The notes beneath the pieces were generated by a model, which did no database searches, was not told where the DNA came from, and saw only the letters and a list, made by a program, of their open reading frames with translations. A stretch of DNA of 64,000 nt, taken from contig OZ020526.1 of the NCBI GenBank assembly GCA_963971425.1, forward strand, positions 20,019,111 through 20,083,110, written 5' to 3'. Every line of letters begins with the position of its first letter. The stretch's first letter is position 1. Positions 1 through 64,000 of the stretch are shown here, piece after piece. Source of the stretch: Bryoerythrophyllum caledonicum (lineage: Eukaryota > Streptophyta > Bryopsida > Pottiales > Pottiaceae). The translations under genes were made by a program, and so were the position numbers.

Positions 1-3000
1 TAGTCTTGACGTCCAATCTGCTGAATGCTATACTACTTTAAAGTAACAGTGTTGACGCCAGTATTCGGAGAAGATCGAATGTATGTTCCAAAGAAAACTT
101 CCTATACGCAACAATGCTAAATAATTGAACAGTGCTCAGGAGTATGCGTCTAAACTAGATGTGGCCCTGGTCGATATTGTAACGAACTTTAGCTTACACT
201 AGCAGAAGTACAAGGCTTGGAAAACACACATGATTGTCATATTCAAAGTCCGAGAACAATGTGAGAGCATGTGTCAAGCTGTGACAAAGAAGTCCAAAGA
301 GGAGCAACAAAGGATACTTACCAAGTAGATTATGGGACAAATCTAAAGAAGAAAGTGCATCATTCTCTTGTAAAGCAGCAATCAAAGGCCTGACAGATAA
401 ATCTTGTAGGTCACAGCTGGAGGCATCAACCTCTTCATAATATCCCTGTCACCAAGTTGAGATTTTCCAATAACTCAGTTTGCAATAGAGTCGTACAAGA
501 TAATTCGCAGGTTCACCATGGGGCAGAACTTTCGTGGGAAGCATAGCCTGAAGATCTACGGGAGAAAGTTCAGTCGGTGTACCTTGAGACGCTTCAGCTT
601 TTGTGCAAGTGCAGAATTGACATCTGCCCCGGCAGCAACGCAGTGTGCCTCATACCGCTCCACAACAGGGATGGCCACCCAACCTGTGTTCTCTCAAATC
701 CTACTTTTCAGTTTCCAACACATATTTGAATGCAGCGCAGTAACCCTTTTTGCTCGGCTTATGCATTATTCATACAGTTGGACACAATCTAATGGCGGGC
801 CATAAATAGAAACTATTCTGGGCTCGGTACATAGGACTGACAGGCCTGGAACACCGGACTCGGAGTCTAGTACCTTGAATAAAAGCATCTACACTGTCGT
901 CAGGAGTCAAATCGATCAAAACTTCCTCAATAATCTGAACCGGCTTCAGTACGCTGCCTTTGAACTCCAGCCTCTGTATCACTGGTCTTTTCCCTATAGA
1001 CATGACGCATTTACCCAACATCACTGTATCGATCAATGCTGCAGTACCAGATTTTAAGTAAAACATCACAGTAGCCATTTCAGTGTGACAATTTGCTTCT
1101 CGTCTCTACTTCAGTAGCATTTTGAACTGCACACTGTTGATGTATTTTACATTTTCAAGTCATTGCGGAATCGTTTGGTATACCTATCCATGACTGTTTA
1201 ATAGCAAAGTCAACATAGCGGCCAGAATATCCAAATTCATGACTAATTGTTGAAAATCACCTCATTAGAATTACCTGCTGAGTTGTCAGAAGAGTAGAGG
1301 CGAATAATCTCGTCCATCAGCCAGCCAACCGTTGGCCTGTTTAGTTCTGTTTCAGAACGCCTAATGATCACGCGCAGTGACTGCCCATTGATGTTCACAG
1401 GGACGAGGAAAGGTACCTTAACAACAAACAAAAACGCTGATTAGGACCTTGTGGTAAATTATAAAAATGTTATATTTTCACCAAAAGATTTAGATATCAT
1501 CTAATTCTGGTTTAATGCAGGAAATATACAAGAATCAAAGCTTTAATACATGCTTAGACATTCCTGAATCACAGCATCAAGTACCGTTAATTTGGGCAAG
1601 TACAGATTGATAATACAAATCGATCACCTAAAACTATGCACAATGATAAGAATATCACCTGTATCAAGCTGGAACGGGCGTGCGTGTCACTGTTGTGTGA
1701 AGCGGCACCACCGTGGTGGCTTGAAGTTGATTTCCTTCCTTCACCTCGAGTAGTGTCAACCCCAGCAGCACCTCCCACAGCACACCTTTCTTCAGGATCT
1801 TCAGGTTGCGATTCATCATTGAAGTCTTCATCTATTCTACGAGAAGCGTTGCCCACACTTCGTGCAAGACTGCTAATTCTAGCTTTGGAGTTGTTGAGAG
1901 AATTCACATACTCAGGTGGATTTAAGGGCGATGTCTTCTTGCGTGTAGCAGCTTTGTATGTTGGCATAGCGGTTGCTAGAGGTACGTCATCGTCAGAGCT
2001 CAAAAGAAGCGCATCAGCCTCTGGTTTCTTGGTCTTCCGCTCACTAGTATTTTTAGCACTTGGCCGGGTAAGTCTTCTCTTCGGGGGGCTTGGAAGCACA
2101 GGCGCTCCAGCGGATTCATCACTTTCATCATCAGATACAACTATCCTAGACCGTTTGGGTGCCTGTGATCTCCTAACGCGGTTATCTGATTTTTCTCTCT
2201 CTGGATCGCTAACCCTTGTGCTCTGTGTGGATTGTTCCCAAGCAGGCACTTCATCATCGAGATCCATAACCTGTGCTTCGTCATCCTTTTCAGCCTCGTC
2301 ATCTGTCTCTGAGCATGCTGCGTCACTATCCTCCTTGTCAAACTCACGGTTTTCCTTCAAACGCTTAAGCCTGTTCATCTCCGCTTCCACACCCCTGAGA
2401 TGTGACCCCATATCATGAAAAGCACAGTTAATAATTATCCAGAAAAATAGGCTTACAAACAAGACAGTTTCATTGAGGTTTGAATCTTGAGATGAGCGCA
2501 ACAGTTGAATTACAAATGAAGAACAATGCGACTGCTCTTATTCCCTTTCTAAACTGTAAAATACCCAAATATAGCGAACGCATTTCTTGTGCTGTCTTGA
2601 TAATGGTATGAACCACGAACTTTTCAGAAAAGCATAACTTCTTGAGGACATAATTTTAAGCTAAAAGGGGTCACCTAACCTTGCATCATCAATTTTGTTG
2701 AAGCGAACCACATAACAATAGTGCATGTTCTCGAGGGCATTAATTTTTTGATCAATGTACTGCATGTCTCCAGTCTGTTTCAAGATACTGCCATTCAAGA
2801 CGAGAAAAGGTTAACATAAAAATTTGTAATATGATTAAAAGCAAGATTGACATTCAGATTACGAAAAAAACGAGTAGAATGGCACTTTAGGCCTCCGAAA
2901 TGGATGCGTACTTCACAAACTATTAATTACCACATTGTAAGTTATTTGAGCTCTAACCCCTAATTAATTAAAGAGTTGCCAACTCTTCAATGAGTTCAGT

Positions 3001-5438
3001 TGACTTCCAGGACCATAATACGGACGATAGATACGAAATGAATCTTGCACCCGCAGGGCTTATTATCAAAGTACTAGAGCCTTTTAACAATAAAAATGCT
3101 TCAAGAAAAACTTTTAAAATCAAGAAACAAGACACTCTACAATGCTGGAAGACTCCGAGGGTTCAGGTTCTTACTCATAAGCTTGTCGAAAAGATTTTAA
3201 GGCACCCTTGTAATCACTAGAAGAATCCAAAGCATTTCCATAGTTGATAAAAGAGACCGCTTGCCCCTGCCATGAAGACAAAATTCGTCAAAACTTACAT
3301 TCAAACATACATAAACCTCTATAAAAAGATAGGTTCTTAAGTTGTGAAACTAGACAGACAACCTATGTTAGAAAAGTGTTCCACTAACAGTCTACCAGAA
3401 AACTGTAACCCTACCTCTTTATGATGCACTCGTTCGCAAACCTCCAAGCTTTTTCGATACCATTTCTTAGCTTTATCATACATGCAAAGATTTTGATAAG
3501 ATTCACCAATAATATCCAATGCGTCTCCATTCTTCTCTAAATCTCCGAGGACGTTAGCTACTATCTTCAACCGCTTCCCAAGCCTCAAGTGCTGCACAGA
3601 TGAGGACAACACAGCATCTCACCAACATAGTACAAACTGCACCACTCATTAAAGACACCACAAATAGAGGACTACCAATCTGTGTCATATGCTTCGCATG
3701 TGGAAGAGGAATTACAACCAATGTACCCTTGTTAGAGGCAGATTCCCTGCACTAAAGACTGTTTGATGCTGGCCATGAGACGCTTTAAATGAAAGAGAAA
3801 GCAAGGCTATGTGTAGATTCAAAACTCGTACCTCTTCCCAATATTGCAGTTCAAAGGCTTGTCCAATAAGCTCTTTGAGAAATTTAAACTCCTGCAAACA
3901 GAGGCTCCTCTCAGAACCTGTGCCCCGAGCTGCATCCACCTGCGTCTGCATTTCCTTGTGCTTCACCAACCGCTCGTTAAGGAGCGCCAATTTGGGAATA
4001 GCAGCCTGCACAACCTTTTTGTTCGACTCCACATGTTTCAACAACACATCCTCGTCCTGGAGCTTCCTCACAATATTGTGCGCAATGTTATAGCACCTGA
4101 TGGCATCTTCGTACTGGCGTTGCCTGAAGTGAACCTCTCCCAGGTTAATCAGCCCTTTGGCCTCTCCCTGGGGATGCGGCAGCTGTTGGCAAATCTCAAT
4201 GTCTTTCATGATGTGCACCATAGCTTGGCGGAACTGGCGATTCTCAGAATAAAGACGCCCCAGGTTGTGATGCACACGGGTCCTTGCAGCATCAGTCTGG
4301 CTAATTTCTTCTTCATCACAGATTTGAAGTGCACGCAGCAATAGCCTTCTCGCTTCTGACGGTTCGTCCGTGACCATCTTCAACAAGGCCAGGTTGTTGT
4401 AGGCGTCCACGAGCTCTATCACGAAATTTGAGCCGCCCGGCGGAGGATTAGCCTTCAGCTTCTTCACCTGCTCCATCGCCCTGTTGAGAGCATCTTTTGC
4501 TTTTGGCAGTGCCAGATTATCCTCTTTCAGCTCATAGAGGTCTACGTAAGTGCGCCCGAGCTGAGTCAGTGACCTTTGCTGCTCAACCGGATCGTTTGCT
4601 TCAACAGCGAGATCCAAATGCCGTTCCTGGCAGCAGCCCCAACACATAAATTAGTCATGGAAACAATAACAACAGTTGAGCCCTAAACCCTAAACTGGCA
4701 TCGCAGCATTGCTTTCAAGAAATTGCTTTCAAGAAATTGTTCAGCGAGGGTCTAAATCAACAATAATTTCATCATAGCAGGAATTCTCTTACAAATGATC
4801 GGTGAAGTACAATATGGTTCAGTCACTAACAACCTACATAGCATAACCAACACATCATAGCATATCCGTGAAAATGGAACTGACACATAAAAATCTCGAC
4901 CATACAACCTTGTGTTCGAGATGATGTGAATCGAATATGGAATCAGACTTCAAGATCAATTTCTAGAAATCATTCACTTTTCAGAGGATAAATGCACTGT
5001 CGGACGTCTTCAGGAGAAAGATGAACCGGTATATCAGAGCTTTCCTTGTGGTGATAAACCTCTCCAAGCAAAAACCCTAAACCCTGGACGTGTGAAGATA
5101 TTAAATTTCTCAAAACAACTTGGACAAGATAAATGTACCTGGTATGTGAGAGCCTCCTTGTAATCTCCAAGGCGATGATAAACCTCGCCAAGCGATTGGC
5201 AGGTCGGCATCAAGTTGAAGCGCGGGCTATCGTCGTCCTGCCGGTGCTTCGCAGAGATGTTGTAGTCCAAGCGAAACCAGGTGAGCGCGGTCACATAGTC
5301 GCCGCGATCCTTGCAAAAATGGCCAATCTGATTGGCCCAGCGCGCCATCTCCTCGGAGTCGCCGATCTCCTTGGCCGCCTTGAAACACGCCTTCATGCCT
5401 TCCACCCCGCGCTCCGACTCCTTCCCCCTCCTCCCCAT
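1..5438 (-). CDS. TSK: TONSOKU/BRU1 (TONSL homologue), 3' end outside window
   Basis: Replication-fork and chromatin maintenance protein of the nucleus; in other eukaryotes TONSL reads newly deposited histone H4 and works in fork repair. Start at 5,438 (MGRRGKE) matches the plant family N-terminus. Exons judged from splice signals: 5139-5438, 3832-4626, 3415-3591, 3175-3266, 2680-2787, 1659-2394, 1275-1416, about 874-1040, 583-683, 322-445. The first four carry TPR helices, with EIGDSEEMARWANQIG near the start, PTCQSLGEVYHRLGDY and IIGESYQNLCMYDKA. The 1659-2394 exon is the acidic linker (CSETDDEAE, VVSDDESDE). The 1275-1416 exon resembles the ubiquitin-like part of TONSL (LVPVNINGQ..GWLMDEIIRLY). 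The last visible exon is leucine-rich repeat (SLDLSHNLLG). Remaining LRRs must lie before base 1. An AAACCCTA telo-box sits at about 5,514-5,521 upstream. Exon ends are inferred; family assignment is firm. Confidence 0.93.
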
Positions 5439-7216
5439 CGTGACCAAAGTGGACAACACAAGTCCTACAATCACTCGACCTCCATCACTCTCTGCAGCAA
5501 CCAACAGCACACTAAACCCTAGACCCCGATAATGCAGATCTCCTGATTCGTTCTGACAATCTGTCGACGCAATTCCACCGATTCTAGCGTTCTAATTCAC
5601 CAAATAGCCCGGACAGTAAACCTTCGACCCCGAGAATGCACGACCCCGGATTCTTTCAGAAAGATTCTCAAACTTTGCGCAGTGAGCCCTGCTCCTGACA
5701 CCGATCCGCATGAGAAACCTCACATTACCGTTACACTCAGCATTGAATCTCCGGGAATTGCAATGGATCAATGGAAAAATCAGTCCGCCGCACTGCGCAG
5801 TGGATGAGAGAAGCTTCTGCTGCACGATTCCAGCGAAGGTTTGCGAATTGGCTCTGACATTGGAATCACTCACTAAATAGTAAATACCCGCCGCCGTCAA
5901 CTTTTGGATTTCGCGCCAAGCTGGATTTCGCGCCAAGTTGCCGCTGCACAAACTTAAACGCCTCTGAGTCGTTCGTTCGTTCGTTCGTTCGTGCGAAACG
6001 TCGTCAGTCTGACTACGGTTTTATTCTTTAGTAATTTCACTTTCTGGAATTGCTTATTCTGAATTTTATGAGTGGTTACTTGGATGGATGTTTACAAGAG
6101 AAAATAGATTAGCCCTGAATGACAGTTTGTACCTACATAGTACAATTCTATTTTGGGAATATTCCGAAAATTTCAATAACTTTTTGAATCTTTTTTAAAG
6201 TAGGAATACGGTTTATCTTTGCGGATGTATATTTTTTTCTTTTATTGAACATCTAGGATTTTTTAGAGAGGGTAGGAGTACGGATTATCTTTGCGGATTA
6301 GTTTTTGGACTCCCTATCAAATTAATTATTTATTCCAATCCACAGTGGTTCGGACACAACAAGTATCACCTAGGTGTTACATGAGTATTGCCTAGATTTG
6401 CCTAGGATTTTCCTAGATACTACAGGGTATCACCTTAAATAATTCCCTTGTATTTCCCAAATGTTTTAGACAGTCTCCATGTTTACTTATTTATGTACGA
6501 ACCCAGCCAACTCGTAGGGTAGATGAAGAAAAGAAAGATTGGAAATGTGAAAAACTGGGCAAGCAACATTAATGTCATGGTATTGCAAGATAAAACATTT
6601 ACATATACATAACCCTGTTTATCTAGGACTAATGTAATACGGATGTGTGGTGCTCACATCGTCATATCTAGCAATTCATGATATCTACAAAAAACTCTAT
6701 TGATCTGACCTTGATATTATTCCAGAATTGATGCAAGTTCCCATCTATTAGTTTGAATAACACTAATTATCTTGTACACTAATTATCTATTAGTTTGAAT
6801 AACACTAATTATCTTGTTATAATTGATGCAAGTTCCCATCTATTAGTCTAATTGATGCAAGTTCCCATCTATTAGACTAAACAAGATAATTAGTGTTATC
6901 ATCACTATCCACAAGTTCGTGCTCTGAGGAAACTAACCACACTAATGATGCCAAGGACATAGGCGAACTTTTTCAAAATAAACTCTAATGCGCATTGGTA
7001 AACAAAAATCTCAAAATTTCAACTTACCTTTCACTAGCCTTGATTGTTGTCTTCTTATCAATTTTCCACACTTCCATCAAGGAAACAAATCACATCTTTC
7101 AAACCAGGCTTGTTACAATTCTCACTCTGCAAAAGTTGATTGGAGAATTCCCTTGTTGGTTGACTGCCAAGCAAACAATTACATTCTCCACAACCAGCAC
7201 ATCATCACATAAAAAT
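5439..7216. other. Intergenic: TONSOKU promoter side, TTCG microsatellite, small hairpin repeat
   Basis: No convincing gene. A short (TTCG)n tract lies at about 5,969-5,992. Between 6,725 and 6,900 the phrase 'attgatgcaagttcccatct' occurs three times directly, and 'aacactaattatcttgt' occurs twice followed by its reverse complement at about 6,881-6,898, so the segment could fold as a hairpin. The 3' end of RPS3A transcription must fall in the right part. Confidence 0.6.
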
Positions 7217-8883
7217 CTAAGCCCCAGGCACAGGCTCCGCCGCGGCGACCTCGGCTGCGTCGTCTCCCACTGGCCTCTCAATCTTGGCGCCGACCTCCTC
7301 GCTGTAGTCTCCATGGACCTGCCAATCCCAAGCGCTTGACTTTGTTACTAGACTTACATTAGAAAATAATCTAGAGTGTACTACAAGATATTGTTACATT
7401 CAAAAACAATCAAGCCAACTTCAAGAGAGGGTAAGAGCACTACCTCCATCAACTTCATGAGGTCGAACTTGGGAGCCTTGAGGATCTTCACTTTCCTGAT
7501 GAAAGTGCTCTGCAGAGGGTAGATGCCCTGGGTCGCCTTCTCGATCTCCTTTCCGATCACCTCCGGAATGAACTTGGCGACCAACTCCTTCAGGTCGCAC
7601 GACTGGGCCTCACGGATCATGATTTCCCTCATCTTGCGCCTGATCTGTGCAGTGTCGCCAAGCGTAAGCAACATAACGTCCCGTCACCTCGAACTAGATT
7701 CAACTTGGAACTCTACGAGATTTAGGAATCCTAGAAACAAACTTGAAAAGGCTAATCAGAATGGAGCAAGTGGCCGTCAAAGGGATGAAAGAGATGGAAA
7801 ATAGAAAAGGAACTAATCACTATTGAGACTCGAGAGATTCCAAGAGGCTGCCCGTGCATTGGTTCTAGAATGTTGTGAAATAGCCGATCCAAGGGCAGGG
7901 TTTAGTTGTAGTTTTCTTCCTCACTCAGTACACATAAACTTCAACTATACCCTGAATTTCACCTTGTTCGGATTCTCATGCAGTACACCAGCTTAATCCT
8001 AACCTAGTTTGAAATCTCAAGCGTGTAGCAAATAGAGTTTAGTGTGCGAACCTGGCGAATCTGGCTCGACTGCGCGTAGCAAGTCTTCTTGATCTGGTTG
8101 GGCCTCTTCTTCGTAAAGGCAATGCAGAACATGCGAATCTGGTAGTTGTCGGTGGTCTTCACATCGACGTGAGCCTCGATCAAACTCTGCCACTTGCGCA
8201 CCAGAGACCGCAGCTTGTCCGTGGTGAAGTCCATGCCCTGAATTCAACCAAATGTCCAACCACCAACTCTTCAAAATCGAAATCCTTAACCATACAATAT
8301 CCATGAGTGAAAACCTCTACTTAACTTCCACACCATGGCAACAAAAAACCCAATTCAACTCACGGCCACACTCACCCAGAAGTTGGTGAGCACGTTCTTG
8401 CCCTGCACATCCTCCGCCCTCAGCTTGATCTTGCGGAACGCCTGGTCCTCGTCATTCTGCAAGTCCGCCAACGACACCTCGAACACACGCCCCTTCAACC
8501 CATCGGAAGCAATCTGTTGCGCGCCAACACCACTCGTCAATCACACAACTCTCGCTCTCTCTCTCTCTCGCCAATAACACACACACATCAACCCCTCAAA
8601 CCCGAAACCCTAAGCACACACAACCAGAAGCCAACGAACCTTAGTTCCCGCGGTCCTGGTCACCAAAGTCTTCCCGAGCGACCGCACCGTGAACGTCGTC
8701 GGCGCCTTGATATCATACCAGTCCTTCTTGGAGAACGGGTCGACACTGCAACCAAAAACCAACCAAATCAATCTCCAAACCCTAAGTACCCAAACTCTCA
8801 AGGTGACGAAGAAGAAAGACCAACATTTTCTTCTTGCCGCCCTTCTTCCCCTTGGAAATGCGCTTGTTCTTGCCGACCGCCAT
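7217..8883 (-). CDS. RPS3A: 40S ribosomal protein eS1 (S3a)
   Basis: Structural protein of the cytosolic small ribosomal subunit. Six exons with clean GT..AG borders: 8825-8883 ([19 protein letters not shown]), 8640-8745 ([15 protein letters not shown]), 8376-8513 ([16 protein letters not shown]), 8052-8237 ([23 protein letters not shown]), 7444-7644 ([20 protein letters not shown]) and 7217-7318 ([27 protein letters not shown] stop). The first junction gives KKKIVDPF, as in many eukaryotes. Length and motif order fit the family over its whole span and no damage is visible. The gene is divergent from the TMEM208 homologue and shares a short upstream region with telo-box-like sites, as is common for plant ribosomal protein genes. 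The conserved C-terminal position of the TAG shows TAG is a real stop in this genome. Confidence 0.97.
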
Positions 8884-9270
8884 GGCTGCCGAATGCGAGA
8901 GCAAGTGCGTGCTCTCGACAATGAGCACCTGAAAAAGAGAGTCTTCGTCGAACTGCAACTGCTTTCAAGCCGCGCCCCAACCCTAATTCCTCGTTAGGTC
9001 ACGTCTCGGTCAACCTCCAAATCTAGCGCATTTCTAGATGAAGACACTCTTCGAATGTCCTCATCCAAACACTCGGCATTTTGGGTTTGACGAGATTCTG
9101 AGCTTGTTTTTGTTAGTGAGACCTCCAGAAGGGTTGGTTGTTAGGGAGAGATTCTGTGTGTTGTTTTATGATTTGTTTTTGGCCTTCTTTCGAGATTGTT
9201 TTGAGGTGACTAGGGTTTGTCATCGGAGAGAGCTTCTGGTCGTCATTTTCGAGCATTAGGGTTGGCAGCG
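8884..9270. promoter_or_regulatory. Shared divergent promoter region of RPS3A and TMEM208 homologue
   Basis: Only 387 bp separate the two start codons, so both 5' UTRs and core promoters must fit here. AACCCTAA lies at about 8,979-8,986, which is TTAGGGTT read toward RPS3A, and TTAGGGTT lies at about 9,256-9,263 just before the TMEM208 start. Such telo-box-like motifs are typical of plant translation genes. The regulatory role is inferred. Confidence 0.6.
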
Positions 9271-9795
9271 ATGGCGAACAAGGGCGCGAAGAAGCGGAAG
9301 GAAGAGAATGAGAAGCACATGGCGTTTCTGCGCACGCTAATCTTGGCCTCCACGGTGATCCACATCGCGCTCCGCTTCGGGCTGCGGTTCCGGAGCCTGA
9401 CGTGGTTCCACGGCGCGATGCTGTGCTTCACGTCCGCGCTCTATAAGCTGGTGTACGACCAGCTGGCGGGCATGGCGCGCCCCGAGGTGGACGCGGCCAC
9501 GGGCGAGATCGTGGACGGCGGCTTCGACATGAAGACGGGCGGGCTGTGCGGCTACATGCACGACCTGCTCTATATCACCAGCTTCCTGCAGCTGGCGTCC
9601 GTGGCGTCGGACCGCTTCTGGTTGCTGTACCTCGTCATCCCGGCCTTCGGCGTGTACAAGGCGTGGCCCTGGGTCTACGCCGCGTTTCTCAAGCCGTCGG
9701 ACCCCGAGGGCCCCGTGGACGAGCGCGAGCGGAAGCGCTTGGAGAAGGCCGAGCGCCGAGCCAATCGCCCCAAGTTCGGCAAAGCTCGCAGATGA
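9271..9795 (+). CDS. TMEM208 / SND2-type ER membrane protein
   Basis: Small endoplasmic reticulum membrane protein of 174 residues, the size usual for the family; yeast and animal relatives act in SRP-independent targeting of membrane proteins to the ER. Start chosen at ATG 9,271 (MANKGAKKRKEENEKHM), because the basic N-terminus followed by hydrophobic segments is the family pattern. Hydrophobic stretches lie at roughly residues 20-65 (FLRTLILASTVIHIALRFG, then AMLCFTSALYKLVY) and 105-140 (LLYITSFLQLA, WLLYLVIPAFGVYKAWPWVY). The C-terminus is charged (RERKRLEKAERRANRPKFGKA). It is a single open frame without an intron and is clearly more GC-rich than its neighbours. It is divergent from RPS3A. 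Confidence 0.93.
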   Translation: MANKGAKKRKEENEKHMAFLRTLILASTVIHIALRFGLRFRSLTWFHGAMLCFTSALYKLVYDQLAGMARPEVDAATGEIVDGGFDMKTGGLCGYMHDLLYITSFLQLASVASDRFWLLYLVIPAFGVYKAWPWVYAAFLKPSDPEGPVDERERKRLEKAERRANRPKFGKARR

Positions 9796-10680
9796 CCTCT
9801 TCGCACAATTTTGTGTTTGTATCTGTATCTATTCGTGTCCAATTGATACCGCTTCTTCTGTAACGTCAGTTGGCAATTCGTGCTGGTGTTTGCCTCTTGA
9901 GCTAGCTAACCTTTCTGTGATGCTGACCTTGCATTTGAATGTGGATTTCTTTCGTCGTTCCATGTTCACTCATGTTGACTTGACACCGATTCTTATGTAA
10001 CGTGAGTTTGCAAGTCGTGGTGGTGTTTGCCTCTTCTAATGTGCACAGCTAGGTCACCATCCTTCCTCAGGTAGAGCTCGGAGAGATGATCTGCCACTGC
10101 AGAATTTGGCTTGAGCTTTTGTGTCTCCCTTCGAATGTGTATTTGATTGCTACCGGTTCTGTTGTGACGTAAGTTGGCAATATGTGGTGATGGTCGCACG
10201 TGGAGCATTTTGCAATGGAATGTGGATTCTTTTCATGGCTTTACTTGATCTATCTGTGTCTAATTGATATTGCTTCTTCTGTGACTGAAGGTGGCAAGTG
10301 ATGTTTGATGTTTCGGGTTTAGGGTTTAGGGTTTTGTGACTGAAGGTGGCAAGTGATGTTTGATGTTTTGGGTTTAGGGTTTAGGGTTTTGGCTTGTTTT
10401 GTTTGATGTTTACACGATTTGTAACATATGTTACTGTTTGGATTGGTTCCGGACTAATATTTAGGGCCTATTTTGCGATTGGTGGTCTTTGCCTTTCCCA
10501 ATATACATATCTGTTTAGCTAGGGGACCAACCTCAAGTTGTAGTCGTAGCTACTGTCATGTCTGTAAATAGGACGCACATCTCATTATCAAGTTTTCTTT
10601 TTCCACTTGATTAGGGCAGAATGTTTTCAGTGCTTCGAGTGCATTTTGGCCCGGATGTGAACCCTTAAACGATCGCGTAT
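9796..10680. repeat. Degenerate direct repeats and a 55-bp tandem duplication with telomeric motif
   Basis: Non-coding. Four weak copies of a phrase like 'ttgataccgcttcttctg..acgtcagttggcaa' begin near 9,841, 9,977, 10,143 and 10,261. At 10,281-10,335 and 10,336-10,390 the same 55 bp is repeated with about one mismatch; each unit begins GTGACTGAAGGTGGC and ends in GGGTTTAGGGTTTAGGG. Confidence 0.7.
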
Positions 10681-10918
10681 TTGACTCTGTCTACTACAAA
10701 AAATGTATTAAAATTTAGCAAGATTTACATCTTTAGATTAAAGAGTTTTTAATTAACATCTTTCCTTTGGAGGTCATTTCAATACATGAACCGTATCATG
10801 TTCAAGTATGACACTATCTGTTTAAAATATTGTGGCCACTACACTAAATATTTCATTTAGTGTACTAACATAAATAGTGTACTTACCCTAGTACACTAAC
10901 TGCAAAGAAGTTGACAAA

Positions 10919-11471
10919 TAAGGTAGAGGCACCCAATTCCGATCACTGAAGTCAGTTTGGGACTCAAATCACATTGTGTGTCAAAAACATTTATGTTGGA
11001 AGATGCGGAATTAGGAATGAAACTCAACAAATATTTTTTCAAATTTAATCACAAAGATTTGGAATTGATATAGAATTTAAAAGCCCAAAAACCACCGGAG
11101 CCCATAATCAAACTCTAGAGTAGGTGAGATTTTGGTGCCCTCCTTCACCTAATGCCAATAAGTGAGAGTGAGTAAACTAGAGAAGACATGCCATGGATAA
11201 CCAACTCATGAAGAGTACTCAAGGCCGATCGATCGGCCTTGTTTGACTTTCGAGGCAATACCACCAATGAGAGCTCAATTGAGGTCGAGCAACCCAAAAT
11301 TCCACACATTATGACCCAATGCCGAAAATGACTGGTGTTTTTAGATTTTGAGTTATCGGTTTTGGATCACTTCTTGCACCATTTCAAGCATTAGCCATTT
11401 TCATGCACCATACCATGCACGCTCTACTGATCGGAATTGGGGGGTGATCGGGATTGGGTGCTTCTACCTTA
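10919..11471. mobile_element. Candidate non-autonomous DNA element (MITE-like), about 550 bp
   Basis: The first 27 bases (10,919-10,945, beginning TAAGGTAGAGGCACCC) and the last 27 (11,445-11,471, ending GGGTGCTTCTACCTTA) are inverted copies with about two mismatches. There is no coding frame. A perfect 20-bp palindrome, AAGGCCGATCGATCGGCCTT, lies inside at 11,221-11,240. The flanks on both sides carry a direct phrase like 'tgcaaagaagttgacaaata' (left near 10,901-10,920, right twice at about 11,482-11,531), so the element sits within or next to an older tandem repeat. A clean target duplication is not evident, and the superfamily is unknown. Confidence 0.5.
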
Positions 11472-11649
11472 GTGTACTATTTGCAAAGAAATTGACAAAT
11501 AGAGTAATAATTGCAAAAAAGTTGACAAATAGTGTTAGCTGTCCTTAGCATTCATGATACTCCCAAGCAACTTTCTTGTGCCAATAAAAATAAAATGAAC
11601 TAAAAAGAAACCCCCACTCAATCGCCAACCGGCCGCCATGCCTTAATTG

Positions 11650-12360
11650 AATAAAATGCTTCTTTTTGAAATGTTAAAATTTGAAAAGGTTACTTTCTCA
11701 AAAGTTTATTTTTCAACAGGCTTTTTTTTAAATGGTTACTTTTTCAAAATGTTATTTTTTCAAAAGGCAACTTTTTGAAATGTATACTTTTAACATGTTA
11801 CTTATTGAGAAGGTTACTTTTCAAAAGGTTATTGTATTGAAAGGTTATTTTTTCAAAAAGTTACTTTTCCAAACGATTACTTTTTAAAAGTTACTTTTCA
11901 AAAAAGACTACTTTTTTAGAAGACTAGTTTTTCAAAAGGTTACTTTATCAAATGTTAATTTTTTAAAAAGCTTACTCTTTGAAAGCTTTTCTTTTTCAAA
12001 AAGTTAAAATTTCAAAGGTCACATTTCTAAATGTTGTTTTTTCAAATGTTTTCTCTCTCAAATTTTTCCATTTATATTGTTTTTGTTTTCCTAATCTTTC
12101 CTTTTTCAAATGATCCCCTTTTCAAATGTTTTTTTTTTAGTTCTCAATCCTTTCAATATTTTCCAATCTTTTTCTTGAAAATGTTTTTTTTTGGGATTGC
12201 AACTTCACTTGCCTTCCATATCTATGTTCTCTTTTTCCAAAATTTTCTCTTCAAATTGTTGATTTCTCTCAATTGTTGGTGTTTCTAAATTGTTCTTTTT
12301 AAGAAAATTCTATGTTGTTCTTTTCTCCAATATGTTGTTTTTTCCGATTTTTCCTCTAAA
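11650..12360. repeat. Degenerate T-rich tandem array
   Basis: Dozens of imperfect units of the type 'aaaggttactttttc', about 16-20 bp each, grade to the right into a polypyrimidine stretch with 'tttttcaaatgtt'. Apparent short open frames here only reflect the low complexity. Confidence 0.75.
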
Positions 12361-13670
12361 AGTTTTTATTTTTTCTCTTCTTCACATTTGATACTCCAAA
12401 TGTACAAATAATTCTCTTCTACTTTAGATACACTAAATGACCACAAGTAGAATTTTTGTTTATTCCAATCTTTACTGGAATTCCCAAATTATAGTGTAGT
12501 AGTTGGCATTTAATATAGTATTCTTCCACTACACTAATTGCCTAGTTTGCAATTAGTGTACATGTTTGTATTTAGTGTTTCGTCGCTAAATAGTGTTTAG
12601 TACACTAAATGCAGTATTTAGTCTGATGGATTGTTCTGATGTTGAAGGGAAAAGGATATATGACCAAGAGAATGAATATATGTTGGGGCCAATCTGTATT
12701 AGCAATCATGAACTCGTTTTATGGACCTCTAAAATTTGTGAGTAGTTTTACCAACTCATTTGAACTAAAGGGGAAAAAAAAGGTGACTTAAGAGCAACGA
12801 GATCTCCAAAAGGCCATAAATATGCCCAATATATCCTTGGATTTTGTGGCAAGAGAGGGAAAAATAGTGGTGTCATTGCTATAGTTAGGGGATTATGAAC
12901 TCATAATATCATCAAGCAATGATTCATTGACAAGTGTGAAATGAGCTCAAAATTTCACCGTAGACTAGCATGATCATTTTAAATTTAAATCCATTAATAA
13001 TATTGCATTGTAAATTGTAAATTGGAAGATATAGGCATTCAAAGTTTCAAATCAATGCATTTGAAAAGCTTAGAGCTTGTTTGAATATTAAAAAATCAAC
13101 TTTTAGAATTTGTGGTAAATAGTCACTCCTCAACATTGAACTCTAACTTGTACTTACTAGCTATAATCCACATAATTGGACACATATTTTGTAGATGTTG
13201 ATGATTGATTCTTTGAGGAAACCGATTAGGTTTGGGGTTTTTAGAGAATGGGTAATGGGTTTGCCTTGGATTGTAGCATCTTAGAAATAGTTTGGAATAC
13301 GGAAGCAAGACTTGATGAAGAGGTATAGCCTAGTCAAGAGTCAAGGTCTGATAAGGAAGCAAGGCCTAACAAGGAAACAAGGTTTGGTTAGAGGGCAGGA
13401 CCTGGTAGGGAGAAAGAAGGCCACAAGACGGAATTTCTAGACGAAACAAAAAATAAATTAATAGAAAGGCCGGTTGAGAAGGACCGAAAGGGCGGCAAAG
13501 TACAAAGAACCAAGAACCAAGAAAAAAATACAAACAAAAAGAAGACATTCAAAGAAAAAGAAGACATTCAAAGAAAAAGAAATGTATACCTTAAGGGAAA
13601 ACCACGAGGGTGACGACAGAAACGGAACCTTGCTATTCATTGCCCAACTCGATTATGCTCCATAGCAGAA
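12361..13670. other. AT-rich intergenic DNA with short repeats
   Basis: No gene seen. The motif 'acactaaatg' recurs near 12,430-12,620, also seen near 10,840. A 19-bp phrase 'aagaagacattcaaagaaa' is tandemly repeated near 13,540-13,580, and degenerate 'aaggaagcaaggcctaac' units lie near 13,300-13,400. Confidence 0.5.
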
Positions 13671-13679
13671 AGAGCTGGA

Positions 13680-16250
13680 GGAAGTGTTCTATGCTCTAGC
13701 TTGTGCAAGACTGGACCGTCTTCCTACACATCGCTAATATACTTGGGCCCTATCTGGTTCTTCATCTGTTGCTAAATTAGACATTGTCGATGCGGAGCCA
13801 TTCATCAATGTGAGGTAAGCCGTTGCATGCCATTCCAGAATTGACTTCCTGTCACGGTTCCCATGCCACCTGGAACTAGTCAAATCCTCCTCTGAAGGAC
13901 TTGGATTGCAATATAGACCATCCGCATCCAAGTTTGTGTTGCCGGCCCGATGAACAACCTCAAAGTCATACTCTTGAAGCAGCAAAGCCCACCTGGGGAG
14001 CTTGCTAGTAAGCTTGTCATACTCCATGAGCCACTTCAAAGGTTGATGGTCGATCACCAACGTAAAACGTTATGCATACAAATAGGGTCTAAAATGGGCT
14101 ATGGCCCAAACCGCAGCCAAGGCCTCGTCCTCATAGGACAAATAGTTGGACTCTGCGTTGTTGTTGCTTCTCGAAGCAAACGCTACAAGGTACTCCCGTC
14201 CCTCATCATCCTTCTAAATGAACACAACCCCGAATTCCATAGCACTCCGATCTGTGTGCAACTGAAAAGATCGTGTAGCACCCAGACGCCATAATATAGG
14301 CGCTGAACCAAGCTTCAACTTTAAAGTAGCAAACGCCTGCTGCATCTCCTGTCCCCGAGTCCATGGTTGATCCTTTCCAGTGAAAATAGTCAATGGTTTA
14401 GCAATCAAGCTAAAGTTCTTGGCAAACCGACTGTAGTAATCCGCCAAGCCAAGAAAAGCTTAAAGCCGTGACACGTCGGTTGGGACACAAATCTGTTGCA
14501 ACGCATCCACCTCCTCCTGCTGTACGCCAAAACTCCCTGGAACAATCATATGTCCCACATATGGCAACCAATCGTGGAAGAACTTGCACTTGCCATGGTG
14601 CAAGCGCAATCCCCATTGCCGTAACCTCTCAAACACCGCCTCAAGATGCCTCACATGCTTGTGTAGGGTGCTACTAAAAATGATAAGATCATCAATGTAG
14701 CATTGCGCAAACGGTAAACCGGTCAATACCTGGTCCATCATCCTTTGAAACTCAGCAGGTATGTTCTTGAGGCTAAATGGGAGAAACTTCCAATCATAGA
14801 ATTGATCTCTCCCATTCTGATCAACTCCCCAAAATGCAGTCTTCACTCGGTCATCCACCATCAATGGTAACTGGTAGTAACCAGACCGCAAGTCTAGGGA
14901 ACTAAATACTCTAGCCTAGCCCACCGAGTCAAACAACTCCTCTAGCCTGGGCATGGGATACCAGTCTAGCTGGGTCTTGCGATTGACCGGTCTAGAATCC
15001 CCACACATCGGCTTCTCCGTCTACTTGCCAAAGATATCCTTCTTTGATGGCATAATTGTGGCACAAGTTTACTCGCCGTTAAAAAGCTCAATCAAGTTGG
15101 CCGCCAATAGCTCTGGACAACGAGTTTGAACCCCAACTTTCTGTGAAAGACTAATCTTGTATAGTCATTTGAAGATCAGGTGGTTGTCTTCCGATTGGAT
15201 GTGAATGGGCTTGCCTATGTAGCCCTCCAAATCGTGCAGATTAAAGGCAAAACAACTACGATACGAACGTATGAACGCTCGTATCCTTTGTGCCTCGGCA
15301 TCGGTAAGATGTGGCCCCAAATCCAAAGGCCAATCATCAAATCCGTGGTCTCCTTCTCCACCATAGAAGACTCACTACATACCGGCATGGCCGGTGATTG
15401 CTACTTGGTAGCAAAGAGGGCACTGATGCCTCCAAACTCCTCACTCACGGGATCCATTGAAAATCCCATGTCGTGAAGATAAAATTGGGCAAAGATATTT
15501 CGGGCATCGTCTCGACCAAAGTCCTCGGCCAAGGCTGCAAAGACACGCTGAGCACAAAGCTCCTCAGTTGCATGCCTCTTCAAACAAAAAAACAACTCCG
15601 CTTCTCGATCCCTGTGAGATGTGGCATCGTGGCCCCCTGACCTTCAAATTCTGCCCCTAGCACGCGTGGATGGTCATTCAAACGGCGTTGAACAACAAAA
15701 TAGAGGCGACAAATCAAAATGAGGGTGTTGAGGTCTATGGCTTGACCCAACAAATAGCGACGTTGGCCTTTAGAGTTGTGGTGCGGCGGTGATGCCTGTC
15801 AAAAAGTCCATTGCCCGCTCCCTCTCTTAGTAGAAGGCTCCTCGTAAGTTTGAGAAGAAGAATCTCAAACCATGCCCGGACCACGTGTCCTAAAGGCAAA
15901 AGATCCCGGGTAGCACATTAACGTGGGAAATGCCCCCCAAATGAAACCAACGTTGTTGACCACGGCCAATGGTGGCTCATCGTCCTTGGTAAGCTCCGTG
16001 GAAACAGGGTGGTCGTCCAAGATGTCATTCACTTCACGACGCACGGGCCGTGGCACTTGAGCAAGTGCAGAGGTGAGCGTCACCGATGATGCCATATTGG
16101 TACAAATCCAACGTGGCTGATGGGCGTAAGAGCCCAACACCGCGGCATCAACAAACATGGAGGGACCAAAAAGGTGATGGATGTATGCCCCATCCTCACG
16201 CACCTTTGTCCGTGTATCCCCCAATCATCAATAGAAGTACATTCTCAAAA
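13680..16250 (-). mobile_element. Ty3/Gypsy LTR-retrotransposon fossil, copy A
   Basis: A broken pol region on the minus strand. Reverse transcriptase lies at about 14,460-14,900 (YYQLPLMVDDRVKTAFWG, then the YIDD box), the RNase H connection at about 14,200-14,450, and the RNase H end at about 13,730-14,060 (DHQPLKWLMEYDKL, EVVHRAGNTN). Upstream material at 15.1-16.2 kb is shared with copy B at 22.6-25.3 kb. No LTR pair is seen, and it carries several breaks, so it is an old copy. At its right it abuts the plus-strand HPEKP repeat. Confidence 0.85.
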
Positions 16251-16259
16251 ATGTACCTG

Positions 16260-19200
16260 GGTGGCGTCGATTGGTGGGTAATCCACCACTGGATGGGCCT
16301 CAACAAATCCGCAAAGAGACCCGACCATGGATCATCCAAGCCACGTCCATTGCCCGCCCGTGAATGGCCTTGGCGGGCGATGAAGACGAGCGCCATGGCC
16401 TTGAAGAAAAAGACAATCAGGGATGGAAGAAGGAAGCGAGACGAAGTGCCGGCTGCTGTTCTTCCGCCCTTTATGAAGGTCCTGCCGGAAATCCCTGAAG
16501 ACCGGGACGAAGATGGTTTATTGAAGGGAAGCTTGTAGGCAATGGGCTGCGACAAATTCCTAGACTTTGCCTGGGGCATCCAAGAAGAGGTGTTCGTCCG
16601 GGAGTTGATAGGCACGCCGGACTTCAAGTACGAAGGGATGCTACGGGCACATCCGAAACTATGGGGAGTTCCGGGATGGACGCAGGCGTATGACTTTCAG
16701 GCAAGACGTACCAAGGTGGTGGAACGGAGAGACGAGTTCTAGGCGGAGGAGTTTGAAGGGAAGGCTGACCCAAAGGAGGGGTATAGCATCTAAGACCTAA
16801 AGCATTTGGATGCCAGACAGGTGCTAGGGTTTCTGAACCCTATCTTCCATCCGGAAAAGCCGAAGTGGGCATGTACCTTCCTCGGAGCGCTCTGGGGAAA
16901 GATATTGGTAGATTGGGGGACACTCATGAGCAAGATGATCAACCGGCTGGTGGCCAACCTCTAGAAGGTGAAGAAATCCGCAACCCCTGTGGCCTCCTAT
17001 GTGGCGCAGTTCTACTGCCACCATCACCAACTCACCTAGACAGAACAGAGGGTGTATGACGTAGTCCTAAGCTTCCAGAAGTACAGAGGTGAGGAGACGG
17101 AAGAAGAGTCCGGAGGAGAAGCTAATCTAGTGCCGGATTCAGCAACAACAGATACTCCGGAAGAAGATTGGAGCGCGCTGAAGAGGGCTCAAGACAAGGA
17201 TCCAGAGCCGGAGAGTCCAGACACGAGTATTTCATCCGGATCGTCTAACTCAGACAAGGTCGGGCCGTACGAGGAAGCCAGTTGGAAGAAGAGGAGGCTC
17301 GACCCAGGGAACTCCGAAGGCCAGATGGTGGGGATTGACGAGCTTCTGCAAGGACTAACCTTGAGAGTGGAAGCCCTTAAAGAGCTCAACTATGCCATGA
17401 AGAAAGGAGTGGGACAGGTTTTCCGGAGTCTAGGTGTCAACCGGATGGAAGAGGTCATTCTCCGGGTAGATGACCTCCAAAACAAAGAGATTTTGTTGAA
17501 AGTGGTGCATCTACAGGTCACCAACTTGTACCAAGCCAACACGGCATTGGAGAAGTAGGTAGCGCACTTACGACAAGAGGCAGCACCAGTGGTGGTTGCC
17601 TGATAACAAGCGGAGGCAAGGGCCAACGAATCCGTAGTTGCCTTGACGGAGGTCCGGGAAGCTCTGAACTTTCCGGTGGATACAGTTAACCGGAGTAAGC
17701 TCTTCACCGAGCTGGTAGAGAAGGAGATGAATGTGACCAAAGCCAATATCTTCCGGTTCCTCTTTGATCAAGCGGAGAAGATGGGCCACACATGGGGACA
17801 GATGCAGCTTCTGGTGAACAACATTACCCCGGTGGATCCGGAAGACGGGGCGGCCCAAGTACCGGAGGATTTCATGACCCTTGATCAGACCACCGCCCCT
17901 CCGGAACCGCCACAGTTCGAGCCGGCTCCAGCCACATGGACCTCATTGAATCCGAAAGACCTCGATACTCCCTTACCAGGTACACCGGCAGAAGGCATAT
18001 TGTCTCCCAACCCTAGCACGGGTGAGATATTGAAGCAACTTTCGGATCTGCTGATGCCTCCGACAATGCGACTATCGGATCCATCGGAAGAGACCAACCT
18101 CCAGGCACCGCCCAAGTCCGTATCCCGGCGGCTAGCACACGGACGTGGGAGTCCTTCTGGCAACTACATGGACCTGGTAAGAGAGGTCAAACCGACTACT
18201 TAGCCGGAACGACAATCCCCTCTGGTTCTGGAAGCTGTGCTGGAAGAACAACCTTCGCCTCTGGACTCTAGAACTCCGGTGGCAAGGACTTTCCCAACTG
18301 CCGAACCGGCAGCTCGAAAGGTTTACTCTTCTCCGTCAACATCAAAGAAGGGGAAGGATAAGCAACGAGTTCCATTGGAGATATCTCCCGCGCGTAGGAG
18401 TGGGAGAAATCGGGCACGGGTGCCCCGTCTTAGGATAATGTTTAGATGTAGGATTTTTGGGCTGTAATTCCAAACCGATAGCGATTAATGATGGGGCTCA
18501 CCGTTGCACCGGGCTGCGGACAGAATCAACTGCCGGTTTTTATAGCTTAAAGTAGGAAATCCAGAGTCCGGAAACTTTTCCGGGATTATGGAAGTTGAGA
18601 TCAAATCTGAAACTTTTCTGGATTTCGGGGATCTTTGAGATAAGATTCTCCGGATTTCTAGCAGATGGGAGGAAGATTAAGATTAGGAAACTTAGTTAGT
18701 ACTTAGTAGGTGAGTTTTGGCAAAACTCGTTATCTTGTTTTCTTTCATTGAATATACTTCAAACCTTTTTCTAGATTTGCTTCCTGGTTTTGGTGGTATG
18801 GAGTGTTGCCTTTGTGACTAACAGATCCATTCTGGTATGTGTTGTTGGGGAAGAATTCTTCCAGAGCGAAGTGATTTTCTGTTTACTAAAGAGAAAGCGG
18901 TCGGGACCTATATTAGGAGATCGCCCGGAAGAGCTGGAGGTGTATTGCAGAGGTGTTCCTGATAGTCTCAAGGGTCCGGAAGAAGCCAGGAGGGGAAGAG
19001 ATGAACTGTAGAGGTGTTCCTGGTAATCTCTAGGGCACGAAAGAGTCCGTGTGAACCCGGATTCCGATCGAGGCCGGAGTTTACCCCCACGATAGAAAAA
19101 AGCCTGATGAGTAGGTCTAGAAGGAGTCATCTTTGGTAAATTATAGCACTTGCTCCAGAGAATCACAACCGCACTTACCGAAATGTTGTTGTAGTCCGGA

Positions 19201-19690
19201 CTTGTCTCTGTGTGACCGCGTCCGGAAGGCCCGCCGGATGATGTGAGAGTACAAGTCTAGCAGCAACAATCATTCACCGGTTAGCGGAGTAGGGAGAGTA
19301 AGTGTCCGGCCAGTATAAGTTCCGGGCAGTGGGTGTCTAGCCACTTAAAGTCACAAGGCAGTGGGAAATCCGGCCACTTACACAAAACATGATCAGTGGC
19401 CTTCCGGTCACTCGATTAAACCTTCCGGAAGACTCTCTGAGGACAAATAGAGATAAATTTTAACGCCTCTCCAGTTATCCGGAAATAAGTTCCAGAAACC
19501 ATTGTATAAATCCCGGAGTCTAGAAAGATCCGGATGTGTAGTAAGTGGTTGAATAGATTAGCTAGTCTACAAACGATTGATTGGTAGTTTAGTTTTTGTA
19601 GGATATTTTGGGAAGAACAATAGATCTCTGTGGGAACAAAACCGGAGCGGTTTACTTTGGGAGCACTTAGTGACGATTAAGTGCATTCTG
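16260..19690 (+). mobile_element. HPEKP repeat family, copy 1 (gag-like fossil of uncertain class)
   Basis: A repeated element with plus-strand coding at about 16.4-18.47 kb followed by a non-coding tail with CCGG-rich words up to about 19.69 kb. Coding pieces include NPIFHPEKPKWACTFLG, acidic EESGGEANLVPDSATTD, a long heptad-like coiled-coil region at 17.34-17.85 kb and a Pro/Ser-rich C-terminal part ending in basic RRSGRNRARV. The same order occurs on the minus strand at 38.45-43.6 kb, and a short piece at 19.7-20.4 kb. The coiled coil and architecture look like a retroelement gag, but no polymerase is attached here. It is broken in several places. No function is assigned. Confidence 0.6.
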
Positions 19691-20395
19691 GAGGAATACT
19701 GACTCTACGAACTGCAACACCCTTGACCAACCTCCCAACAAGATCGTGCATCAGCAATTCTCAGTCAACGGTGATCTTCCCTTGCATGGCGCCTAGGAAA
19801 GTGCAGGCCCACTTGGACACCAGCCTTTTAGGCTTCTTTGGATGGAATATCGGGCTTAGAAACCCTATGACTATCTGCGCATGGGGATTGCTGAGGTCAC
19901 TAGTATTGAAGCCGTCTTTTGGGTCAGCATGACGGTTGAACTCGCTTTTAAGAAACTCGTCGTTTCTTTCCGATACCTCCACTTCTCCATCCCGAAAGCC
20001 ATACGTCTACTTCCACTCCGCCGCTGTCTACCTCTCCGGATGTGCTCAAAGGCTGTCATCATATTGTTTGTCGAGCGCTCTGATCAACTCCGTCACGAGA
20101 CCTTCCTCATTCGTGCCCCGTGCCACCTCCAAAAGTCCGGCGCACCCTATTTTCTCCAGGAAATGATAAAGGATCCGAACGTCCTTGTCTTCCTCAAGAT
20201 ATTCCAGAGTCACCCTCATGATTATTGGCCTTCCGGCTGTAGTATTCTTCACCTTCAGCGTTCTTCCGGCCCGCTCTCCACCTCCAGCTATGGGTAACTC
20301 TCAACCTTATTTCTCTCCGGTCACACCTGCTCGCACTGACCTCACAAAAGCACTCGCTACACGGAATACTTCCGGATGCTGAAAACAAATGAAAT
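19691..20395 (-). mobile_element. HPEKP repeat family, copy 3, partial
   Basis: The minus strand carries the same signature block (SPIFHPKKPKRLVSKWACT) as copies 1 and 2, lying tail to tail with copy 1. It is truncated, with no tail region, and ends at a long GA microsatellite. Fossil. Confidence 0.6.
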
Positions 20396-20406
20396 CTGTA
20401 GACAGT

Positions 20407-22032
<1,626 letters not shown>

Positions 22033-22090
<58 letters not shown>
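22033..22090. repeat. (GA)n microsatellite, about 58 bp
   Basis: A pure AG run. It is followed at about 22,134-22,150 by a TATA-like 'ttttatataaggcgcg' and CCGG-rich text like that of the HPEKP repeat tail, so this may be the edge of another copy. Confidence 0.95.
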
Positions 22091-22094
<4 letters not shown>

Positions 22095-22629
22095 GAAAAC
22101 GAAAAATGGTGAAGCTTCCCTTTTTCTGACCCCCTTTTATATAAGGCGCGACATACAGTCATCCATAACTACTATCAGACTCATGATGATGTTTCCGGAT
22201 TCAAGATATCTTCCGAAATACTCTAGACATTTTCCGACTATCCGGACGTCCGGTTATCGGAAAGGTGCTGAAAACAACGTCATTTAACGATTCCGCTTTA
22301 GCACATAATCCTTATTTTTTATTTCTACCTAGTTGTACTATTCTGCACTATTCTATGCATTATTTTTTTTACTTTTCACCTTTATTTACTGGATTTTAAG
22401 GTTACATCCAAAACCTTGGGGGAATAGATTCCCACAATTGCAAACAAAACATTTAAGGGCATCATTTCTAACCTAACACTTTTAATTCATGGAGACAAGC
22501 TTGGACACGAGGTAGCTTATTATGAATGTTAGCAAGAGATTCTTTGTTGTGATTATGCATTCAAGGGAAACCTTCACACACTCACTGAGACTCGCAAATG
22601 TTGACTGGCACCAGCTTGATCCTTCTATG

Positions 22630-25330
22630 ATGGACTTGGATTGGGAGATAGACCATTTGCATCCAAGTTTGTGATGCCGGCCGATGTACAACCTCAAATT
22701 CATATTCCTAAAGCAACAAAGCCCACATGTCAAGCTTGCCAGTAAGCTTGACAAACTCCATAAGCCACTTCAAAGGGTGATGGTCGGTCACCAACGTAAA
22801 ACGTTGCCCATACAAATAGGGCCTAAAATGGGCTATGGCCCAAATCGCAGCCAAGGCCTCGTCCTCAGAGGACAAATAGTTGGACTCGACGTTGTTGTTG
22901 CTTCTAGAAGCAAACGCCACAACGTACTCTCGTCTCTCATCATGATCATCCTTTTTAGTCAATACTGCCCTTAGTCCTACTACACTATAGTCTATGTGCA
23001 ACTCAAAGGGTTGTATAGCATCCGGACGCCGCAGCACATGCATTGAACTGAGCTTCAACTTCAAAGTAGCAAACATCTGCTGTAGCTCCCGTCCCTAAGT
23101 CCACGGTTGATCCTTTCCCTAAAAATAGTCAATGGTTTAGCAATGAAGCTAAAGTTCTTGACAAACCGGCGATAGTAATTTGCCAAGCCAATAAAAGCTC
23201 AAAGCCGTGACACGTCGGTTGGGGCACAAATATTTTGCAACGCATCCACCTTGGCTTGATGCACGCCTAGACCCCTAGGAACAATCATATGTTCCAAATA
23301 TGGCAACCGGTCGTGGAAGAACTTGCACTTGCCATGGTGCAAGAGCAATCTCCACTGTCATAACCTCTCAGACACCGCCTCAAGATTGCCTCACATGCTC
23401 TTGTGGGCTCCTACTAAAAGTGATAACATCATCAATGTAACATTGCGCAAACGGTAAACCAGTCAATACCCGGTCCATCACCCTCTGCAACTCAGCAGGT
23501 GCGTTCTTGAGGCCAAATAATAACCATTAATGGTAACTAGTGGTAACCAGACCGCAAATCTAGAGTACAAAATACTCTAGTATGCCCCACCGAGTCAAAC
23601 AACTCCTCCGGCGTGGGCATGGGATATCGGTCTGATTGGGTCTTGCAATTTACCGGCCTATTATCCCCACACATCCGCTTCACCGTCTAGTTGCCAAAGA
23701 TATCCTTCTTCGATGGCATAACCGTGGCACAAGTGTACTTGCCGTTAGAGAGCTCAATTAAGTTGGCCGCCAACAACTCCTAACAACGAGTTTGAACCCC
23801 AACTTTCTCTAAAAGACTAAGTTTGTATGGTCGTCGGAAGATCACGTGGTCATCTTCCAATTGGATGTGTATGGGCTTGCCTTTATAACCTTCCAAATCA
23901 AGGAGACTAAAGATATAATAGCTACAATAGAAACGTATGAACGCTCGTACCCTTTGCGCCCTGACACCGATAAGATGTGGCCTCAAATCCAAAGGCCAAT
24001 AATCAAACTCTGTGGTCTCCTTCTCCACAGTAAGAGACTTATCGCATACCAGCACAACCGGAGATTGCTACTTAGTAGCAGTGAGCTTATTCGTGCCCCG
24101 TGACTCCTCACTCACGGAATCTATAGAAAATCCTGTGTTGTGGTGATAAAATCGGGAGAAGATATTTCGGGTATTCTCTTGATAAAAGACCTCGGCCAAG
24201 GCTGCAAAGACACACTGAGCACAAAGCTCCTCTGTTGCATGCCTCTTCAATTAAAAAAACAGTTTCGCTGCTTTGATCTTTGTGAGATGTGGCACCGGTG
24301 CCCTCTGACCATAAGAGTCTGCCCATAGCACGCGTGAATGGTCACGCAAATGACGCTGAATGGCAAAATATAGGCCACAAATCCAGACAAGAGTGTTGAG
24401 GTTAATGGCTTGACCCTACAAATAACAACGTTGGCTCTTAGAGAGATCCGGTGCGGCGGTGGTACTTGTCAAAAAGCCCATCGCCCGCTCCGTCTCATTA
24501 GCAAAAGGCTCTTTGTAAGTTTGAGAAGTAGAATTCCAAACCATACTTGGACCGCGTGTCCAAAAGGAAAAACACTTCAGGTAGCACATCAATGTGGGAA
24601 ATGCCCCCTGAGAAACCAATGCGGATTACCATGGCCAATGGTGGCTCATCATCCTTGGTAACCTTTGCAGAAACACAATGGTCGTCCAAGATGTCATCAA
24701 CACGGGCCGTTGCACTTAAGCAAGTGCAGAGGTGAGCGCTGCCAATGATGTCATGTTGGTCCAAATCCAAAGTTGCCGATGAGCATAGGAGCCCAACGCC
24801 GCAACAACGGATGTCAAGCCAAACATTAATTGCAACGGATGTTGGGTGCCCATGCCATCGTTGGAGGTGTTGTAGGCAATGACGGCTCCACCCACCGAGG
24901 AGGATTTGGTGACAATGCAGACATATTTGGCGGCGGAGGCTATTTCTGCGTTTGAGGCCAATGCTACTACCACATTTATGGAGTAGTCCTCCGAGGATGA
25001 GTCCTTGATCTCTAGAGTGGCTTAATTGATTGATGTTGCCGCCCGGTCAGCACGGAAGCGACACAGTGTGCGTCCGGGGGTGGTATGTTGTAGTCAGAGA
25101 GTTTTAGCAACGCCTGAAAATTATTGAATTTGTCCGTGGAGAAAGAAGTGGAAAAGTCAACAGAATGCTAGAACAGCTCCCCCTCATAAGCACCAAGTGT
25201 TGCGACAAAATCTAGAAAGAAGACGTTATCCTTTTGTGCAAAAGTAAAAAAGACGTTAATTGTTTTGATCATGGGGATCATGGCAACCATCCCCAAACGG
25301 ACACTAGGGTCTACCATGTCTTCAAAAGAG
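22630..25330 (-). mobile_element. Ty3/Gypsy LTR-retrotransposon fossil, copy B
   Basis: Same family and orientation as copy A. RNase H lies at about 22.63-23.08 kb ([30 protein letters not shown]), reverse transcriptase remnants at 23.1-23.6 kb, and the region before RT at 23.78-24.05 kb (IFRRPYKLSLLEKVGVQ). Upstream sequence at 24.1-25.0 kb is shared with copy A (KDDEPPLA block). More broken than copy A. LTRs not recognised. Confidence 0.85.
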
Positions 25331-25399
25331 GACTGCAATCACACAACAGTGTAGCAATCAAAAAACTACTTCATAAAAAAAAAGCAAAGATAATTTTTT

Positions 25400-28300
25400 A
25401 AAAAAAAAATACACTTGCTCGAGGAGCTGCCTCATCGTCCATGGAATGGTTCATCTTGGCCAAAACCACTCGATACTGAGAAACTAACTACCGCAGAGGA
25501 CTCAAAAGGCTTATCCACCTAGTTTGGACATTCTTGAGCAATTTCAGCCACGACACTCCATAGTATCGGCCAAATCCTTGAACCCTTGAATCCTCCGTGG
25601 ACTCTTGTGGAAGTAGTGGTAGGTTGTCGCAAGAAGGTTCTCTATTGCCTCCATTATCTTCATTTGACTCAATGTCTTGAGAGCAAGATTGCACCTACAT
25701 GCAAAGCAGTGGACGCTTTGGGCAAAAGGAGCATGTGCACTACGAATCTCGGTGGAGACTCCATTGATCTTACCTAGGAAAACCGCGGCACCATCAACCC
25801 CAAAGCTTACCAAACGCCTCTGGATGTCTATGTTTTTCAAACCACCACGCTGCTTCATCACTGTAGAGCCTAAATGTCAATTTTAGCTTTTTTCTAAAAT
25901 TTATAGCTTAAAAGAGTTAAAATAACTAAAAAAGTAGTTAGTTAATAGTAAAAGTTAAGAGAAAAACTTAAAATAGCTTAAAGGAAATAATGCTAGTATG
26001 AAAGGACTTAAAGAAAAGACTTAAAAGAATAGTCACACCTTAATTAGTTGAAAGGGTTTAAGCAAAACTTGAAGGGGTGGAAGGAAAAGGAAGAAACCCT
26101 TTAAGAAATAGTATCTTTTCATAGTTTTAGCTTAAGTGGAGTAGGAATTCATTTTGAATTCACCACATTGAAGAAGCAATTGTGAGTCCTAGCTTGGAGC
26201 TAGTAATTCTTGCGATGGTTGTAAGAATTTTTAAGTTAATATATATTGTGTTGTATAAATTGTGTTGATTTTAATTGATTAAATAAACTTTGCACATGTG
26301 ACTTGTGTAAGTAGTTCTTAATAATTAAGAAAGTGGAAATTTATTTGATTGTAATATCTTAAATTGTTGGGCAATTTTAGAAGATTTAATGTTGCACTTA
26401 TTGAATAAGTGACATTAAAAGAAAATAAAACATATTAAAAAAATTAAATATACTTGTGAATAAGAATTCTTGTAAAAATAATCAAATTATAAGATAAAAA
26501 TTCTTGTGATTAGTGGAAGTGATTTGATTAATCTTAAAGAATTAATTGCATTAAAAATCATAGAGTATTTTAGAAGAATGCAATTACTTTAAGCTTAAGA
26601 ATATTAAATGATAAATTTAATTAAATGAATTAAATTTGATTGAAATTGAATGTATTAGAGTATAGAATTCAAAGAGAAATATGTTGAATTTATTTCTAAG
26701 AAATGGAATTGTTTAAGTTAACGTGTGATTGATGAGCCACTTGGAGCTTAAGAGGTTAGCCGTGAACGTACGTGATTGAAGAAGGAGCAATAGTTGCTTG
26801 AAGTAAGTGATGAATTAATAAACAACCAATTAATAAATGAACAAAAACAATGAGTTAAAGCAATGGATAAGTTTTCATTAGCCTAGCAAGGCATAGTTAG
26901 AGGTTTGGACACACACATAAGAAAGACAAAGAGCAAGGCTCTTGTCGCAATCACTCTTCTTCTTGAGTTAACATAAAAATTCCCAATCTTTAAAGAGTGT
27001 AGATTGTTAAACCCAAAACCTTTAAAAGAATGTATTATAGCTTTAAGTTTTATTATAGAAGACACTTTTTATGAGATAATTAGATTAAATTACCTATACA
27101 GTAGATGCTAGACCATCCCGGGAAGAATTTAGAATCATGTGGAGACTTGTGTGAGTCTTGGGTGTTTTGCGAATGTGAATTTTACGGTTTACAATCACCG
27201 TAATAAGTACGGCTACAAGGTCGTCTGCCTTCTAGCCATCAATGACCTTGTGCACCTTCAACAACAAAAGCACGCAATACCAGTTGTCCATCACATAGGT
27301 GTAGATAGAGATCAAGGACGTGGTGTCAACGGCCGTCACTTTGTCACAACTAAGAGCGACAAAATTGGCCGCCCTTTCCTTGGCCGTCATATGGTCTTTG
27401 AGCTGGAGGGTCCACGGAAAGCAACGTTAGTGTAAAAGAAAGGTAGACAAGTATCGCAATTACATTCAAGCATTTCTATGTTCAACATATAACAAAAATA
27501 TGAATTTGGCTAACTCACCACATCGTACATGGGCTCTGCCATGCACCAACCGGACAAATCCGTCTAGTGCATCCTGGGTATGTTAGGGAGCTTTAGGAAA
27601 TTGTACAAAGCCTCACGTTGCTCGTACTCCAACATCAGCCTTCTATTTTAGAGAACTTGGAAAACACCTGCAAATTGGATGATTTTCTTGCCCCTCATTG
27701 ATGAGTTCATGTAATTGATTTGTAGCAAGATGGTTGCAGGTTGCCGCTTTGCAAACAAAAGAAAATCCTTCTAGTGACAACACTCCTTTGCAATGAATGA
27801 GTCGCCCCTCTTGATGCCCTTAGACAACTCGTCCTTCTTAGCCTACGTAGAGCACAACCAAGAGTATAAGAGATGAACTCATTAAAACAAAGCACAGAGG
27901 AAAAGAAGAAAAAAAACCCAACTCACCTTGTAGTGCCCCTCATGCTTGATTAGGGTATCTGTCTATGCCGCTAGGAGCTTTCGTTGACCATCAATTGTCG
28001 AGCATATTTTACACTTCACCAAATGGACACCGCCTTCACCACACCTTCAGCCCACGGAAACTTTGCTGACCATTCACAATGGTAACCACGATTTTGTCAT
28101 ACTGCCTTGCTTGACGCTTGCATGCTAGAGGATTTTTTTTGAAATTTGAGTTGCTGGATTCACTCAATCCATCCTCTGAATGCACGTGCAACCCAATAGA
28201 AAACAAGAAATTAGAAAATCACAAAGCAACGACCTTTACGCAATGACCTGACAACATCTATACACCTGGAGAACATCCACAGTCTGAGCCCAACACACCA

Positions 28301-29350
28301 GCGGCAACCCATGATACCCCTTTGACATGCCATGACCCCTCCCCTCGATAGTCCATAACCTTCCCTCATGAACAATATGCAACCTCAACCCCCTTCTCGT
28401 CAACAGCCCATGCACCATGAGCTCCAACACCATGAGCCCCAATTCTAACCACAAAAACAACAATCCATGCATTCTATCCCCGCCCATGCATCCCAATAGC
28501 ACATTCAAGACTACATACACAAAAAAACACATGTAACAACTCAATCACTCAAGGAATGTAGTTGCACAAAGTACAACATGACAAGCACATTGAGCAAAAC
28601 AAGCAAAAGCACATTCACCAAAAGTTCATTAACAGAAGAAATAAAATTTTAAGTATCTCCTTAGGAGCCTGCGCCATAGACATCGACCCTCTAGTAGAGA
28701 CTCCATTTTTCTTGCGCTTTAGTGTCACCGTCGTAGGATATATAGGTTGGGTTTCCTTGCCATCGGCTTGAATGTTGAGAAGTTGCACCGCCGGATTGCT
28801 CGAGGGAGAGATTACTGAAAGTAGGATTGGGTCTTCAGTTGTAGTGTCTTTAGCTGCACCTGCCGCATCCTCTATCTGGACGACCTTCCAAACCTCAACT
28901 TTGGAGGCCTCCCTCACAGCCCCACAAAAAAGTGTTGCATCGCTAAAGGGATTTCGTAATGACTGAAAGAACATGTTTAATGTCACTCCAAGCTTGGCTG
29001 CCGTCCTTGCAGCTTGGTCAAGTGCCCGCATGAATCTTCTCTTATCGGCCGCCTCCTTCAACAACCTCTTGTGTATACGTCGCTTCTCCCTATCAACACG
29101 GCTATCTTGCTGAGCACACACTAAGGAAACCTTCGCTTGTGCACCTTCCCCATCACTTGTTTCCGTCGTTGGGGCGACGATTGCAATTGGAGCATCCTCG
29201 TTGCTTGACTCAGTCTTTCAATCTGCACCTCAAGCACCAACGCCTTCCTGTAGATCTCCAATAGCAGCGCCAGTAATTCCATGGAGATCCGCATCTCAAG
29301 CGCCAACAACTCTCTCAAAGTCACCACCTCCAACGCTATTGTTCGCCATC
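25400..29350 (-). mobile_element. hAT-superfamily DNA transposon remnant (DUF4371-type transposase)
   Basis: Minus-strand pieces in transposase order. An N-terminal coiled, charged segment lies at 28.64-29.35 kb (REKRRIHKRLLKEAADKRR). A Cys/His unit like a BED/TTF zinc finger lies at about 27.93-28.02 kb (CKICSTIDGQ..LIKHEGH). At 27.5-27.7 kb is LYNFLKLPNIPRMHW, at 27.2-27.45 kb NFVALSCDKVTAVDTTSL, then at 25.54-25.86 kb VSFGVDGAAVFLGKINGVS and SVHCFACRCNLALKTLS, and LLKNVQTRWISLLSPL at about 25.5 kb. The order and motifs are those of ZNF862/KIAA1586-like hAT proteins. In-frame stops (for example after HKVIDG near 27.23 kb) show a dead copy. Terminal repeats were not found, so borders are approximate. 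Confidence 0.75.
25870..27093 (-). other. AT-rich intron or insertion inside the hAT transposase
   Basis: On the minus strand the coding text breaks at GTAATTT (27,093) and resumes after CTACAG (25,870). Joining these keeps one frame (..YCIVMKQRGG). This supports a 1.22-kb intron, though a later AT-rich insertion cannot be excluded. The stretch itself has no coding content. Confidence 0.5.
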
Positions 29351-31780
29351 ACAGACAATCTCAATCTGTAGAGTTGAGAGTGGAGATTGGCAAGCAAGAG
29401 TCGTCCACGGTTGCAGACTGGCGCTAGAGTCGGGACTGCACTGCAATCCTAGACGACGTCATCTACTAGGTCGCAGCTACAGTTCTACATTCATCCACAA
29501 TGTTGTGGGCGAGTGACGGCTTCTCATTGAAGCAACGTGGCGCAACTTGCTTACAAAGCGCAGGAAGAGGTGACAACCAACTCACACACAATGGTCAACC
29601 TCAATAATATCAGGCAATTCAAGCCCCATCGTCTATTGCCATGAGGCTTATACCAAATCGGCCTCGTTTGACATCTGGATTTTTTAGCAAAACTTTACAT
29701 TTTATTTACAAAGGCCATTTGCCATCACTTTTTAAATTTTGTTTTTTGGCCTTGGGTCACCTAAAAAAAAAAGGATTGATTAAGAATTTCTCCACTCTTA
29801 GCTTCCAAAATAATGACATCAGACAATGCCATTATGTTGATTTGAGGTGAATCATCGCCAGCGCCATCGCTCTCAAGATAGTTGTCTTGCCATTCTTGTC
29901 TAATTTCTTCTCATCTTTTGGACATAGGATTTATTGCTATTGCCTTTTTTTGTAATGCAATTGCATAACACCTAGTCCAGAAGTCGCCGGTTACTGAAAG
30001 AGTGGCAGCTAATGTGGTTTTGCTAGAAGAGAATCGAAATCAAGCAGTAGGTTTCAGTTGTTTAATGGTGATCTGACTTTCGCAACTGGCAGTTTTTAAA
30101 CTTGTGAGTCTACTTCGATGCGAGGACCCATTGAGTGCCAACTCCAGTCTCAAGAACCCAAGTAGTCTACGGGTGGGCAGTCGGATATTGATACCTCGTG
30201 ATATCAGCTGCTACACTCCTCCGTCGAGCACTCGGACATCTGTTACAAGAGCAAAAGCAATCTCTGTGTAGAGGGAGCTTTCAATAGGAAGTGCAATTGC
30301 TTCATTGTTGATGAAGCCTGAGATGCTGAGCCTTAGAAAGACATTTGGGATTTTAGGATGAATTCTGAGTGATAAAGATCGTGAGCACCGAGTAGGCTAT
30401 GGAGAGTTGCTTGCATTTTTAGCAGCAAAGTATGGTACAACTTCACTGAAGACGTTGAAGAAGCTGAACAAAATAGAAGACGATGTCATCTACTTTGGCA
30501 CGTTTGTGGCACATGACTCAGATGTGCAGATTGCAGGGTTGTCGAACGACTCACCTTAAATTGGACTCAGCATGTATTTGAGAAGTGTTAACTTGCTTAC
30601 GTTTTTCAGACTTGTCTTAGTAGTTTAAGACCAATATTATCCTTATCGGCCATTTTTCAATATCGTTGTTCATGAAATTTTCTCCGATTATGAAGTGGTA
30701 GACTTAAAGAGAAAGGAATGCAGTATCTCTTTTAATCTTGACAGTAATTTTTGGGACGCAATGTTTTGAAGATTGACCGGCGTAGTGCAGAACAAGCTGT
30801 GCTTAGTCGGAATGCTACTGTGCAAGAAAGGAATGCATCCGTTGACGGTGATTCGGGAAATTCTCAACAGCCTCTCAAGACTTCTAAAATATGTGATCAA
30901 CGCCTGCCCTCGATCACAGAGGGTGTAAAACTCATCCAGTCCTCAAAATCAAAACTGTTCGTGTCTGTTATGGAGAAACCTTGGCTGACATTGCCTCTAC
31001 ACATGGGTAAGGCGCAGATGTTTTCTCTAGTAGGATGTGAGAATCATAAGGCCTTCAGATATGTCGTTTTGTTGCTCAATTCCTAGCAAGCAGTGTTGGA
31101 GACTTCTACGTGACTGTCTTGCTTGGTACTACCTGTGCAGCCTTAGTCGGAGGACCTACAGCGGTTGAACAACTTGCGAAACGAGAATATTTTTTGAGGG
31201 TGATGTTCTTGCCGTGACAGCAGGTACTTTATATCAGTAAAACTGCTAGATTTGCTTGAGCATGTCTTGAGTAAAGCAGAAGGCCCCATGAGAGCGTACT
31301 TTCAACGACTTTCCTGTGTGTTCCAGGACCATTCTTCTGTTCCAAGAAGTTTCAGTGAACTTCCCGAGATTCGTTTACGTCGACGACGCACTCATAGGCT
31401 ACTGCTTTCAAGGCAATGCTCAGCTTTTCAACTGAAGCTGGGAGTCGGAGTCCAGAGCAGACTCTTAAATATCAAGTCACAGCAGGCAATCTAAAGCTTG
31501 ATGGTTTGTTGTCTCTTTCATGTCTGTTGCACCGGGTTTGGATTTATCTGCTGATGCAACATACGACCCGTAATCCATACCTTATCGTAGCAAATGGTGT
31601 ACTCCATGAACTCGTGTTCTCATTTCGGTGTTGAGATTGCCGATTGTCTCCAGAATGAGAGAATCTGGCCTTAACGTTGGTAATGAATGCAGTTTTGTAC
31701 TCAGGGGTTGATAATCGTCCACTAAGATTATAATCCTGAAAAAGATTATAATCCTAACAAAGGTTTGGTATTTGGAAGAT
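29351..31780. other. Unassigned region with plus-strand coding-like pieces
   Basis: Open plus-strand stretches at about 30,400-30,560 (ELLAFLAAKYGTTSLKTLKK), 30,751-31,086 (NVLKIDRRSAEQAVLSRN..) and 31,416-31,634 look like exons of a gene or gene remnant. I do not recognise the family, and borders and continuity are uncertain. Confidence 0.3.
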
Positions 31781-32449
31781 CAATCTCAACAAGGATTATT
31801 TTCGTCCACAAAGATGTTGAGATTGATCTTCATCATCTTGGATCTTTGTGGACGATCCTTTTGAGAGTTCCAAGGTTTGACTTTCATTATCTCTAATTCC
31901 AATTATAACAATTATATAGGATCTTGTTACATTGATCCCCCTTTTTTTTGAAAGTGGTTGTGTGATTGTTAGGAATGATAGAATTGATAGCCTTTTCTCT
32001 CTTTGCATCAATAATGATTTATTCTTTTCAAAATCGTTTGGAATTATAAGGTTTTCTTCATTTCCTAGTTCTAGAGTTGATTTTGCATGATTGTGCACCA
32101 ATTTTGATGCTTCTTAAGCATTTCTTCAAGAGTCTTTTAACATGCTTCTTTTCTTTCTTTCAATTTCTGTTTCAATTTCAGCTTCTACCCTTTCCAATAA
32201 ATTAATAGGGATATGATAAGGTTTTTTTATACAAGAATGACTTACCCAATTTTTTGAAAAGTATTATCTAGTCTTTTGACTATATGGTGATTATCTTTTG
32301 CGATCTCAAAATCTTCCATATCATCAAGAAGACATTCATAAAAAGAAACTTGTTCAACCATACAATGTACAATAATTGGAATACTTATAAGATCCAATGG
32401 AGCTTCATCACGTAGAACTTTGTTATATGCCATGCTTACATTTTACAAA
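31781..32449. other. AT-rich segment with a small perfect inverted repeat
   Basis: TCGTCCACAAAGAT at 31,802-31,815 is repeated inverted at 31,842-31,855, giving a 14-bp stem. Minus-strand open frames at 31.8-32.1 and 32.24-32.43 kb are not recognised. Confidence 0.4.
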
Positions 32450-32689
32450 TCATATCTTTAATTCAAAAAATAACAAATTAACATGAATATTTATTTGTAA
32501 GTCATTGTAAATAATAACAAAACGATGTTGCCATTGATATCTATGAACCCAAAAATTGATGCACTCTCCAATAGGTCGATAATTCAGCACGATCACACAT
32601 CTAAGAGCAACAGGGTTCAGGAAAAAGTGTTCCAATATCTTGCTTAGGCTTGGATCCATTCGCTTTTGCAGATTATTCACACAAAGCAT

Positions 32690-33313
32690 TATGACGTGTA
32701 TTAGCTACCTCTTCAACACAATACTTAAAGAGTACCGCTCTGTCTTATAAAATCTGTGCTGCCGATTTCAGAACGTCTCTCACCTCGGAAGTATCATTAT
32801 CACCCAGGCTCCGGCATTCTGCTTGCACCAAAAACTGATCAGTTAGACAGAACACCAGCTCAACAGAGGAACTGAGGGGCTCAAGAAACAAGATGAGGTG
32901 GACACAGAAACGTCTGCAACGGGGAACAGAGACCAAGACGAGACAAATGAAACCTCAATACTGAATAGATACAAATAAAAGCGTACTTACCTACACAGCC
33001 GTTCGTATGCAGCTTCCTGGTAAACAGTCATGTCCATCAACTCCAAGCCTGCACGTTGATGGTGCGTCCAAAGTAATATTTTGCAGTTTGCATGAATCTC
33101 TTGGACCCGCACAAATGCCTCGAAAAAGCTCTCACTAATATCTTCGTCCCGAAAGGCGGTCACATCCTCTGGCCGAAGCTGGTAGTTGTTTCAAAATGCC
33201 GTAATAAGAACCTGCCTTTAGAGTAGTTTGCTCCAACTCTTGCTTCAGCCGCTCGGTGGCACTCACAATCTCACTAGCAGTGCTGCTGCAACTGCTTAAC
33301 AATTTCACAATCC
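32690..33313 (-). pseudogene. COG6: COG6 fragment (Golgi tethering complex subunit), decayed
   Basis: Piece of conserved oligomeric Golgi complex subunit 6, a vesicle tether at the Golgi. Minus-strand blocks in the right order are 33,220-33,313 (SEIVSATERLKQELEQTT), 32,991-33,165 (EIHANCKILLWTHHQRAGLE, then VYQEAAYERLCR with donor GTAAGT at 32,990) and about 32,690-32,830 (QAECRSLGDND..., DRAVLFKYCVEEVANTRHNA). These are family hallmarks. A TAA lies in frame before DRAVLF, the frame shifts before the 33,165 block, and text after RHNAL no longer follows the family. The N-terminal half is absent. It is one of four same-strand gene pieces here. Confidence 0.8.
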
Positions 33314-33583
33314 TGAGGCAAATGAAAAAATATCATGTAAGTACAACACAGTGCCTCCCACTCGAACACCGGCACTGGTACTAGTCAATGATAGCACATC
33401 ACCTAATTTATCAAATCAACCAAACAGAAACCCTTGATGTACAACCCTTAAGCACAACATTTAACGAACCACTTGAAGTAATCTAGTAGCAAGTAAAGTG
33501 TACAGTATCCTTTCCAAGTAATTAGAATTGGGAGAAAAACCATACAATATTACTAAACTTGAAGGGAGAAGTAGAATGCATAC

Positions 33584-33751
33584 GTGCACTTCCGCAGCCG
33601 ACCATCAATACTTTATCTGAGGTTTCGGTGTACATCTTAAGAAGAGGAGCCAATCCTTTGTACTGCTGGTACCAGTCAAATGATTCTGCATCTCGAGAGT
33701 GCCTGTTATCCCAGTTGGCTTCATCAAAGTAGTTTTCAATCTCGACTCGAG
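33584..33751 (-). pseudogene. Single exon of an EEF1A-lysine methyltransferase-like gene (METTL13/EEF1AKMT4 type)
   Basis: A minus-strand exon with acceptor CTGCAG and donor GTATGC. It contains the N-terminal signature of this class I methyltransferase family: NWDNRHSRDAESFDWYQQY, then GLAPLLKMY and the start of SAM motif I, VLMVGCGSA. The next family exons (acidic loop and DKGTLD region) are not found downstream, where COG6 pieces occur instead. It therefore looks like a captured exon rather than a complete gene. Confidence 0.75.
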
Positions 33752-34396
33752 CTGCAGCCAAAGCCACTCGTCAAAATTACAAAAACTCAACTGATTGCCA
33801 CACAACCGTTTGTACAAGGTATACATTCCTATTTCCAAATTGGTCACATATTCATGTCATATTCCAATTCTAACATGAAGTGATGGAGCCCAGATACTTG
33901 CCACTTTATGCAGCAACCTGTGTTTGAAGAATCAGGTGTCAAATGGTGCAATGGAACACATCGCTAGAAATCTCATTATCACATCCGAAAGTATGAGACA
34001 AAGGAGATAGGTAATCTCATATAGCAGTCAAGCTCTGTGTTCTGTACTCCGAAACCAGAAAAGAATCCACACCTTCATTTGCAGTCTCTACCTGCTCATA
34101 TTCTCATTCCACTTTCCTGCCTACAATTCGTCCTAAGACTTCCCCTGCAAAAAAAAGCCTTGGAAAAATGCCAAAAGAAAAGATCCCGGAACGTAAACAT
34201 TGGAATCCCGTACTCTTCCATGCCATGGGAGAAGAAAAGAGAAGAAAGTAAAGAGGAAAGCAAAGACCGTGGATAACCGTGGATAACCCTAAGTTTCACA
34301 TTGTATAAACCTTTCATCCACACCAAAATTGTGTGCAATCTTACACTTCGAAACAAACCCTCCCCCGATGCCCTTAAACTGCGAAGAATTAGCCCT

Positions 34397-34490
34397 CTAC
34401 TTGATCTTCTTCTTGGGATGGAGCTGGTTGCTGGGACCGCATTTCTTCTTGCGGCAGTTCACGGCACAGGCGTGGAGGCGAGCATAGCAC
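34397..34490 (-). pseudogene. Last exon of ubiquitin-ribosomal protein eL40, isolated
   Basis: The minus strand encodes [18 protein letters not shown], then [11 protein letters not shown] and TAG, the C-terminus of the eL40 zinc-ribbon protein normally fused to ubiquitin. An acceptor-like GTGAAG precedes it. Neither the preceding eL40 exon (IICRK-type block) nor ubiquitin is found to the right. A different upstream frame at 34,655-34,690 (MGTLTVARMLKK, then GTGTGTC) could splice to it and give a short chimera. Confidence 0.8.
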
Positions 34491-35157
34491 CTTCACAATC
34501 AATAAAACACCACATCACTAACTTATTGTGAACTTCTCATCAATTCCGAACGCTCTGCCGCCAGTCAAACCACTCCAAAAACACTCATCCTAGAACTAGC
34601 ACAGAAAACGCCTCCCCCACATCCACAAAACCCTAAAATAAAACCCTGACACACCTTCTTCAGCATGCGCGCCACCGTCAAGGTCCCCATGGCTCCTGCT
34701 GCTGGCGCCTCCTCACGCCACTGGCCCGACTCTGCAACGCTCTCGCAATGCCACTCCCGCACCACCATTGCCGTCTCCGATCGCTGCAACTTTCGCTCCC
34801 TCTCTCCTCCCTCAGCTTTGGAGATGTTTGCAAAATTTGGTGATTGGATCAATGGAAGGGAAGAGCTTCGAGAGAGTGGTGTCATCAACAAACTTGACCA
34901 TAGAGATTCCATCCAAAAGTTAACAAAGCTCCAGCATCTGTCATCAGCCAGCAATTCCCATCGTCAGTAAAGCAATTACTTCGGCATGCAAAGTCACCCA
35001 AACTTTCGATAAGATGCCCCTCTTTTGATTTTCAACACTCTTTCCTCACCCTAAGATCGATGGAAGAACTTGGTGGTCTCTCTACTAGAATCCTACAATT
35101 CAATCACTAGAAGAACTTGGCGATCTCTAAACTTCAATTAGAATGAAGGAAGAGAGG

Positions 35158-35347
35158 TCATCTGTGAGGACGGCGCTGTGACGGCCTCCACATGCAATTG
35201 CTTTGATGAAGCTCCCCGAAACAGGAGCCATGCCACTTCTGTTGTTCTCTCGTGAGATGAAGCAAGGGATTTGCTGCGGAGAGGACACATTCCGCATTCG
35301 GGAGCCCAACCCCAGCTGCCCCTCACCTCCGTAACCCCAGTCCCACA
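35158..35347 (-). pseudogene. RCC1-repeat exon fragment
   Basis: The minus strand gives VWDWGYGGEGQLGLGSR, SSPQQIPC and AIACGGRHSAVLTDD, one and a half blades of an RCC1/UVR8-type beta-propeller. The left side opens at an acceptor-like AAG. After LTDD the similarity stops without a splice donor, so the piece is cut inside an exon. Confidence 0.75.
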
Positions 35348-35399
35348 CTTGGCGGAAGTGATGATGAAGATGGCTTTGCAACTACAATGTTGTTACTTG

Positions 35400-36730
35400 G
35401 AGATAAGTGCACAATCTCGACCCAAATCTCGTGGCTAAAACTACAAATACCCCATCGCCATGTACAAAAGAGCATTAAAACAGAATCAAGGAAACGAAAA
35501 CTTGCACAAGGCATCATGAAGACATGGCTTTCAAAAAATGGTGCCTCATGGCCATGCGGTCACGGCCATCCCATATGGTTTGCTGAAGTCTCTTGGACCA
35601 AGTATATGGGCGAGAACGGACCGTCTATTACCAAGATCTACTTGGCATTGTATTGGGTGTCGAGTAATACCCGGGGGGTTGTCGTGGCGGCCTGTAAGGT
35701 GCCTGTGCCGGACCCCCTACCCCTTCATCCGATTCTAGGCACTTATTCCATCCCGATACTCAGACTCCTCTCCGCCCAGCTTCCTCCGGCGCAGTTCTCC
35801 ACTCTACCCTGGTCTCAATTAGCCACTGTCCCTTTTTATACTCCGTAGTTTTATATTTTACACTTTCGACTTTTACTTTTCACTTCGTAGTTAGGCAACA
35901 ATTTATATTTTACACTATATGAATTCAACACATGAAAATTTCGAAATTATTGAAAGATATTGATATTGTTAAACTAAAGTTTGATATTGATATTGGTATC
36001 GAGAACTTTAAAAAAAAAGAAATTTACGTTGATCACCTTTCCATGTATTTGGTCAACCCATCTTTTCTTACATGCCAAACGAGAAATATTTTGGTTCTCT
36101 AACATAAGGCTCAAGAGGCAGCTCTAGATCTCCTTCATCACTTTCCTCTTCTTCCTTATTAATCCCTAAAGGACCAAGTGTCAAGAAATGGCATTTTGGT
36201 TAGGTTCCTATGGTGTCAATTGTTAACATTCCTCTTTGAAACCTTTGCCCTAGAAGGGCATTTCTAAAACCTCGGTGGGAGAAGTTTTTCCCCAAAATCC
36301 GACAATTCATGAAAAAATTATAGGGTTTTGATTTACAAACTTGGACTGCCGGCACGTTGGGTACCTCTAAAGTTTTTTGCTACAACACTCTATTCAATGT
36401 GAGATTTTCAATACTGGCAAGTAATGTTATTTCCTTTCATATTGTCAAAAACAAGTTCTTGACTTACATGAAAAAAAGCATATTTACCGAGATCAAACAT
36501 TTACACACATTGTGACACATTTTTGGGCAATGTACCAAAAGAAATTCTTCCTTTCCACAAAAACCTTAGATATCTTCATATTTTTTACTTTTCATTTTTT
36601 CCACAACAAAATGTGGTGTAAACCTTCTTATTGGCCAGTGCAAATACCAATCTAAAACATATTTAGTTTGCAAAGTATTAAAACATGAATTGGCAATTTT
36701 TGAACCTCCACACTTTGCATAATTGTTTTG
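35400..36730. other. Unassigned intergenic DNA
   Basis: A plus-strand open frame at 35,520-35,848 is not recognised. The rest (35.85-36.73 kb) is AT-rich and without coding signs. Confidence 0.35.
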
Positions 36731-36739
36731 TTATGAGGA

Positions 36740-37450
36740 GAGAGACGAAGTGAACATTGAGTGTCCACTGCAATAGACAAGGAGTGGTATTTATAGTAGT
36801 GTAGTATGGTACATAGGTCGATTAGTGTTTAGTGGCCCAATTAATGAGGTAGATAGGGTGGTTAACTACCTAGATTATCCTAATCACTATCTATGTATGT
36901 AGTCGAGCAATTCTAGATTAACCCTAGAATTGCTATCTCAACACTCCTCCTTGATCTAGGTTTACCTCATTAAAAAACTTACCCTGGAAAAACCTTGCTT
37001 AAGGAAAAATCCCAAGGAAGAAAAAGAGTGTAACTTACTGGAGGAGAAACTCGTGTAGAGGTCGGATTCCTGCTTTCTTTGCTAGTTCTCTATGCTTATA
37101 TGCAGGTAGCGCTTTGGTGAGCATGTCGGCAATGTTGTGGGCGGATTCCTTCTTCCTAACGTCTACATGTCCTGATTCAATGAGATCTTAATTGAATCCG
37201 AAGATCTAGGGGTTGATGTGCTTGGTTCGATCAACCTTGATGAAGCCCGCCGTGACTTGTGCAATACATGTTGCATTGTCTTCGTAGACGGTGGTTGGTC
37301 CGTTGCTTGAAGTGTGTCTGCTTTGCTCCATAAGAATCTTGTCCATGGTTCGCAGCCATACCACCTCTCGAGTTGCTTCGTGAAGCGCAATGAGCTCCGC
37401 GTGGTTTGTGGATGTCGTTGTTATTGTCTGCTTGACTGACTACAACCAAC
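36740..37450 (-). mobile_element. Ty1/Copia fossil: RNase H end plus adjoining LTR-like tail
   Basis: Minus-strand remnants of the Copia RNase H C-terminus lie at about 37,040-37,440 (phrases like ALHEATREVVWL, TVYEDNATCIA, KHI and DMLTKALP in overlapping frames). Toward 36,740 follows the text usual before and in a Copia 3' LTR, with 'acactcctccttgatc'. It is broken and only this end is present. Confidence 0.75.
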
Positions 37451-37899
37451 AAATTTTTTAGTCTACAGTAGATGTCGTACCCAACATCATGTTCTTGTCA
37501 ATGTCCCTAATGGTGTAGGGTCATGTCGTTAAAATACTTCCGTGTGCAATATTTGAGTCGCTCACCGTTTCCAGGGAAGTCCTGGTTAGTTTCTCCCCTA
37601 CCACCACCGACGTATCAATTCCCTCACGAAAGATGTCGGGTCCGACATCTGGAGGAGATGAGATTCGGAGATGAGATTCGGAGATGGTGTCTTGCCTATG
37701 ATCTTTACGCAGTTAATGAATCTCGCCTGTAATCGTTTGCAAAGGTCTCAGTGCACTTAGTCACATGATTGACTAAGATATCAATTGGCTTTCACGTTTG
37801 AATCTGCATCTATAGTTAATATTATGTTTTCTAGGAGCATCATCCAAAAATCACTAAGTTTCTTCCAAAAATCTCCTCATCCTAGTTGTCGGGTCCAAC

Positions 37900-38232
37900 A
37901 ACTCAAACTTTGAATTTTTTTCCGCACTCACGGCTTCGACGTCAAGGAAGACTGCTTCCAGCACTTTCACAAGGACGGTAAGTTCTTCTACTTTTCCAGA
38001 CAGTCTGGCCAAGCGGTGACTGTCATGTTCAATCTAAGCCGTGTCGTCCAGTCGCACTTCTTTGGGAGAATCTTCTCAAGAAGGCTAGGACGTTTACACG
38101 CAGCTTCCTCAAGGGCAAGCATGAGAGGTAGGAATGATTTGACAAGTGGATTCTCATCAAGGACCTTGCAAGCGACGTATGAGGTCACGTTGATCAAATG
38201 GCACAATAACTCTGCTATGTTTGTTATTGGTT
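37900..38232 (+). other. Coding-like fragment, not recognised
   Basis: A continuous plus-strand frame of about 105 codons (HGFDVKEDCFQHFHKDGKFF, YFSRQSGQAVTVMFNLSRV ... TAG). It has no start codon in a good context and no partner exon. It may be a piece of a repeat-encoded protein. Confidence 0.3.
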
Positions 38233-38449
38233 AGCAACTTTCATTGGCACTTGAGTGCAAAGAGTCTTGAAGCAAATTTTCAATGCAGTTCAATCATTTA
38301 AATCTTTTTTGGTATCATTTATGTACTTGAAATAGGCACTATTTAGTACTAGATGTTGGAGCAGGGTATGTTAGATCTGTATCACTTGGATTGAGGAAGA
38401 GATATCACAAATTGATCAAAGGGATTTCACAATTGGCACCAGTATGAAG

Positions 38450-41400
38450 AAGGATATAGCCTTGTTGTCTCTTTGCCTGCTTAAAGGGCCCAAGTTGTAA
38501 ACTCCTTGTATTCATTAGTGTATACTGCTTGCTCTTGCAAGTCGTCGGGTCAGTATTCCTCTGGTTAGCACTTAATTGTCATTAAATACAACCAAAGTAA
38601 ACTGCTCCATTTTCATTCCCACAGAGACCTGTTGTTTCTTTTCTGAATGAACTACAAATAAACTAAACTACCAAACGCTACTCCCTAGATTAGCTTTCCA
38701 ACTCATTCATTTGCTCAACATTTGAATCGTTCCGGTTTCCGGAGTTCTTACAATAGCTTCCGGAACTAATTTCTGGACTGCTGGAAGGGAGTTGGGTTTA
38801 TCTCTGCTCCTCCTCAAAGAGTCTTCCGGACGGTTTAAACAAGTGACCGGAAGGCCACTGATCTTGTTTTGTGTAAGTGGCTGGATTCTCCAATGTCTTG
38901 TGACTTAAAGTGGCTACAGACCCACTGCCTCGTAACTTGAAGTGGCTAGACACTCACTGCCTCGTACCTTAAAGTGACTAGACACCCACTCTCCCTACTT
39001 TGGTAACCGGTGGACGATTGTTGCTGCTGGACCCACGCTCTCACAACATAAGGATGGCCATCCGAACGCGGTCACACAGAGAAAAATCTGGACTACAACG
39101 ACATTCCGGTCAGTTCTATGGTGGTTTTACTGAGTGAGCCTTACAGTTTGGAAGAGGATTTCCTTCTAGACATGTACATCACGCTTTTTCCCTATCGTAG
39201 GGGGGGATCCCGGCCTCAACTGGGATCCAGGTTCATTCGGATCGTCCCTGTCCTAGAGACTACCAGGCATACCTCTGCAATACGTCTCTTCTCCTCTTGG
39301 CTACCTCCAGACCCTGAAGAATGTAAGGGCTCTCCCTAATCTGTTCTCCATCTCTTCTAGACATTCCCCCAATGCAAGTTCCAATCGGTTACTTCAAGTA
39401 CAATCACTCTAGCACTCACCACAAGAGAACTAGATCACCATACCCCAACCACAATGGATCCGTTCCTCACAAGAAAATACTCAATCACCACAAGTTTGGG
39501 ATAAACAACACATGATAGATTGAAAACGTTCTCCGCGAGAGAAACAAGATGATGAGCTTTCTAAAACTCATCTATTAAGTACTAACCAAGTTTCCTAAAT
39601 TTAAGTATCTTATCCACGAGAAATCCGGAAAATCTTATCCTAATAGCAAAAAGGCCTTATCCCCAAAAATCCGGAAATCCGATCTCAGATCCAAAATTTA
39701 TGGATCTCAGATCCGGATTTTCCGCTCCTAACTGGTAAGGTATTTTATGGAATTCCTTAGACTAAGGTTTGGCAGTCGGATGCAATCCTGAGCCCTATTG
39801 TTAATCGTTGAGAAACCTAAATAACTAACAATTCCTAACTTCAAGCCTAGACCTAACTAGGGAGTCTTTTAGGCACCCTTATTCTAGCTGCTCCTACGCC
39901 TAGGGGACTCGTCCACAACGACTCTCGCCTTCTCTGTCTTCTCCAGAGACGGTTCCGGTACCTGGCTCTTGCTTCCGGAAGCTGGAGTAGTCGGCTCCCG
40001 GTCATCAATGGGTGGTACCACGTACATCGCCTTCTCTGCCGTGACCGCCGAGGTTCTCATCATGTCATTGACGTTGGAAGTCTCTTCCAGAAGACCCCTG
40101 GACAGCGGGGAGGTCGTTTTCTAGAGGGTGGAGGAGGGAGAGAAGTAAAGATGTCGTAGTACGCATTGGCAAGTATTCACATCTTAACACAAAGATACCC
40201 TTAAGGTAATCGTTCCCACAGAGAGTCACCGAGAACTACAACGACTAACATCAAGCCACGATCTGTACAATGTCAAATATACAATAGATACATCAAAAGA
40301 AAGGAGAGAAGGGTTTAGATCACAAGGTGTGAGCGTTAATTACACCAATCGCCCCACCCAAGTGCTTTATATGGCCCGGATCCCACATGGCCCGGATCCT
40401 ACATGGCCTGGATCGTATATGGCCCGGATCCTACACGGCTCGGATCCCACATGGACTTTACAACTATATACATTATAGACATCCGGTATACTTGCGTATC
40501 CGGAGAGTGTTTTATCACCATGAACGACAGTTCACGGACTCAAACAGATTTTAGTAAACGATAATTCTTCCTCACAGTTTCTCCAATCACTCCTACTCAC
40601 TAATCTTGGGATGGTTGTGGTGTCACTGGATTCCCCCTGTAAGAGGGGATAAGGCTTGGGCCTTAAGGACTAACACTACTCTTGTGGCATGTACGTAGTT
40701 TATCTACCATCTGAGCTGTTAGACCTTCATTTACCTCAGAATCAGCTAAAGGAGTAGTACCTAGTGGGCTCGCCTAGCCATTAGCCCCGGGAATACCCGA
40801 TTCTACTCTTTTTCTTCAGGGAACAAAGTCCTCCTCCAATTACTCCAATGGTCACCTTGCAAAGGAGTTAGTTGGATCTCCTTTCTTCTCTCAAGATAAT
40901 CCGAGCTGTTAGAGTCGTTCTGGGCTCACTGCCCTTGGGTCAAACCAGTCTACTCCGTCCTCAACACAAAGGGTTAAAGTATGCAATGCTCCTATGGATC
41001 AACCTATTTGACCAAAGGTTGATGCATCCGGGATCCAGAGTACATCCTCACAATCGATGACATCCTGCCGCCGATAGGTCACACAAGACATATCAAGACT
41101 CCTTCCACACCCGTCACTCCCCCCTCGTCCTCCCCTAACCACTTATAATCTCACCTGTTATTCCCATCCACCCGGACTAATTCTTCTTGATGGAACAAGG
41201 AAACAATGACTTCGACGGTTAGTACGGACTTGAGGAGTGGACTACTTAAGATGGTACTCACAGTCATATAGAATCCAAGCTATCCAACCGTCGAAGGTTT
41301 TCTGAGAGCGTAGGTTTAGAATTAAACTGAAAGCAAGTAAACACATCAAGCAATGAAAAGAGAGGCCACGAGACTCCTCTCTTATACTGCCAAGGACTTA

Positions 41401-43600
41401 CACAAGAGTCCAAACTCAAACGATACCTTCTAACTAAAAGGCGGCGCATTAACTACTCTTGGCGGCGGTGGCTGCCACTCCACACGACGTGCACCGTCAG
41501 AGGTCACTAATTACACAAAATCCAAGGCAAAACCAAGTCAAAACCAAAGTCAACCGGGGGCCAAATCCCGGACTGAACAGTGACCTACGAACCAAGATCC
41601 TGGCCTACTTCCGGGCCAAGTCCTCGAGTCTCTTCCGCTCCTCTCTCCTCTTGAGTTTCTGGGAACTCTGGCTTGAAGTCGGGGTGGCCGCGGCCGCCGC
41701 AAGCGTCACCAATGGTGCAAACACATCCGTGGAAGGCGTGGATTGGACAGTCGGTGCCCTTAGCAAGGTTTCCCTTGAGGGCAAGGAGGTATCCGGGCCA
41801 TCCGGGGTGGGTGGCACGGTAGTCATGCCCGGATGAAGCCCGGATTGTGTCTGGGGGACCGATACCTGACTCGGAGTCCCCAAGATGCCATCTTGACCAG
41901 ATGTTGGTCCTGGGGTGTACAAGTAAGAGGAACTCTCACTTGCGGTCTTCCCACGGTGAGGTCCTCTCTGCAAAGGAGCCACAATCGGAGTGGTGCGAGA
42001 AGGGTCACTGAGTGGTAGCTGGCAAGGAGGCACGGAGAGTGGTGGCTCCATCGCAACCCCCGGGCGTTCCTTTCCACCCCTCTGCATCTGTGTGGTGACC
42101 TCCGAAGGACGTGGTCCTGTCAGGACCCTCGAACTCGGGAGCTGAGGGGGAAATCTGGGCTATCAAGGTCCACCACTTCCTTCCCCTTCCGTGGACCGTG
42201 CTCACCTAAGCCTCGCTCTTCCGGATTGGTCTCCGAACCCGAGTCTCCGTCCTTATCGGAGCTGTCAGAGTCTTCTACAAACTTGGGTAGGATGTGAGTG
42301 AGATTGCTCACCAATAATCTCATGTTGGCATAAGCCATCTCAACCTTCACGGTTTGCTCCATCATGAAGGCAATTACTCTCTTGCTGGAAATGTGGTCAT
42401 CCCTCTCCAATCGCGCATCAAACATCTTGGCCTTCAATACTACATCTGCGGGAAAACGTAAGGCCTCATCGACTTGCTGTAATGATGCCGCCGAGGCATT
42501 AGCTTGAAGAAGAGGTACCTTGCAACTTCTCTCCACCTCCGACGCCCGGCTCTTTATCTTTGCCATATTGAGTGTGAGTCGGTTGACCTTCTGCTCCATG
42601 GTGCGGAGATCCCCAGCTCCTCCAACCTTCTCCTTGATCGCCGCGGAGGGTTGCCCACCAAGCTGCTCACTTGTCCCAAAGTCCGATCTGCGTCTTCCAC
42701 ATATACGCGAAGGGCTTCTATTAGCTCTGAGGCCGGATAAGACTTGCCTCCGAGTTGTGCTGGCCCGGTGGCTGTGGCGCGGATGGTTGTACGGGTGCGG
42801 GTGGAGGGGGCTCCTCCCGGTTTCTGTCTCTGGCGCTTGGGGAGTGGTAAAACATCCTCCAGGGACGGTGAGGAGCTGCTTCGTCCTTTCGATCCCGTCT
42901 CGGATTCTGACTTCGTCCCATCAAACTTCTTCATCATGAGGTGAGTCCCAAAGGCCATGGCTTCCTCTACGGTAGTCTCCTTGAAATGATGATAGAGGTG
43001 GACCAAGAATGGAGCAAGAGGGGAACGTTAAGTGTTGTTGACACCCTTGATCAAACGGAGAACTACATCCTTCACAATGATCGCCCAATTTACCACTCGC
43101 TCTCCAAGATAAGAGCCATATACCGTGTTAACGAGGATGATTGTGACCCGGGTAGGTTTCTCCGGATGCAGGATTGGTACGAGGAAGGAGAAGACCCGTT
43201 TGGCCCGTAAGTCTAGGCAATCACTTACCGCATACCCATTCTTGGCGTACTTGGTGCCGAAACGTCCCTTCGCATATTCTTCCTTCTTCAAACTTGTCCA
43301 ACCTGCTCCCTGTCGTGGGAATCTGTACACCTCCTGCCACCTTTCCATTGTCCATCGGTCCGGGCAAGCGCGGATGCTATCACCTTCCGGTATCGGCAAA
43401 GGGTTTTGTCGTAACTCCTATACAGTGGATTCTACACGAAAACTCCAACAAAAATCTAGAAGGGATAGACAACCCATAGAAAGGAGGTCTTCTTGGAGTT
43501 CGGCTAACTCCTAAGGGTCCTTGGGGATAACCGGGGAGATGTCCTTGGCCATGGAGCCCGTTGGGTGGGAAGCAGCCATTTCTCTCACTTTAAGACGTTC
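38450..43600 (-). mobile_element. HPEKP repeat family, copy 2 (gag-like fossil)
   Basis: Mirror-image relative of copy 1. The minus-strand coding starts near 43,580 (MAASHPTGSMAKDI), continues at 43.0-43.4 kb (FPRQGAGWTSLKKEEYAKG, PILHPEKPTRV), then a coiled coil at 42.1-42.6 kb and a Pro/Ser-rich part at 41.6-42.1 kb. The CCGG-rich tail, with phrases such as 'aagtggctagacactcactg', reaches to about 38.45 kb and matches 18.5-19.69 kb inverted. A 1.3-kb block at 40.14-41.46 kb seems to be a later insertion between coding and tail. Several breaks; older than the window's intact genes. Confidence 0.6.
40140..41460. repeat. Foreign block within HPEKP copy 2, including a 21-bp tandem repeat
   Basis: This block has no match in copy 1 and separates the parts of copy 2. 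At about 40,373-40,455 the phrase 'atggcccggatccyacatgg' is repeated about four times. Ends and class were not determined; a solo LTR is possible. Confidence 0.4.
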
Positions 43601-43609
43601 TCCCTTACC

Positions 43610-43880
43610 TATTGGCTGCTTTTTGCTTGAATAAAGAAACATCGTACGTGCCTGGGTCGGACCCTCAGCCCACACAAGGCTTCCTCACCTCTCACCAGGG
43701 TTGTCTACATAGACGGACTGGGGCCCAAAGAGAGCGGACGGACGGACAGTCGGACGGACGGACAAGACGGACAACACTTTTTGGCAGACAGTTGCATGTA
43801 AAAAAAATTACAAACCCCAAATCAAATTTTCAACTTACCCCCTAGTAAAACTCGTGTGCACGACACGTCAGACGGCTTTT
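43610..43880. other. Boundary stretch between HPEKP copy 2 and the minisatellite region
   Basis: A short (GGAC)n-like run, 'gacggacggacagtcggacggacgg', lies at about 43,735-43,770. No gene is seen. Confidence 0.4.
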
Positions 43881-43924
43881 CATGTCACATGAAGGGGGGG
43901 GCGCGTGCCTTCAGACCGCGCGCG

Positions 43925-44170
43925 CAACATTTGGAGTCGGGCGCGTACCAATCTGGACCGGGCGCGTTCATGTAGGGCCGGGCGCGTACCCCTCAGGGTC
44001 GGGCGTGTGCATATCAGGGTCGGGCACGTACCCCTCAGGGCCGGGCGCGTACCGTCAAGGTTGGGCGCGCAACGTTACGAGCCTGGCGCGTACCGTTGTG
44101 AGTCGCGTGCGCACCTGCCTATCAGGCGCGCGCAGTTAGGGGCCGGGCGCACACGCTTGCGGGGAGCGTT
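43925..44170 (+). repeat. 21-bp GC-rich minisatellite, array L1
   Basis: About 11 diverged units of the type GGGCGCGTACC followed by about 10 variable bases (for example 'gggcgcgtacccctcagggtc'). The period is 21, so all frames stay open in seven-codon repeats. G-rich on the plus strand. Confidence 0.85.
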
Positions 44171-44419
44171 TGCGCCTCATAAGGGCTGAGGTAGAAAGAA
44201 TTTGAAAGAATACAATTGTACAAGGGTGGTCCAACCTTAAAATTATTTATTTCAATGTGGTGCCTTCATGAATGGGCACTCTCAACTCCAAGTATATATT
44301 TTAAGCCACGGTACTATTGTACCATGCAATGACCACACCACTAAATGTAGTTTTAACTTGTAGTACCCTTGTGTCCGCATATGGTTCTTATATAGTGCTG
44401 GAGCCGGAGCATCTGGAGC

Positions 44420-44745
44420 CGGGTGTGCGGACAAGGGGGACCGCGCGCGTATACTATGTGGCCGGGCGCGCACAATGTGGGACGTGCGCGTACTCTATGT
44501 GGCCGGGCGTGCACGCTGTGGGCTAAAGAGCACGGGCCTGCGCGCATACTCGAGCGGGCTGCGCGCGTACGCAAGAGGGTTGCGCGCGTACGCGAGAGGG
44601 CTGCGCGCGTACACGAGACGGCTGTGCGCGTACGAGGGGGGGTTGCGCGCGGTTGTGATGGGGCTGCGCTCATACGAGACGGGGCTGCGCGCGTACGCGA
44701 CGGGGCTGGTTCTGGCGCATTCGAGCAGGGTCGGACGTGCACATT
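44420..44745 (+). repeat. 21-bp GC-rich minisatellite, array L2
   Basis: About 14 units of the type GGGCTGCGCGCGTACGCGAGA, same period and orientation as L1. Apparent proteins such as LRAYARG repeats come only from the 21-bp period. Confidence 0.88.
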
Positions 44746-44749
44746 TTTG

Positions 44750-45940
44750 GATCAAGCACCTACCTAGTGGAGATAACTTGACATACTCTAATTTCCAAAA
44801 TTCCATTTTCGACATGTAGAAATGCCAATGTCAACTTCAATCAAGTTTACATGACGGGTCATCTACATAAAATTACTAATTTACAATTTCCATGAATTCT
44901 ATAAAGTAAAAATTGCATAAAGTGGGTAGATTGGGTTTGTATATGGCAATTTTTTTCTGTGTTACAATGTATTACTAAAATTTTGGCACTATTACAATTT
45001 AGTGAATTTATTTGGTTGCCTCAAATGATTTGACTTCTATCTTCCAGAAATCTATGAGCATGTACTGAAAATTTGATTTACGTACAAAAAAATCATAAAC
45101 AATCCAATATTTTTGAAATGTTCAAGGAAAGTAGTCAAACACTATAATGTTTTAAAAACATCTTCTAAAAACGTTATTAACACAATACTTATACCTACTT
45201 AATGATTTTTTGGGGAGAGTTAGTACCTTCAATTAGCATGGGAAATGATTTGTATGGCAAACTTATACTCATATTAAGATATAATATGGATAATTTGTAT
45301 GGTAGAATGCCATCTCTTATCATTTTGGAAGGCCGTCGCAATTGGTTACATATAATTCAACCAAGAATAATAATGTTGCATTAATATTGGGGATTTTTTT
45401 ACATCCCAAATCATTTATTATGCATGTAAGTAACATGATTTTTATTGTTTAGTCTTATGATTCACATTTTTGAGACAAAAGTTTAAGTTTTATTCTTCAA
45501 TACATGATATAAATTCCACTACAAAAAAATTCTCGATGATACTATAGACTATTGTAGTCGGTTTCAAATATTAGACAAAAGCGATTTTAATTTATTGACT
45601 GGAGTGCATGAAGTTGTACAATCATGGAAGATCATATTACAGTCATCAAATATTTAATTTAAACGTATATAAGATTGTATAGAACATTCACTTTATTACA
45701 TTGTACAAATTATAAAACATTCTGAACCATACAAACTTGATTAGCGTCAGAGATAAACAACATTGTTTTGAACTAAAGCCATTTACAAATGAAGTGCAAT
45801 TTACAAAATTCACAAGGTCTATGATTTCAAAATGTTACAAAATTGCCCATTTATCATTCATGGCACTACTTCCATTGCTATCAAATTCTACAACTTTAAA
45901 GTAAACACCAACTTTCCGTATTCCTGGATTTGATCGTCCT
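44750..45940. other. AT-rich spacer between minisatellite arrays
   Basis: No coding content recognised. Base composition switches sharply from the GC-rich arrays on both sides. Confidence 0.5.
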
Positions 45941-45941
45941 T

Positions 45942-46310
45942 TTCTTAGAGTAGTGCGCGTAATTTTTGAAGTTCTTCTTTGTTGCGGCTGGCTTCTTCTA
46001 CTGGATTCTTGTTTTCCTGTAAACTCTGCTCATATTTAGCAAGAAGTTGAAGATGAGCCTTTCGTCCAATTGGAACATCATTAGAAGCCTCTAGGTTTTC
46101 ATTGATGTTCTTGTATGCAACCGCGTCCATCTCAATCGGATCTTCTTCCTTGCCGGAATCTTCTCCAATTGTTGGTGTTTCTTGGAGGGCAGAATCTAGC
46201 TGGTGGCATTTAATAAAGCCTTCAATCTCCTTGCAAAAAGTTGAGTCGCACCTAGTGTCCGAGTCCTCAATGGATGTATCAGACCACACGACTTCCTCGT
46301 TTGGAACTTC
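45942..46310 (-). CDS. Acidic, coiled-coil-like ORF beside the minisatellite (hypothetical)
   Basis: An open minus-strand frame of about 120 codons whose normal amino-acid composition contrasts with the repeats around it: EVPNEEVVWSDTSIEDSDTR, CKEIEGFIKCHQLDSALQE, EEDPIEMDAVAYKN, LLAKYEQSLQENKNPVEEA, ending KEELQKLRALL and TAA at 45,942-45,944. Acidic first half, heptad-like last third. Its 5' end runs into array L3 and no secure start codon is seen, so it may be a last exon. It is likely a passenger of the large element. Confidence 0.45.
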
Positions 46311-46334
46311 AACCTCGTTTGGTGCGCATGCCCT

Positions 46335-46615
46335 CCAAAGGCTGCGCGCGTACCAGTTATGACCGGGTGCGTACGAACATCGTGGTCAGGCGCGTGCGAA
46401 TGGGGCCGGGCGCGAGCGCTTTGAAGCCAGGCGCGTGCACTTTGAAGCCAGGCGCGTGCACTTTGGGGCTGGTCGTGTGCGCTTTGAGGCCGGGGGCACG
46501 CGACCGGGGGCTGTGCTTGAGCGAATGAGGGCGGGCGCGTGCAAACAGTGGATGGGCGCGTGCGCTTTGAGGCCGGGCGCGCGCGAATAGGGGCCGGACG
46601 CGTACGCTTTGAGTT
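46335..46615 (+). repeat. 21-bp GC-rich minisatellite, array L3
   Basis: About 12 units such as 'ggcgcgtgcactttgaagcca', 21-bp period, same orientation as L1 and L2. Confidence 0.85.
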
Positions 46616-46775
46616 TGAAATTCCGGACGCTTGCTTCCGCTATGAGATATAGCAATTTTGACTTAGCGTATTGATAGTGAAGGAAAATTGTTGATCATTT
46701 TGCAATATGTACTAGCATTGTGATGTAGACATTTTCCTCCCTGCAAACTCAATCAACGCCACCATGGCAGGTGTA

Positions 46776-47000
46776 GAGGTGTACCTCAAGCACACCTCAA
46801 CACACTTTTATTTTTTACTTTTGGTTGAAATTCAATGAGAAAAGTAAAAGCGTGTTGAGGTGTGCTTGAGGTGTACCTCAAGCACACCTCAACACACTTT
46901 TTCTTTTTACTTTTGGTTGAAATTCAATGAGAAAAGTAAAAGCGTGTTGAGGTGTGCTTGAGGTGTACCTCAAGCACACCTCAACACGCTTTTATTTTTT
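46776..47000. repeat. Tandem 92-bp hairpin repeat
   Basis: GAGGTGTACCTC nodes recur at 46,776, 46,868 and 46,960. Between nodes, AAGCACACCTCAACAC and its inverted copy GTGTTGAGGTGTGCTT bracket ACTTTTGGTTGAAATTCAAT..AAAAGT, so each unit folds on itself and each node is itself a near-perfect palindrome (arms AGGTGTGCTTGAGGT/ACCTCAAGCACACCT). A decayed fourth unit follows to about 47,060. Confidence 0.85.
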
Positions 47001-47269
47001 TTTATAAACTTTTGGTTGAAATCCAATGAAAAAAATAAAAGCATGTTGAAAAAAATAAAAGCATTTTCTAAAGATTATTGGTCCTCCATAACTTCTGAAT
47101 ATGATGGTGACTTTTAATATATTTCTTATAAATGTATTAAAGTATACAGATTTAGTAAATAAAAGATTAACATTTTTAATCGGTCCTCGTGATAAATAAA
47201 AGATTAACATTTCTCATACACATTGTGACATGAACCCCATGTATGTTAAGAGGGCACGCAACCCCTGAA

Positions 47270-47345
47270 TTCAATACCCGTACGCGCGCGACCCCAAAGG
47301 CCACGCGTCCAGCCCAACCCCCTCTACGAACGCACCCAACCCTCT
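47270..47345 (-). repeat. Short C-rich minisatellite outside the left inverted repeat
   Basis: Three units such as 'gtacgcgcgcgaccccaaagg', in the orientation of the right-end array and opposite to L1-L3. It runs directly into 'ccacaaacggagcg', which has a direct counterpart 'ccacaaaccgcgcc' beside the right inverted repeat. Confidence 0.6.
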
Positions 47346-47362
47346 TCCACAAACGGAGCGAA

Positions 47363-47420
47363 GCTATTTTGTGAGCAGAAAGCGGTGAGCGGTGAGCGGT
47401 GAGCAGAAAAGTTAGGGTTT
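47363..47420 (+). repeat. Left inverted repeat of candidate 16.5-kb element
   Basis: GCTATTTTGTGAGCAG, followed by three GCGGTGA units, then GAGCAGAAAAGTTAGGG. Its reverse complement is found at 63,770-63,853 with small gaps. Confidence 0.7.
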
Positions 47421-48155
47421 TTGGTAGGATTTTTCTTAAAATACATGGATATTAGTATCAAGAATATGCTGATGTACATTAAAATAAGAAGTTTGACTAT
47501 TTTGGGTTCATAATTTGGTCAGTATCGTGGAAAATGTATGAACCTATAACCGTGTAAAAGGAGATTGGTAAAAACTTTGGCTTCATGTTGTGGAAGAATA
47601 TATGAGCCTATAACCGTGGAAATGAATATATTTTTAATCAGTTACAGACATAAGGAATGAAAGAAATTATATATTTCGCCCAAATGTACTTAAATCATGC
47701 ATGTTTTAAATACTTAAAGACTATATTTTTTAACATTGTACGATCAAAAATATAATTGTTCCAATATAAAGTTGAAGTTTAGGCCATGTTGTTCCCACTC
47801 ACAAAACAGAAATATGCAATGCGGGGAAGATTGCATATATGATGAACTTAACTTTATGTTTACAACCTAATTCTTCCTTACCTCGATAGTATTAGAAGTG
47901 CAGACTAGAATTTGGGAACATATAGAATGAAATCAATGGTAGATACAAAAGAACTATTTATCTAATCAGGTTTAGGGTTAAATCATACATCATTTTTGGT
48001 TTTTCATAAGAAGGATGATACTTTGTAAGAGAATATTGGTGATGATAATAATACAGTAGGGGAGACGTATGTACGACAAGTATTACACGGTGGCCCTTTC
48101 CGTCTCACCGCCATTTCAGTTAGAAAAGGAATAAGAAGTACAGTAGAACAATTTG
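47421..48155. other. AT-rich subterminal DNA of the candidate element
   Basis: No gene. A short (about 41-bp) phrase around 'gtggaa..tatgagcctataaccgtg' is repeated near 47,525 and 47,590. The transposase 3' UTR must lie at the right edge. Confidence 0.4.
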
Positions 48156-51100
48156 TCACACTGTTTTTACAGTGTGACAGTGTGGTAGCAGGTTTTCTAA
48201 CACGCGTTTGATCTCGTTGTAGCTGAAACTAGGTGCGTGGATAAACTGATCTACTTCAGGAAGCAGATTACAAAGCCGGGTAAAAACATAATACATATGT
48301 TTGCAATTTACCCATTGACCACGCTTACCTAATGACTTTGCTGCCATATCCTTAAAGAAAGGACAATCACAACTTGAAAATTGACCGACAGTGATGAGAT
48401 ACTGGGATGATTTGGATCCTAGACGAGACTCAAATGATACAATTGAACCTAGTGCTGGAGAAGGGAGCAGGGTGGCTTTCAGAACTTTACCATTTATTGA
48501 AAGCGCTGATGCGTAGCTGTTGGAATGCTTCGTTGTTGGTGCCTTGGAGTTGCGTCGAATGTTCTTCCCAAATCTGTGCTTTGGATACTCGTCTGGGAAA
48601 ATTGGTGCCGGGAAGTCATCAAAATTGATGAGACCATTGAAATCAGAGAACAACTGGTGCGGTGCAAAGGCCGGTCGTTCAGCCAAGCGAAATCCAGCAT
48701 GTTCAAGAGCAAACACTTCTTCTTGTGTAAGATTAGTACCAAGCTTTACGGGCCAAATCTCTGGCACAGGCGGTTTAGCAACAACCCACTTGCGCCTAGT
48801 GCCCTTCACACAACGCTCAATATCATCATTGCAAAAGAAAAACTGCATTTGCTCTACCTTGTTTTTCTTGTATGACGTCATCATGCCTGTGTAAGTAGGA
48901 GCAGCAGTAGCTTTGTTGTACTGAACTATTTTCGCCACGCATTTTCTTTTTGTGATAGCATGTTGTGCAAAACATGCTTTCGCTGAGGTCTTCGTAAGTC
49001 GTGCTATATGCCACTCCATCTCATTACAAGATGTCTCAAGGACTGTGTTCGTATGATATGGAATTGGGACGGTTGTTGTTGGCTCTTCATGTGGACTACT
49101 CTGCACTTCAGGTGGATTCAGTTGTACGGCAGGGGCAGTCACCTCTTCTGAAGTAAGATCGACAATGGTGGCGTGGGCACCATAGCGTGTTCTCTTCATG
49201 GGTCGAGAGACACTAATTTTGTCAGGGCGATGTGAGTCAAACTCTGATCCTATGGGAATATCTGCCTTCCGCTTTACAGAGAAGAAAACCTCTTCGCCTT
49301 CCAAGTGTGGCTCTCTAGTGCAAAATTCCGAAGCGCCTCTCATCTCTTCTAACGCCGCATGCAACTTCTTTGGATCTCCGGAGCTTTTTGCATTACGTTG
49401 GGCAAGTCGAAGACGAAGATCTTCCTTACTAGGTCCTGTGCCTGCACGCTCGCCTTTGGAGAACTGATAGTATGCTAGAACTTGCGTAAATGCTCGGACA
49501 TAATCATCCACCGTTGCTACGTAGAGATCATTTCCTCGTTTTCCGGATTGTTGAAGCCACTTGTTGTGCACCGTCTCAGCAAGATTGCAGGAAGGCATTT
49601 CCACAAGTTCCTCCTCCGTTAGATCCTGACAAATGGACCAAAATGTTAGCCAGAAAATCACCGTACCGATAACAACTCAATTTTAAAAAAAAAACAAATG
49701 TGCAAAGAAGACATCACTTACAAGCTCAAGAAATCCACCCCATTGGCGGTAACGAAAGTGCCAAAACGCTAGCCACAGGTCGAGGCAAAGAACACCTTCT
49801 TCGGTTGTAGCGCCTGATGACAACCACCATGACCGGATGGCAAGGTACTTCCTCTCTGCATCTTCCAGCGAATCAGCATTCTTGTACTGTTTACATAGAG
49901 AGCGGTGCTGCTCTTGTAGGTCGGGTCGAATATCGGCTTTTGTATGCTTCTCCAGAGATTGCGTCCAGTGAAATAGACACGTGCGTTCACGATTTTCCAT
50001 TGGGGTCTTTGCATCACCGGAGCCGTAGATGATCCTCACTGCATTCCAATTAGCTTGGGCACTGTCCGCCATAAATCCTTTAAACTGAGGTTCCAGAATG
50101 CCATGTCGTTCTGCAACGACATTCAAGTTCTTCCAAAATACAAGTTGGGCCTCAACATCCTCAGATTGCATGTCACAAACAGCTATGGTCATGACACGAC
50201 AATATGATGAGTCGTACACATGACAAGCCATCGTGGTCCAACCCTTCACACGCTTGACATGATCAAACATCATCCATGATTTGCACAAATCTCCATCAAA
50301 TTGAATTCGTCTAATAAGGTCAACACCACTCCCCGGGCCAACTTCAGACATCTTGAAAACAAATACCTTATCTGATTGAGAACCTTGTCCAGGGAACATG
50401 TTATTTTGCAGGTACGCCCATTTGCTGGATCCTCTGAGCTTCGTAATACTGTCCATGACTCCATAGCGCGTGAGGTACCGAAATGATGTGACTTGGTTGC
50501 GTAGATTTGGAGATGTCAAGTTCTTGCAAGTCTCAAGGACGGGCAACAACTCCTCAGATGATAGACTTTTCTCAGGCGCACTTTCAGGATTAAGCAGAAT
50601 AGACGCTACGAAGTCCTTGCCGGCCTCTAAAATAATAGCTGAATTTGTGGCATTAGGTGTTCTTTCCACCTGGTCACTCAGTAGGGTCGTAAGACGCTCC
50701 ACAGACTCCCTGTCTACACCCTTCTTGATTGGATGCTTGTGATGACCAATATGGACACATGCACGAGACATCGGACGGGGACTTAAAATGTAGTAAATCT
50801 TGGCTGAACAAACGTTCAAACAAGTAGGAGGAGTCTGACAGATTTTGCAGGCGATTGAAGAATTCTTGGGAGGATTCGAGCCAATTTCAAATCGTAAATA
50901 CGATGATCCATCCCACTCGGTCTCATTCGCGGGAGTTGGCCTATGAATTCTATCAAGGTACGCACACTTGTTATTGACACACTACAGGTGCCCAAGACAA
51001 GATGAAATTCTAAATGACAGACCCATGTCATTCTGAATGTGGGTTGTGACAGTACGAGTCCATGCATGACCGTCATGACGTTTGTCCATGCCTTGTAATA

Positions 51101-51851
51101 GCTTGGCTTGTGACTGCGAAGACAACATTGAAGCTGGAGGCAAAACAAAAACGAGATCTCCATCAAAGCTCGAAGGCAAGCAATCCACGGTAGAAATCGG
51201 GACCTTTGAAAAATCAACCCTCGACAACATGGACTTTGACCCCTTTCTGGCACCTAGGTTCCTTATACAATCTACTATGGAAGTTGGAAGGGATCTAGAT
51301 GGTAGATGTGGAGGTTTCACATGAAGGGGTCGATTGTCAAGAGAGGTATCACGTACTGGAGAATCTACATTGACAAGAGATGGAGTAGAATCTTGTTTCT
51401 CTAGGTTAACGAGAACAGGGGTGTCTGTATCTGAGTCATCACTCAAAATGTGAATTGTTTTAGAACTCGGCTCAACTTTGATTGTCCGAGGACTACTATC
51501 CTGTTGGTTGCTTGTAATAGAGACACGAGATGCCAACATTTGGCTGGATGAACTATGCGTATTATCTCTAACGCTGTACACTTTAAAAGTTCCACACTTG
51601 AGTAGCCAGGATTTCCCTTCGTTAGAAATGACGGCTTCCTGACCTATGGTGTGAGTAACAACTCCGGACTCTAAATCACGTACTTCTTCATCAACATAAA
51701 GTGAAGCTTCCAGTAAATGGAATCTAGAAGAAAGTCGACTCGCACTAACAGAGCAATGACCATTGAAAGACACACGGAACGTAATCGGGATTTCTTGACC
51801 ATCACCATGAATCACAACTGTGCCTAGACTACCTACATCAGCAGACAACAT
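48156..51851 (-). CDS. Mutator-like (MULE) transposase with SWIM zinc finger
   Basis: Two large exons, 49,722-51,851 and 48,156-49,625, with donor GTAAGT and acceptor TGTCAG keeping frame (FLEL/DLTEEEL). Start ATG at 51,851 (MLSADVGSLG). The N-terminal 270 residues are Ser-rich with an acidic tract, then a Cys-rich DNA-binding-like part (CVNNKCAYLDRIHRP, CKICQTPPTC). The central MULE region is WMMFDHVKRVKGWTTMACH, KGFMADSAQANWNAVRIIY, CLFHWTQSLEKHTKAD and WLAFWHFRYRQWGG, with FDH and MADS as likely first and second catalytic Asp regions. The second exon ends with a SWIM finger, CDC...19 residues...CKH, near 48,310-48,370. A TAG follows GHL at about 50,985, inside the N-terminal Cys-rich part, so this copy is probably inactive unless spliced around it. 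It is divergent from the methyltransferase-side exons. Confidence 0.85.
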
Positions 51852-52525
51852 CACGAAAAGTTTTAGAAGTTCAAGTATGAAATGAGAGAGTTAAAACAAG
51901 CGACCTAATTAGATTTATACTTCAAAATAATTAGTTATTATATTTTGTCAAATTATGGATGAAAAGCATGACAAAGAGTATGACATAAATTTGGGCAAGT
52001 CTAGATCCGTTTTATGCGTCGCGCTAGACATAATGGAGACTGACAATGTTCAAAATGATGGCGTTCTTGACATAAAAAACATCCCCGATCTACTTGACCA
52101 CAAAATAGATAAATTCCCAGTTGGAAATTGAAATGAGTGAGGTATTTTTAGTGTAAATCAGCGTGTAGTAGTCGAACTTTGGAATGTACATTTATGCACT
52201 AAAGTTATTAGTAAGCATGTAAGGTTGGCTAAGCGCGCTTCCAATAATCTCAACAAAATATATAAAATAGTGGTAGTGCATGTAATTTAAGTCTCACCAG
52301 GTCATAAAGGTTGTGCTTATTAAAAATTTCTTATTATGAATACTGATAAATGACAGCGGGTGACAGCTAAATAGCTATGATAAGCTTTGACAAAATTTAC
52401 ACTATTGAAATAATGAAGTGTATTGTCGAGATTGGAATAATGTTGATTTTCATGAGCAACATCTTCAATTCACGAATTGCTGAATTTGATAAGTTGAGTG
52501 AGATGGGAAATCTGGCATATCTCAG
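51852..52525. promoter_or_regulatory. Intergenic region between divergent element genes
   Basis: 674 bp, AT-rich, between the transposase start and the first plus-strand exon candidate. No specific site recognised; a shared promoter is inferred from geometry only. Confidence 0.35.
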
Positions 52526-53036
52526 ATGACTAGGAAGTGTAGCTTCCAATCTCTTGTTCCATCGTGTGAGAAGAAGAGGAGGCGTAGAAAGCGAGGTATT
52601 TTGTTTTCAAGTCGTAAGGAGTTGCTGAGATCTAGGATGGGAAAGCGAAAGACATTTTGTAATCAGTTGGACATTTCCGAAACCGCAAAGGTGTTGTCCT
52701 TCAACTCCACCGAGCGTGATAGTGATTGTTCTCTTCAAAACATTGAAGAGAATGAAGGAGAGTCATTGTCTCAGGTATTGGTAATAGCGTTGTTGAAAAT
52801 ATTCGACCAGTAGGGTCGGTTACATGCTAGCCCCAAAGTTGTCTTTGATTTTCTTCTCAAATGTTACTCCATGCTTTGTACGTGTGTACTCTGTGATATC
52901 GAAGTACTTTAAGCCTATCTATTGAACTACTTTCGCGTGGGTTTGTCAGGCAAAAGTTGCGGAAGGAAGCGAAGCACAATGCCACGATATATCGGGTAGT
53001 ATATCATCTCCACAATCAAGGCCTTCGAGAGAAGAG
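52526..53036 (+). CDS. Two-exon basic ORF, possible 5' part of the ParB-methyltransferase gene
   Basis: Exon 52,526-52,774 starts ATG (MTRKCSFQSLVPSCEKKRRR) with a nuclear-localisation-like KKRRRRKRG and ends at donor GTATTGG. The next exon, 52,950-53,036, follows TTTGTCAG and keeps frame (AKVAEGSEAQCHDISGSISS), ending at GTTAGC. Both are phase 0, like the exons of the downstream gene. Whether they join it, or are a separate small gene, cannot be decided from sequence. The family is not recognised. Confidence 0.45.
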
Positions 53037-54328
53037 GTTAGCTTTCGCTATTCATACTCAAGTCAGCTATATTTTTTCGTCACATTCATAACTAATATAG
53101 CATGGCCCTTATCTCAGTACATCGATTTCCTAAAATACGTAAATGAAATAGTATTGATCATAGATACTCATCTGCATGATTGACCTGGGTCACAAGTTTA
53201 AGTTGACCTTTCACAGTGAAGCAAGTGTGTGTTTGTTTTTGAATCCTGAAAAGTCCTTATTCTATCAAGGTCCCAAATGCCATCTTCTCAAAGATATTGA
53301 ATTGAGTCGTATTTGTTGTACAAATAAAATGACACCATTCATGCTTCAAAATTCCTCATACTTTAGGAGATATTCACGGTCAAAGTTTGAAAACACTGTT
53401 AGGGCATGCTGAAATCTGCCCAGAACTGCGGTATATGCTCAATTATTCTCAAAATCTGCCCAAAATCAATTAGATCGCAGTAACTTCAAAAATTCACCAA
53501 AAATTGAGATTTTATTTTTTTTCGAATTTTGTTTTTCGTACATGTAAAAGAGGTAGTAAAGCATGATCTCACCGTTTGGATTTTCAATCGGATAATTTTT
53601 TACATGCCTTTTTAATTGTTGAAAATGGGCATTTGTATTTGTATTTCAGCATACCTCCATGTGAAAAATGAAGCATTTCTTTAGGTTTTATAGGTCCTAT
53701 GAGGGTAAAAATTATATGGACATATTCCTTACTCACATAGGAACAAGAATTTGAAGAGCCTCATGTCAAATTTCCTTTCAAAATTGGTTTTTTTGGCCCC
53801 TAAAACATTAGTTTTCCATTCTACAGCGAGGAAAAAATCTTTTTTTTCAACTTTGAACATTATGATCTCCCAAATGGAGGGGAATTTGAATCTAAGATTC
53901 GGTATGCATGTACATGTACAAGTTAGGTACTAGATCTTACGGTTACATACTCGAAAATTTGTCAAAAGTTAAAAATTTTCAACTTGCATTGAAAGAGGGC
54001 AGTTTTGAGGGTTTTTGGCAGTTTTGAGGGCTTTCGACTTTAGGGGTTAAGTTGGACGGCCATCTCAACATGTTGGGCTGTTCATATTCTTTGTGTGAAC
54101 GAATGAGGATGGATGATTTTTCTCCACGATGATAGTTCGGTTTAGGGTAAACGTCTCTCCACGCCCAGGAATGCTTATCTCCGAAGACAGCTTCCTGACC
54201 CCTTCTCTTCGCCTCTTGTACTCACATACCGAAATGTGATTGCAGTGAAGGTCTCTTGGTGAAGGTCTCTGTGCAAGTTCTTACGCAATCTGTGGGTGTG
54301 GTAGGTATCGGGAGGCACGAGCAAGGAA
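53037..54328. other. Unassigned DNA inside the candidate element
   Basis: AT-rich, with short open frames of low quality. Repeated phrases 'aaaatctgccca' near 53,410-53,465 and 'ggcagttttgagggttt' near 53,998-54,030 are seen. No gene recognised. Confidence 0.4.
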
Positions 54329-54364
54329 ATGGCTGCACCAATAGTACCGTCACCAAGCGTGGAG
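54329..54364 (+). CDS. Candidate first coding exon (MAAPIVPSPSVE)
   Basis: ATG in context GGAAATGGC, 12 codons, then donor GTATGA. Phase 0, so it could open the gene that continues at 58,181. It is an alternative start to the exons at 52.5 kb. Confidence 0.35.
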
Positions 54365-54607
54365 GTATGAGAACTGACCTTTATTTGAGCTTGCTTGGGG
54401 TTGGGGTTTAACGTATGCAGAAAAACTGTAGAAATCTTCGCACCCTATGTTGCGTTTATCAGCTCGATACCGAGTGACTTCGTTGGATTCAATACCTGAA
54501 TCGCTCTCGTAACATACCCTAACTCAAACTTCTAGAAATATATTCGACGTATTACAAACTTTTGGGGCATGATGCGAGTTGAATATAAAATGTGCGAGCT
54601 GCCTCGA

Positions 54608-54705
54608 CTAGTCCAACCGCCGCAACGTCTTGGCGATGAGCTTCTGCGCGAGCGCGTGAAGCCGCTCCTCAATCTCGTTCCCGTAGGACCTAGCTTCCCG
54701 AACCC
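54608..54705 (-). CDS. Possible terminal exon on the minus strand (hypothetical)
   Basis: Acceptor CTCCAG, then a helical, charged C-terminus (GNEIEERLHALAQKLIAK, then TLRRLD and TAG). Upstream at 54,727-54,912 another open minus frame (ALLPVGIEAPETALLHG) could be the previous exon. It may be a gene fragment carried by the element. Not recognised. Confidence 0.3.
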
Positions 54706-55019
54706 CTGGAGAAAGTTTAGGTAGCACTACACAGGCACTCGGATCCGCAGGGAGGGCTTCGGAGTGATGCTAGTGGGAGAAACGCGGGGCGCTCCCGGTG
54801 CGTCGCGCTCTGGATAGCTAGGATCTGCTCCGTGTAGAAGAGCCGTCTCTGGAGCCTCGATCCCGACGGGAAGGAGTGCCGTCGCTGGAGCGTAGATTTT
54901 GTCAACGTGCACGAATCAGTTTCTCTAACTGATTCGTTTGTGCGAGGACCTTCCCTGTGATCGACTGACGGTACTCTGAGCCTGCGGTACTGTGAGTAAA
55001 CATCAGTCCCAACATGAGT

Positions 55020-57950
55020 ACCGTAAATGGGAATTAATGCCAAGTTAGGAATATTGAGCTAGGTAAACATTTTGGCCCGACATGAGCTGGTCTTGGTCGG
55101 AAGGAGACCTCGTGCACGAGGCCTCCTATTGAACTGTCCCGGTTACTGTGTCGATCCTGTCTCGATTATGAATCTCGGTGATTGTCTCGGTTGCTGTCTT
55201 GTTGTGGATGGAGAACAATAGCCGCGAAGGAACCCCGAATGAACCGTCACCTGTGAATGAACTTAGTAGGCAGTGAATTTCTTGAACTTGTAATGATGGA
55301 GTATCAGATCCTGGACCATTCGAGTATCAGAAATTTCATAAATGAAATCATTTGAGTTTCAGAACCTGGACCATTCGAGTATCAGAAATGGAAGCTGATA
55401 ATACAACGAACCATTCGAACCTGGACACAAGTTGCAGCACACTGGAGGACTCTCATGCGCATGAGGGCGACTGAACTCATGAAACTTATGATTCTTGTCG
55501 CCGAATAATCTGGCCCGACATGTGTAGAAGAAGGTTGGAAGGAGACCTCGTGTACGAGGCCTCCCAATGCACTGTTCCGACTACCTCCTCAGTTGTCCCG
55601 AATACCTCCTCAGTTACTCCCTCTCTCTCTATGCCTCTCCAACCGAATGATGGATATCTTAATTGTGACCATATATATAGACCTCCTTCACAGTCACCGG
55701 CATTGAACTGGATGGACACGGACTGTTTGAAACCAATGTATTCGGTGATGAGGTGCGGCATTGAACTGGATGGACACGGACTGGTTGAAACCGATGTATT
55801 CGGTGATGAGGTGCGGTAGGGTGGGCAGACGTCTACAACTTCGGTATGGTCTTCTGCGAGATTCTCACCCTCTCTCCCTCTATGTGAACGGCAGCTTCAG
55901 CTTCATATCGACAACACACTGCATCAGCTTTTTAGCTTCGGAATGGGGCCGAGCACTCATCAAAATGTTGGAGTATCTCCTTCCAATCCGCATGATCTAC
56001 ATAGAGGTGGACTCACAGGTGAGCAAATCATTTATCTTCTGACTTCAGAAATTTTGTGCTGAATCCACTCAATGCTTTTATGTGTGCGACTTTGTGGATG
56101 CACTATCATCATGTGCAGTTCATTCGTCATCCGCTTTGAAGACCTGTGAAGAAGCGGATGACGAAGATGTACTATCTTCATGTGCAGAATCATGAAGCGG
56201 ATGACGAAGATGCGTCCACTGATTGAATATTCTGGGCTGAATCATGAGCTGAATCATGAGCCGAATCATAAGCTATGATGAGCTGAATCATGAGCTCATT
56301 CATGAGCTGAATCAGGTCGGACAGAATTATGAACAAGGTAGCAAATGAAGGGCAAAGTTACAGAGACAAGCAGCAGCGCCTTCGCGGTCACCGAGTCGTT
56401 CTGGCTAATGATGAGGCGTAACAATATTATCACTATGATGAGCAGGTCATGCACACCGCCCACAACTAGCGTCGCGTGCGAAAGTTCACTGCTAGGCTAG
56501 CTCCGCGGATGCATGCACTGATGACTTTATTACAGCATAAGACCTTGCAGTATTTGCAGAACGAGCATGTTACATTTGCATAGCTGCAGCACGTACTTGT
56601 GGATGGAGGGAGACCTCGTGCACGAGGCCTCCCACTGCACTGTCCCGATTACTGTAAAGCAATTTCAGACTTCTTCTCCTCCTGTCCCGGCTACCCTGCT
56701 CTCCTCCTGTCCCGACTCCCAACTACGACCCCCTACTCCCGACTACCATCCTCTCATGTCTCTCATTTTTACTCCCACTCTCTCTATGCCTCTCCTTCAT
56801 GATTACAATCCTTACTGTGACCTTATCCATAGACCTAGGACTGCACTGTCACCGGCATTAGCCTGGAAAGACACGGACTGGTTGAGACCGATGTACTCAA
56901 TGATGAGCTGCGGTAGGGTCCCGATATTGGTGGATGAGTCCCAATCAATATCCCCTGTAGTTGTTCTTTCCGTCCCGACATGAGTCGAAGAAGTTCGATA
57001 GGAGACCTCGTGCACGAGGCCTCCTACTGCAGTGCCCCAATTGCTGCGTTCACATTTTGAAACTCCTTTCCTCTTGTCCCTACTACCTACCTCGACTACA
57101 TATCTCGACCACGCTGATTACGATTTACCGGTGTATTTCCACGAAGGGTGTTCTTCGGCAGAGGCCCTTGCCTGAACTCTTGGTGATAGTTGTTTGTGCA
57201 TGAGTCCCAATGCTGATCACCTGCAGTTGTTCGGGTTCACGACTCCCTAAACCGACCTCCATCTCCTTTCCCGAATACCTTCCGTCCTCTTGTCCCGACA
57301 TGACCTGGAAATGGTTAGAAGGAGACCTCGTGCACGAGGCCTCTTTCATGTTGGTGCATATTGGTGCATGAGTCCTGATATTGGTGGATGAGTCCAAGTG
57401 CTGATCCCCTGCAGTTGTTGCTCTTGTCCTGACATGACTCGAAGAAGGTCGTTAGGAGACCTCGTGGACGAGGCCTCCTACTGCTGTGTCCCGATGACTG
57501 TGTTCACATTTCGGACTTCCCCTCCTCTTGTCCTAAATACCTGTCCCGACTACCTGTTACGACGTCACTGATCACGGTTTGGAGGTTTACTACCTCGGAG
57601 GTTGATCCTCGGGCCGACTATCTGTTACGACTTCATTGATCACGGTTTACTGGATTACTACCTTGACGGTTGTTCCTCAGGAAAGGCCCTTGCCTGAACT
57701 TCTGGTGATAGTGATTGGTGCATGAGTACTGATGGTAATGTTGTTCCCATGACGTGTTGTCCGGTTGATCGGGGACGCAATTGTTCGGGATCGCGACGTT
57801 GACATGGTGTCGTTGGATTGGACTCTCGGCGAGCACCGTAAATGGGAATTCATTTTTAGTTAGGAATATTGAGCTGGGCAGCTCGAGGCAATTTATTTGG
57901 CTTTCCATATATCTCGAACGCTCTTATTTATACTAAGAGGAGGTCAATAT
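55020..57950. repeat. Diverged long repeat units carrying the palindromes
   Basis: Text such as 'cccgacatgactcgaagaaggt', 'actgcactgtcccgattactgt' and 'ctcctcttgtcccgactacc' recurs around the palindromes at about 55.1, 55.5, 56.6, 57.0 and 57.4 kb. 'ccgtaaatgggaatt' plus 'ttaggaatattgagct' occurs at about 55,022 and 57,836. A 58-bp unit beginning 'cattgaactggatggacacg' is duplicated at 55,701 and 55,759, with a diverged relative near 56,856. The units are too diverged for a precise period. Confidence 0.7.
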
Positions 57951-58551
57951 TGATGATGGACTGAAGCCTCGTGGGCGAGGGCTTATTTATTGCATTAAGT
58001 GTTCCTTGTTTAGCAGAATTGTCAACTACTAAATTATGGCAAGACAAACGCAGTTCATTAAATCATTGTGGAATTTGGCACCAGGAAGCAACTCAAAGTC
58101 CGAAAATTCAGTGGTAGGGAGTTCAAGAGTTGCCAAATTCTAAAGCCAATTCTCTCCGATATGTTTGCTAATTATTGCAGGATGATTTTGGCGAAGGGGG
58201 CAAAGCGGGCGAAGATCTTCGGGACAACATGTTGGAAAGTTTACCTATGGTGACTACTACACCAAGTAATGAGGTGAATTCGAAGCTCTGAAATTCTAGA
58301 ATGATTAATATTATCATGCTCAAATCTGTCAGAGCTAAATATTCATGTAGAAATTTTGAGTTATATCTTGTTCAGTAGTATTAGGTAGCTGCAGCAGTCC
58401 GATCACAAGTGACCTCGCATACGAGGCTTCTTAAATTCTTTCATCGTGGCTTGATTAGAGTGGCACTGCTAAGTTCATTCACTACCATCATGTAATTTTG
58501 CAATGTTGTATACCTGATTGTTCTAGCATTGAAGAGGCCTCGTACACGAGG
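55103..58551. promoter_or_regulatory. Cluster of nine palindromes CCTCG-N4-CGAGG upstream of and between early exons of the ParB-methyltransferase gene
   Basis: Sites at 55,108-55,121, 55,546-55,559, 56,614-56,627, 57,006-57,019, 57,326-57,339, 57,460-57,473, 57,967-57,980, 58,413-58,426 and 58,538-58,551. All nine have identical five-base arms. The centres are TGCA (four times), TGTA, TGGA, TGGG, CATA and TACA. Most have extended arms, GGAGA left and CCTCC right. The last three lie in flanks unlike those of the first six, so the arms stay conserved beyond the surrounding repeat. Seven lie before the exon at 58,181 and two in the intron after it. Binding by the ParB-like protein is a hypothesis. 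Confidence 0.75.
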
Positions 58552-61500
58552 CCTCTCTTAAAGATGACAAAGGTGATAATATACATAGTTCATGTATTTT
58601 GACTCTGGATATATGTTCATGTGGATGGTGGAATTTGGAATGGATATTATAACTTTCAATGATATTTTTACTAAATACTGTTTTGTTTGTTTGATATTAG
58701 GGAGAACAAGATGACACTCACGATGTCGATGATCATAATGACAATCCCCGTATTCAGGTTAGCCACTCCCTCTATTTCTTCCTAGCAGTATCTGGGATTT
58801 ATCATTCTTTGTGATATTTCTGCTAAGTTATCCATATTGCCTTTTGTAGAACGATCCTACTAGCGACTCTGAGGATTCGTCACCAAAGTGTCCGGATGGA
58901 TTGGTCAGTTCCTTCGAGGGCGAAAGAGCAAGACGACTTCATCAGAAGTCTAATTTCGTTACCGTTTTGGAGAGCATGCGCGTTACGAAGGGTCCTTTTT
59001 ATGTGCCACTTTGCAGGATGATTGCCCGTCCTCGAGTTCGGCCGATTCAAGAGATTGACGTGTGTGCGTTGCAGAAGAGATTTGAAGGCGGCTATATTGA
59101 TGGAGATCGTGCATTCTACATATCCATCTATGATGACAAAGAAATGACACGTGATGTTTCCCCTCATATACAGTCAACGTGGGACTCACATTGGATTGCA
59201 GCAAATGATAAGTTTGAGGAGATGTTGAGCTCTACTCCAGAGTTAGCTGCATTTAGTGGCAAAATGTTTTTTATTTGGGACGGAAATCATAGGTACAACG
59301 CGTGGTGGCGTTTCATTTCAGAACAGCATGGCAATGACCCAAATTGGCACTATGATGTCCAGTGTATCGTATTGAATCCGACAGGGCGGATATCCGTGTT
59401 ACTGAACTGTATGCACGATGTCAACTGGTACATACTCTAGCACTTATCCTTTCTCTTATGAAATCATTCACATCTTTTAAATTAGTTAGAGCTAACTAAA
59501 ACTTATTTTCTACGTGTGCCCATTTAGGTCAACATAGAACGACTTTGTGAAGACAAGCCTTCCTGCAAAACTCCAGCGTATACGATTTTACAGTGGCCTA
59601 AAGTTAGAAGATTTCAAGGATCTCTTGACAGCTGAGGAATTCAAGACGTGCATGAAAGTTCGGCAATCCTGTGCAGTATGGTTTCCATTAACAGTTGATG
59701 TTTTTATATTGTTCTTATATCGGGTAGGATTTAACACACGCTTTATATTTATAATTTATCAATTTGTAACCACGTTTGAGTTTGTTTTATTTACCAATAT
59801 TTTGAAACATGATTGTAGCAAGATATTTCTCGAGCTTCTGATGAAGCGGCCATTGAATACGAAAAGAGGACATCAGTGGCGGACAGAAGTGCTGAAGGAG
59901 TGTGGAAGGTCATGAGCGATGCTGCAGCCAACACCGTGAAGGCAATTAAGGGCAAGGACTTTCAAAAGTACCTTGCAGTCGCCAATCCCAAGAACGGCGA
60001 TGACTTCTTTAATGAGGTAAATAATAATGAACATAAATTGTTTGAAAAATAAATCATGACTAGAATTTATTAGAATCTTTTTTGTTGATGAATAGTGATA
60101 TAATTTGAACTTCATTACTTTTGGCAGATCAATTTTCATTTCAGTCATTTTAAAAAGACTGAAATGACCATTGAAAAGTTACAAAAGGTGGCAATGGCAG
60201 CAGTGGAGCCTCGTTTCAAAGCAAGGTGGTTGCATTTCTGGAACTCTCCAGCAATGGTGAGATCGGCATTCCGCTTTCCAGCTTCGCAAATCAAAGATGG
60301 CGCTCTTGATTCCTTTCTCAATCGTGCAACTTTTTGGGCCCAGGTATTGAGATTAATTATCAGTTTCTAATGACTTGTGTGATAGTTTTTGCATTTTGTT
60401 CGTTACGTATGAGTCCTGACTTTTCAAATTCATGATATCAACTGGAGGACAAATTTATTGCCCATTTTGACGAAATTTGTGCAACGGGCACATTTCAGTG
60501 AACTGGGACGCTTCCCCAAGTATTGAAAAGCCCTCCGAATACGTGGAAAAATGGCGCATGTTTTTATGGGAGAAGGCATATATGGTCATTGTGCATCCAG
60601 GGTTAAAACCACCATTTCAGAAAAATACAAAATTTGATGTGTTGCCTGGAGCTGACCTCGCCATCAAACGACTTCTATACAGGTATGTCTCTTGTGGTTA
60701 TCCTAGTTCATTGTTGTTTTAATATCTTATTATTCTAAGTCGCTCATTCAACTCAAATTTCTTCTCTTCAGGTACATTGTGAGAGAGCTGATACCTCAAA
60801 ACGCTCTCCAATAACCTTTGTGCCCTTCATTTCTGTCAACGTGGATTCAGCCTTCATCAGACTTGTGCATCTTTACCGAGCTTCAGAAGAAGAGGTATTC
60901 CACTCAAGTATTACACGGTGGTGGATGGTACTTGGAATGCTCTGCCAACTTTGTTCCAGATGCAGAGAAAGACCTCTTTAAAGGTCTTGTAGATTTTTCA
61001 GAACTTCCCACGTCAACAGCATTGGAAGAGCCAGAGGTTGAAATTGTGGAGCAGTCGTCATCCCCACCAGTTCTAGTCCAAGAAGAGACGTCGGGAAAGA
61101 AGAAGCGACTTTCGAAGGTTGAGAAGGAAAAGCTTATTAAAGATGCAGAGGTTGCGAAGAAGGCTGAGATAGATGCAGCAGTTGCAGCCGCCCTTGCTGA
61201 GAGAGATACACAGAATCTTTCTTTCATGCCAGATGCCACAGATATGCCTAGGAATGAGGTGCAAGCATGGAACTCTCCTCCAATAATGGCGTCCTCTCAA
61301 GCCGCAGGATCAAGCCATGTTGAAGTTATAAGGATGGAAGTGCAACAACGTAAGCAGCGCCAATTTCTATATTCTGAGTCATCCGTTGCTCCAGTGCCCG
61401 CTGTCTCATCAGAGTGTTTCATCAAAAACATATCACTATTTTCTACCATGCAGTCTCTTTCAGAGAGTGGAGGTCCACCGCAGCTTTGCGAGGAGCTGCA

Positions 61501-62882
61501 TCAATTTATTTCAAAGGTAAGACTATGTTATCCTTCTTGATTTTAATTTCTGTAGAATCACATTTCACAGCTGTTTTATAATCATTTGTTTTTTTGCTTC
61601 TAGGTTGGTGCAGGTAGATCGCGATCAGTTTCAAACGAAAATTGCAAACACAGCGGATTGGATCTTATAGTGGCTGACATTCCTGAGAGTTTGCCAGTTC
61701 TTGGGATTTCTCAATCCATTGATGTCATCCCTTCATGGAATTCGAGGCCTGAGAGTTATATAGATACGATTTTTGAGTTCGCTGACAACTATCTTCATGA
61801 CAACGCTGCGTTGCTTCTACTTCATCCAAATGATAGGGAATTACAACTTGAGATTGATGATTGTGCTTCTACATACGACTTCAAAGTCCTCATCGACTGG
61901 TGGGCTTTGAATGAGCTTCCACTAGCTTTGCCTCGAGATCCTTCTGCAACAGTAAGCTCTCTACATATTGTCTTCATAGTTCTGAGCTATAGTCTTGAAC
62001 ATCCCCTATGTCTATCTAATCCATAATATGTTGTATTGTTATTTCTCAGGGGACGCGTTTCTGTGTTCAGCTGTTTGTTCGTGACGCTCCCGTCGTCTCG
62101 TCATTCTCAGTTCGCTCTCCACTTCGAGAGCTCGACATCTTGTTCAATCCGGTGAACGTTGCATCACAGCTCATGCATGGCAACTCACCATGGCGGGGGG
62201 CTCGGGAGAAAGCGTTTGATCTCATGAAGACAGTTCTTGAATCCCTCACAGAAGTTGGGGATATTGTTTTAGATTGGAATGCCTCTACAGGTAAGCATTT
62301 ATTTTATATTATTGTATACTTAACTTTTTCATATAACTCACAATTTTTTTATCATTTCTAACGCTATGTATCTTATAGGACCAACTATTCGGGTGTGTCA
62401 ATCATTGGGCCGTCATGTATTGGCCTTTGAAGAAGACTCGGAGATTTTCCAAGCCTTGCTCGCACCACTAATTCCAAAGGCAAATGCGAAATTGGTAATG
62501 GAGAATAGGAAGAATGTGCGACGTACTCAAGGAGAACCACCACAGAAGAAGCAAAAAAGTAGTCGTATTCCTTCTTGTAAGTAAGTTCAACACATTCTTA
62601 TATTTTCATCGTTGTTAACTAAATATGTGTACGGTTTTATTTGAACCTTAAACCTCATTGTTTCTCTATTTCTTTTGCAGAGCTATGCCGTTACCTTTAT
62701 CTCCAGATTCTTCTTTTTCTCTCCCTATTTGGGCTCGAAGAACTGCAGAGATACAATCAACTATGAAATCTCCTCCCTCAACACGTCAGCGGCGGAGGTA
62801 TCACAAAGATGTTATCCGTTATATGGATACAGAGGCAGAGGTTGGTAATGGATGCGAGGGTAGTTCAGATGATACGGAGTAG
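58181..62882 (+). CDS. ParB-like domain fused to beta-class N4/N6 DNA methyltransferase-like domain
   Basis: Multi-exon plus-strand gene. Exons: 58,181-58,273 (DDFGEGGKAGEDL), 58,701-58,757, 58,850-59,427, about 59,530-59,675, 59,819-60,016, 60,128-60,343, about 60,440-60,682, 60,772-61,516, 61,604-61,951, 62,050-62,290, 62,379-62,576 and 62,683-62,882; most are phase 0. After an acidic lead comes a ParB-like fold (YVPLCRMIARPRVRPIQEID ... FFIWDGNHRYNAWW), then helical parts, a charged Lys/Ala helix (KVEKEKLIKDAEVAKKAEID), and a methyltransferase in permuted beta order: motif IV-like LDLIVADIPES, Y/W region, SPWRGAREKAFDLM, then motif I-like DIVLDWNASTG with LGRHVLAFEED. Tail basic (PPQKKQKSSR). 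The ParB-methylase pairing is known from bacteria and phages. In-frame TAG near 59,534, TAA near 60,811 and an apparent one-base shift near 60,500 suggest decay or unresolved splicing. The start is uncertain. Confidence 0.7.
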
Positions 62883-63809
62883 TTGTTTGGTGTATAAATT
62901 TTCATTTCTGATTCAGTTAGATCTTATTTGATAGTCCAAATAGGGTCTACCGAAGTTGGATATTGATCTTGTATTGGTTTTAATTGTTCCAGAACAATTT
63001 TATATTGAAACGTGTCCTTCAGTTTGTTTCCATCTTATTTGGTATTTGGATACATAAAAATGCTAAACCTGAATCAAATCTTTCAATTTACTTGAATTTA
63101 TAACTGCGTACGAATTTGTGAAATAGATATGTATTCTACTCTTCTAGCTAAGTATGCAATTCAAGGCTACACATAATTTGCAATGGCAAATCTTAAAAAT
63201 TGAAGTATTGGTTGTTATCCTACGGGACATCGAGTAATGAATTAGAATTTAGTACTACATAGAATGCAGGAGTGAATGATAGAATGTACAATGTATGACG
63301 CACGAAATATTGTTGGGACCCTAAATTGTACATTTTAAAATACATTCTAAGAAAATAAATGAGTTAATTTGTGATGAGCAAATAGATACATGACTTCTTA
63401 AATACAAAATATCAAAACTAAAAATGGGCAAATAAACCAAGAAAAGGTAGTTCTTGAAGACTTGTGTAATAATTGTACAATACATGTACAATCTTGAATT
63501 TGTAAACCCTAAACCCTAAACCCTAAATTCTAAGTTTCTAAATCAACGTTCAAATACAATATAGTCTCTAGTATATGCTAACACATCAAACTGTGGTTTT
63601 TCCTAATAATAAGACAGCGAGGCCTTTCATCCACGGCCATAGGTCATTTCATGAAATTATAATGATTCACCCTTATGTTTTAAACCAATGTTTCAATTAT
63701 AGTGTATAATAATCCATGGCCATAGATCCTCTCCTAAGCTAAAAACTATTTTTTAACCACATAAACTTAACCCTAAACTCACTTTTTTCTGCTCAAATCC
63801 ATTTTTTTT
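62883..63809. other. AT-rich right subterminal DNA with short telomeric tract
   Basis: No gene. 'aaaccctaaaccctaaaccctaaa' (CCCTAAA type) lies at about 63,504-63,527. Another 'accctaaactc' lies next to the right inverted repeat, mirroring 'gttagggtttt' beside the left one. Confidence 0.6.
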
Positions 63810-63853
63810 CTGCTCACTGCTCACCGCTCACCGCTCACTGCTCACAAAATAGC
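63810..63853 (-). repeat. Right inverted repeat of candidate 16.5-kb element
   Basis: On the minus strand it reads GCTATTTTGTGAGCAGTGAG, then GCGGTGA units and GAGCAGAAAA, matching 47,363-47,420. Confidence 0.7.
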
Positions 63854-63857
63854 ATTC

Positions 63858-64000
63858 CCCTCCACAAACCGCGCCCGCCCCTCCAAGTATGCGCCCGGCC
63901 CTTCACCGCACGCGCCCGGCCCACTCGCGATACGTGCGCGGTCCTCCCCACACGCGCCCGGCCCCCTCACGGTACGCACCTGGTCCTCCCTTGTACGCGC
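63858..64000 (-). repeat. 21-bp minisatellite, right array (runs off window)
   Basis: Units such as 'gcgcccggcccttcaccgcac', 21-bp period, C-rich on the plus strand. This is the L1-L3 minisatellite in reverse orientation; about six units are visible before the window ends. Confidence 0.85.

Follow-up and report, generated by a model that had tools for sequence, protein, structure and literature searches.

A probable Mutator-like transposon of Bryoerythrophyllum caledonicum carries an intron-rich gene with a ParB-like motif, a beta-class methyltransferase domain and clade-specific palindromes

In Arabidopsis, the targets of VANC21 are motif arrays situated in introns and non-coding regions of the VANDAL element, a Mutator-like transposon, that encodes it, and VANC motifs differ among related elements, as described in PMC5735166. 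The gene reported here resembles VANC, as portrayed there, in being a transposon accessory gene whose own element repeats a short motif in its non-coding regions and introns, the motif varying among relatives. Unlike VANC, whose motif is YAGTATTAY (PMC5735166), its candidate target is an 18-bp palindrome and its product combines a ParB-like motif with a methyltransferase domain; the VANC domains named in that source, DUF1985 and DUF287, were absent from the Pfam matches of the spliced protein of one copy (L041) up to E 1, PF01555 being the sole match. Fusions of a ParB-CTPase fold to an N6/N4 methyltransferase, described from phages and prophages (PMC12704722), would comprise the same two domain types if the ParB assignment holds. 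The present protein differs from the fusions described there in being about 1,100 residues long, in its intron-rich eukaryotic gene carried on a transposon and in its altered catalytic motifs, and its ParB exon has no significant phage match. The TET/JBP dioxygenases of fungal DNA transposons (PMC12730594) are likewise transposon-borne DNA-modification enzymes, possibly acting in counter-silencing, but belong to another enzyme class and are not known from that source to be paired with a palindrome array such as that found here. N4CMT of bdelloid rotifers, like the present case a bacterial-type amino-methyltransferase in a eukaryote, lays an epigenetic mark in rotifer DNA according to PMC8885841, whereas here the gene belongs to a mobile element.

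The window, that is, the whole stretch of 64,000 nucleotides of contig OZ020526.1 that was analysed, contains a DNA transposon with two genes. The intron-rich ParB-like/methyltransferase gene is the second, and a transposase-like gene, divergent from it, the first. The features, in window positions, are as follows.

47346..47354, no strand: target-site duplication TCCACAAAC, left copy (sequence)
47355..63860, no strand: complete element, 16,506 bp (inverted repeats at both ends; 9-bp duplication)
47355..47409, plus: left terminal inverted repeat, GGAGCGAAGCTATTTTGTGAGC... (blastn with right ends of L039-L042; sequence)
48156..51890, minus: transposase-like gene, at least three open pieces, SWIM-like CxC-x19-CxH (window ORFs and homologous ORFs in L050)
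55104..58556, no strand: array of nine palindromes, CCTCGTNNACGAGG core, at most one mismatch (9 matches where 0.05 would be expected, the pattern having been defined once the palindromes had been seen)
58036..58113, plus: predicted first coding exon, ATG and GT donor (from sequence only)
58181..58273, plus: predicted exon (AG/GT borders)
58701..58757, plus: predicted exon (AG/GT borders)
58850..59427, plus: ParB-like exon, WDGNHRYNAWW (conserved across the clades aligned)
59528..59723, plus: middle exon, interrupted in the window copy by an in-frame stop at 59535 (tblastn with L041 protein)
59819..60016, plus: middle exon (tblastn with L041 protein; AG/GT borders)
60128..60343, plus: middle exon, conserved EMTxEKLQ stretch (tblastn with L041 protein; AG/GT borders; also in L055)
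60442..60682, plus: middle exon, which in the window copy has lost its acceptor and carries a frameshift (tblastn with L041 protein; splice-border check)
60772..61516, plus: exon carrying a variable linker, interrupted in the window copy by an in-frame stop at 60812 (tblastn with L041 protein; splice-border check)
61604..61951, plus: methyltransferase exon, motif IV-like DLIVADIPE (tblastn with L041 protein; relatives aligned to CcrM)
62050..62290, plus: methyltransferase exon, PWRGAREK and motif I-like GDIVLDWNASTG (tblastn with L041 protein; PF01555 on spliced relatives)
62379..62576, plus: methyltransferase exon, acidic residues after motif I, FEED (tblastn with L041 protein; member alignment)
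62681..62882, plus: last coding exon (open frame to stop; acceptor AG; tblastn in L039 and L040 only)
63806..63860, minus: right terminal inverted repeat, GGGGAATGCTATTTTGTGAGC... on this strand (L041/L042 homology ends here, flanks differ)
63861..63869, no strand: target-site duplication TCCACAAAC, right copy (sequence)

The element is bounded by terminal inverted repeats of about 50 bp and by a 9-bp target-site duplication, TCCACAAAC here and GCATATGGG at the L041 element, both of them features by which MULEs are recognised, and is probably a Mutator-like DNA transposon. The genome holds at least 151 matches to the ParB-like exon, and copies L041 and L042 are 99.9% identical across 9 kb. A divergent ParB-like exon lies 7.47 kb from each of the ten transposase exons that have 100% (rounded) identity to that of the L041 element, and 17 of the 20 listed transposase places at 95% identity or more have a ParB-like exon within 22 kb. 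The spread on a transposon proposed in the preliminary description is borne out by these matches, by the element ends and by the pairing of the two exons. Inverted repeats were looked for at the ends of the L049 clade and none was resolved; no RNA family was found within the element at the gathering threshold. The first gene looks like a SWIM-type transposase, judging from a motif read by eye. SWIM fingers are not confined to MULEs, and Pfam gave no match, to a MULE transposase domain or to any other, in three window ORFs (E 0.1) and two ORFs of L050 (E 5).

The second gene had been described as eukaryotic and interrupted by at least ten introns, with a ParB-like core followed downstream by a methyltransferase whose motif IV-like stretch precedes the motif I-like one, and this description holds. 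In the L041 copy, 12 exons are separated by 11 introns with GT-AG borders, and the chain is open throughout and encodes 1,099 residues; in the window, WDGNHRYNAWW lies upstream of methyltransferase exons that begin at 61604, and among these DLIVADIPE precedes GDIVLDWNASTG. As to the span first given, 58181..62882, the gene probably begins near 58036 instead, a placement read from the letters; the frame of the last coding exon is open to the stop. With the L041 protein as tblastn query, exons of the same gene were recovered in L042, L039, L040 and the window, the two short first exons in L042 only. The window copy is decayed: stop codons interrupt the frame at 59535 and 60812, the frame shifts near 60,490, and near 60,441 a splice acceptor has been lost; intact copies, L041 and L042, exist elsewhere in the genome. 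The dN/dS of the ParB exon was 0.06-0.12 (window versus L040, L012, L037 and L048, four comparisons), which points to purifying selection in close comparisons and, together with the number of genome matches, places the gene beyond chance.

Sequence comparison confirms that the methyltransferase domain belongs to the beta-class N6/N4 type, as first proposed. PF01555 matched all three spliced members (best E 1.5e-8) and eight genome loci exceeded its curated cut-off; searches of solved structures returned DpnA (7.7e-7) and CcrM (6e-4), and the CcrM alignment spans motif IV to motif I (profile positions 18-227), in the order that marks the beta class. At 21.9 bits, the whole L041 protein alone did not reach the cut-off (26.7), and the exon pieces of L055 had no match to PF01555 at E values up to 5. 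Canonical catalytic forms are a DPPY-type motif IV and an FxGxG motif I. Neither is present in the aligned members, in which motif IV takes the form D[I/V/Q]P[E/F] and ASTG stands at motif I, the usual glycine pattern missing; because both motifs are altered, the domain may not methylate. The L049 methyltransferase has weak tblastn matches in 301 phage records, and the four inspected, out of 30 listed, each code for a stand-alone enzyme roughly 250 residues long.

The identity of the N-terminal domain as ParB, by contrast with the methyltransferase assignment, is not established, and the assignment would rest on a single motif, DGNHR. The Box II signature of ParB-CTPases, GxxR, is present as an invariant GNHR in all 13 aligned exons and also in L062. 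No significant similarity to a ParB profile was found for 12 ParB-like exons in PHROGs, Pfam or NCBIfam; Pfam reported DUF1015 in seven of the 12 (best E 0.031), and hhalign probabilities were 9.6% for four ParB_N domains from cyanobacteria, with 21 columns aligned at the motif, and 0.3% for 12 DUF1015 proteins. A search of solved structures for relatives of the exon likewise returned nothing significant. Origin from a bacterium or phage, which the preliminary description had suggested, did not gain support: relatives of the ParB exon were found neither in viral contigs, where four scans for relatives confirmed none, nor in phages (two matches, E 6), nor in plasmids (one match, E 1). Contig L055, filed as cyanobacterial, has the same gene-plus-palindromes design and is very probably eukaryotic. 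A true cyanobacterial gene is unlikely because its coding pieces are interrupted where the transposon gene family has introns and because this contig is the only match among 386 genomes searched in its assigned phylum, the other 385 holding no relative of the exon.

The palindromes, which went unmentioned in the preliminary description, lie upstream of the second gene or inside its early introns, where they recur as clade-specific 18-bp sites. In the window the array has matches starting at 55108, 55546, 56614, 57006, 57326, 57460, 57967, 58413 and 58538. Genome-wide there are 136 sites versus 0 for a reversed-pattern control; of the 50 listed among them, 46 are found upstream and none downstream of a listed ParB-like exon, at distances of up to 3.2 kb, and the remaining four lie on the upstream side of a listed transposase, 5.2-6.7 kb away. 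The core is 94% conserved versus 55-57% for the flanks. The half-site follows the clade, being GGCCTCGT with the 76-95% copies, GGCTTCGT with the 70-74% copies and GGCTTCGG with the 48-51% copies, two hybrid sites excepted, and both arms had changed at the same positions in five of the seven clade representatives that differ from the window half-site. Repetition within its own element and variation between relatives are what characterises a VANC motif. A chance repeat is ruled out by the excess in the window, the reversed-pattern control, the clade pattern and the conservation of the core. Sites were found also in L049, L062 and L055, the last from another organism; L045 has a single clear site and no array, and L049 imperfect sites only. 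GGCTTCGGNNCCGAAGCC and GGCCTCGTNNACGAGGCC are example palindromes of two clades. Descent of the palindrome type common to L055 and L062 through sister proteins is unsupported (34% identity between the two versus 36% between L055 and L041).

These features suggest that the transposon marks or shields its own DNA, and I infer both binding and methylation by the product of the second gene. In the best explanation, to which I give a probability of about 0.5, this product would be a self-binding epigenetic factor, a VANC-like anti-silencing device made from different parts. The protein, encoded by the accessory gene of what is probably a Mutator-like transposon with two genes, would bind the palindromes of its own element as a dimer; through its ParB-like domain it would spread from them or bridge them, and its methyltransferase domain would modify or occupy the DNA of the element. 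The host silencing machinery would thereby be kept off and both divergent genes would stay active. A bolder version, a eukaryotic counterpart of ParB-parS that loads at its own palindromes, slides or spreads as a nucleotide-driven clamp, writes 4mC or 6mA as a self-mark by which the element is recognised as self and escapes 5mC-based silencing, and co-evolves with its site clade by clade, appears rather unlikely.

Counting against the best explanation are the altered catalytic motifs, the lack of significant ParB profile matches and the sparse or imperfect sites of L045 and L049. The palindromes might also be bound by the transposase: because they travel together with both genes, the clade correlation does not distinguish between the two proteins as readers of the site. 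The mudrB gene of maize MuDR has an integration-helper role. If the transposase or a host factor read the palindromes, the ParB-like/methyltransferase protein might be a helper of this kind, which I consider unlikely; the sites sit between the two genes and could serve either, and second genes have other roles in other Mutator-like elements (PMC6446971), but the terminal inverted repeats, where a transposase would be expected to bind, contain no palindrome, and the window sites, at 55-58.6 kb, adjoin the second gene and not the transposase gene. That the second gene is a captured passenger with no role in the transposon life cycle is most improbable. Mutator-like elements do tend to pick up host gene fragments (PMC6446971), but this gene is conserved across clades with the low dN/dS given above for close comparisons, and is retained next to the transposase and, in another organism (L055), together with palindromes.

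Two further readings overlap with the best explanation and concern the activity of the enzyme. A dead methyltransferase kept as a DNA-binding or SAM-sensing platform, and so a sequence-specific, non-methylating adaptor, is possible but doubtful: the aromatic position of motif IV is E in three of four aligned members and motif I is ASTG, yet L049 keeps an aromatic residue (DQPF), and all four diverged members, including that from another organism, share the D and P of motif IV, the ASTG and an acidic residue further along. Conversely, active 6mA or 4mC marking, in which the mark rather than occupancy by the protein would control transposition or protect from silencing, is favoured by the beta-class N6/N4 domain and by the report that 4mC serves bdelloid rotifers as an epigenetic mark (PMC8885841), but the altered catalytic motifs make it improbable.

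If the self-binding factor proposed here is real, it would mean that a transposon had independently invented self-targeted counter-silencing out of a bacterial-type modification enzyme. With their clade-specific types, the palindromes provide ready matched and mismatched protein-site pairs, so that evasion of silencing without harm to the host becomes directly testable, and the system might be of use as a source of sequence-specific tools for plant epigenome editing.

The preliminary description had placed at 58181-62882 an intron-rich gene joining a ParB-like core to a methyltransferase in beta-class order. Both signatures are present, but the start has to be moved, judging from the sequence alone, probably to the ATG at 58036. 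The window is the final 64 kb of contig C15, in an assembly of 437 Mb and 894 contigs. In the copy at L041, another locus of the same genome, 12 exons joined across GT-AG introns yield a stop-free protein of 1,099 aa, and tblastn with this protein as query found exons of the same gene in the window and at the related loci L042, L039 and L040; the two short first exons were recovered at L042 only, and not at L039, L040 or in the window. In the window copy the frame is broken by two in-frame stops and a frameshift, and one splice acceptor is lost; in-frame stops are also found in L039. When the window is compared with L040, L012, L037 and L048, the ParB exon gives dN/dS values of 0.06-0.12. Synonymous sites are saturated in wider comparisons, of which only two gave values, both at dS ~2: 0.38 for L043-L049 and 0.44 for L043 and L055, a relative from another organism.

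The methyltransferase assignment was assessed by profile searches. Against Pfam, the spliced L041 protein matched PF01555 only (E 1.9e-4, 21.9 bits, under the cut-off of 26.7), while all three spliced methyltransferase parts matched this family (best 1.5e-8) and eight genomic exons exceeded its cut-off. Among solved structures, the methyltransferase profile matched DpnA (7.7e-7) and CcrM (6e-4), the CcrM match covering the two halves and aligning motif IV; phage methyltransferase families were matched as well. In four members, motif IV reads D-I/V/Q-P-E/F and motif I D-x-x-A-S-T-G; all four share D, P, ASTG and a later E. Catalysis by this domain is putative.

The other domain is called ParB-like by motif alone. 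WDGNHR is kept in all 13 aligned exons; in L062, a diverged locus of this genome, E replaces D. The ParB-CTPase fold has a Box II, GxxR, according to PMC12704722, and the GNHR of the exon fits it. Non-significant matches were obtained to DUF1015 in Pfam (7 of 12 exons, best 0.031) and to a ParB-like PHROG (2 of 12, best 0.025). Solved structures gave nothing below E 0.15, NCBIfam gave no relevant match, and hhalign gave 9.6% to ParB_N and 0.3% to DUF1015, neither significant.

The gene sits on a transposon. When the window was aligned with L039, L040, L041 and L042, its homology to L041 and L042 stopped at 63860, and an inverted copy of this end was found at 47360-47409. An identical 9-bp word, TCCACAAAC, flanks both ends of the window element (16,506 bp), and another, GCATATGGG, flanks both ends of the L041 element (calculated length about 14.4 kb), on a different contig. 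L041 and L042 share 99.9% identity along 9 kb, beyond which their flanks differ abruptly, so the family has moved recently. The L041 element seems to be inserted inside another gene or element; a 404-aa open frame (L050, the left part of this locus, 465-1676, plus strand) runs into its left end. A short TAAACCC (plant telomere-type) repeat lies within the window element, close to its right end and near the end of C15. This and other features of the window are:

63503-63527: TAAACCC repeat
9214-9795, plus strand: open frame encoding a TMEM208/SND2 protein (PF05620, 2.4e-48)
3712-4650, minus strand: piece of a tetratricopeptide-repeat gene (PF07719 and others)
14460-14915, minus strand: fragment of reverse transcriptase (PF00078), presumably from a retrotransposon

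The TMEM208 gene and the TAAACCC repeats are, by eye, what I take to be plant-like. The element's other gene is:

48156-51890, minus strand: divergent transposase-like gene with a SWIM-like CxC-x19-CxH motif

Neither this gene nor its homologues in the L041 element, which are long open frames, matched a Pfam family; given the 9-bp duplications, rather than any domain match, it is most likely a Mutator-like transposase. The ParB-like exon has at least 151 matches in the genome, a lower bound, as scoring covered 150 of the 1,752 first-look candidates, and the transposase exon at least 88 (88 scored of 4,283 candidates). Pairing was compared between 38 of the 88 transposase matches and 41 of the 151 ParB-like exons, in hand-picked rows that included all 20 transposase places with at least 95% identity. 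A divergent ParB-like exon lay within 30 kb in 25 of the 38 places, which is not an unbiased rate given the hand-picking. At 95% identity or more, 17 of 20 places had such a partner, 16 within 8.3 kb and one at 21.9 kb, and in all ten places at 100% (rounded) identity it lay at 7.47 kb. Eight places at 83-85% identity had no partner among the 41 exons compared; the second gene of these copies may be very diverged or missing.

L055 is 4.2 kb of a 4.7-kb contig (CADCWO010000058.1), filed as a Synechococcales cyanobacterium and found by a genome-contig scan. Because it encodes the family's exons interrupted at matching places, its sequence is very probably eukaryotic transposon DNA binned by mistake; when 386 genomes of that cyanobacterial phylum were searched by HMM, no other contig matched. 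Identity to the query is 35% in the L055 ParB-like exon. The L055 open frame that holds motif IV and the beginning of motif I ends at ASTG and, taken by itself, gives no PF01555 match up to E 5. GGTCTCGGATCCGAGACC occurs four times in the 530 bp upstream of the ParB-like open frame: two copies are perfect, one has a single mismatch and one is weak. A further contig of the same bin, L059, has a 444-aa open frame (484-1815, minus strand) whose ParB_N domain scores close to the cut-off (28.2 and 25.1 bits versus 26.3) and whose long C-terminal part matched no Pfam family.

Palindromes are likewise found beside the window gene. Nine copies of CCTCGTNNACGAGG (at most one mismatch) lie at 55108-58551 and none in the rest of the 64 kb, against 0.05 expected for a pattern picked after being seen. 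An early intron holds two of them, and the other seven lie upstream of the gene. Between copies, conservation is 94% in the 14-bp core and 55-57% in the flanks. Different palindromes occupy the same place in other clades:

Palindromes at other loci of the family in this genome
GGCCTCGTATACGAGGCC: L033, L034, L037; close variants in L035, L036, L038, L048
GGCTTCGTNNACGAAGCC: L043, L046
ATTCGGCACCGAAT type: L044 (two sites), L047 (four)
GGCTTCGGCGCCGAAGCC and three variants: L041
GGTCTCGGTGCCGAGACC type: L062, five sites
TGTTTCGGCACCGAAGCA: L045, a single clear site, no array
TGTTC...GAACA type: L049, five imperfect sites, two intronic

A scan of the loci also returned many unrelated chance palindromes, at about shuffle level in most loci; recurrence of one sequence is what sets these apart. 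Among ten hand-chosen representatives, three have the window's half-site, and in five of the other seven the same positions are changed in both arms; L045 and L049 differ by one position.

Genome-wide, GGCYTCGKNNMCGARGCC occurs 136 times, versus 0 for the reversed pattern used as control. When 50 listed sites of the 136 were compared with 53 ParB-like exons on contigs C1-C3, 46 lay 0.3-3.2 kb upstream of such an exon and none downstream, where chance coverage for 8 kb either side of the exons is 0.6%. The remaining four lie 5.2-6.7 kb from a listed transposase place, on its upstream side, and probably sit inside element copies whose second gene fell outside the 53-exon set. The half-site tracks the clade, the exceptions being two hybrid sites, which neighbour an 83% and a 65% copy respectively. 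The L055 palindrome type occurs four times in this genome, once in L062, whose clade shares ~41% identity with L041 across the ParB-like exon and the one after it.

Palindromes of 18 bp with a two-base centre make poor RNA hairpins but are of the kind that dimeric DNA-binding proteins naturally bind. The palindrome keeps returning at the same position within a single element family, and its two arms mostly vary in step as the proteins of the element diverge; both observations argue for reading by an element-encoded protein. Searches of open-access papers, on subjects that included ParB in moss, bryophytes, plants or transposons, MuDR with DNA methyltransferase, and VANC, returned no description that I recognised of such an element. 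A close precedent is provided by VANC, the anti-silencing proteins of Arabidopsis VANDAL transposons: VANC21 is described as binding arrays of YAGTATTAY that lie in the non-coding regions and introns of its own element (PMC5735166), and such arrays as evolving via tandem repetition, with motifs that differ among related elements (PMC5735166; PMC10398659). Either element protein may be the reader of the palindromes. By analogy with VANC, the ParB-like/methyltransferase protein would have a role of the same kind, with putative methylation and lifting of silencing.
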